A stretch of DNA of 33,550 bases from Acidobacteriota bacterium (GTDB lineage Bacteria; Acidobacteriota; Vicinamibacteria; Vicinamibacterales; UBA2999), in assembly GCA_016190945.1 (NCBI GenBank), contig JACPPO010000018.1, positions 1 to 33,550 on the forward strand. The letters are read 5' to 3'. The position numbers and the translations under genes are program-made. The number at the start of each line of letters is the position of its first letter. The stretch's first letter is position 1. Shown one piece after another: positions 1 to 33,550 of the stretch. Below the pieces are notes generated by a model. The model made no database searches. It had not been told where the DNA came from and was given only the letters and a program-made list of their open reading frames with translations.

Positions 1-1148
1 CTGGCTGCCGCACTGAACACCAGGATCGAGTCTGCCCCGTCATTGGCGACGATGATCTCGTTGCGCTTCGGATCAAACGTCACGCCCGTGGGCCAGTTCA
101 ATTGAGTCTGGTCTCCCTGAATGGTGCGGAGCGGGGGAGTATCTCCCTGCGCATCCAGAGCATGGACGGTGATTGACGGTGGGAGACTCTGTCCGGAGCC
201 TGGAATATGCTGTCCAACGGGCCAGTTCTTTTTGCCTTCAGAGCGGCCGCCGCCGGGGCTGCTGGTCAAGCGGCCACCAGGAACCTTCTGGTGGACGTCG
301 CCATGGTTGGTGACAAACAGCAGCCGGTTCTTCGAGTCGACAGCAATGCCGTGCGGATCCTGCAGCCCGGTGCGGTCGCCCTGCAGCAGTCTGATCGGCT
401 CGTCGTTTTCTGACGCTGTCTTTTTCCAGACGACAACTGACGCGTCCTGCTGATCGGTCAGGAAGATTTCCTGGGCGACTTCATCCACCGCCACCCCGAA
501 CGATTGCGGTGTATACAACTGCCGATTCGGACGGGAGTCACCGTTGGCTTGTCGGGAAAAAATCACCAAGGCGCCAACGGTGTCGTTGTTCACTCCGTAG
601 ATCTCTCCAGTGTTGGGATCGACATACACTCCGGATTGGAACTCGATTTTCGAGCGCAGACCTCCCAGCACGCGCTTCGGCTCGGTCAGGGAAGCCGTTG
701 GCGGCGTGTTGGCGAGGCGGTCGTACGCCAGAATCTGAAAGAGGTTCTGATCCGTGAGGATGACTTCGTTGTTAGCCGGGTCGACCGCTATCGCCGCATA
801 CGAGGGGTACGGATCCCGGATCACCCGGATCGGCTTTCTCTGGGAGGCCGCCAGTCGGGTGGCGTCGTCCGGCCGTGGTTCCGCCGCCGCGGCGGCCGAG
901 ACCGGCGCTTGCGGCAGCCTCGCCCAAAAGCCGACTTGCTGGAATTGATAGCCCCCCGGCTCGCCCGGTAATTCGCACATCGGTTCCGGTAGCGGCTCGA
1001 TGGAGATCAGCCGCGGATCCGCCGCTTGCAGTTCCTCGACAAGCGACAGGTCTCCTGTGCTGCCGCTGGAGAAAACGAATGCAGCGACGGCGCCAGCGAT
1101 CCCGAGAATCAGAAAGGCCGTCCGCCGCCAAGAAGCTGTACGAGACAT
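1..1148 (-). CDS. NHL-type beta-propeller protein, membrane-anchored or secreted (3' partial)
   Basis: The frame is open from an ATG at 1148 to the left edge of the window, so the C-terminus is missing. The N-terminus (MSRTASWRRTAFLILGIAGA) has basic residues and then a hydrophobic stretch, so it is a signal peptide or membrane anchor. At least five similar repeats follow, of the form x-G-V-A-V-D-P-x-N-x-E-I-x-V-T-D, for example YAAIAVDPANNEVILTDQ, SFGVAVDEVAQEIFLTDQ and WPTGVTFDPKRNEIIVAN. This is the blade pattern of NHL/SMP-30-like six-bladed propellers. Such proteins bind ligands or act as scaffolds in the periplasm; no catalytic residues are evident. An AAGGAG Shine-Dalgarno sequence lies about 10 nt before the ATG, and a promoter-like pair is at 1216-1244. 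The fold is well supported by the repeats; the function is unknown. Confidence 0.85.
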   Translation of the reverse strand, partial: MSRTASWRRTAFLILGIAGAVAAFVFSSGSTGDLSLVEELQAADPRLISIEPLPEPMCELPGEPGGYQFQQVGFWARLPQAPVSAAAAAEPRPDDATRLAASQRKPIRVIRDPYPSYAAIAVDPANNEVILTDQNLFQILAYDRLANTPPTASLTEPKRVLGGLRSKIEFQSGVYVDPNTGEIYGVNNDTVGALVIFSRQANGDSRPNRQLYTPQSFGVAVDEVAQEIFLTDQQDASVVVWKKTASENDEPIRLLQGDRTGLQDPHGIAVDSKNRLLFVTNHGDVHQKVPGGRLTSSPGGGRSEGKKNWPVGQHIPGSGQSLPPSITVHALDAQGDTPPLRTIQGDQTQLNWPTGVTFDPKRNEIIVANDGADSILVFSAAA

Positions 1149-1215
1149 GATGGCCCCACTCCTTCTTCAGAGCCGCCAGCGAACCGAATACCCACTGCGG
1201 CTGTATCAGAGACGC

Positions 1216-1244
1216 ATTCTGCGCTTGCCGATCGTGTCTGTCAA
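1216..1244 (-). promoter_or_regulatory. Candidate sigma70-type promoter of the beta-propeller gene
   Basis: On the minus strand TTGACA (1244-1239) is followed by a 17-nt spacer and CAGAAT (1221-1216). That is a perfect -35 and a 4/6 match to TATAAT. It would place the transcript start near 1209, about 60 nt before the ATG at 1148. Confidence 0.5.
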
Positions 1245-1265
1245 TCTCTGTGGCATCTCTGTGGC
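1244..1265. repeat. Perfect 11-bp tandem direct repeat next to a -35 box
   Basis: ATCTCTGTGGC occurs twice back to back (1244-1254 and 1255-1265). Read on the minus strand, the two GCCACAGAGAT copies abut the TTGACA of the beta-propeller promoter. The 11-bp period puts both copies on the same DNA face, as tandem activator sites often are. That role is inferred. Confidence 0.5.
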
Positions 1266-1425
1266 AATTGAATCTGGGTTGGCCACGGCCTGACTGAGCA
1301 ACGATGCGTGGGAAGACGAGCAGATCGTCGCCGTGATTCCGGACCCGCGAGCTGCCTGCAGCAGGAGCGGGCCGCAGAAACTCGTCGGAGACGACGACGC
1401 GTCGGTACGCCGAGAGTCCTCTGGT

Positions 1426-3822
1426 TTAGAAGCGAACGAGTCGGGTCACCTTGACCGCCAAGGCGCGGTTCACAAGCTCCGGGCGCGCTCTGGAGGTGTC
1501 CCGGCCGTCGCTGTACACCACGAAGAGCTCGCTCCCCGGGATGTACTCCCACCTGAGCCGCAGGCTGGACGACAGCGTGTGAGCGGTTCCGATGAACTGA
1601 AGGAGGCTGCTCACCGCGAGGCGCGTGGTGGGCGTGATGGAGAGACGCGCGCTGAACACCTGAGCCCTGAAGTCCGCGTAGGGCAGTGTCACCCAATTCA
1701 GGGAAACGGCTGGTTCCACCGAAAATCGCGGAACGAGCCCGAGGCGGCCGGAGTAGGTCGCGGTGTACTTCGTTCCCTCATAAAACGTGCCGCCGGATAC
1801 CGACAGTTGTCCCGACAGCTTCCGTTGTTGGGCGCGCGAATAGGACGCGCCGAGATCGTGAGACACGTAGCCACCAGCAGGCACGGTCACGCCGGGCGCG
1901 ACGGCGAAGCCTGATGGCAGCAACTCGTACTCACGGCCGTAGCGGAGCGCAGCCTGGTCGCCGTTGTGAAACTCGATTCCGAAGCTGCCGTCCACAGATC
2001 GATTCTCAACGGTCGCCGCGTGGTCGGCGGTCACGTAGTCCGCCGTGCCCTGTCCGGTCAGCTTGCGGATGTAGCGGCTCTGCCGCAGGCGCGGGCTGAA
2101 CCGCGCCGTGGCGGTGCTGCGCCGGAAGCCGTCCCGCCGTACGAAGCCGAGCGCCGGATTGAAAAGGTCGCCGACCATCAGATGTTCGAGCGCCACACCG
2201 TAGCGATCGGCCGCGTAATCGAAACGACCTCGATAACTCGCACCATCCCCGTCGCGCTCCGCCGTCGACGTCCGCGCGTAATACCCGTGCACGGTGACGT
2301 CGTCGGAGACGCGCAGGCTCGCGTCAGCGCCAAGCGCCAGGTTCGAATCGCCGCCTCCGGCGGACGCCAACCGCTCTGTCGCGATGATGCCGATGCTGCT
2401 GCGGCGAAGCACGTCACGTTTGATACGCATCGCGGAAAAATTCGTGGCGGTGGCACCGGCTGACAGATCGTCGGCCGTTTGGATGTTCAGCAGTCCGACG
2501 TCAAACGGACCGGCCTTTCCGGTGAGCCGGGCGCCCGCGATGATTGGAACCGATTGCCCGTTGCTCAGCCCGATGCGACGGCTGAAGAATAGAATCGGTA
2601 CGTCCTGCGCTCCCGCGTCATTGTCGAGCCGCCGGCTGCCAAACCCGAAAATGCCCTGGCCCTCGAGGAAGAAATCGCGCTTTTCAGGAAAGAACAGGCT
2701 GAAGCGCGTCAAATTCACCTGCTGGAGGTCCTCCTCGACCTGCGCGAAATCGGTGTTGACGGTCACGTCGGCGATCAAGCTGCGTGTCAGCCCGTACTTG
2801 AAGTCGAAGCCGGCAGTGGACGTGACGTCGTTGCGGGAGGGGGCGGGGGCCGTTCGATCGGTCGTCACCGACGACAGGCCGTACGGCTTCATTTCGAGGT
2901 TCATCGACTGGGCAGGTGTCTCGAGGCCGACGAGCGTCGCGGCAAGTCCCAACTGATACATCGCACCGGTGCCGAAGGAGGCCGAGACGGGCGTCAGAGT
3001 GGCGAATTCGTTCTTCCACTTGATGATCCGCCGCAAGTTGATTCCCCAGATCTGCGGGCCGGATCGCCGGTATCGCACCGACTTGAATGGGATGACAATC
3101 TCCGCGGCCCAACCGTTCGCGAAGCGGTCGGCCTTGACGTCCCAGACGGTGTTCCAGCTTTCGAGCTGTTGCCCACTCACGACCGCTTGATCGCGGATGG
3201 CGCCGACGGGATTGGTCTGAAAAAAGAACCCGTTGCGGCGATCGTAGAACGTGTCCAGCACGATCGTGAAGTTATCGCCGCCGGCGAAAATCGCGCCATT
3301 GTCCCGCCGCCGTTCGTTCGCAACGATTCGCTCGGGGTGACTATCGCTGCATCGCACGGCGATGTACAGATTCTCGTCGTCGTAGAAGACCCACACCTCG
3401 GTCGGTTCAGTGGAGGGCGCCCCCTCGTTCGGAATCTGTTGAATGAAATCGGTGATGGGCGGCACGATTCCGTAAAACTCTTCGTCGAGGCGGCCATCGA
3501 CCCGCATTGGACGCTCGAGACGAACGGCACGAATGGTGGCCCGGCCGCGCTCGTCGCGATTGATGACGGCTGGGGCGAACGGCGGCGCCGGTCCGTCGAT
3601 GGGGGGAAGCGCGGCGGCCGACACGGCCACGGCGACACCGCTCGCTCCCTGGGCGTCAACCGGATCGTCGGCGCCATCGGGCGCCTCACTCGGAACCGGC
3701 CGCGACGGTGGTTTACCGGAAACGAGAGCCGGACCCTGCGGCGCGCCGGCAGCGCTCGGCGCCGCAAGAACGGCCATGATCAGCGCCACGGCGCAGGACG
3801 CTGGCCAGCCTCTTCTCATCAT
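1426..3822 (-). CDS. CBM9-like / DUF5916 outer-membrane protein
   Basis: This is a 798-aa protein with a signal peptide (MMRRGWPASCAVALIMAVLA, probable cleavage after AGA). A family-9 carbohydrate-binding-like module spans about residues 95-245, with the typical opening PMRVDGRLDEEFY and the EVWVFYDDENLYIAVRCSD strand pattern. The rest is DUF5916, rich in alternating strands, and the chain ends in ...VTRLVRF. A C-terminal Phe is a common outer-membrane beta-barrel signature. The start at 3822 is chosen because GGGGGA lies 9 nt upstream and the next codon is also ATG; a longer frame to 3861 would add residues before the signal peptide. Family members are surface or outer-membrane proteins of uncertain substrate, often near TonB receptors. 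Catalytic activity cannot be assigned. The gene is followed after 277 bp by the beta-propeller gene. Confidence 0.85.
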   Translation of the reverse strand: MMRRGWPASCAVALIMAVLAAPSAAGAPQGPALVSGKPPSRPVPSEAPDGADDPVDAQGASGVAVAVSAAALPPIDGPAPPFAPAVINRDERGRATIRAVRLERPMRVDGRLDEEFYGIVPPITDFIQQIPNEGAPSTEPTEVWVFYDDENLYIAVRCSDSHPERIVANERRRDNGAIFAGGDNFTIVLDTFYDRRNGFFFQTNPVGAIRDQAVVSGQQLESWNTVWDVKADRFANGWAAEIVIPFKSVRYRRSGPQIWGINLRRIIKWKNEFATLTPVSASFGTGAMYQLGLAATLVGLETPAQSMNLEMKPYGLSSVTTDRTAPAPSRNDVTSTAGFDFKYGLTRSLIADVTVNTDFAQVEEDLQQVNLTRFSLFFPEKRDFFLEGQGIFGFGSRRLDNDAGAQDVPILFFSRRIGLSNGQSVPIIAGARLTGKAGPFDVGLLNIQTADDLSAGATATNFSAMRIKRDVLRRSSIGIIATERLASAGGGDSNLALGADASLRVSDDVTVHGYYARTSTAERDGDGASYRGRFDYAADRYGVALEHLMVGDLFNPALGFVRRDGFRRSTATARFSPRLRQSRYIRKLTGQGTADYVTADHAATVENRSVDGSFGIEFHNGDQAALRYGREYELLPSGFAVAPGVTVPAGGYVSHDLGASYSRAQQRKLSGQLSVSGGTFYEGTKYTATYSGRLGLVPRFSVEPAVSLNWVTLPYADFRAQVFSARLSITPTTRLAVSSLLQFIGTAHTLSSSLRLRWEYIPGSELFVVYSDGRDTSRARPELVNRALAVKVTRLVRF

Positions 3823-3913
3823 CAGATCATTCCCCCGGCTCTCACCGCGTGGCGGCGACAATGCCGCGCACGCGGGCAGCAGGAGGCAACCCGTGCGAGG
3901 CCGCAGTCGACCG

Positions 3914-4072
3914 TTAGTTTAACACCGCCCAGACGCGGGCGTTCCAGTGTCGGGGGCCAGGGATCCGTTCTTGCCCTGAGATCTGCAGCGTCAACTCCGG
4001 GAATCGCCTGAAATACCCCATGAAGGGGTTGCTCCGCGTCTCCACGATCGCGCGTCCGGCAACGATCAGCAT
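3914..4072 (-). CDS. Possible 52-aa small protein or gene remnant
   Basis: An ATG at 4072 opens a 52-codon frame ending at TAA (3914-3916). The product (MLIVAGRAIVETRSNPFMGY at its start, ending ARVWAVLN) has a balanced, protein-like composition, unlike the Arg/Pro-rich shadow frames around it. No good Shine-Dalgarno sequence precedes the ATG. The frame stays open upstream to a TAG near 4128, so this may be the tail of a decayed gene. I do not recognise the family. Confidence 0.25.
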   Translation of the reverse strand: MLIVAGRAIVETRSNPFMGYFRRFPELTLQISGQERIPGPRHWNARVWAVLN

Positions 4073-4121
4073 CGAGGCCCGACCGAGTCTGCACCCAACG
4101 CTCCAAGGTGTGAGCTGAGGG

Positions 4122-4232
4122 GTCTACTTCTTGAAGGACCGGCTGAAGATACGACCGGAGCCGTTCGGCGATAAGGCGCGCGCCGGCGGCATTAGGATGA
4201 ACACGATGGGCGCCGTGTGAGAAACGACAAGG
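4122..4232 (-). pseudogene. Relic of SGNH/GDSL hydrolase C-terminus
   Basis: One minus-strand frame between a TGA at 4235-4233 and about 4122 reads HRVHPNAAGARLIAERLRSY followed by LQPVLQEVD. This matches the block V of TesA-like SGNH esterases: the catalytic His in D-G-x-H-P-N, then A-A-G and a helix ending the protein. The Asp of the usual DxxH is replaced by Ala-His-Arg. No start codon or upstream esterase blocks (GDS, GxND) precede it, so it is a fragment. The identification is from motif memory. Confidence 0.5.
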
Positions 4233-4349
4233 TCACAGCGGACCGTGCGAATTCTGCCTCGTTAGGATGTGGCTCCTCACGCTCATCCGCAACGTGCCAC
4301 CGTAACGGCGGCGCTTGCCGGCTCACTCGACGCGCCGCTCCCATGCGGA

Positions 4350-4377
4350 TGGACCACCGCGCCACACGAACTACAAT
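4350..4377 (+). promoter_or_regulatory. Candidate promoter of the DUF2079 gene
   Basis: TGGACC (4350-4355), a 16-nt spacer and TACAAT (4372-4377) give a plausible sigma70 pair. A transcript start near 4384 would leave a leader of about 15 nt before the ATG at 4399. It also argues against the longer open frame that begins at 4315. Confidence 0.35.
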
Positions 4378-4398
4378 CACACCCGCCCTGGTCTCCCA

Positions 4399-6027
4399 AT
4401 GTTATCGACAGCTTTCGAGGCGTGGCGCATGTCGCTGGCTCTGATCGGTCTTGCAGTGGGAGCAGTCGTGTTAGGTGCGCCCCTGGTCGGCTGGCCCGGC
4501 GTTGTACGCCTGCCGGCAGTCCTGGTACCTGCACTCATCCTAGCCGTGGTGGTCCTGCGACCGTGGCGGTGGAGTGCATCCGAGTGGCGGGCACTGGAGG
4601 AGTGGACTCCTTCAGCCCGGGTAGTCTGCACCGGAGCCCTCGTCGTTGGACTGCTGCTGTTCTGGCTCGTGCTGACCCGGTTTCGCTCGGGAGAGATCAA
4701 TGCTGTCGATTTCACCGTGTACTTCGACCGACCATGCTTCCAGACAACGCAGGGTCGCCCCCTCTTCATCGAAACGGCTGACTTTCCGGAGCTCTCGCAG
4801 GGCGGCGGTCTCCGCCACCATGCGTATTGGGGGATGTTCCCGGTCTGCTATCTGTATGCCCTTCATGCCACTCCGCTCTGGCTCCTCGCGCTCTCGGTCA
4901 TCGCCGTCACTGCCGGTGCGGTACACGTGCTGCGAGCGATGCAGCGGCTGGGCACGGGCGGTGTGCTCGCGACAGCCACCGCGATCGCTTTCGTCCTCAA
5001 TGACAACACCGCTCGCACGCTGAACTACGGCTTCCATCCAGAGGTGCTTTACGCGTGGTTCATTCCCTGGCTGCTCGATGCCGCACTGCGGGGAAATCGA
5101 CGACAGTTCGTGGCCGCCACCCTCGCCTGCATCCTGGTCAAGGAGGATGCCGCGATGCCGCTCTTCGCGGCGTCGGTCGCTCTCGGGTTGATCGAATTCC
5201 GAAGAATGAATCACCTCGACCGTGCCGTCTTCCTCGTACTGCCCGTGATTCTCGCGCTGGCGAATCTCGGGATCTACTACGCTGTCGTCGTCCCGGCACT
5301 GACGACGGAAGGTCTTCCCGCATACGGGCACTTCTGGGTAAGCTACGGCCCGACACCGATGCGGGCGCTGGTCGGCATGATCGCTCACCCGTGGGCGGTG
5401 CTGCTAGCAAGCCTGCGCTCGGGCTTCTTCCGTACGGTGATTCTCCCGCACCTGTTTCTGCCCGTGCTTGGCTGGCGCTGGACGCTCGGGATCGTGCCGA
5501 TCGTGGCGCTCTACAGCGCTTCCGACGATCCGCAGTTGCGCCTGTTCGGGATCTACTACTCGATCCCCCTCGTTCCGTTTCTGGTTCTTGGAGCCTCGAC
5601 GGGAGCCTTGATGCTGGCCCGCCGAGTTGCCACGGATATCGGCCGGGCTGCGCTATCGGCCGCCACGCTCATTCTGCTCGGTGCTTTGCTGGTCGGCAGC
5701 GGCAGTCGCGGATACAGCCTCCGTCCCTGGCGAACCGAGATCGCCGCGGTGCCGGACGCGCTGTCTCGGCTCGCAGGCGAGCGCGTCGTGCTGGTGCAGA
5801 GCGGCCTCTATCCCCATGCCGGCTACGACGAGCGCACCCAATTGCTCACCCCGGAGACGCTCCACAACCCCCGGTATGCGGGTGCAGCGGTCCTGATCGC
5901 GCGGAGAATCGGCGCCTACCCTTTTCGAGCCGATGATTTGGACAGCCTCCATCGGCTTCCATCGATTCAGGCCATGCCAGGTGGTCTGATCGCGGTACGA
6001 AGACCCGTGACCCAGGCACACCGATGA
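4399..6027 (+). CDS. DUF2079-family polytopic membrane protein
   Basis: This is a 542-aa inner-membrane protein with about ten hydrophobic helices. It carries the marks of DUF2079: an Asp-Phe near QTTQGRPLF early in the chain (NAVDFTVYF), then Asn-Tyr-Gly-Phe-His-Pro-Glu-Val-Leu-Tyr and a Val-Lys-Glu-Asp-Ala motif (LACILVKEDAAMPLF). The fold resembles GT-C-like multi-membrane glycosyltransferases, but no reaction is established. I chose the ATG at 4399 because a promoter-like pair lies just upstream; the frame stays open to 4315, but that part is Arg/His-rich and unlike a membrane protein N-terminus. ATG 4429 is a further option. The gene is monocistronic and converges on the zinc-ribbon gene at 6089. 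Confidence 0.85.
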   Translation: MLSTAFEAWRMSLALIGLAVGAVVLGAPLVGWPGVVRLPAVLVPALILAVVVLRPWRWSASEWRALEEWTPSARVVCTGALVVGLLLFWLVLTRFRSGEINAVDFTVYFDRPCFQTTQGRPLFIETADFPELSQGGGLRHHAYWGMFPVCYLYALHATPLWLLALSVIAVTAGAVHVLRAMQRLGTGGVLATATAIAFVLNDNTARTLNYGFHPEVLYAWFIPWLLDAALRGNRRQFVAATLACILVKEDAAMPLFAASVALGLIEFRRMNHLDRAVFLVLPVILALANLGIYYAVVVPALTTEGLPAYGHFWVSYGPTPMRALVGMIAHPWAVLLASLRSGFFRTVILPHLFLPVLGWRWTLGIVPIVALYSASDDPQLRLFGIYYSIPLVPFLVLGASTGALMLARRVATDIGRAALSAATLILLGALLVGSGSRGYSLRPWRTEIAAVPDALSRLAGERVVLVQSGLYPHAGYDERTQLLTPETLHNPRYAGAAVLIARRIGAYPFRADDLDSLHRLPSIQAMPGGLIAVRRPVTQAHR

Positions 6028-6088
6028 CCGTCGGACACGCCGTCGGTCGACTCCTGGTCGGCGCCAGGGGGTGGGGTGTTCGTGATTT

Positions 6089-6283
6089 CTACCATCGGCG
6101 TGCCGAAGAACGCCCGTTAACCAGCCGGGCGGGGTTCCACACCTGTCCACACTCATGACATCGCCAGTAGGTCGCCTCGCTCACCGTCTTGCTCGTTGTC
6201 GCCACGCGACGGGACCGGCAGAACGGACAGGACGGCGGGTTCGCCGGCGCGGGCGGCGGGACACTCTTTCCAACGGCACTCAT
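6089..6283 (-). CDS. Small zinc-ribbon protein
   Basis: A 64-aa protein with two CxxC knuckles, Cys19-x2-Cys22 (CPFC) and Cys42-x2-Cys45 (CHEC), about 20 residues apart. The second is followed by G-Q-V-W-N. This is a minimal zinc ribbon of the kind found in small rubredoxin- or transcription-factor-like proteins. GAGG lies 8 nt before the ATG at 6283. It converges with the DUF2079 gene (61 bp between stops) and is separated from the next minus-strand gene upstream by 226 bp. The protein probably binds one Zn; its partner (nucleic acid or protein) cannot be told from the sequence. Confidence 0.75.
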   Translation of the reverse strand: MSAVGKSVPPPAPANPPSCPFCRSRRVATTSKTVSEATYWRCHECGQVWNPARLVNGRSSARRW

Positions 6284-6457
6284 GGTGGAACCTCGAGTCT
6301 CGTGAAGCTTTGGTGAGAGATAGGCCCGGCAGGCGGCAGGGCGCAGGACTCAGGAAAGCGGTCCCCTCCACAATACGGGTTACGCCGGGAAACCACAAGG
6401 AGAATCGCTGAACTGGATCGTCTCTTATAGATGAAGAGGCGAACGGCAGATTCCGCC

Positions 6458-6474
6458 CGTGACGTAACGTGACG
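6458..6474. repeat. 7-bp direct repeat with 10-bp period
   Basis: CGTGACG (6458-6464), TAA, CGTGACG (6468-6474). The 10-bp repeat period equals one helical turn, a common arrangement for a tandem protein-binding site. It lies in the 226-bp gap upstream of the zinc-ribbon gene and downstream of the membrane cluster. No other feature explains it. Confidence 0.35.
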
Positions 6475-6509
6475 CTTGACCCTGGCCTTTTAACCTGACG
6501 CGTTTGTGT

Positions 6510-7457
6510 TTAGCCCAGTCCCCCGCCCGCCAGCAGCGCGGCGACACGTCGGCCCGTCGGATCGATGAGCCAGAGCCAATCATCCAGCAGGAATTCCAGG
6601 CGAATCGCCAGGAGCGCGATGCGGCCCATGACGGTGTAGCCGAACGCCGCCCCGAAGGTGATCATCAAGACCCAGATGCCGGCTTTCGCAGTCGCGCCCA
6701 CGGCCCCTTGGTGCTCAAAGGAAAAAAAGAAGTAGACCAGACAGCAGAGTACCCCGACCACAATCAGCAGGTTCTGCAGGGATAACCAGGGGTCGAAGAC
6801 GCCACCGTCGATCACGGCGAGCGGCAGAATCGTGTTGCGAATCTGGACGAGAAAATCGCCGTGCAGAAACGCGATGAGGCGCAGGCCCGCCGTGGTGCCG
6901 ATGATGAAGGCGAGCGGCCACCGCGCAATCCAGCCGCCTTTGGGCGCCAGCCGCCACAACAACATCACACTCAGCACGAGCACCACGATATAGGACGGAC
7001 TCGGTTCCGCTTCCGGCCCGCTCAGGCCCGGCATCGCCCAGGCCCGCACCAGCGCCGGCCAGATCTTCCCCACCAGATTCGGGACGATCACGTCCCAGAA
7101 GCCGATCACCATCCAATACGCGGCGGATACGCCGACCAGAACCGCCTCGGCAACCTTGTAGAACGGGTTATCGCCGAACAGAAACGAAAAGATGGCGAGC
7201 GTGAAGAAGGCGGCCAGCCAGAGCCCGATCGTGCGCGGGAGGCTGAACTGGTATTCGGTCTGCGCAGGCAACGCCGCCTCGGCGCCCTGATACTCACCGT
7301 ACGTCGCGGGATCGGACTGCGTCCATCGCCCGTTGGCCACCGGGACGGCCCGTACGTATTCGCGCCCCATGCCCTCCGTGGTGAACGCACTGCGCCAGAG
7401 GAGGGCGGCGGCGCCGATGACGAGCAACGCCATCCAGAAGACATTCTCCCGCCTCAT
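6510..7457 (-). CDS. Polytopic membrane protein, last gene of the MutL-like cluster
   Basis: A 315-aa integral membrane protein with a signal-anchor-like N-terminus (FWMALLVIGAAALLW). An extracytoplasmic loop of about 50 residues follows (GREYVRAVPVANGRWTQSD...), then about seven more hydrophobic helices, one with consecutive aromatics (LVYFFFSFEH). I do not recognise a named family. Its ATG overlaps the stop of the upstream gene by 4 nt (ATGA). An excellent Shine-Dalgarno sequence (GGGGGAGGAAGCG before the ATG) shows it is translated in its own right. As the last gene of a seven-gene unit it probably forms part of the same membrane assembly; that is inference from context. Confidence 0.8.
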   Translation of the reverse strand: MRRENVFWMALLVIGAAALLWRSAFTTEGMGREYVRAVPVANGRWTQSDPATYGEYQGAEAALPAQTEYQFSLPRTIGLWLAAFFTLAIFSFLFGDNPFYKVAEAVLVGVSAAYWMVIGFWDVIVPNLVGKIWPALVRAWAMPGLSGPEAEPSPSYIVVLVLSVMLLWRLAPKGGWIARWPLAFIIGTTAGLRLIAFLHGDFLVQIRNTILPLAVIDGGVFDPWLSLQNLLIVVGVLCCLVYFFFSFEHQGAVGATAKAGIWVLMITFGAAFGYTVMGRIALLAIRLEFLLDDWLWLIDPTGRRVAALLAGGGLG

Positions 7458-8410
7458 CGCTTCCTCCCCCTGTCGATGAGGAACACGACATTCGCCACGA
7501 CGATGAGCGTGATGATCAGCAGATGCGCGACCAGTTGGGGGCCCATGCGGCGCAGGGCTTCCAGATACTTCGGATCCGCGTTGGCTCCGCCGTAGGCATC
7601 AACGACGAGCTTTTCATATTCCGCTGCCCCCTTGATCGCGCCCAACAGGCCCGGCAGCTGACGCGGTACATATGGGTAGAGGAGAGGCGCCTGGACTCCG
7701 GTGGCCCCCGCCACGAGGCGAAGCGAAGGGAACGGTGTGACGGCGTACTGCACCCATTCCTTGGTGCCGGGATAGCCCGCTGACACGCTGACGATTACCT
7801 TCATCTGCTGGATATTCGTGATCCCTTCCATCATCGGGATGTCCTGCATCGCCGTGCCGCGGCTGTCGGTCGTGTACAGCTCGCGCAGGTTCGTGACGAC
7901 GACCTTGATCACGCCCTCCTGACCCGACTTGAAGCCAAGATTGATATAGTCGCGGCCGTAGACGAGGTCACGGAAATCTGGCGTGATCACCTTGGCGATC
8001 GTGTTGTCGATCATCTGCGCGCCAAGCGGCCACAGAGCCATGAAGTACATCCGCAGCTTCTTGCTCGCGGCGTGGTACACAAACGCGGTAGCCATCGGCC
8101 CAAGCTCGCCTTCGCTCGGCGGGTCGTAGTCGAACGCCAGCAGGATCGGATCGCCGGGGTTGAGCCGATCAATCTCGTCGAACGTGGCTCGGGCGAGCAC
8201 GCTGGGCACTTCCGGAAAGGTTCGGCCTGTCACCCCGATGAAGTAGATCGGTATGAGGACAGCCCACAACAGAAGCAGGAAGATCCATCGGCGATCCAGT
8301 GTCCGCAGCGTCTCCAGCAAACCGGCGGAGACAATACGCATGACCAGCGGTATCAACGACGCGATCACGATCGCGACCAGCCACCACTGGTTGACGATGA
8401 ACTCGGTCAT
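7454..8410 (-). CDS. Membrane protein with large extracytoplasmic domain (MutL-like cluster)
   Basis: A 318-aa protein. Two hydrophobic helices lie near the N-terminus (WWLVAIVIASLIPLVMRIV and WIFLLLLWAVLIPIYFIGV), then a soluble region of about 215 residues, then one C-terminal helix (LLIITLIVVANVVFLI) ending in basic residues (DRGRKR). The soluble region includes DRLNPGDPILLAFDYDPPSE and a segment on inducing transport-like pores cannot be read from it. I recognise no catalytic motif and no family. It starts 51 bp after the upstream gene with only a weak ribosome site, and its stop overlaps the next start (ATGA). The topology, a large domain held by flanking helices, suits a complex subunit facing the periplasm. 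Confidence 0.8.
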   Translation of the reverse strand: MTEFIVNQWWLVAIVIASLIPLVMRIVSAGLLETLRTLDRRWIFLLLLWAVLIPIYFIGVTGRTFPEVPSVLARATFDEIDRLNPGDPILLAFDYDPPSEGELGPMATAFVYHAASKKLRMYFMALWPLGAQMIDNTIAKVITPDFRDLVYGRDYINLGFKSGQEGVIKVVVTNLRELYTTDSRGTAMQDIPMMEGITNIQQMKVIVSVSAGYPGTKEWVQYAVTPFPSLRLVAGATGVQAPLLYPYVPRQLPGLLGAIKGAAEYEKLVVDAYGGANADPKYLEALRRMGPQLVAHLLIITLIVVANVVFLIDRGRKR

Positions 8411-8461
8411 CCTAGTGGCCCGTCCGAACTGATTGAGTACCGCTCGCGGGAGGACATGCCG

Positions 8462-9175
8462 CTAATCCTTGCCGAGATAGGAGCGGTCGATGCCGAGCAG
8501 CACCTTGAGTGAGGTCGCCACGATGCCCAACGCGATGCCGATCATGATGGCGCGGTTCCCCGCCGTGTTGAACACGCTCATGATGTAGACGGTCAGATTC
8601 TCGAGCCGGAGCCCGGTGAAATACGCGAAGCCCGCCCACACGTCCGGATCGATCCAGCTCGTCAGCGCAACGCCCGCGAACGTCCGGCCGAGCAGGATGA
8701 TGAATGCGGTGCCGAGGAGCAGCACGGCTTCAACGTTCTTGGCTCGAAACGCCCGGAACGCCGCGGACGCGATATAGAACGCCAGGAGCGAGAACATCGT
8801 CGCCGTCAACGGCGTGAAGGCGTATTGAAACAGGTACCAGAAGGCGCTGCCCATCTGCCGGTACTGGCCCGACCAGGCAAAGTCGGGGAACTGCGCAGAG
8901 GGATTGACGCCCACTTTGACGAGACCGACGAAGAGCGTGGCGAGAAACGAGACGACGACAACGCCGGAATATCCCCACCCGCGCGCACGATCGGAGATGC
9001 GCTTCAGATGCGTCTTGAGAAGATTGCCTCCGCCAAGAATGAACGCCACCGCCGCGAGGATGTCGAACCAGATCGCCGCGAGCTCGCCCCAGTTCTGGGC
9101 AAACGGTATGAAATAGGCGACGATGAGGACGAATCCTCCGGCGGCCGTGATGAGCAGGGGACCCGTTTGTTTCAT
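8462..9175 (-). CDS. Polytopic membrane protein (MutL-like cluster)
   Basis: A 237-aa protein with about six hydrophobic helices, starting GPLLITAAGGFVLIVAYFIPF and ending LGIVATSLKVLLGIDRSYLG. A central segment contains FPDFAWSGQYRQMGSAFWYL, probably a loop between helices. No known family was recognised. ATG 9175 is preceded in frame by a GTG (9178), so the start is uncertain by one codon. Only 8 bp separate it from the stop of the FN3-DUF6754-like gene, so the two are co-transcribed. It is likely an integral subunit of the same assembly. Confidence 0.8.
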   Translation of the reverse strand: MKQTGPLLITAAGGFVLIVAYFIPFAQNWGELAAIWFDILAAVAFILGGGNLLKTHLKRISDRARGWGYSGVVVVSFLATLFVGLVKVGVNPSAQFPDFAWSGQYRQMGSAFWYLFQYAFTPLTATMFSLLAFYIASAAFRAFRAKNVEAVLLLGTAFIILLGRTFAGVALTSWIDPDVWAGFAYFTGLRLENLTVYIMSVFNTAGNRAIMIGIALGIVATSLKVLLGIDRSYLGKD

Positions 9176-9183
9176 CACGCCGC

Positions 9184-10386
9184 TCAGGTGAGCATCGTCC
9201 CGGTAAAGAAGTTGACGAGCGACTCGATGAACGCCGAACCGGTGAGGGCGGCCGCCGTGGCGCCGAGCACACCGAGAAGGATGCCTGCTCCGACCAGGAG
9301 CTTTCCGACATCCTGTCCTTTGAGGCTGCCGAGCTGATCGGGTTCACCGGACAGGTAGGCCGACGCTGCGAAGAACTCTTCCCCGATCAGCGTGTAGTCG
9401 CACGCCGCGACGAAGAACGGCAGCTGGGCAGGCTGGGCCGTACCGGCGATCTGAATGGCGCCGATGGCGTTGCCGGTCTCGGCCAGGATCAGCGACTCGG
9501 CAAAGAACGACCCCATGTAAAAGCACGCTGCGGGCTTCTCTCTGACCATCAACCCCTGGACGTACGCCACATATCCGAACTGCTCATCGGTGACGTAATA
9601 GACGCTGTCCGGGTTGTAGGCCTCGGGCCGTCCCGCGGTGAGGAACGCCGTCTGCATGGTCTCGCGCGCGGCGGTCATGACCAGCGATTTACTGGTGGGC
9701 ACTTCGAGCTTTGCATCGTACTCGGCGGCCGTCTTCGCCACTCGAGACAGGATCGTCAGACCGGCAATGGTCTGGATCTCGTTCATGTCGTTGATGCCAG
9801 GGATGAACAGGCAGGGACGGCCCATCTCCGTGGCGCGGCCCACCGCGTCATCCACGGCTTCGAGGCCGGCGATGCGCCGGAGCGTCAGCGGCATTCCCCG
9901 CCGGGCAAGCACGATAAACGCGACGACCGACCCGCACAACAGGACGAGCGTGAAGAGGAACCACACGCGCGTGCCGTCAAACCACTCCATCGTCGGAAAG
10001 ACCGGCGCCGTCGTGGCCGCGGGCGTCGACTCGAGGCTGTTGGCGCCGAGCGCCGTCACCCGGAACAGGTGCCCCGCCTCGCGATTCAGGCTGCCGACGG
10101 TCAACGCGTTCGTGCCTGCCGGTACGATGTCGACAACCGAGAAGTTCGTCTCGACGGTGCTGCGTCGCCTCACCACATAACCGCGAAGCGTGGCCTCGTC
10201 CGCCGACGCCGTCCATTGAAGATCGATGCGCGTGCCGTTGTCCCAGGAATGATCGCGCGCGGTGAGACCGGACGGCGGCGCCGGCGCCTGGCCGGCCGCA
10301 AGGGCGGGAAAGAAGAGCGCGGCGCACGCCACGGCGGCCGCTATCGAACGTTTCGCGGATCCCTTACCCTTCAATGAGCTCGACAT
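9184..10386 (-). CDS. Fibronectin type III / DUF6754-like membrane protein (MutL-like cluster)
   Basis: A protein of about 400 aa in four parts: a signal peptide (RSIAAAVACAALFFPALAAGQ); a fibronectin type III domain of about 90 residues (PPSGLTARDHSWDNGTRIDL opening, with W-T-A-S-A and GYVVRRRS strands); a membrane helix (WFLFTLVLLCGSVVAFIVLA); and a conserved-looking cytoplasmic-type region of about 200 residues (CLFIPGINDMNEIQTIAGLT, FFVAACDYTLIGEEFFAASA). A C-terminal hydrophobic pair follows. From memory the last region corresponds to DUF6754; no function is known. The start is uncertain: ATG 10386 and GTG 10407 both overlap the 3' end of the upstream gene (by 23 or 44 nt), without a clear Shine-Dalgarno sequence. 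The domain order suggests an external FN3 module joined to a membrane platform. Confidence 0.8.
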   Translation of the reverse strand: MSSSLKGKGSAKRSIAAAVACAALFFPALAAGQAPAPPSGLTARDHSWDNGTRIDLQWTASADEATLRGYVVRRRSTVETNFSVVDIVPAGTNALTVGSLNREAGHLFRVTALGANSLESTPAATTAPVFPTMEWFDGTRVWFLFTLVLLCGSVVAFIVLARRGMPLTLRRIAGLEAVDDAVGRATEMGRPCLFIPGINDMNEIQTIAGLTILSRVAKTAAEYDAKLEVPTSKSLVMTAARETMQTAFLTAGRPEAYNPDSVYYVTDEQFGYVAYVQGLMVREKPAACFYMGSFFAESLILAETGNAIGAIQIAGTAQPAQLPFFVAACDYTLIGEEFFAASAYLSGEPDQLGSLKGQDVGKLLVGAGILLGVLGATAAALTGSAFIESLVNFFTGTMLT

Positions 10387-11491
10387 TCGCGCGCGGGATG
10401 ATAGCACCGTCTCCGGTGGTGAGGGTCACTTGAAGGACCCTGGCCCGAGAACCCGACGGCAGCACCTGTGGCTCGGGCGGAAGCCCTGTCACGGTTCCGA
10501 TCGCGCCAAAATAGGGGTCCCGAATCACCCGGACCGGTGCGCCAATCTCCAGTCCGCCTCGGGTCGTGCCGGGTCCGTGTTCATCGACCGCCTCTGCCCG
10601 GCTCCAGGGGATCACCACCTCAGGACGCATCACGCCCGCCCGAATCTGCGTGGTGCCGTTGACGGCCGCGTCGGCTCCTTGCCGCGAGGCCATCAGCGTG
10701 AACGTGCGCTCGGCCATGGCAATCTGCCCGAACCCCTCAGTGACGACAACCGTAAGCCCCACCCGCTCCGAGCCGGTGATTGCCACCCCGAGCGCGTAAC
10801 CGAGAAATCGCTCCAGATCCTGGTCATCGATACCTCCGGAGACGATCGCGGCCGCGCCGACGCCGCGCGCCCGCTCGAGCGCCTCGTGGCTGACGCGCGC
10901 GCCTCCGACAACGATGCAGTCCTTCATGTCCGGGGTGATCCGCGCACCAGTGAGATCCTGATCGTGGGCCTCGCATGCGAGGCGGATCTGTCCGAAGGCT
11001 TCGCCCCCGATCCCGAAGATGCCCTGAACAAACGAGACGTCGGACTCGATGACACAACCTTCACGCGGCGCGATCTCAATGGCGCGTCCCGCGAGGTACG
11101 CGAGGACCTGCACCGGCAGCTCGGCTCCCCGGATAATCACCTGCCCCGTGACCGACGAGATCGATTCGATCGTTCCGGCGACCGCGACCTTATATTCGGT
11201 ACGGAACCGGCCGAAAATACCCTTCGTCCGCGCCAGCACCTCGCCAGGCTCGACGCGCTCCCCTTCCTTCTTCAACATGCACTCGGGCACATCGGCAGGC
11301 GGCATCGAGAGCTGCTTGGCGAGGTTGAGCGGCGTGATGTCGCCCGGCATGAATGTGTGGGCGACAACCTGCCGGGCCTCGACGCGATCGCCGACCTTGA
11401 TCAGGACCTCGCCCGGAATCGGCAGAAGGCGGCGCACCTGGTGGCGCGTGCGCGCGGTGACCCTGAGCCCGGGGGTGTAGGCTCCGCTCAT
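10364..11491 (-). CDS. Sandwich-hybrid and KOW-like soluble protein (MutL-like cluster)
   Basis: A 375-aa protein without membrane helices. The N-terminal part has two lipoyl/biotinyl-like half-motifs, PIPGEVLIKVGDRVEARQVV (about residues 24-43) and KKEGERVEPGEVLA (about 74-87), as in the sandwich-barrel-hybrid folds of RnfC/NqrA-type and membrane-fusion proteins. No Lys of a lipoylation site is apparent. The centre has an alternating helix/strand segment (AAAIVSGGIDDQDLERFLGY, TVVVTEGFG). The last 60 residues read like a KOW/SH3 barrel (GAPVRVIRDPYFGAIGTVTG, ending PRANVELIEG). ATG 11491 overlaps the MutL-like stop as ATGA, indicating translational coupling. The family has no function known to me. 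Confidence 0.8.
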   Translation of the reverse strand: MSGAYTPGLRVTARTRHQVRRLLPIPGEVLIKVGDRVEARQVVAHTFMPGDITPLNLAKQLSMPPADVPECMLKKEGERVEPGEVLARTKGIFGRFRTEYKVAVAGTIESISSVTGQVIIRGAELPVQVLAYLAGRAIEIAPREGCVIESDVSFVQGIFGIGGEAFGQIRLACEAHDQDLTGARITPDMKDCIVVGGARVSHEALERARGVGAAAIVSGGIDDQDLERFLGYALGVAITGSERVGLTVVVTEGFGQIAMAERTFTLMASRQGADAAVNGTTQIRAGVMRPEVVIPWSRAEAVDEHGPGTTRGGLEIGAPVRVIRDPYFGAIGTVTGLPPEPQVLPSGSRARVLQVTLTTGDGAIIPRANVELIEG

Positions 11492-13320
11492 GAGTGTCTT
11501 GTCAACAGCGGCGCAAGCTCGGGATAGAGGCCGAGCGCGGCGCCCCACCGCTCGACCATCTCGCGGCTGGCGTCGCGTGCGGTCGGAACCACAAGCGGAC
11601 GCCCGCGGGCGTCCAGGATCATGCCAACCGTGCCGCCCCGCACCTCACGCTCGACGCGCTTGCCGGGTCCTCCGCCGCAATCGAAGCCCCGCTCCGGATC
11701 GATGATCACGATGGCGGTCTCCCTCTCGCCGAGCGGCACCAAGCGCAGGTCGCCATACAGCATTTCGCCGGACTCCTCGCGGTCGCCCGTGCGAATCGAG
11801 AAGCGGAAGCATGGACGACCGGCTTTGCCCGCGCCCCGTGGCGCGATGCATGCGCCGAGATGGATCAGGCAGTCGCGATCGAAGACCTCGAGGGACGCCT
11901 GCGGGTGCACCTGCGCCAGGACGCCGAGGTGCGGCATCATGAAAATCGAGTCCTTGGCGAGTGTCGTGAAGCCCTCGGGCTCGAATGCATCGACGAGCAT
12001 CATCGCCGTCTGATGCATGCGGGGGGCATGTGACAACACCCCTCCGGATGCCACGAGCAATCCCAGCTTCATGCTGTCCACGATCGTCCGGCCGGACGCG
12101 TCCTGGCTGAACGTGTCGCCCACGGTTCGCTGCTGTTGCACGCCCCTCAGCGTGGTGGCGAATTCCTTGTGCTGGGCGTAGGCGAGCCGCAGCGCCTCCC
12201 GCGCGACCGCCTGCTCGAACACCAGCGCCTCGAGCGTCTGCGGAATGGTCGTCGGTCGGATCATCTTGTTCTTGACGCGATTGCGGAGCTCTCGCTCGTC
12301 CATGTCGAACGGCACCCACCGCAGCACGTTGGCCATGCCTGCTTCGGCACATACGTTCGCGATGGAGTAGCTCATGCCCAGATTTGCGCTGACCGTTCGA
12401 TTGAATGTGCTGTCGAAGACGCTGAAGACGTCGGTCGTGGCGCCGCCGATGTCGACGCCGACGACGTTGATGCCCTGCCGGCTGGCAATGGTCTGGAGAA
12501 TGTCGCCGACCGCGGCAGGCGTGGGTACGATCGGCGCGTCAGTCCACATCATGAGCTTGTCGTACCCGGGCGCGTGCGCCATCACGTGCTCGAGAAACAA
12601 GTCGTGGATCGCGTCGCGCGCCGGACCAAGATTCTCGCGCTCGAGCACCGGTCGCAGATTGTCGACCACCGTCAGCGCGAACCCTTCCTTGATCACGTTC
12701 CGCACCAGCGGGGCCGCGTCGCGGTTTCCCGCGTAGACGATCGGTAACGTGTACTCGCTGCCAAAGCGGGGCTTCGGCTTGGCTGGCGCGATGAGCTCGG
12801 CTATCTGCACCACATGCGTCGTCGTACCGCCGTCCACGCCACCCGAGATCAGCATGATGTCTGGACGCAGCTCGCGGATGCGCTGAATCTGTTCATGCGG
12901 CCGGCGCCTGTCGTTGGACGCGATCACATCCATGACGATGGCGCCGGCGCCCAGGGCGGCGCGCTTGGCACTCTCGGCGGTCATCTCCCGCACCACGCCG
13001 GCCACCATCATTTGCAGACCACCGCCGGCGCTGGACGTCGAGATGTAGATATCGCAGCCTTCAGTCGCAGTCGCCGGCCGGAGAATACGGCCCTCGCCGC
13101 TGACGAGTCGCCTCCCGGCCAGCTCCTGCACTTCGGTCACCGCGTTGATCACACCCAGGGTCACATCGGCGAACGGCGCCTCCACCGTCGTCGGCGCTTC
13201 GCCACGATGCGTCTGGCGGTACACGCCGTCGACCAGCTCAATGAGAATCGCTTTGGTGGTCGTGCTGCCGCAGTCCGTGGCGAGGATCACCCGGATGTTG
13301 GTGGGATCGGCCGGCGTCAC
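11488..13320 (-). CDS. Glutamate mutase L-like (MutL/GlmL) ASKHA ATPase, extended C-terminus
   Basis: A 610-aa protein with the actin/Hsp70/sugar-kinase ATPase motifs of the MutL family: phosphate-1 loop TDCGSTTTK (about residues 15-23), phosphate-2 GVDIGGATTDV (288-298) and adenosine motif LVASGGVLSHAP (422-433). MutL accompanies the B12-dependent glutamate mutase in clostridia and is thought to act as a reactivase or chaperone. No mutase genes (MutS/MutE-like) lie here, so the partner is probably different. At 610 aa it exceeds the roughly 460 aa I recall for clostridial MutL by a C-terminal region of about 150 aa containing a Cys-Gly-Gly-Gly-Pro-Gly turn. The start is GTG 13320, overlapping the upstream stop (GTGA), with GGAG 5 nt before it. 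The family call is firm; the function in this cluster is unknown. Confidence 0.88.
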   Translation of the reverse strand: MTPADPTNIRVILATDCGSTTTKAILIELVDGVYRQTHRGEAPTTVEAPFADVTLGVINAVTEVQELAGRRLVSGEGRILRPATATEGCDIYISTSSAGGGLQMMVAGVVREMTAESAKRAALGAGAIVMDVIASNDRRRPHEQIQRIRELRPDIMLISGGVDGGTTTHVVQIAELIAPAKPKPRFGSEYTLPIVYAGNRDAAPLVRNVIKEGFALTVVDNLRPVLERENLGPARDAIHDLFLEHVMAHAPGYDKLMMWTDAPIVPTPAAVGDILQTIASRQGINVVGVDIGGATTDVFSVFDSTFNRTVSANLGMSYSIANVCAEAGMANVLRWVPFDMDERELRNRVKNKMIRPTTIPQTLEALVFEQAVAREALRLAYAQHKEFATTLRGVQQQRTVGDTFSQDASGRTIVDSMKLGLLVASGGVLSHAPRMHQTAMMLVDAFEPEGFTTLAKDSIFMMPHLGVLAQVHPQASLEVFDRDCLIHLGACIAPRGAGKAGRPCFRFSIRTGDREESGEMLYGDLRLVPLGERETAIVIIDPERGFDCGGGPGKRVEREVRGGTVGMILDARGRPLVVPTARDASREMVERWGAALGLYPELAPLLTRHS

Positions 13321-13661
13321 GGCGCTCCGGGAGGCGGCGTACTCCGGGTGGTGCGTTCGGCTTCCATCGCCTCGAGGCGCTCCGCGATGTAGTCGATGGA
13401 CCCGCGCTGTTCCAGAAAGGTCGTGAAGTGGTCGTACGCGGCCGCGTCCGTCAGGACGACCAGGAATGGCTGGAAGAAGTGAAGCAGCTGCGCGGTGACA
13501 TAGTTGAGCGGCCGGCTCATTTCGAGCGTGAGCAGCGCGGGACCCGACAGGCGACGTCGAACTACCTCGCGGCAGACGCTTTCAATGACGAGCCGCTGCC
13601 CCTCGTTCGGTTGAGCCGGCCCGGGAGCGTCGGCCGCGAACGCGTGCTTCAACCACTCCAT
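13317..13661 (-). CDS. Small helical protein, first gene of the MutL-like cluster
   Basis: A 114-aa protein that I do not recognise. The middle is predicted to be amphipathic helices with a conspicuous aromatic patch (SRPLNYVTAQLLHFFQPFLV), followed by a charged helix (YIAERLEAMEAERTT) and a Pro-rich tail (PPPGAP). No signal peptide or full membrane helix is seen. Its stop overlaps the MutL-like GTG start by 4 nt, so the two products are probably made in fixed ratio and may bind each other. The ATG at 13661 has no good ribosome site, and only 42 bp separate it from the M32 peptidase gene upstream, so read-through from that gene is possible. Confidence 0.75.
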   Translation of the reverse strand: MEWLKHAFAADAPGPAQPNEGQRLVIESVCREVVRRRLSGPALLTLEMSRPLNYVTAQLLHFFQPFLVVLTDAAAYDHFTTFLEQRGSIDYIAERLEAMEAERTTRSTPPPGAP

Positions 13662-13703
13662 CGGCGACAGAATATGACGTCTGCTGAACAGAGTCGAGGC
13701 TGG

Positions 13704-15203
13704 CTAGGAGTAGATCCCTCTGTACTTGCTCTCGAGATAACGAAGGTATGGCTCCGGATCGATCGATGAACCGGTCACCCGCTTCACAAGTTCTCGCGGC
13801 TGATACATCCGACCGTACTGGTGAATCTCCGACCCTAGCCACGAGCGCAGCGCCGAGAAGTCCCCCCGCCGAATCTGGTCATCCCGTGCCGGATCGATCG
13901 CCTGGAACTTGTCCCACAGCTGGGCCGCGATGAGGTTGCCAAGCGTGTAGGTCGCGAAATACCCGAGCAGACCCGCCGACCAATGAATGTCTTGCAGGAC
14001 GCCCGACGCGTCATTCGGAGGAGTGATTCCGAGGTATTCCTGCATTCTGCTGTTCCACGCCTCGGGCAGATCTTCGACCGCAATGCCGCCCTCGACGAGC
14101 GCGATCTCGAGCTCGACCCGCAGCATGACGTGCAGGTTATAGGTGGCTTCGTCGGCTTCGACTCTGATGAGCGAACGCTCAACCTTGTTGATGCCCTTGT
14201 AGAACTGCGGCAGGGTTACTCCGCCAAGCTGGGACGGAAAGCGCGCCTGAAGCTTCGGAAAAAAGTGCTCCCAGAACGGCAGCGACCGGCCGACGAGGTT
14301 CTCCCAGAGCCGGCTTTGGGACTCATGCACGCCCAGAGACGCGCCGCCTTCGAGCTGCGTCCGGTGATGCGCACCGCTCACGCCCTGTTCGTACAGCCCA
14401 TGCCCGGCTTCGTGCATCGCTCCAAACAGCAGGCCGAAGGGTTGTCCTTCCACGAACCGCGTCGTCATGCGCACATCATCGGCGCCAAACGCCGTAGCAA
14501 ACGGATGCACCGACTTGTCCTGACGCCCGTGGGCCCAGTCAAAGCCGAACGCGGTAATGACATCGACTGCGAACGCCCAGAGCTCCTGCTCGGCGTACGG
14601 CACGTGAAGAAACGCAGCGGCGATCGGTGGCCGCTCGGCTAACGCGCGAATGAGCTCCACTTGCCGCGGCCGCAGCGTGCCGAGTATCGCTTTGACGTCC
14701 GCGGTCTTCATGCCGGGCTCGTAATCGTCGAGCAGAACGTCGTAGGGGTGATCGGCTGAAGGAAAAAACGTGACGTATCGCCTTTTCAGGCCGATGATGG
14801 CCTCGAGATGCGGCTGGAAGATCGAAAAGCTGCAGGCCGATCGCGCCCGAGCCCACGCCGGCTGAGCCGCCGACACGATGCGGGCCTGCTCCGCCACGAA
14901 ATCGGCCGGCACCTTGGTGGCTTTGTCATAATCGCGCGCGGTGACCGCGATCATCCGGGACAGCGAAGAATCAGGGTCGAGCCCGCCACGATGCCCATTC
15001 AGCTGATCGAGCGCCTCGCCGACCGCGTCCGCGGTGAGCTTCTCGTGAGCAAGCCTCCGGATTGTCGCCAGCATCTCGCCGTGGACCTGGGCGCCCCCCT
15101 CGGGCATGCACACCCGCTCGTCCCACTCCAGGAGGTCCGCGGCATGCCTGAGGTCGGCGACCTCGCCGACGAGCTTCGTCAGTCTGTTCAGTGGTGTGCT
15201 CAT
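13704..15203 (-). CDS. Carboxypeptidase of family M32 (thermostable carboxypeptidase Taq type)
   Basis: A 499-aa protein, the usual length of M32 metallocarboxypeptidases, which remove C-terminal residues in the cytoplasm. The HExxH zinc motif is His264-Glu265-Ala-Gly-His268 within GAMHEAGHGLYEQG. The third ligand is the Glu of GVHESQSRLWEN (about residue 294), a family hallmark. Other M32 marks are LLEWDERVCMPEGG near the N-terminus and IRVEADEATYNLHVMLR near residue 350. No signal peptide is present. Twenty-five bp separate it from the pterin dehydratase gene upstream and 42 bp from the MutL-like cluster downstream, all in the same direction. Confidence 0.95.
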   Translation of the reverse strand: MSTPLNRLTKLVGEVADLRHAADLLEWDERVCMPEGGAQVHGEMLATIRRLAHEKLTADAVGEALDQLNGHRGGLDPDSSLSRMIAVTARDYDKATKVPADFVAEQARIVSAAQPAWARARSACSFSIFQPHLEAIIGLKRRYVTFFPSADHPYDVLLDDYEPGMKTADVKAILGTLRPRQVELIRALAERPPIAAAFLHVPYAEQELWAFAVDVITAFGFDWAHGRQDKSVHPFATAFGADDVRMTTRFVEGQPFGLLFGAMHEAGHGLYEQGVSGAHHRTQLEGGASLGVHESQSRLWENLVGRSLPFWEHFFPKLQARFPSQLGGVTLPQFYKGINKVERSLIRVEADEATYNLHVMLRVELEIALVEGGIAVEDLPEAWNSRMQEYLGITPPNDASGVLQDIHWSAGLLGYFATYTLGNLIAAQLWDKFQAIDPARDDQIRRGDFSALRSWLGSEIHQYGRMYQPRELVKRVTGSSIDPEPYLRYLESKYRGIYS

Positions 15204-15228
15204 AGACCAGCTAGATCGGCGCGTGAGG

Positions 15229-15594
15229 CTAACGGCGTGGTGAACCGCTCCGGACGAACTTTTCCGACGTCCCTCTGAGCGCGGCGCCCGCGGCCGGCCG
15301 CCACAGCGCCACGTTCTCGAACATACGGGCGATCTCGAAGTCCTTCTCGGTGATGCCTTTGGCGCTGTGGGTTGACAGGGCCACGGTGACGCGTCCCCAT
15401 GACACGGTCAGATCCGGATGGTGATCGGCCGCCTCCGCGCAGAAGCCAATCGCATTGACCAGCATCAGCGTCGTCGGCCAGCCGTCGGTTTCGTAGACTC
15501 GCTGAATCGATCCGCCCTCGTAAAACCACCCTGGTAGCCGCTGCAATCGTTCTTCGATCTGCGCGTGGCTATATGTTGTCTCCTTGTCCGGCAT
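15229..15594 (-). CDS. phhB: Pterin-4a-carbinolamine dehydratase (4a-hydroxytetrahydrobiopterin dehydratase)
   Basis: A 121-aa protein of the PCD/DCoH family, which dehydrates 4a-hydroxytetrahydropterin in pterin recycling. Visible marks are LPGWFYEGGSIQRVYE near the start, the catalytic His-His-Pro-Asp-Leu (EAADHHPDL, His58-His59) and the T-H-S-A-K-G-I-T-E-K-D segment with the third catalytic His (about residue 76). The core is complete by about residue 97, and the last 20 residues are an extension. The ATG has GAGG 5 nt upstream. It follows the pterin synthase homologue by 7 bp, so the two are co-transcribed. No aromatic amino acid hydroxylase is encoded here, so the physiological partner is open; PCD homologues also serve other tetrahydropterin-dependent enzymes. 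Confidence 0.92.
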   Translation of the reverse strand: MPDKETTYSHAQIEERLQRLPGWFYEGGSIQRVYETDGWPTTLMLVNAIGFCAEAADHHPDLTVSWGRVTVALSTHSAKGITEKDFEIARMFENVALWRPAAGAALRGTSEKFVRSGSPRR

Positions 15595-15601
15595 CGCGAC
15601 C

Positions 15602-16105
15602 TCACTTCCATGTCAGCCGACACGCCGCGGATTGCCCGAAGTTTTCCTCGAGCTCCATCTCGATGGCCGTCAGCCCCGGGACACCGGCCGTGTCGAGCGC
15701 CGCGCGCAGGCGATCGGCCAGGAGTCGCGCCAGCATTTCCACCGTCGTATTCGGAATCGGCAGGAGCGCGCAATCCCGGCGCGGGAACACGTATCGCGGC
15801 TGGCCGTCGACCGCGACCTTCACGGTCTCCCCTCCTTCAACGACACCAATCCGCGTGCTCTCGAGCGGCAGCAGCACCAGGTGGTCGATCTCGCCGCACA
15901 GGCGGCGCATGATCCGCTTGACCTCGACGAAGTCGATGACCCACCCGGTGTCCCGATCGAGTTCACCCTCAATCGTCACGCGCGCGCGGTAATTGTGGCC
16001 GTGCAGGCCCTCACAGCGGTGGCCGGCGAAGGTAATGAAATGAGCCGACGCGAAGACGAGGTCGTCCTTTGTCACCGACACGCGAAACTGCCCGCGTCGC
16101 TGCAT
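15602..16105 (-). CDS. 6-pyruvoyl/6-carboxy-tetrahydropterin synthase family protein (QueD-like)
   Basis: A 167-aa protein of the PTPS/QueD family, which converts dihydroneopterin triphosphate to a 6-substituted tetrahydropterin (biopterin or queuosine branch). Zinc ligands are His22, His35 and His37 (FASAHF and LHGHNY), with the catalytic Cys31 (GHRCEG) and the Asp74-His75 pair (EIDHLV). A 30-residue insertion (GGETVKVAVDGQPRYVFPRR) precedes the conserved PNTTVEMLA. The ATG at 16105 is chosen because AGAGGA lies 4 nt upstream. The frame runs on to an ATG at 16213 that lacks a ribosome site and would add an Ala/Pro-rich 36-residue extension. Pairing with PCD favours tetrahydropterin metabolism; queuosine synthesis cannot be excluded. 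Confidence 0.88.
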   Translation of the reverse strand: MQRRGQFRVSVTKDDLVFASAHFITFAGHRCEGLHGHNYRARVTIEGELDRDTGWVIDFVEVKRIMRRLCGEIDHLVLLPLESTRIGVVEGGETVKVAVDGQPRYVFPRRDCALLPIPNTTVEMLARLLADRLRAALDTAGVPGLTAIEMELEENFGQSAACRLTWK

Positions 16106-16109
16106 CACA

Positions 16110-16115
16110 TCCTCT
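16110..16115 (-). promoter_or_regulatory. Shine-Dalgarno site that decides the pterin synthase start
   Basis: AGAGGA on the minus strand, 4 nt before ATG 16105. The competing in-frame ATG at 16213 has no comparable site. Confidence 0.55.
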
Positions 16116-16220
16116 GCTGGCGGAAGGGAAGGAGACGGCGCTGCCGCGGCCGCGACGACCGGCTGCGCGACAGTGTTCCGGGAGGTGGCTTCAGCGTGCG
16201 CCTCCAGGTTCATCGAGGGT

Positions 16221-16883
16221 TTACAGCTTGGGCTGCGGGACGATGCGCAGATACGGCCTCGGCGCTTTCCATCCCTGGGGGTACACCTTCTTCGCGTCCT
16301 CGTCCGAGACCGAGCCCGCGATGATCACGTCCTCGCCCTGCTTCCAGTTCACCGGCGTCGCGACCTTGTGCTTGGCGGTCAGCTGTAAGGAGTCGATCAC
16401 GCGCAGTACCTCGTCGAAGTTGCGGCCCGTGGTCATCGGATACGCAATGATGAGCTTGATCTTCTTGTCGGGGCCGACGACGAAGACGTTGCGCACGGTC
16501 TGATTGTCGGCAGGCGTCCGGCCCTCGGACGTGCCGACCAGATCCGCCGGCAGCATGCCGTACTTCTTCGAGATGCCCAGGTTGGTGTCGCCAATTATCG
16601 GGTAGTTCGGCTCGTAGCCCTGGGTTTCCTTGATGTCGGTCGACCAGCGTTTGTGGTTGTCCACCGGATCCACGCTCAATCCGACGATCTTGGTATTCCG
16701 CTTGTCGAACTCGGGCTTGAGCTTCGCCATGTACCCCAACTCGGTCGTGCACACCGGGGTGAAATCTTTCGGGTGCGAGAACAACACGGCCCACGAGTCG
16801 CCGATCCAGTCGTGAAACCGGATCCGGCCCTGGGTTGTTTCGGCCTCGAAGTCCGGGGCCATATCGCCAATTCGAAGACTCAT
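16221..16883 (-). CDS. 1-Cys peroxiredoxin (Prx6 subfamily)
   Basis: A 220-aa thiol peroxidase that reduces H2O2 and organic hydroperoxides in the cytoplasm. The peroxidatic Cys45 sits in the Prx6 signature PKDFTPVCTTELG. Other marks are the opening RIGDMAPDFEAETTQGRI, the DNHKRWSTDI motif and the C-terminal domain with YLRIVPQPKL. The length equals that of Prx6 proteins. No resolving Cys is seen: Cys45 is the only Cys, as expected for a 1-Cys enzyme. A near-perfect Shine-Dalgarno sequence (AAGGAGG) lies 7 nt before the ATG. A 5-8-5 inverted repeat (16927-16944) lies in the upstream gap. It is probably transcribed from its own promoter and may lead into the pterin genes. Confidence 0.95.
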   Translation of the reverse strand: MSLRIGDMAPDFEAETTQGRIRFHDWIGDSWAVLFSHPKDFTPVCTTELGYMAKLKPEFDKRNTKIVGLSVDPVDNHKRWSTDIKETQGYEPNYPIIGDTNLGISKKYGMLPADLVGTSEGRTPADNQTVRNVFVVGPDKKIKLIIAYPMTTGRNFDEVLRVIDSLQLTAKHKVATPVNWKQGEDVIIAGSVSDEDAKKVYPQGWKAPRPYLRIVPQPKL

Positions 16884-16926
16884 GGGGGAACCTCCTTAAC
16901 GAATCGCGCGTGTCATCTCCGCTACA

Positions 16927-16944
16927 AGAATTGTGATTGATTCT
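16927..16944. repeat. Inverted repeat upstream of the peroxiredoxin gene
   Basis: AGAAT (16927-16931), 8 nt, ATTCT (16940-16944). On the minus strand TAGAAT (16945-16940) also looks like a -10 element, though no matching -35 is seen. It could be an operator, but the half-sites are short. Confidence 0.25.
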
Positions 16945-16949
16945 AGCGC

Positions 16950-16965
16950 GGCGGGGACCCCCGCC
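16950..16965 (-). terminator. GC-rich hairpin after the phosphodiesterase gene
   Basis: GGCGGGG, a 2-nt gap, then CCCCGCC (7-bp arms) lies 33 bp downstream of the phosphodiesterase stop on minus. No U-run follows, so a termination role is uncertain. Confidence 0.3.
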
Positions 16966-16998
16966 GGGGCCCACCCTAGGATACGGAATAGACCGCGA

Positions 16999-17997
16999 TC
17001 AATCCGCGGCCGTGGGGGTCAAGGGATGGAACGCCTCGACCACCGGCACGCCGTCCCAGCCTTCCGGCTCTTCGACGCCCAGCAGCCAGAGCACGGTCGG
17101 CGCCGTGTCGATCGTATCGATCGACACGTTCTTGAGTATGCCGGCATTGACGCCCCGCCCCCAGGCAATCCAGGGAATCGTGACGTCGCGCGCGTCGCTG
17201 GTCCCGTGGTCGTAGCCGTGTCCGCCATGGTCGGCGGTCACGAGCACCGAGTAATAGCCCGCGCCGTAGGCCTCGTCCGCGGCGGCGAGGAGCTGGCCGA
17301 GCGCGGCGTCGGCCGCCTGCACGGCACGGCCGTACGCATCGCTCATCCACCCGGAGCTATGGCCCGCCCGGTCCGGATCCGAGAGGTGCACGAACAGGAC
17401 GTTGGGACGCTCGGTCCGCAGGTACGCCCGGACGTCGTGCACGGTGCGCTCGCTCGACCAGCGCCCGAACCATCCCCCCGGCGCCTGCGAGTAATCGAGC
17501 GTGCCCGGCCGCTGCAACGGGAAGAACTTGGCCTTGCTGAAGAAGGCGGCGGTTCGATAGCCGCGCGCGCGCGCGACGCTGAATACGGTGGAGAACTCAA
17601 CGACGTCGGCCCGCGCGCTGGTGACGTTGTTCCAGAGCACGCCGTGCTGGTCGGGGGGTTCGCCGCTGAGCATGGACGTGTGCGACGGCAGCGTCTTGCT
17701 CGGCACGATCGTGCGCGCCGACAGCGAGTAGCTGCCTTCACGCATCAGCCGCTGGAGCGTCGGGGCCGCAAAGCGATCGATTGCGTCTGGGCGCAGGCCG
17801 TCGATCGAGACCAGCACCACGTTCCTCGTTACGCTTGCCGCCGGCGCAGTCAGGTTGGCCAGGTCGAGCGGACGGGACAGCACGTAGTGCGGGCCTGCAC
17901 AGCCCGAAAGGCCGGTGAGCGCCGTCAGGGTCAGGATGGCGACCGGAACTGCGCTCGGACCCCGCCGCGCGGGGGTGGAACGTGACGCTGCTCGCAT
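16999..17997 (-). CDS. Type I phosphodiesterase / nucleotide pyrophosphatase-like lipoprotein
   Basis: A 332-aa protein of the alkaline phosphatase superfamily, ENPP branch, which hydrolyses phosphodiester or pyrophosphate bonds with two metals. The N-terminus ends in a lipobox (LSGC, Cys33), so it is a lipid-anchored envelope protein. Metal and active-site motifs are in the expected order: Asp66 in LVSIDGLRPD; nucleophile Thr102 in PSKTLPSHTSMLSG; Asp209 and His213 in SDPDRAGHSSG; Asp256-His257 in VTADHGGHG. At 332 aa it is close to the minimal catalytic core. The substrate (nucleotide, lipid head group or other) cannot be told. The upstream ribosome site is weak. The gene lies 169 bp downstream of the RND pump gene, beyond a GC-rich repeat. 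Confidence 0.9.
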   Translation of the reverse strand: MRAASRSTPARRGPSAVPVAILTLTALTGLSGCAGPHYVLSRPLDLANLTAPAASVTRNVVLVSIDGLRPDAIDRFAAPTLQRLMREGSYSLSARTIVPSKTLPSHTSMLSGEPPDQHGVLWNNVTSARADVVEFSTVFSVARARGYRTAAFFSKAKFFPLQRPGTLDYSQAPGGWFGRWSSERTVHDVRAYLRTERPNVLFVHLSDPDRAGHSSGWMSDAYGRAVQAADAALGQLLAAADEAYGAGYYSVLVTADHGGHGYDHGTSDARDVTIPWIAWGRGVNAGILKNVSIDTIDTAPTVLWLLGVEEPEGWDGVPVVEAFHPLTPTAAD

Positions 17998-18112
17998 GGG
18001 CTGTAGAGTTCCCGTAATGGCTTGTGGCGAAGAGGTCCTCTGAGGGTACGCCTGAAAGGCGGAGGCGTCAATCAGGCCAGGTCAGGCAGGTCAGCTCGAC
18101 AGTTCGAGCCAA

Positions 18113-18171
18113 CGTAGGGCTCGCCCTCCGGCGGGAACCCCGCCTCGCGCGGCGCGAAGCCGCGCCCTACG
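18113..18171. repeat. GC-rich palindromic repeat that supplies the RND pump stop codon
   Basis: CGTAGGGC (18113-18120) and GCCCTACG (18164-18171) flank an inner hairpin, GCGCGGCGCGAAGCCGCGC. The TAG in the right arm, read on minus, is the stop codon of the RND pump gene (18169-18167). The form is like dispersed REP-type repeats of high-GC genomes. It may also stabilise or end the transcript. Confidence 0.5.
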
Positions 18172-21100
18172 ATGTCGTCACACGGCCGTACTTCAGGTAC
18201 AGCGTCGGGACCACAAACATGTTCAGCAGCGTCGAGGTCGTCAGCCCGCACAGAATCACGATCGCCATCGGCGTCTGAATCTCGCTTCCAGCTTCTCCGC
18301 CGCTGAGCGCCAGCGGAACGAGCGCGAGGCCGGCGGCCATGGCCGTCATCAGAATCGGGATCAGCCGCTCGTGCGCGCCGCGTTCGACCGCTTCACGGAA
18401 GTTCGTCACCCCTTCGACCTGCATCAGATGACGGATGTGCGAGACCAGCATGATGCCGTTGCGGGTGGCGATACCGAACAGGGTGATGAAGCCGATGATG
18501 GACGCCACGCTCAGCACGCCGCCCGCCAGAAACACGCCGACGACCCCGCCGATGAGCGCGAGGGGCAGGTTCAGCATGACGAGCAACGCGTCGCGCGGGC
18601 GGCCGAACGCGAGCACCAGGATCATGAAGAGGCCGACAATCACGGCGGCGCCGAGAACCATCAGCCGGTCGGTGGCGCTCTGCTGACTCTCGAACTGCCC
18701 GCCGTACTCGACCCGGTAGCCGGCCGGCATGGCGACCTGCTGCCCGATCGCCGCCTGGATGTCCTCGACGAGGCTGCCCAGATCGCGGCCGCTGACGTTG
18801 CACGATACGACAATCCGCCGCTGGACGTTTTCGCGCAGGATCATGTTCGCGCCCATCTCGCGGCGGACGTCCGCCAGTACGCGAATCGGCACCGTCCGAC
18901 CCGTGGGCGTGTGCACGGGCAGGTCGGCAATGCGCTCGAAGTCGACTGCGGCCGCGGGATCGAGCTTGACGACCAGATCGAACGCCGTGGCGCGGTCGAA
19001 GACGCGTCCGACGAGCGTTCCGCCAAAGCTCGTCTCGATCGCCTCGGCGACGTCCTGAATGCGCAGCCCGTACCGGGCGATCGCGGGCCGGTTCAGTACG
19101 AACCGGATGAACGGAATCTCCGTCTGCTGCTCGAGGGTGAGGTCTGCCACGCCCACGACGCCGCTCATCGCCTCGCGCACCCGCTCGCCGACGCGGCGCA
19201 GCGTCGCGAGGTCGTCGCCGACGATCTTCACGGCAATGTTCGCGCGCGTGCCCGACAGCATGTGGTCGATGCGATGCGAAATCGGCTGCCCGATCGCGAC
19301 ATTCGTCCCTGGCAGCCCGCCGAAGTCGCGCCGCAGCGCCGCCAGCAGCGCTTCGCGCGGACGAGCGCTCTCGCGCAGGCCGACGTCAATCTCGGCCGAT
19401 TCGACCCCCTGCACGTGCTCGTCCAGCTCCGCGCGGCCGGTCCGCCGGGCCGTGGCGACGACCTCCGGCTGCGCCAGCAGGATCCGCTCGACGCGGCCTC
19501 CGATCTCGTTCGATTTGTCCAGCGACGTTCCCGGCAGCGTGTTCACGCTGATCGTCAGGCTGCCTTCGTGGAACTCCGGAAGGAACGCGGTACCAAACCG
19601 GGTCATCGCAAGTACGGCCCCGGCAAGGAGCACCACCGAGGTCGCCGTGACGAGAGCCGGACGATCGAGCGCGTATGGCAACCCCCCGGCAAAGCGTGCT
19701 TTCAGGGTGCGCCCCAGCCACCCCTCGTGGCCGCGCACAATCGTGGCGGCTCCCGGAAGGAACGCCCCGCACAGCGCCGGCGTGACGACGATGGCCACGC
19801 CGAGCGAGGCCAGCAGCGCCACGATGTAGGCATACGCCAGCGGGGTCAGCAGACGGCCCTCCACGCCGGTCAGACCAAAGATCGGGAGAAAAACCAGCAC
19901 GATAATGATGGTCGCGAAGACGATCGAGGGGCGGATCTCGAGCGTCGCGTCGCGCACGACCACGGCGGCGGATCGGCGCTGCTCCGGCGGCAGCACGGTG
20001 TTCTCGCGCAGCCGCCGCACGACGTTCTCGACGTCGATAATGGCGTCGTCGACCAGCGCCCCGATCGCAATCGCCAGGCCGCCGAGCGTCATCGTGTTGA
20101 TCGTGACGCCGAAGCCACGCAGCACGAGGATGGCAGCGGCCAGCGAGAGCGGCATGGCCGTGAGGGTGATTGTCCCTGCGCGCGTGTTTGCGAGGAAGAC
20201 GAGCACAACGGCTATGACAAGAACTCCGCCGTCGCGCAGCGCCTCGATCACGTTGTTGACCGCGACCTGAATGAAGTCGGCCTGCCGGAAGATCCGGCGG
20301 TCGATCGTGACGCCCTGGGGGAGCTCCCGCTGCAGCGCGTCCAGCTCGCGGTCGAGCCGCCGGGTCACCTCGATGGTGTTCGCGCCGGGCTGCTTCTGCA
20401 CGCCGACGATCACGGCCGGCTTCCCGCTGCGCGATCCCTCGCCACGCTTGAGGGCCGCGCCTTCCCGCACGTCGGCGACATCCCTGATCAGCACGGAACG
20501 GTTTCCCCGCATCGCCACAACGCTCTCGCCGATCTCGTCGGCGGTCCGCACGCGGCCAACGGCCTGGAGCACGTATTCCTGCGGGCCCTCGGTGTAGATG
20601 CCTGCCGACGCGTTCTCGCTGGCGCCGCGAGCCGCATTGAGGAGCTCCGTTAGCGACACGTTGTTCGCGCGCAGCGCCTCGGGGTGCGCCACCACCTGGA
20701 ACTGCCGCTCGGCGCCGCCGATCGGAGTTACCTGCGAGACCCCCGGCACCGCGAGCAGCCGCCGGCGGACCACCGTGTCCGCCACCGTCCGCAGCGTCAA
20801 GGGATCGACGCTCTCAGACGTCAGCGCAAAGAAAAGGATTTCGCCCATGATCGAGGAGATCGGGGCGAGCACCGGCCGCTCGGCCTGCGGCGGGAGCGCC
20901 TCCGCCACCAGCGTGAGCTTTTCCGCCACAAGCTGCCGCGCGATGTAGATGTCGGTGCCCCAGTCGAACTCCACCCACACCACGCTAATCCCGATGGCCG
21001 TGGCGGAGCGGACGCGCCGCACGCCCGAGGCGCCGTTGATGGCGCTCTCGATGGGAAACGTCACCAGTGATTCCATCTCCTCCGGCGCCATCCCGTGGCC

Positions 21101-21253
21101 TTCCGCAAGGATCGTCACCGTCGGCGCCGTCAGGTCCGGAAACACATCGACCGGCATCGCCCGGGCGCTCCAGATCCCTGCAAGCAGCAGAAGCACGGAT
21201 AGCGCGATCACAAGCCCGTGATGGTCGATGGACCATTGAATCAGGCGTCTCAT
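18167..21253 (-). CDS. Heavy-metal-type RND efflux pump (CzcA/CusA family)
   Basis: A 1028-aa inner-membrane transporter that expels metal ions or other solutes by proton antiport through the adaptor and TolC-like channel encoded upstream. Marks: N-terminal helix (LVIALSVLLLLAGIW) then PVDVFPDLTAPTV; GxxNTIEVTRRLDREL; TM4 motif GALVDDAIIDVEN (about residues 398-410); a second half beginning near ALVTATSVVLLAGAVLAM; and C-terminal QTPMAIVILCGLTTSTLLN. In TM4 the Asp402 and Glu409 of this protein match the D...E pair of the family. The additional upstream Asp that I recall from CzcA is replaced by a hydrophobic residue, which is closer to CusA. Few Met residues lie in the porter domain, so copper/silver is not secured. 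The substrate is undecided. Confidence 0.9.
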   Translation of the reverse strand: MRRLIQWSIDHHGLVIALSVLLLLAGIWSARAMPVDVFPDLTAPTVTILAEGHGMAPEEMESLVTFPIESAINGASGVRRVRSATAIGISVVWVEFDWGTDIYIARQLVAEKLTLVAEALPPQAERPVLAPISSIMGEILFFALTSESVDPLTLRTVADTVVRRRLLAVPGVSQVTPIGGAERQFQVVAHPEALRANNVSLTELLNAARGASENASAGIYTEGPQEYVLQAVGRVRTADEIGESVVAMRGNRSVLIRDVADVREGAALKRGEGSRSGKPAVIVGVQKQPGANTIEVTRRLDRELDALQRELPQGVTIDRRIFRQADFIQVAVNNVIEALRDGGVLVIAVVLVFLANTRAGTITLTAMPLSLAAAILVLRGFGVTINTMTLGGLAIAIGALVDDAIIDVENVVRRLRENTVLPPEQRRSAAVVVRDATLEIRPSIVFATIIIVLVFLPIFGLTGVEGRLLTPLAYAYIVALLASLGVAIVVTPALCGAFLPGAATIVRGHEGWLGRTLKARFAGGLPYALDRPALVTATSVVLLAGAVLAMTRFGTAFLPEFHEGSLTISVNTLPGTSLDKSNEIGGRVERILLAQPEVVATARRTGRAELDEHVQGVESAEIDVGLRESARPREALLAALRRDFGGLPGTNVAIGQPISHRIDHMLSGTRANIAVKIVGDDLATLRRVGERVREAMSGVVGVADLTLEQQTEIPFIRFVLNRPAIARYGLRIQDVAEAIETSFGGTLVGRVFDRATAFDLVVKLDPAAAVDFERIADLPVHTPTGRTVPIRVLADVRREMGANMILRENVQRRIVVSCNVSGRDLGSLVEDIQAAIGQQVAMPAGYRVEYGGQFESQQSATDRLMVLGAAVIVGLFMILVLAFGRPRDALLVMLNLPLALIGGVVGVFLAGGVLSVASIIGFITLFGIATRNGIMLVSHIRHLMQVEGVTNFREAVERGAHERLIPILMTAMAAGLALVPLALSGGEAGSEIQTPMAIVILCGLTTSTLLNMFVVPTLYLKYGRVTTS

Positions 21254-21295
21254 CCCCGCACTCGTACGTCGTGTCCGGCTTGGGCCGGACCGTGT

Positions 21296-22843
21296 TCAGT
21301 GGACATGGCCTTCAGCCGGCAATCCGCCGGCTGCCGACGCGAGCTGGACGTCGTAAGCGCCCCGCGTGACGACGCGGTCGCCCGGTTTCAGCCCGGCGCG
21401 CACACCGATGAGATCGCCGTCGCTGGTGGAGACCTCGATGTACCGGCGAGAGAAGCTCTCGCCGCCCGTCTGTACGAATACGTAGGGCCGTCCCGCCTCC
21501 GTCAACACCGCATCCTTGGGCACCGCCGGCATGCGTTGACGCGCCCCGGCGTACAGGATGGCCGTCATCGTCTGACCGATGAGCAGCTGACCCGTGCGGT
21601 TATCGACATCAAACTGCACCGGAAGCGACCGAGTCGCCTCGTCGATTACGCCGGCATCGCGCATGTCGTCCGCCTTGACGACCAGCGGATCGCTGCGGCC
21701 GGGTATCTCGAGCGCAATCTCGCGAATCTCTTCAGTCAGCGGTGCATCGGAGGCCGGCACCAGCGCCTGCAGCTCGATGCGGTTGGTCCGAACAATACGG
21801 AAGAGCGGTGCGCCTTCATCATACGAGGCGCCAAGCGCCGCGAAGACTTCCGCGAGGCGCCCGGCGATCGGGGCCCGCAGGACGAAGGAATTGCCTGCGG
21901 CAGCGCCGCCGCCGGTGCCCAGCGTCTCGTCGCGCTGGGCGAGCCTGGCCAGCGCGGCGGTCAGCCGCGCCTCGGCCACCTTCACCGCGCGCTGAGCCTC
22001 CTCGACGCGTCGCGCCGGCACCGCGCGCTCGGCCAGCAGCCGTTCGGCCCGCGCGTGGTCCGAGCGAGCGGCGTCCAGGGACGCCTGCACTTCCGCCACG
22101 CCGGACGCCAGCGTCGCCCTGTCGGCGCCATCCCCGGCGAGACGGGGTTGAATCCGCCCGAGCTCCTGCCCCGCCTCGACCGTGGTACCCAGCGGGAGAA
22201 GGCGCGTCGCCATGAAGCGTCCGGCGGCCGGCGCGGCGACCACGGCTTCTCCGCCGATGAGCGGTTCGACGACAGCAGGCACGCGGATACCGCGGCGGAG
22301 CTCCGCTTCCTGGACAAGCGCGGTGGCGAACCCGATGGTCCACTGCGGCTCCTTCAGGTACGTGATCGCCGTCGGGTCGTCTTCCCCCGAGCTCTCCGCG
22401 TCGGCGACGGCGGCCGCGGCGTCCGCGAACACGGTGATAGTTCCCAGATCGTGGCGGTCGGACAGGTCAGGAGCCTCGATCGCCAGTACCCATCGGTAGC
22501 GGCCGGCTGGCGGCATCGGGCCCAGCACGCGAAAGACGCCCGGGCGCGAGGGTTCGCTCCCCTGTACCACGATCGGCGTGCCGCCCGACTCCGGCGTGAA
22601 CTCGAGCCGCGGCCGCCCCGCCATCATCGCCGAGAAGTCGCTCAGGCGCGTCAGGTGCACGGCAAACAGCGCCTCCTGACCTCCCACGAGCGGCGGGTAC
22701 TCCATGAACAGCTCCGTCTTGTCGGTCCAGGCCGTCAGGTCGAGCGTGGGCACTTCGGCTTCAGGCGCTGCGGCGTCGCCCCCGCACGCCACTGTCACCG
22801 CGGCGATGGCCAGACATATCGCGAGTGTGTTGATAGGTTTCAT
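21296..22843 (-). CDS. RND periplasmic adaptor lipoprotein (CzcB/CusB-like)
   Basis: A 515-aa membrane-fusion protein linking the pump to the channel. The lipobox is ...AVTVACGGD with Cys20. Before the HlyD-type core there is an extra N-terminal module of about 110 residues beginning DLTAWTDKTELFMEYPPLVG, typical of heavy-metal adaptors. Then come the lipoyl half-motifs (TRLLPLGTTVEAGQELGRIQ; FVLRAPIAGRLAEV), a helical hairpin rich in Ala/Glu/Arg (about residues 225-285) and a beta-barrel with YVFVQTGGESFSRRYIEVST. It ends LPAEGHVH. ATG 22843 overlaps the TolC-like stop (ATGA) and has GGGAG 6 nt upstream; an in-frame ATG at 22855 is less likely. Forty-two bp precede the pump gene. Confidence 0.92.
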   Translation of the reverse strand: MKPINTLAICLAIAAVTVACGGDAAAPEAEVPTLDLTAWTDKTELFMEYPPLVGGQEALFAVHLTRLSDFSAMMAGRPRLEFTPESGGTPIVVQGSEPSRPGVFRVLGPMPPAGRYRWVLAIEAPDLSDRHDLGTITVFADAAAAVADAESSGEDDPTAITYLKEPQWTIGFATALVQEAELRRGIRVPAVVEPLIGGEAVVAAPAAGRFMATRLLPLGTTVEAGQELGRIQPRLAGDGADRATLASGVAEVQASLDAARSDHARAERLLAERAVPARRVEEAQRAVKVAEARLTAALARLAQRDETLGTGGGAAAGNSFVLRAPIAGRLAEVFAALGASYDEGAPLFRIVRTNRIELQALVPASDAPLTEEIREIALEIPGRSDPLVVKADDMRDAGVIDEATRSLPVQFDVDNRTGQLLIGQTMTAILYAGARQRMPAVPKDAVLTEAGRPYVFVQTGGESFSRRYIEVSTSDGDLIGVRAGLKPGDRVVTRGAYDVQLASAAGGLPAEGHVH

Positions 22844-24063
22844 GGGATCTCCCATCCACTGACGAATTCAAGTTCAATTTCCGCTTCGCGCACGGCGGCA
22901 TCGAGCGCTGCCTGCCGCACGCGCGCGGAGGACGCGGTCCGGTAGGCGTCGAGGAGTTCGAGAATGCCGCGCTCCCCGTCGTCATAGCTCACTTGCGCGA
23001 TCCGCTCGATCGCGTCGGCGCCGGAGGTCGCCGCGGCGCGATAGCGATCCGCGATATCGCGGCGCTCGATGACGGCCGCGCGCCACGCGCCGACCTGCGT
23101 CCGTACGATCAGGCGCAGCGCTTCGGCTTCGGCGCCGACCTGCGCCGCGCGCGCCCGTGCCGCGGCGCGTTCGGGACGCGCGCGATCGAACAGCGGCACG
23201 TTGAGATGCACGCTCATGATGCTGCCGACGTCCCAGGCGCCGGCATTCGACGACTTCGTGCCCGCGACCACTTCGGGCTCGGGAATCCGCCGGCGCGCCG
23301 CGGCGCGTCCCATGAATCCCGCGGCGTCCAGCTCGAGCTGCAGGGCGAGCAGCTCGCCCCGGACGACTTCAGCGCGCGCCACGAGCTCTTCGACTGAGGG
23401 CAGCATCGCCGGCGGCCGGTCGGGTCGGAGGGCCTCGATGGCACCGGCCACGGGGGCCGACGGAAAGAAGCTGGCGAGCACGCCCTGCGCTTGCGCCCGC
23501 TCCGTGGCCGCCGCCGCGCGGTCGGCCTCCACGTCGATCACCTCGCGCTCGGACCTGAGCGCATCGAATCCCGCGGCCTCACCCGCGGCTTCCCGGCGCC
23601 CCAGCGCGTCAGCCAAATCGCGCAACCGGTCCCGGCTGCGCGCCAGCTCCCGTTCACGCGTCTGCGCCACCCACAGATCCGTAAATGCCAGGCGGAGGTC
23701 CGCGCGAAGGCGCCGAATCTCGTCGTCGGCGCGGCTCGAAGCGGCCTCCACCCGTGCCGAGGCCGCGCTTACCTCGAGACGGCGGCGGCCGGTAACCGGC
23801 AGGACCTGGGCCACCGTCAGATAATTTTCGGCAGTGCCCGCTACGGCCTCGCGATTGAGTGTGACTCTTGGATTCGGCCACCGGCCGGCCGCCAGAACAT
23901 CCGCCCGCGTCACATCAACCGCGGCACGAACGGCCTGCACGCGCGGGCTTTCGGCTGACAGCCTCGCCAGCGCCTGGGACTCCGTCAGGGACAACGTTTG
24001 GGCGCCGGCGCCCGCGGGCAGCACGGCTGCGGCGAGCACGGCGCATAAGACTAGCGCGCCCAT
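22840..24063 (-). CDS. TolC-family outer-membrane channel (CzcC/CusC-like)
   Basis: A 407-aa outer-membrane efflux protein. The signal peptide is MGALVLCAVLAAAVLPAGAG. Two OEP repeats follow, with long Ala/Arg/Glu-rich helices (about residues 30-215 and 225-400); the first opens LTESQALARLSAESPRVQAV. The second contains VHLNVPLFDRARPERAAARA, the usual barrel strand followed by helix. The open frame extends to 24285, but ATG 24063 is favoured by the signal peptide and by GAGG 5-7 nt upstream. The upstream extension is Arg/Ser-rich and overlaps the His-rich gene. An intrinsic terminator lies just upstream of this start, so expression may depend on read-through. It is coupled to the adaptor gene by an ATGA overlap. 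Confidence 0.9.
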   Translation of the reverse strand: MGALVLCAVLAAAVLPAGAGAQTLSLTESQALARLSAESPRVQAVRAAVDVTRADVLAAGRWPNPRVTLNREAVAGTAENYLTVAQVLPVTGRRRLEVSAASARVEAASSRADDEIRRLRADLRLAFTDLWVAQTRERELARSRDRLRDLADALGRREAAGEAAGFDALRSEREVIDVEADRAAAATERAQAQGVLASFFPSAPVAGAIEALRPDRPPAMLPSVEELVARAEVVRGELLALQLELDAAGFMGRAAARRRIPEPEVVAGTKSSNAGAWDVGSIMSVHLNVPLFDRARPERAAARARAAQVGAEAEALRLIVRTQVGAWRAAVIERRDIADRYRAAATSGADAIERIAQVSYDDGERGILELLDAYRTASSARVRQAALDAAVREAEIELEFVSGWEIP

Positions 24064-24076
24064 AACACCTCGATCG

Positions 24077-24112
24077 AAAAAAGGAAAAGAGACAGACGGC
24101 GGATGAGCCGTC
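24077..24112 (-). terminator. Intrinsic terminator / attenuator inside the efflux operon
   Basis: GACGGC (24112-24107 on minus), a 6-nt loop and GCCGTC (24100-24095) are followed by TGTCTCTTTTCCTTTTTT (24094-24077). A 6-bp GC-rich stem and a U-rich tail begin 3 nt after the stop of the His-rich gene and end 14 nt before the TolC-like ATG. It would end or attenuate transcription between the two genes. Confidence 0.65.
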
Positions 24113-24115
24113 GAG

Positions 24116-24529
24116 TCAGGGCAGGAAGGCGGGAGGAGCGCGGGATGGGAGCGATCTGAGGAACGGAGGGTCGTGGCTGTGCACGACGTGCAGCAAATGA
24201 TGCGGATGCGCCGGGCTCTCGGCAGGCGCGCCGAGGTCGAGGTCGCATGCCGTGGGAACCGCGGCCGGAACCTCGAACGACGCATGCGCGACGGCCACGA
24301 ACAATTGCAGATAGACCGCGCGCCCGGTCTCGTCGTGGTTCAGGCGCGCTTGGTCCGCGGTCGTCGAGCGCGTCCAATGGTATACGACGTGCGCGTGAAT
24401 CGTGTGCGCGCCGTGATGGTCCAGGTCGCGGGCGTCCACATGCGCGTGGACGAGCGGCGTGTAGAGCGCTCCCAACGGAATCGCCACCGACAGCACCGCG
24501 GCTGAGAGCGTCTGGATCACTCCGCCCAT
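24116..24529 (-). CDS. His-rich secreted protein, first gene of the efflux operon (CzcI-like?)
   Basis: A 137-aa protein. A hydrophobic signal (IQTLSAAVLSVAIPLGALYT) ends at PLVHA, followed by two His clusters: HAHVDARDLDHHGAHTIHAH (about residues 28-47) and HPHHLLHVVHSHD (about 108-120). The C-terminus is DPPFLRSLPSRAPPAFLP. Clustered His after a signal peptide, placed first in a metal efflux operon, suggests a periplasmic metal-binding protein like the small CzcI-type or unnamed proteins that precede czcCBA genes. That is inference; I recognise no family with certainty. The start is uncertain: ATG 24529 overlaps a promoter-like -10, GTG 24520 would give an almost leaderless mRNA, and GTG 24541 adds an Arg to the signal. 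Confidence 0.6.
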   Translation of the reverse strand: MGGVIQTLSAAVLSVAIPLGALYTPLVHAHVDARDLDHHGAHTIHAHVVYHWTRSTTADQARLNHDETGRAVYLQLFVAVAHASFEVPAAVPTACDLDLGAPAESPAHPHHLLHVVHSHDPPFLRSLPSRAPPAFLP

Positions 24530-24556
24530 TGTTCGTGACACCCGCCCGCGAGTCAA
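24528..24556 (-). promoter_or_regulatory. Candidate promoter of the metal efflux operon
   Basis: On minus, TTGACT (24556-24551), a 17-nt spacer and AACAAT (24533-24528). The -10 overlaps the ATG at 24529, so the mRNA would start near 24521, just before an in-frame GTG at 24520. Confidence 0.4.
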
Positions 24557-24732
24557 GCGGGGAACGGCCCGCCTTTCGTGTTGCGGCAACCTCACCGTGA
24601 TGCACCCGTCAGGGGGACGTCCCGCCCCGCACCGCCGTCCCGAAACAGCCTCGCCGAGGGATAGAACCCGCGAACCGGCGTTTGCCGACGTAGCACCAGG
24701 GCAGATGCGTCGGATAGCTGTCGATGCGTTCG

Positions 24733-25818
24733 CTACCGTGTGGCCTCGCGCTCGAGCAGCGCGCGCTTGCGATCTACCCCCCAGCGGTAGCCGGCCAGCG
24801 TCCCGTCGCTGCGTACCACGCGGTGGCAGGGAATCGCCAAGGCAACCGGATTCGCGGCGCACGCCTGTGCCACGCCCCGCGCGGCCTTCGGGGCGCCGAT
24901 CCGCCGGGCGATATCTGTGTAGCTGGCGGTAGAGCCGGCCGGGATATGGCGCAGCGCCCGCCAGACGCGCTGCTGGAACGCGGTGCCGCGAACGTCGAGC
25001 GGCAGGTTGAGACCAAGCGCCGGGGCCTCGACAAGTCCGACGACTTTCGCGACCAGACGCTCGAAACCACGGTCGCCGACGACGAACTTCGCTTCGGGAA
25101 ACCGATCCTGGAGGTCGCGTACCAAAGCCTCCGGGTCGTCGCCGAGCAGGATCGCGCAGACGCCCCTGTCGGTCGCCGCCACGAGGACCGACCCGAGCGA
25201 GCATGCCCCCACGGCAAAGTGAATCGACGCGCCGGTGCCGCCCGAGCGGAAGCTGGTCGGCGTCATGCCAAGAATGCCTGACGCGGCAGCATAGAAGCGG
25301 CCGTTCGAATGGAAGCCCGAGCTGTAGATGGCTTCCGTCACCGTCGAGGCTCGCGTGAGCGCCTTGCGGACGCGCCGCGCGCGGTGCCCCGCCGCATAGT
25401 CTTTCGGCGTCACACCGGTGAGCGACTTGAAGACGCGGTGAAAATGAAACCGGCTCATGCCGGCCGCACCGGCCAGTATATCGAGGCTTGGCATTTCTTC
25501 CGCGCCCTCGATCAGGCGGCACGCCTTCTCCACCGCGGCGGCACGCCGTTCGGCAAGCGCCGGCTCGTCGGGGCGGCAGCGTTTGCAGGGGCGGAAGCCG
25601 GCCCGCTCGGCGTCGGCACGCGTCAGGTGGAACCGCACGTGCTCGGGCCGCGCGCGCCGCGACGCGCAGGACGGGCGGCAATACACCCCCGTGGTGCTCA
25701 CTGAATAGAAGAAGTGCCCGTCCGCGTTCCGGTCGCGGGCGATGACCGCCGCCCGCCGTTCCGCCTCGTCTCCGAAGAGCGCCTTCGCCGCGTTTGGTAG
25801 CGTATCTACTCTCACCAT
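24733..25818 (-). CDS. ada: Ada: methylphosphotriester/O6-methylguanine-DNA methyltransferase and AraC-type activator
   Basis: A 361-aa protein with the three Ada parts in order. The N-terminal zinc domain has Cys47, Cys51, Cys78 and Cys81, with the same spacing as E. coli Ada 38-42-69-72; Cys47 takes the methyl group from phosphotriesters. An AraC-type helix-turn-helix follows (about residues 95-195, including MSRFHFHRVFKSLTGVTPKD). The C-terminal MGMT domain holds the active-site IPCHRVVRSDGTLAGYRWG with Cys331. Such proteins repair alkylation damage and switch on their own regulon after methylation. ATG 25818 or 25827 are both possible; neither has a good ribosome site. It is divergent from the M28 peptidase gene, and I see no Ada box in the shared 136 bp. 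Confidence 0.95.
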   Translation of the reverse strand: MVRVDTLPNAAKALFGDEAERRAAVIARDRNADGHFFYSVSTTGVYCRPSCASRRARPEHVRFHLTRADAERAGFRPCKRCRPDEPALAERRAAAVEKACRLIEGAEEMPSLDILAGAAGMSRFHFHRVFKSLTGVTPKDYAAGHRARRVRKALTRASTVTEAIYSSGFHSNGRFYAAASGILGMTPTSFRSGGTGASIHFAVGACSLGSVLVAATDRGVCAILLGDDPEALVRDLQDRFPEAKFVVGDRGFERLVAKVVGLVEAPALGLNLPLDVRGTAFQQRVWRALRHIPAGSTASYTDIARRIGAPKAARGVAQACAANPVALAIPCHRVVRSDGTLAGYRWGVDRKRALLEREATR

Positions 25819-25954
25819 GGCTGCCATCGTCGCCGGGCGAGCGCCGGCCCGCACTCCGGTTCTTGCTCGCGAATCCGCCGCAGCGGATCTTGGTCACCAT
25901 ACGCTCGCCCTCCGAGAAAGGTCAACTTCAGCCGCTGCTTGCTACACTTCTGGA

Positions 25955-26950
25955 ATGACTTCGCGCGTCCGCGTTGTGCTGCTGTCGCTCGGCGTGGCCG
26001 CCCTGCTCATCCAGGCGCCACTCGGCGGGCAGGCGGCAGCGGCGTCAGCGGTCGATGCCGCAGCTCGCCACGTCGATCGTGCTCAACTGATGCGCGATGT
26101 CGAGACCCTCGCCGCGACGACGTTCGAGGGACGGCGGACCGGGACGCCGGGCGGGTTGAAGGCACGGCAGTGGCTGGTCGACGAGTTCCGCGCCATTGGA
26201 CTGCAGCCCGCCGGCACCCAGGGGTACTCCCAGCCGTTCACCTTCACCACTCGCGACGCGCGCGCCGTCCTCCCGGGAGGCCGTCCCTTTCGCGCCGACT
26301 ATGCCGCGGCGAACGTAATCGGGCGCGTCCCCGGGCGCGAGATACGCGCGAGGCTCCTCGTCATCACCGCGCACTACGACCACCTGGGGATTCGTGACGG
26401 CGTGCTTTTCCCTGGCGCCGACGACAATGCCTCAGGCGTCGCCGTGTTGCTGGCCGCCGCGCGCCACTTCGCCCGGAATCCGCCGCGCCATCCGATCGTG
26501 CTTGCGGCGCTCGACGCGGAGGAACTCGGCCTGCGCGGCGCGCGGGCGCTCATCGACTCAGCGCTGTTGCCGCGAAGCGCGGTGGCGATGAACATCAACC
26601 TGGACATGCTGTCGCACAACGACAGACATGAGATCTTCGCCGCGGGCACGTCTCACACTCCCTGGCTAAGGCCGCTCCTGCAGGAGGTGCAGACGCGCGC
26701 GTCGGTGAACATTCTCTTCGGCCACGATCGGCCGATATACCGCGGCGGGGGCCTCGAGGACTGGACGCAGTCCTCGGACCACGGGCCGTTCCATGATGCG
26801 GGGATCCCTTTTGTCTATTTCGGAGTGGAGGATCATCCCGCCTATCACACATCAACCGACACCGCCGACCGGATCGACCCTCGCTTCTTTGGCGACGTCG
26901 CAGACATGACCGTCGAAGCCGTGCGAACGTTCGATCTCCGCGTCGAGTAG
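25955..26950 (+). CDS. Secreted M28-family metallopeptidase
   Basis: A 331-aa zinc aminopeptidase-type protein. The signal peptide is MTSRVRVVLLSLGVAALLIQ. Zinc and catalytic residues are all visible: His140 (ITAHYDHLG), Asp156 (GADDNASG), Glu189-Glu190 (LDAEELGLRGA), Asp217 (NINLDMLSHND) and His298 (HPAYHTSTD). The opening VETLAATTFEGRRTGTPGGL is typical of the group that removes N-terminal residues from peptides outside the cytoplasm. The frame is open from 25742, but ATG 25955 gives the signal peptide directly and the upstream part overlaps the ada gene. The ribosome site is weak. It is probably monocistronic. Confidence 0.92.
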   Translation: MTSRVRVVLLSLGVAALLIQAPLGGQAAAASAVDAAARHVDRAQLMRDVETLAATTFEGRRTGTPGGLKARQWLVDEFRAIGLQPAGTQGYSQPFTFTTRDARAVLPGGRPFRADYAAANVIGRVPGREIRARLLVITAHYDHLGIRDGVLFPGADDNASGVAVLLAAARHFARNPPRHPIVLAALDAEELGLRGARALIDSALLPRSAVAMNINLDMLSHNDRHEIFAAGTSHTPWLRPLLQEVQTRASVNILFGHDRPIYRGGGLEDWTQSSDHGPFHDAGIPFVYFGVEDHPAYHTSTDTADRIDPRFFGDVADMTVEAVRTFDLRVE

Positions 26951-27040
26951 CGCAGGACGCGGGCCACCGACGGGCGGATCGGGAACGTGGAGATCGACTT
27001 CGACGTCGAAGAGAATGAAGAGATTATAGAGAGGCGGCCC

Positions 27041-27274
27041 TCAGGTCCGGCTGAGCGCCGCTGCCGCCCGGCGCGGCGCGGCCCTGCGGCGCGCGGCCTT
27101 CGGTCGGGGCGGGGCAAGGGTCGCCGAACGCTCGAGCTTCACGAGCGGCGTGGCGAACGTACGGGGGCCGTGGTCATCAAAGTCGATCGTCGTGTGATAT
27201 TCGTTGGCGGCGGCGACAGTGCCGGCACCGTACTGCGGTTGCGAAACGCGGTCGCCGATTGCAAATACTCGCAC
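27041..27274 (-). CDS. Small DUF3553-like protein with basic tail
   Basis: A 77-aa protein starting at GTG 27274. Residues 1-50 (VFAIGDRVSQPQYGAGTVAA, TTIDFDDHGPRTF, PLVKLERS) match the small Tudor/KOW-like barrel known from DUF3553 and from the tail of UvrD/PcrA-type proteins: G-D-R-V, then G-x-G-x-V, then I-D-F-D-x-x-G. Residues 51-77 are Arg/Ala/Pro-rich (RPKAARRRAAPRRAAAALSR) and would bind nucleic acid. AGGAGA lies 4 nt before the GTG, which decides the start. An upstream in-frame ATG (27301) has no such site. It is divergent from the radical SAM gene. A nucleic-acid or RNA-polymerase-linked role is inferred. Confidence 0.7.
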   Translation of the reverse strand: MRVFAIGDRVSQPQYGAGTVAAANEYHTTIDFDDHGPRTFATPLVKLERSATLAPPRPKAARRRAAPRRAAAALSRT

Positions 27275-27278
27275 GGGA

Positions 27279-27284
27279 TCTCCT
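27279..27284 (-). promoter_or_regulatory. Shine-Dalgarno site for the GTG-start DUF3553-like gene
   Basis: AGGAGA on minus, 4 nt before GTG 27274. It fixes a start that an ATG-only search would miss. Confidence 0.6.
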
Positions 27285-27378
27285 GAACATGGAAAAGACA
27301 TGCAGGCGCATGCCCCTGGACGTACGCTCCAAGAAGGCTCCTTCAGTATACGCGATCTGATGTAGCGTGGTGCGGCAC

Positions 27379-28908
27379 ATGCGTATTCATCTAGTAAATC
27401 CGAGCGATGTCTCATTCGGCGTGGCGGTGATCACGCCGCGCTGGCTCTACGTCCTGGCGGCGGCGACGCCCGCCGAATACCGCGCACCGTCTCTGGTCGA
27501 CGAAACCCTCGAACAGTTCGACCTGTCGACCGTCTCGTCCGGGGACGTCGTGGGCATTGGCATCCACACCGCCAATGCGTACCGAGGCTATGAACTCGGC
27601 CGCGCCGCGCGAGCGAAGGGCGCATACGTCGTCTTCGGCGGCATTCACCCGACGTTGTTCCCCGACGAGGCCCGCGAGCACGGCGGGGCCCACGCGGTCG
27701 TGCGCGGCGACGGCGATCTCATCTGGGGCACGGTGATCGCCGACTGTGCCGCCGAGCGACTCCGTGGCGTCTATGAAGGTGGACGCGTGGAGGGCCGATC
27801 CTTCTACGGTGGCCGCTGGGACCTCCTGCCAAAGGACGGTTACATGTGGGCCTCGGTACAGACCGTCCGCGGCTGTCCGAAGCACTGCTCGTTCTGCTCG
27901 GTCTGGCGCACCGACGGCCAGGAGGCTCGCTTGCGCGGCGCCCACGACGTCGTCGACGAGATCCGCGACCTGCGCAGCCGCGGGTTCCGGTTCATCGTGC
28001 TGGCGGATGACAACTTCTATCCGGTAGCGCTGAACGACCTCGCCATGGCCCGCCGGCGAGCGGATCCGGCGCAACTGCACGAGCTCGAGGCGGTGCGCCG
28101 CGAGCGGTTCGAGCTGATGGAGCGGATGGCCGATCTGCCCGACGACATGGTCTTCTTCACGCAGATCACGATGGAAGCGGCGGAGGATACCGCGTTTCTC
28201 GACGCGATGCGCAAGGCGCACATCAAAGGTGCGCTGGTGGGCGTGGAATCCGTGACGGCCGAAGGCCTGAAGGCCGTCTACAAGGATTTCAACCTGGCCG
28301 GCGATGCGCTCGTGGAGCGTCTCCAGATCTTCCGGCGGCACGGCGTGCACGTGCTCGGCTCGTTTATCTTCGGGTTGCCGACCGATACGGCCGCGACCTT
28401 CGACCTGACCGCCGCGCTCGCCCAGGCTGCCGACGTGACGTTTGCGCAGTTCGTACTGCTCCAGCCGTTCCCCGGCACGGTGGACTTCGAACGGTGGGAG
28501 CGCACCCAGGTCGATACTCCGAAGATCGATAACATTCCGCTGACGCGCCACTGGCTGCTTCCGTCGTCGCGGCGACCCAAGATCTACATGCCGCACCCGA
28601 GCCTGAAGCCCGAACAGATCAGGCAGTACACGCAGCAGGTCTGGGACCGCTTCTACAGCGTTTCCGCGACCTGGAAGCGCGCGCAGTGCATCCGATCGAT
28701 CAAGGGACGCCTGGCGTTCATGCTGATCTCGAAGCTGTACCGGCAGATGTACGCGAACACGGGCATCGCCACCGACAGCGCACGGCACGCCCGCGCCAAC
28801 CGGATGGCCCGATGGCTCGCGCGAGCCTGCCGCCGCCTGTTCGTCTCGCCCCCGCAGGCGCGACTAGTTAACGACGCGGCCGGCGGTCAGAAACCGGCGG
28901 TAGTCTGA
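27379..28908 (+). CDS. Radical SAM protein with B12-binding-type N-terminal domain
   Basis: A 509-aa protein. Residues 1-125 look like a Rossmann-type B12-binding domain (RIHLVNPSDVSFG, VVGIGIHTANAYRGYELGRA, AYVVFGGIHPTLFPDEA), without the DxHxxG base-off His. The radical SAM core follows, with Cys166-x3-Cys170-x2-Cys173 (RGCPKHCSFCSVW) binding a 4Fe-4S cluster, GFRFIVLADDNFYP as the next strand, and GALVGVESVTAEGLK. About 100 residues beyond the core (ending LARACRRLFVSPPQ) include basic helices. The layout is that of class B radical SAM enzymes, which include methylases and many others. The substrate is unknown. The 3' end overlaps the convergent gene by 45 bp. A GTG at 27367 is an alternative start. 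Confidence 0.9.
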   Translation: MRIHLVNPSDVSFGVAVITPRWLYVLAAATPAEYRAPSLVDETLEQFDLSTVSSGDVVGIGIHTANAYRGYELGRAARAKGAYVVFGGIHPTLFPDEAREHGGAHAVVRGDGDLIWGTVIADCAAERLRGVYEGGRVEGRSFYGGRWDLLPKDGYMWASVQTVRGCPKHCSFCSVWRTDGQEARLRGAHDVVDEIRDLRSRGFRFIVLADDNFYPVALNDLAMARRRADPAQLHELEAVRRERFELMERMADLPDDMVFFTQITMEAAEDTAFLDAMRKAHIKGALVGVESVTAEGLKAVYKDFNLAGDALVERLQIFRRHGVHVLGSFIFGLPTDTAATFDLTAALAQAADVTFAQFVLLQPFPGTVDFERWERTQVDTPKIDNIPLTRHWLLPSSRRPKIYMPHPSLKPEQIRQYTQQVWDRFYSVSATWKRAQCIRSIKGRLAFMLISKLYRQMYANTGIATDSARHARANRMARWLARACRRLFVSPPQARLVNDAAGGQKPAVV

Positions 28909-29745
28909 AAAACGTTGTGTGATGCGGACCCGCTGGATGCCGCCGCCGCGAATGACGGTCAAGGTATCGATGGCCGCTGGCAGCATCAGCGTTTCGTGGG
29001 GATCCTGAAACTCCACCCGCTTGTACCGAATTGACGACTCGGCGCGCTCGATGACCATCGAGGAAGCCGCGCCGCGGCGTACGTGCTCGCGCGGGACGTC
29101 GAACTCGAACGTCCCGACGAGCCGATCGTCCATCCGCAGCACGTCGTAGGTCACGGCGTCGATCCAGATTCGCCCTCTCGAGCGTCCCGGCAGCGTCACG
29201 CTCACGCACTCATCGGTCCATGCGATCTCGGCAGCGACCGCCGCCCGGCCGCGATAGTCGAGCGTCAACGCCGGCCGGCCATCCACCTGTCCCGTACGGG
29301 CGTTCGAGAACTCAGATTCGCCGAGCCGCGCCGGCAGCAGCATGGCCATCGGCTCCGGCGATACCGGCTTCGGGTCCATGCACCCGGGATCCTCGCGGTC
29401 GGGCGAGGATCGCTCATTCCCCCTGATGGGTTCACGCAGGACGTTCGCCACAGGCAGGCCGGCCGGCCCGCTGCGATCCGGATCCCACCCCACGCGAAGC
29501 TCAAAGGCCAGACGCCGCGGAAAGTCGGCCGGCGACAGGTCCGCGCGCAGCGGCTGGATCCAGACCGTTTCCGTCGAGACGACGCTTTGCGCGCGCGCGT
29601 ACCACTGCTCGAGCCGCTGCCCTGCCCGCGCAAGCGTCTGCGCGAGGTCCACCGGGGAGCCGGGCCGCTGGGCCGCATCGGGCACCGCCGACGCGCCCGC
29701 GACGAGGGCGAGACAGGTGAGCCAGATTGCCGAGGACCGGGTCAT
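28864..29745 (-). CDS. Secreted protein of unknown function
   Basis: A 293-aa protein with a clear signal peptide (MTRSSAIWLTCLALVAGASA). The mature part opens with a helical segment (LAQTLARAGQRLEQWYARAQ) then a beta-rich body: VSTETVWIQPLRADLSPADF, RRLAFELRVGWD, RGRIWIDAVTYDVLRMDDRL, RYKRVEFQDPHETLMLPAAI, ending YRRFLTAGRVVN. This resembles the lipoprotein-carrier-like beta half-barrel proteins that many Acidobacteriota secrete, but I cannot name a family. Its start is only 30 bp from the start of the divergent metallothionein gene. Its last 45 bp overlap the end of the radical SAM gene on the other strand. Confidence 0.75.
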   Translation of the reverse strand: MTRSSAIWLTCLALVAGASAVPDAAQRPGSPVDLAQTLARAGQRLEQWYARAQSVVSTETVWIQPLRADLSPADFPRRLAFELRVGWDPDRSGPAGLPVANVLREPIRGNERSSPDREDPGCMDPKPVSPEPMAMLLPARLGESEFSNARTGQVDGRPALTLDYRGRAAVAAEIAWTDECVSVTLPGRSRGRIWIDAVTYDVLRMDDRLVGTFEFDVPREHVRRGAASSMVIERAESSIRYKRVEFQDPHETLMLPAAIDTLTVIRGGGIQRVRITQRFSDYRRFLTAGRVVN

Positions 29746-29764
29746 GGGCGTAGAGTGCTGTGGC

Positions 29765-29770
29765 GGAGGT
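29765..29770 (+). promoter_or_regulatory. Strong Shine-Dalgarno site of the metallothionein gene
   Basis: GGAGGT, 5 nt before ATG 29776. It fixes the start of a 50-codon gene that otherwise looks like the tail of a long antisense frame. Confidence 0.7.
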
Positions 29771-29775
29771 GCTTC

Positions 29776-29928
29776 ATGGTCGATGTTGGAACGAAATGCG
29801 CGCACCCGGTGTGTAAGTGTATGGTCCCGCCCCACGGGCCCCACGGCAAGTACTGCGGCGATCACTGCAAGCAGGCGCGGGACAAGATCGAACTGCGTTG
29901 CGACTGCCAGCATCCGGCGTGCCGCTGA
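29776..29928 (+). CDS. Bacterial metallothionein (SmtA-like)
   Basis: A 50-aa protein with 8 Cys (8, 13, 15, 27, 31, 42, 44, 49) and 5 His. It has the plan of SmtA-type metallothioneins: an N-terminal C-x-H-x2-C-x-C (KCAHPVCKC), a middle YCGDHC and a C-terminal CDCQHPACR. Compared with the SmtA pattern C-x-C-x2-C-x-C, the second Cys is His. These proteins bind several Zn or Cd ions in one cluster and buffer or detoxify metals. GGAGGT lies 5 nt before the ATG. The start is 30 bp from the divergent secreted-protein start, so its promoter must lie within that gene's coding region. It has no co-directional neighbour and fits the metal-handling genes nearby. Confidence 0.82.
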   Translation: MVDVGTKCAHPVCKCMVPPHGPHGKYCGDHCKQARDKIELRCDCQHPACR

Positions 29929-29941
29929 TTCCCGGCCTTTA

Positions 29942-30010
29942 GTCTGCAGTTTTTCGTCTTTGGCCGGCCGGCTGCAGACGAAAGATGAAAGCGAAAGACC
30001 AAAGACGAAA
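29942..30010. repeat. Interleaved inverted repeats with GAAAGAC-type repeats
   Basis: GTCTGCAG (29942-29949) pairs with CTGCAGAC (29972-29979). TTTCGTCTTTGG (29952-29963) pairs with CCAAAGACGAAA (29999-30010). The arms cross, so the two stems cannot form as simple nested hairpins. From 29976 to 30015 short units (GACGAAAGA, GCGAAAGACC, AAAGACGAAAGACGA) repeat. Confidence 0.55.
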
Positions 30011-30040
30011 GACGAGCAACCACGTGATGATCCGCGCTCC

Positions 30041-30175
30041 ATGTCTCTTTCGGTCAAGGACGCAGACCACCCGGCTCGGCACGCTCCCCGCGCGGCTGAG
30101 CACGTATTGGACGAACTGCGCGTTGGCCACGTGGCCGAAGCGCTGGCCGTACGGGGGTACCGTCGGCGAGAATAG
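30041..30175 (+). pseudogene. Possible VapB-type antitoxin relic
   Basis: A 44-codon frame opens with MSLSVKDAD, which resembles the start of short VapB-family antitoxins (M-S-L-S-I-K-D-P-E). The expected R-L-A-x-x-L-A continuation is better seen in the next frame (TTRLGTLPARLS), suggesting a frameshift. No toxin gene follows. The match is short and could be chance. Confidence 0.2.
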
Positions 30176-30214
30176 CAGAAATTCGGTCCTCTGGAACAGC
30201 GGAGCCCCATCCCA

Positions 30215-30236
30215 GCCGTTACCGAGCCGTTACTGA
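30215..30236. repeat. 11-bp tandem repeat, one mismatch
   Basis: GCCGTTACCGA (30215-30225) then GCCGTTACTGA (30226-30236). It lies just upstream of the TATTAT element at 30255-30260 on plus. Confidence 0.4.
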
Positions 30237-30273
30237 CGGCATCCACCTCGCCTCTATTATTTTGCCGGAGGCC

Positions 30274-30330
30274 ATGTCGATCGTGCGAAGGGAAGAGCGC
30301 CGGAACATCAGTTTGCGCGCCGCTGTGTAG
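30274..30330 (+). other. Mini-ORF of 18 codons with ribosome site
   Basis: GGAGG two to three nt before ATG 30274 opens MSIVRREERRNISLRAAV, ending at TAG 30328-30330 inside the left arm of a 12-bp hairpin. The spacing is short, and no family can be assigned. It may be chance. Confidence 0.2.
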
Positions 30331-30362
30331 AGCGGAGGGCTAATACCGGTCCCTCTGCTCTA
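30328..30362. terminator. Hairpin at the 3' end of the TonB receptor gene
   Basis: TAGAGCGGAGGG (30328-30339) and CCCTCTGCTCTA (30351-30362) form a 12-bp stem with one G-U pair on plus (A-C mismatch on minus) and an 11-nt loop. The stop codon of the receptor (TAG, 30362-30360) is in one arm. No U-run follows on either strand, so termination efficiency is unclear. Confidence 0.4.
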
Positions 30363-32732
30363 TCTGATACCAACCGCCATACGAATTCCGATAACGGCCG
30401 AGCGAGGAAGCCCCGGGAATCCAAGCGCGGTCTCATACGTTTCATTCGCCAAGTTGTCCATTCTCGCAAACACGGCGAGCTCATCACGAATCCGATAGTC
30501 GCCGCCGATCCCGACGACCGCGTACCCCGGATTCACGGTGATATCCACCGCACGTCCTGCCGGAAACTCGACCGACGGAGCGGCCGCGAGGCCGAGGAAC
30601 GCCGCGTCATGTCGCCGGCCGACCATCCGTGCGTCGACGTGTATGGCTGCGCGCGCCTTCTCGTATCTGATCCGGAAGCTGCCTGAGTGCCTCGGGCGGC
30701 GCAGCAGCGGCTGTCCCGGCTGGAACTGTTCACTCGTGCTGGTCGTCGCGGTGACCTCCGTATCGATCAGGGCGTAGGTGGCGGCAGCAGTGACGCCCGC
30801 GAGCGCCCGCTGCAGTACGCCTTCGAGTTCCCATCCGTTGGCCTTCGATCCAGCGATGTTGAGAAAATCCGGGCGACCATCGCGGCCAAAACCGGTGGAC
30901 CGGAAGGCCACCTGGTCGCGGTAGCGGTTGTCGAAGTACGTCACCTTCGTGCGCAGCCGCTGGGCCATGAAGGTCAGCTCGACACCGCCATCGATGGTCC
31001 GCGCGCGCTCGGGCTCTAGGTCCGGATTGCCGTCGGTGAACGTGGAACCGAACAGCTCGGCAAACACCGGGTTCTTGATCCCCTGGCCGATGTTCGTGAA
31101 GAGCTTCAGCGACGAGACCGTCCGGCGCGTGAACGGGATCAGGAAGGCGCCCGCCGAGAGCTTCGGACTCGCCTGCGTCCCGTAGTGCGAATTGTCATCG
31201 ATCCTGCCGCCGACCGTCATGAACCATGTGTTGCCCGCCGTGAACTGCTGCTGTGCGAAGTAAGCGTGATTCTCGATTCGGAAGCCGCTGTTGAGCGGGT
31301 CCGATTCCCGTTCGAACTCGTACCCGCCGGTGAGGGTCTGACCGGCGAGCCACGCGACGTTCGCCTGGTACTTGAGCGCGGGCCGGCGGAATTTCGTCAC
31401 GCTCGTGAAGGGAAAATCGCTCACGCCAAACGGCGTCGTCGCGAGGAATTCCCCTGGCCCCAGCGAGCGACGACCGGTCTGAAAGAGGGTGAACGCGGCC
31501 TCATCAACCAGCCGGACGAGGCGAGGCCCCTCGGGAAAGAGCGCGCCAGGCCGGCCCGCCAGAATCGCGAACACATTGAAGGGTCGATCGGCAACGAGAT
31601 CGCCGAACTCGGAATCGTTGCGCGAGTACGTCGCAGTGGCGGTCCCGGTAGCGCGGGGCGCGATCCGATGCGTGAGGTCCAGATGCCACGAGAACTCCCT
31701 GGAGTCGGAGGCTGTACCGGTATCGCCGGGGCCATAGGCGATCGGACCCACGGCGCGACCCCGCGCGTCGCTGAAGCGCGCGCCGGTCCGCAGCGTGGCT
31801 CGGTTTCCCAGCACGGCACCGAACCCGCCGTCCAATGCCGTCTGGTCGAACCGGTCCCCTTCAGGCAGCTCGTCGGCGAACGCCCCGTCCGTGCGGCGGT
31901 GCAACACTCCGGCACTGTAGTCGAGGCGCTGCCGCGCGCCGCCTGTTACGCGCACGTCGCCACGCCAGGTGTTGAAGCTGCCGCCCTCGATCGACCCGGA
32001 GAGACCTGGCGGGTCCGAGGGGCCAGCCCTCCGGGTAAAAATCTGGACGACGGAGCCCATCGCATCGGACCCGTAGAGCGCCGATTGACCGCCACGTACC
32101 ACCTCGACGCGTTCGATCGCCGCCACCGAGATGCGGCTGAAGTCGTACGCGCCCCCAGGATTGTTGAGGCGCACGCCGTCGATGAGCACCAGGTTGTAGT
32201 CCGACTCCCCACCCCTGGAGAACAACGCTGCCTGGGCGCCTTCGCGGCCGTTGCTTTCCACAGCGAGTCCAGGAGCAAACCGGAGCGCCTCGGCGATCGA
32301 CGTGCTGCCGAGGGCCGCGAGATCCGCCGCCGAGAATACCGAAACAGAGGAGGCGGCGCTCGCGCGGGTCGTCGCCGTGCGCGCGGCGGTCACCACGAGC
32401 GTGTCGCCAATGGCGGCGATCGCCAGCCTTAGGTCGCGCATCACGCTCGTCGTCGCGTTCACGGCGGCCACCTCCGCGGCGAACCCCTGGAGCCGCGCGC
32501 GGAGCTCGTATAGCCCCGCGGGAACCTCGAGCCGGTACCGACCGTCCTGACCGGTGATGCCATCCGCCGCGATCCCTCCACCGGCGATCGCTTCCACGAG
32601 CGCGCCGGGAACCACGGCGCCGGAAGGGTCCGTCACCGTGCCGCTCACGGTCACGCGCTCCTGCGCGTGGGAGGCCGCGGCGACCAGGAAGACGCTGACA
32701 AGCGCGCAGATCAACCGAACCGTTCGTGTCAT
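30360..32732 (-). CDS. TonB-dependent outer-membrane receptor with N-terminal carboxypeptidase-regulatory domain
   Basis: A 790-aa receptor for energy-coupled uptake across the outer membrane. Order: signal peptide (LICALVSVFLVAAASHA); an Ig-like CarboxypepD_reg domain (about residues 27-105; VSGTVTDPSGAVVPGALVEA); a TonB-box-like DTLVVTAAR; a plug (about 125-230; SRGGESDYNLVLIDGVRLNN, ERVEVVRGGQSALYGSDAMG); then the barrel with FFAELFGSTFTDGNPDLEPE-like final third (FAELFGSTF, NPDLEPERAR). The plug is closest in style to BtuB-like receptors. It ends AVGIR rather than an aromatic. The upstream PepSY-type gene is 91 bp away on the same strand, a pairing common for ferric siderophore or metal uptake. 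No cobalamin riboswitch fits in that gap. Confidence 0.92.
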   Translation of the reverse strand: MTRTVRLICALVSVFLVAAASHAQERVTVSGTVTDPSGAVVPGALVEAIAGGGIAADGITGQDGRYRLEVPAGLYELRARLQGFAAEVAAVNATTSVMRDLRLAIAAIGDTLVVTAARTATTRASAASSVSVFSAADLAALGSTSIAEALRFAPGLAVESNGREGAQAALFSRGGESDYNLVLIDGVRLNNPGGAYDFSRISVAAIERVEVVRGGQSALYGSDAMGSVVQIFTRRAGPSDPPGLSGSIEGGSFNTWRGDVRVTGGARQRLDYSAGVLHRRTDGAFADELPEGDRFDQTALDGGFGAVLGNRATLRTGARFSDARGRAVGPIAYGPGDTGTASDSREFSWHLDLTHRIAPRATGTATATYSRNDSEFGDLVADRPFNVFAILAGRPGALFPEGPRLVRLVDEAAFTLFQTGRRSLGPGEFLATTPFGVSDFPFTSVTKFRRPALKYQANVAWLAGQTLTGGYEFERESDPLNSGFRIENHAYFAQQQFTAGNTWFMTVGGRIDDNSHYGTQASPKLSAGAFLIPFTRRTVSSLKLFTNIGQGIKNPVFAELFGSTFTDGNPDLEPERARTIDGGVELTFMAQRLRTKVTYFDNRYRDQVAFRSTGFGRDGRPDFLNIAGSKANGWELEGVLQRALAGVTAAATYALIDTEVTATTSTSEQFQPGQPLLRRPRHSGSFRIRYEKARAAIHVDARMVGRRHDAAFLGLAAAPSVEFPAGRAVDITVNPGYAVVGIGGDYRIRDELAVFARMDNLANETYETALGFPGLPRSAVIGIRMAVGIR

Positions 32733-32823
32733 TCGCGTTTCATCTCACATCGCACCACGCGGGTCGAGCAACTGAAGAGTTCCTGAATTCTCCGTCAGAT
32801 TCGACGTCGACGGGCGTTATAGA

Positions 32824-33550
32824 TTACGCGGATCGACTGAGGCGTAGACGTTCCGTCGCGGGACGCGCTCTTGCGCGCAGGAACCGCCAACCGACAATCA
32901 CTGCCGTCAGGCTGAGCGCGAGACCACCCAGGCTCAGCCCGACGATCAGCGGGTACCACGCCCAAGGGGCCTGATAGAGCCCTGGAAAATCGAGGCTATG
33001 AAGGCCCCGGTTGAGCCAGCGCTCCACACGGCTCCCCCGCACTTCGGCCCGCACGAGTGAACCGTCGCGCCCGTCCAGGTACAGCCACGTCTCCTCGGGG
33101 TCGTTGAACTTGGCGCGAAGCGCCGGCAGGCGGCTGGGGCCGCTCCGCTGGTAGTAATAGGCGTCGACATCGGTCAACCAGGTCGCCTCGACGGGTTCCA
33201 TGCCGGACATCGCCGTCCGGGCCGCCGCGAGCAGCTCGTCGCGCGTGAATCCATCCTTCATGCGCGGAGCCACGCCGTCGGCCGTGACCAGCACGCGCGA
33301 CAACCTCGGGCCAGTCGTGGAATAGCGGGCAGCATCCTGATGCGGGCGGGCGGAGGGATCCGCCCGCTGATAGGCCGCGTAGAACGGCGCGCCCATGAAC
33401 TGCAGCAGCTCCACTTCCTTCGGCTGAAACTGCCTCTGGAATTCCGCGAGCGCCGCGCCCGGCGTGGACGTGAATCGATCGAGCGCCACGCCGTCGCCGC
33501 GAATCGCACGCGTCTGATCCGGCGATGGTCCGCCGACGGGGAAGAGGTTC
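32824..33550 (-). CDS. PepSY-domain membrane protein (5' partial)
   Basis: The frame is open to the right edge, so the N-terminus is missing; 241 complete codons are visible. The visible part has a PepSY-type region (TRDELLAAARTAMSGMEPVE, YYYQRSGPSRLPALRAKFND, ETWLYLDGRDGSLVRAEVRG), then RWLNRGLHSLDFPGLY, a motif of PepSY-associated membrane proteins. One hydrophobic helix (YPLIVGLSLGGLALSLTAVI) and a basic tail follow. Such proteins often sit beside TonB-dependent receptors and are proposed to take part in ferric-siderophore reduction. The role here is inferred from that neighbour. It lies 91 bp upstream of the receptor gene. Confidence 0.8.
   Translation of the reverse strand, partial: NLFPVGGPSPDQTRAIRGDGVALDRFTSTPGAALAEFQRQFQPKEVELLQFMGAPFYAAYQRADPSARPHQDAARYSTTGPRLSRVLVTADGVAPRMKDGFTRDELLAAARTAMSGMEPVEATWLTDVDAYYYQRSGPSRLPALRAKFNDPEETWLYLDGRDGSLVRAEVRGSRVERWLNRGLHSLDFPGLYQAPWAWYPLIVGLSLGGLALSLTAVIVGWRFLRARARPATERLRLSRSA

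Follow-up and report, generated by a model that had tools for sequence, protein, structure and literature searches.

The question raised by this locus is what an ATPase of the MutL family does among genes for membrane proteins. To our knowledge, the only role known for the MutL family is that of a partner of B12 mutases. The window analysed here, that is, the whole stretch of 33,550 nucleotides from an Acidobacteriota bacterium, contains such an ATPase gene in a compact cluster with six others.

Layout of the gene cluster

The cluster consists of seven ORFs on the minus strand, designated A to G, which run from position 13661 to position 6510 of the window and overlap or are closely spaced. 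Gene A (13317–13661, ATG start) encodes a 114-residue protein of no known family; gene B (11488–13320, GTG start) encodes a 610-residue ASKHA ATPase of the MutL family (GlmL-like, PF13941); and gene C (10364–11491) encodes a 375-residue protein with an N-terminal barrel-sandwich-hybrid part and a C-terminal KOW-like part. The other four genes encode membrane proteins: (i) D (9184–10386), in which a signal or transmembrane (TM) segment is followed by an FN3 domain, a TM helix, the α/β core of DUF6754 (PF20539) and a further TM helix; (ii) E (8462–9175), a strongly conserved polytopic protein; (iii) F (7454–8410), with TM helices on either side of a Rossmann-like α/β domain; and (iv) G (6510–7457), a second polytopic protein.

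Genes A and B overlap by 4 nt (GTGA, 13317–13320), as do B and C (11488–11491) and F and G (7454–7457). The overlap of C and D measures 23 nt with the D start at ATG 10386 and 44 nt with an alternative D start at GTG 10407; a gap of approximately 8 nt separates D from E (start at ATG 9175), and one of 51 nt separates E from F. A previous sequence-only reading had described seven same-strand genes joined in this manner, and the ORFs and overlaps are present as it described them.

An M32 carboxypeptidase gene (13704–15203) lies 42 nt upstream of A on the same strand; none was found adjoining the set at the other loci examined. A convergent DUF2079 gene lies downstream of the cluster. Promoter and terminator scans gave no signal above that of shuffled sequences. 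Elsewhere in the window, a pterin-4a-carbinolamine dehydratase gene stands beside a 6-pyruvoyl tetrahydropterin synthase-like gene (15229–16213), and an RND efflux set comprises an AcrB-like pump, a HlyD-type adaptor and an outer-membrane efflux protein (18167–24285).

The ATPase, its probable partner and the predicted membrane unit

The product of gene B matched the Pfam MutL model over its full length (positions 1–450 of 450) with 426 bits against a cut-off of 27, which bears out its earlier identification as a MutL-like ASKHA ATPase. Among the full-length B homologues, the phosphate-1 motif is kept in 65 of 67 and the phosphate-2 and adenosine motifs in all 67; this conservation suggests that B is catalytic. 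B is also the most conserved protein of the set, with a median identity of 72%. The full-length domain and the ASKHA motifs are shared with the MutL/GlmL family, from which B differs in that (i) it does not reach the cut-offs of the NCBIfam equivalogs GlmL (NF040745; 225 bits, cut-off 475) and Or-4 (NF040744; 202 bits, cut-off 600); (ii) approximately 125 C-terminal residues extend beyond the Pfam domain; and (iii) its gene is linked to C and DUF6754 genes rather than to a B12 mutase.

The window copy of C alone gave only sub-threshold domain matches. The C family as a whole matched RnfC_N (best E 1.7e-7), NQRA_N (best E 1.1e-4), Biotin_lipoyl (19 of 22 members, best E 9.8e-5) and KOW (12 of 22 members, best E 0.0036), in agreement with its previous description as a hybrid of KOW and sandwich domains. 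The likeness to RnfC and NqrA is confined to the N-terminal barrel-sandwich domain of the C family; unlike those systems, the set has no iron–sulphur or flavin subunits, and C ends in a KOW-like part. In many Marinimicrobia, B and C form a single ORF (fused ORFs at loci L004, L009, L012, L018, L023, L024, L207 and L208), and this natural fusion supports C as a direct partner of B.

Diverged B-C pairs also exist away from any DEFG genes in two Planctomycetota genomes, namely twice in G480, where they are fused (approximately 830 residues; L210, 9278–11749; L211, 9310–11814), and in G323 (L212, 8391–11329). Because these pairs exist without DEFG, B-C is an independent unit; the diverged pairs represent another, distinct use of MutL with C, and they show that the pair is not exclusive to the D–G membrane proteins. 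At L211, RnfE- and RnfA-like genes were read by eye approximately 7 kb upstream of the B-C pair.

The product of gene D is a full-length member of DUF6754 (409 bits, positions 2–251 of 257), a family whose Pfam entry gives no function. Its FN3 domain scored below the Pfam cut-off (18.1 of 25 bits) and was recognized by profile search against the PDB (titin, E 1e-26) and by predicted fold (Foldseek TM-score of approximately 0.8, by target length, to FN3 domains), so that its proposed FN3-DUF6754 architecture was recovered; FN3 matches dominated the fold search, and the model of the DUF6754 core was of low confidence. Many Marinimicrobia copies of D are only approximately 290 residues long, too short for FN3. 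E, F and G are membrane proteins, as had been proposed, with either a polytopic arrangement or 2–3 TM helices. E is 50%–79% identical to its homologues in other phyla, and in some Planctomycetota (L022, 7466–9316; L035, L025, L047 and others) it carries approximately 400 extra, repeat-like residues in one outer loop, which had no Pfam match at E ≤ 0.001. The AlphaFold2 model of F (pLDDT 82.8, pTM 0.83) is Rossmann-like and had no match at E ≤ 0.001 in the PDB or in BFVD, a set of viral structures. A, E, F and G matched no family in Pfam or NCBIfam, and profile searches against the PDB gave no significant match for any of the seven proteins except D.

Topologies of D–G were predicted from alignments using hydropathy and the positive-inside rule. 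They suggest that D has its FN3 domain outside and its DUF6754 core inside, that E has about six TM helices (5–6) with an outside loop, and that G has approximately 8 TM helices and a variable outer loop; by the positive-inside rule, the α/β domain of F probably lies outside the cytoplasm. The inner and membrane parts thus appear constant and the outer parts (the FN3 domain of D and the loops of E and G) appear to vary by lineage, which would be expected if the outside meets differing partners or cargo. Two candidate homologies were not upheld: D and F had seemed to be an inverted pair across the membrane, with cores alike by eye and in predicted secondary structure, and profile comparison gave no support for this beyond a TM helix; homology between E and G was rejected.

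Distribution, block structure and transfer between phyla

A search with D against 84,980 genomes returned 331 relatives, of which the best 80 were examined. In most of these 80, genes A to G occur in the same order and on the same strand. The conserved order was seen in Acidobacteria, including loci other than the window, Neomarinimicrobiota, Planctomycetota, and one Verrucomicrobia-labelled and one Gemmatimonadetes-labelled genome; phyla are given as labelled in the records, and the genome labelled Gemmatimonadetes falls in a phylum represented by two genomes. The gene-neighbourhood check proposed in the sequence-only reading thus yielded conserved order in distant phyla, and because the same seven genes recur in the same order across phyla, chance clustering is excluded. 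In whole-genome counts, PF20539 occurs in 4 of 297 Acidobacteriota, 50 of 199 Planctomycetota, 92 of 149 genomes of the phylum of Marinimicrobia locus L012, 1 of 195 of the phylum of L019, and all 5 genomes of the small phylum of L041, with two copies each; it was found in none of 14 well-known control genomes. The bacteria that carry the set are for the most part uncultured; the cultured Planctomycete Thalassoglobus neptunius is among the matches of the D search.

In a tree of concatenated D–G (1162 columns), the window falls within a mixed, mainly Planctomycetota clade of 16 tips (support 0.99), which is enclosed by a clade of 44 tips (support 0.999). Two other Acidobacteriota copies (L164 and L165) are placed among Planctomycetaceae, where the support of nearby nodes is moderate (0.69–0.85). 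This placement, together with the rarity of the set in Acidobacteriota, makes it likely that Acidobacteriota acquired the whole block at least twice, independently.

An eighth partner gene, which we designate H and which was not part of the earlier seven-gene description, lies directly upstream of A in 36 of the 63 loci with upstream room. Its small membrane-protein product carries a bacterial PH domain (bPH_6). H is absent from the window and was not found in the window's own genome, which is incomplete (78% complete). Homologues of A, which pairs with H in many genomes, are 95–157 residues long, and in other phyla they lie beside B, C or D.

The genes form three blocks, [H-A], [B-C] and [D-E-F-G]. 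Their order varies, they may lie apart, B and C can be joined into one ORF and DEFG can occur twice, and the blocks still co-occur. The block orders observed are A-B-C-DEFG, B-C-A-DEFG, B-C-H-A-DEFG, A-DEFG-B-C, and H-A-DEFG with B-C elsewhere. In two genomes, A-B-C and DEFG lie at separate sites (L216 and L156 in G433; L217 and L157 in G399), and at four loci A-B-C is followed by two copies of DEFG (L150, L152, L153 and L194); the duplication of DEFG as a block supports D–G as one membrane unit, as judged from gene arrangement. E is present in all 16 tested genomes that have D, also where the two genes are not adjacent. Pairwise distances correlate between all genes across 50 loci, most strongly for B/C and E/F (r = 0.94 each). 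In three genomes (G326, G349 and G456), D was present and B and C were not detected, which likely reflects assembly gaps. The sequence-only reading had named scattered homologues without co-occurrence as the outcome that would speak against a complex; the genes were instead found to co-occur, even where the blocks are separated. In some Marinimicrobia, a class-III aminotransferase gene, an aldehyde dehydrogenase gene or both lie directly downstream of G (L162, 4187–7020; L161, 13060–14406) and perhaps serve amino-acid catabolism.

Alternative explanations and the proposed machine

Co-occurrence with MutL and with glutamate mutase E (PF06368) was assessed in 80 genomes, among them DUF6754-positive (n = 40) and DUF6754-negative (n = 39) genomes of Planctomycetota and Marinimicrobia. 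Of the positive genomes, 37 of 40 have MutL (17/20 in Planctomycetota, 20/20 in Marinimicrobia), compared with 1/20 and 1/19, plus one weak match, among the DUF6754-negative ones. C is likewise present in 17/20 and 20/20 of the positive genomes, and in 0/20 and 2/19 of the negative ones, both of the latter at contig ends. PF06368 is absent from all 40 DUF6754-positive genomes and was not found in the 78% complete genome of the window (G000). It exceeded its cut-off in 1 of the 80 genomes, a Planctomycetota genome without DUF6754 (G322, contig C45, locus L213), where MutL stands directly beside glutamate mutase E; this classical arrangement serves as an internal positive control. It is therefore highly improbable that B is an ordinary MutL/GlmL-type partner (a reactivase or chaperone) of a B12 mutase encoded elsewhere, with membrane neighbours that are unrelated to it, even though PF13941, the family of B, has named NCBIfam members that act as accessory proteins in ornithine degradation and for methylaspartate mutase. 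The scores of B lie far below the cut-offs for these members, and it is linked to C–G in place of a mutase; for glutamate mutase, this explanation is largely refuted. That no mutase accompanies this MutL had been noted from the window alone, with a consistent B12-mutase link named as contrary evidence; across the 80 genomes, no such link was found for glutamate mutase E.

ASKHA-fold proteins are established parts of inner-membrane platforms, examples being PilM of type IV pili and, in type II secretion, the cytosolic part of GspL, and B might similarly be a nucleotide-binding scaffold that organizes D–G without an ATPase cycle. The B-C fusion and the constant pairing of B and C would fit such a role, which we nevertheless judge unlikely, since all ASKHA motifs are kept, phosphate loops included, B belongs to a different ASKHA family, and its membrane partners are mostly polytopic, unlike those of PilM and GspL. 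Moreover, PilN, PilO, secretin and pilin were found neither among the seven proteins nor among the listed flanking families of related loci. GspL and GspM are described as a platform in PMC3815138. That the set is merely a conserved operon, whose genes act independently and travel together as a mobile block, agrees with its clear movement by horizontal transfer; it is very unlikely in view of the two genomes that retain all the genes in separated blocks, and of the B-C fusion and correlated rates, which point to interaction.

Recurrent neighbours of the set raise two further explanations, both drawn from links that were noticed after the fact and represent few independent arrangements. The system may aid peptide uptake by working with, or modifying, an oligopeptide ABC importer of the Opp/Dpp type. 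At three Marinimicrobia loci (L154, L163 and L178), SBP_bac_5-OppB-OppC lie directly upstream of the set and OppD directly downstream; permease or SBP genes are also near it at L180, L181 and L202; at L153, a gene for a fused oligopeptide ABC ATPase separates the two DEFG copies; L194 has two SBP_bac_5 genes after its second G; and at L192, C is followed by an ABC ATPase gene that is truncated where the contig ends. The M32 carboxypeptidase gene of the window could be read in the same sense. However, Opp genes are generally common, they are missing from the remaining loci, including the window, and the Marinimicrobia cases may trace to one or two ancestral arrangements; the importer families themselves (SBP_bac_5, BPD_transp_1 and oligopeptide ABC ATPase) are not represented in A–G. 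Such a role is possible and, on balance, doubtful. Rather improbable, too, is the handling of envelope lipids or their precursors (phosphatidate, CDP-diacylglycerol, acyl chains or undecaprenyl phosphate). It is suggested by diacylglycerol kinase and CdsA genes upstream of the set in Marinimicrobia of two deep clades, by PlsX-FabH, which adjoin the downstream end of the set in Planctomycetota (PlsX at 11 loci), by FabG-like dehydrogenase, UppS and CdsA genes downstream at other loci, and by the PH domain of H. These neighbours amount to approximately three lineage-level arrangements, such housekeeping genes are vertical landmarks, and a lipid-transfer fold was found in neither D nor F.

We consider it slightly more probable than the contrary (roughly 0.55) that A–G function as one unit, and most likely as an inner-membrane machine powered by ATP, because the gene order is kept across phyla, the genes co-occur through block shuffling, B and C are fused in nature, DEFG is duplicated, distances are correlated and the ASKHA motifs are intact. 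In such a machine, B and its barrel-sandwich/KOW partner C would be the cytosolic engine; D-E-F-G would be the membrane unit, made of two membrane-anchored α/β domains (the D core predicted to be cytosolic and the F core outside) and two polytopic proteins; and A, with H where present, would be accessory. Binding or hydrolysis of ATP by B may alter the shape of C, which in turn would drive assembly, gating or transport by D–G. The sequence-only reading had proposed that the ATPase drives or assembles an envelope complex: the linkage of the genes, C as the partner of B and D–G as a unit are supported by the data, and we infer the physical complex, the coupling of energy to it and a transport-type role in the envelope.

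As a whole, the set matches no known system and is undescribed in the open-access literature searched; it lacks the defining features of the GlmL group, the Opp importers and the PilM/GspL platforms. DUF6754 is named in none of the open-access papers searched, and the papers found there on GlmL, MutL and ASKHA were unrelated or classical, with no membrane system among those on GlmL and MutL. We tentatively propose, at somewhat less than even odds, that the set represents an undescribed class of inner-membrane machine, which uses a MutL-type ASKHA ATPase in place of a P-loop ATPase, combines an exchangeable B-C engine with a D-E-F-G unit, is frequent among Planctomycetota and Marinimicrobia, and has spread to other phyla as a block. 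The presence of the set in cultured Planctomycetes makes it directly testable. If the seven genes do encode one machine, a whole conserved membrane system would have been overlooked in phyla that abound in the oceans and in soils, a membrane complex driven by an ASKHA ATPase would be added to the P-loop-driven transporters, and the MutL family would gain a second role.
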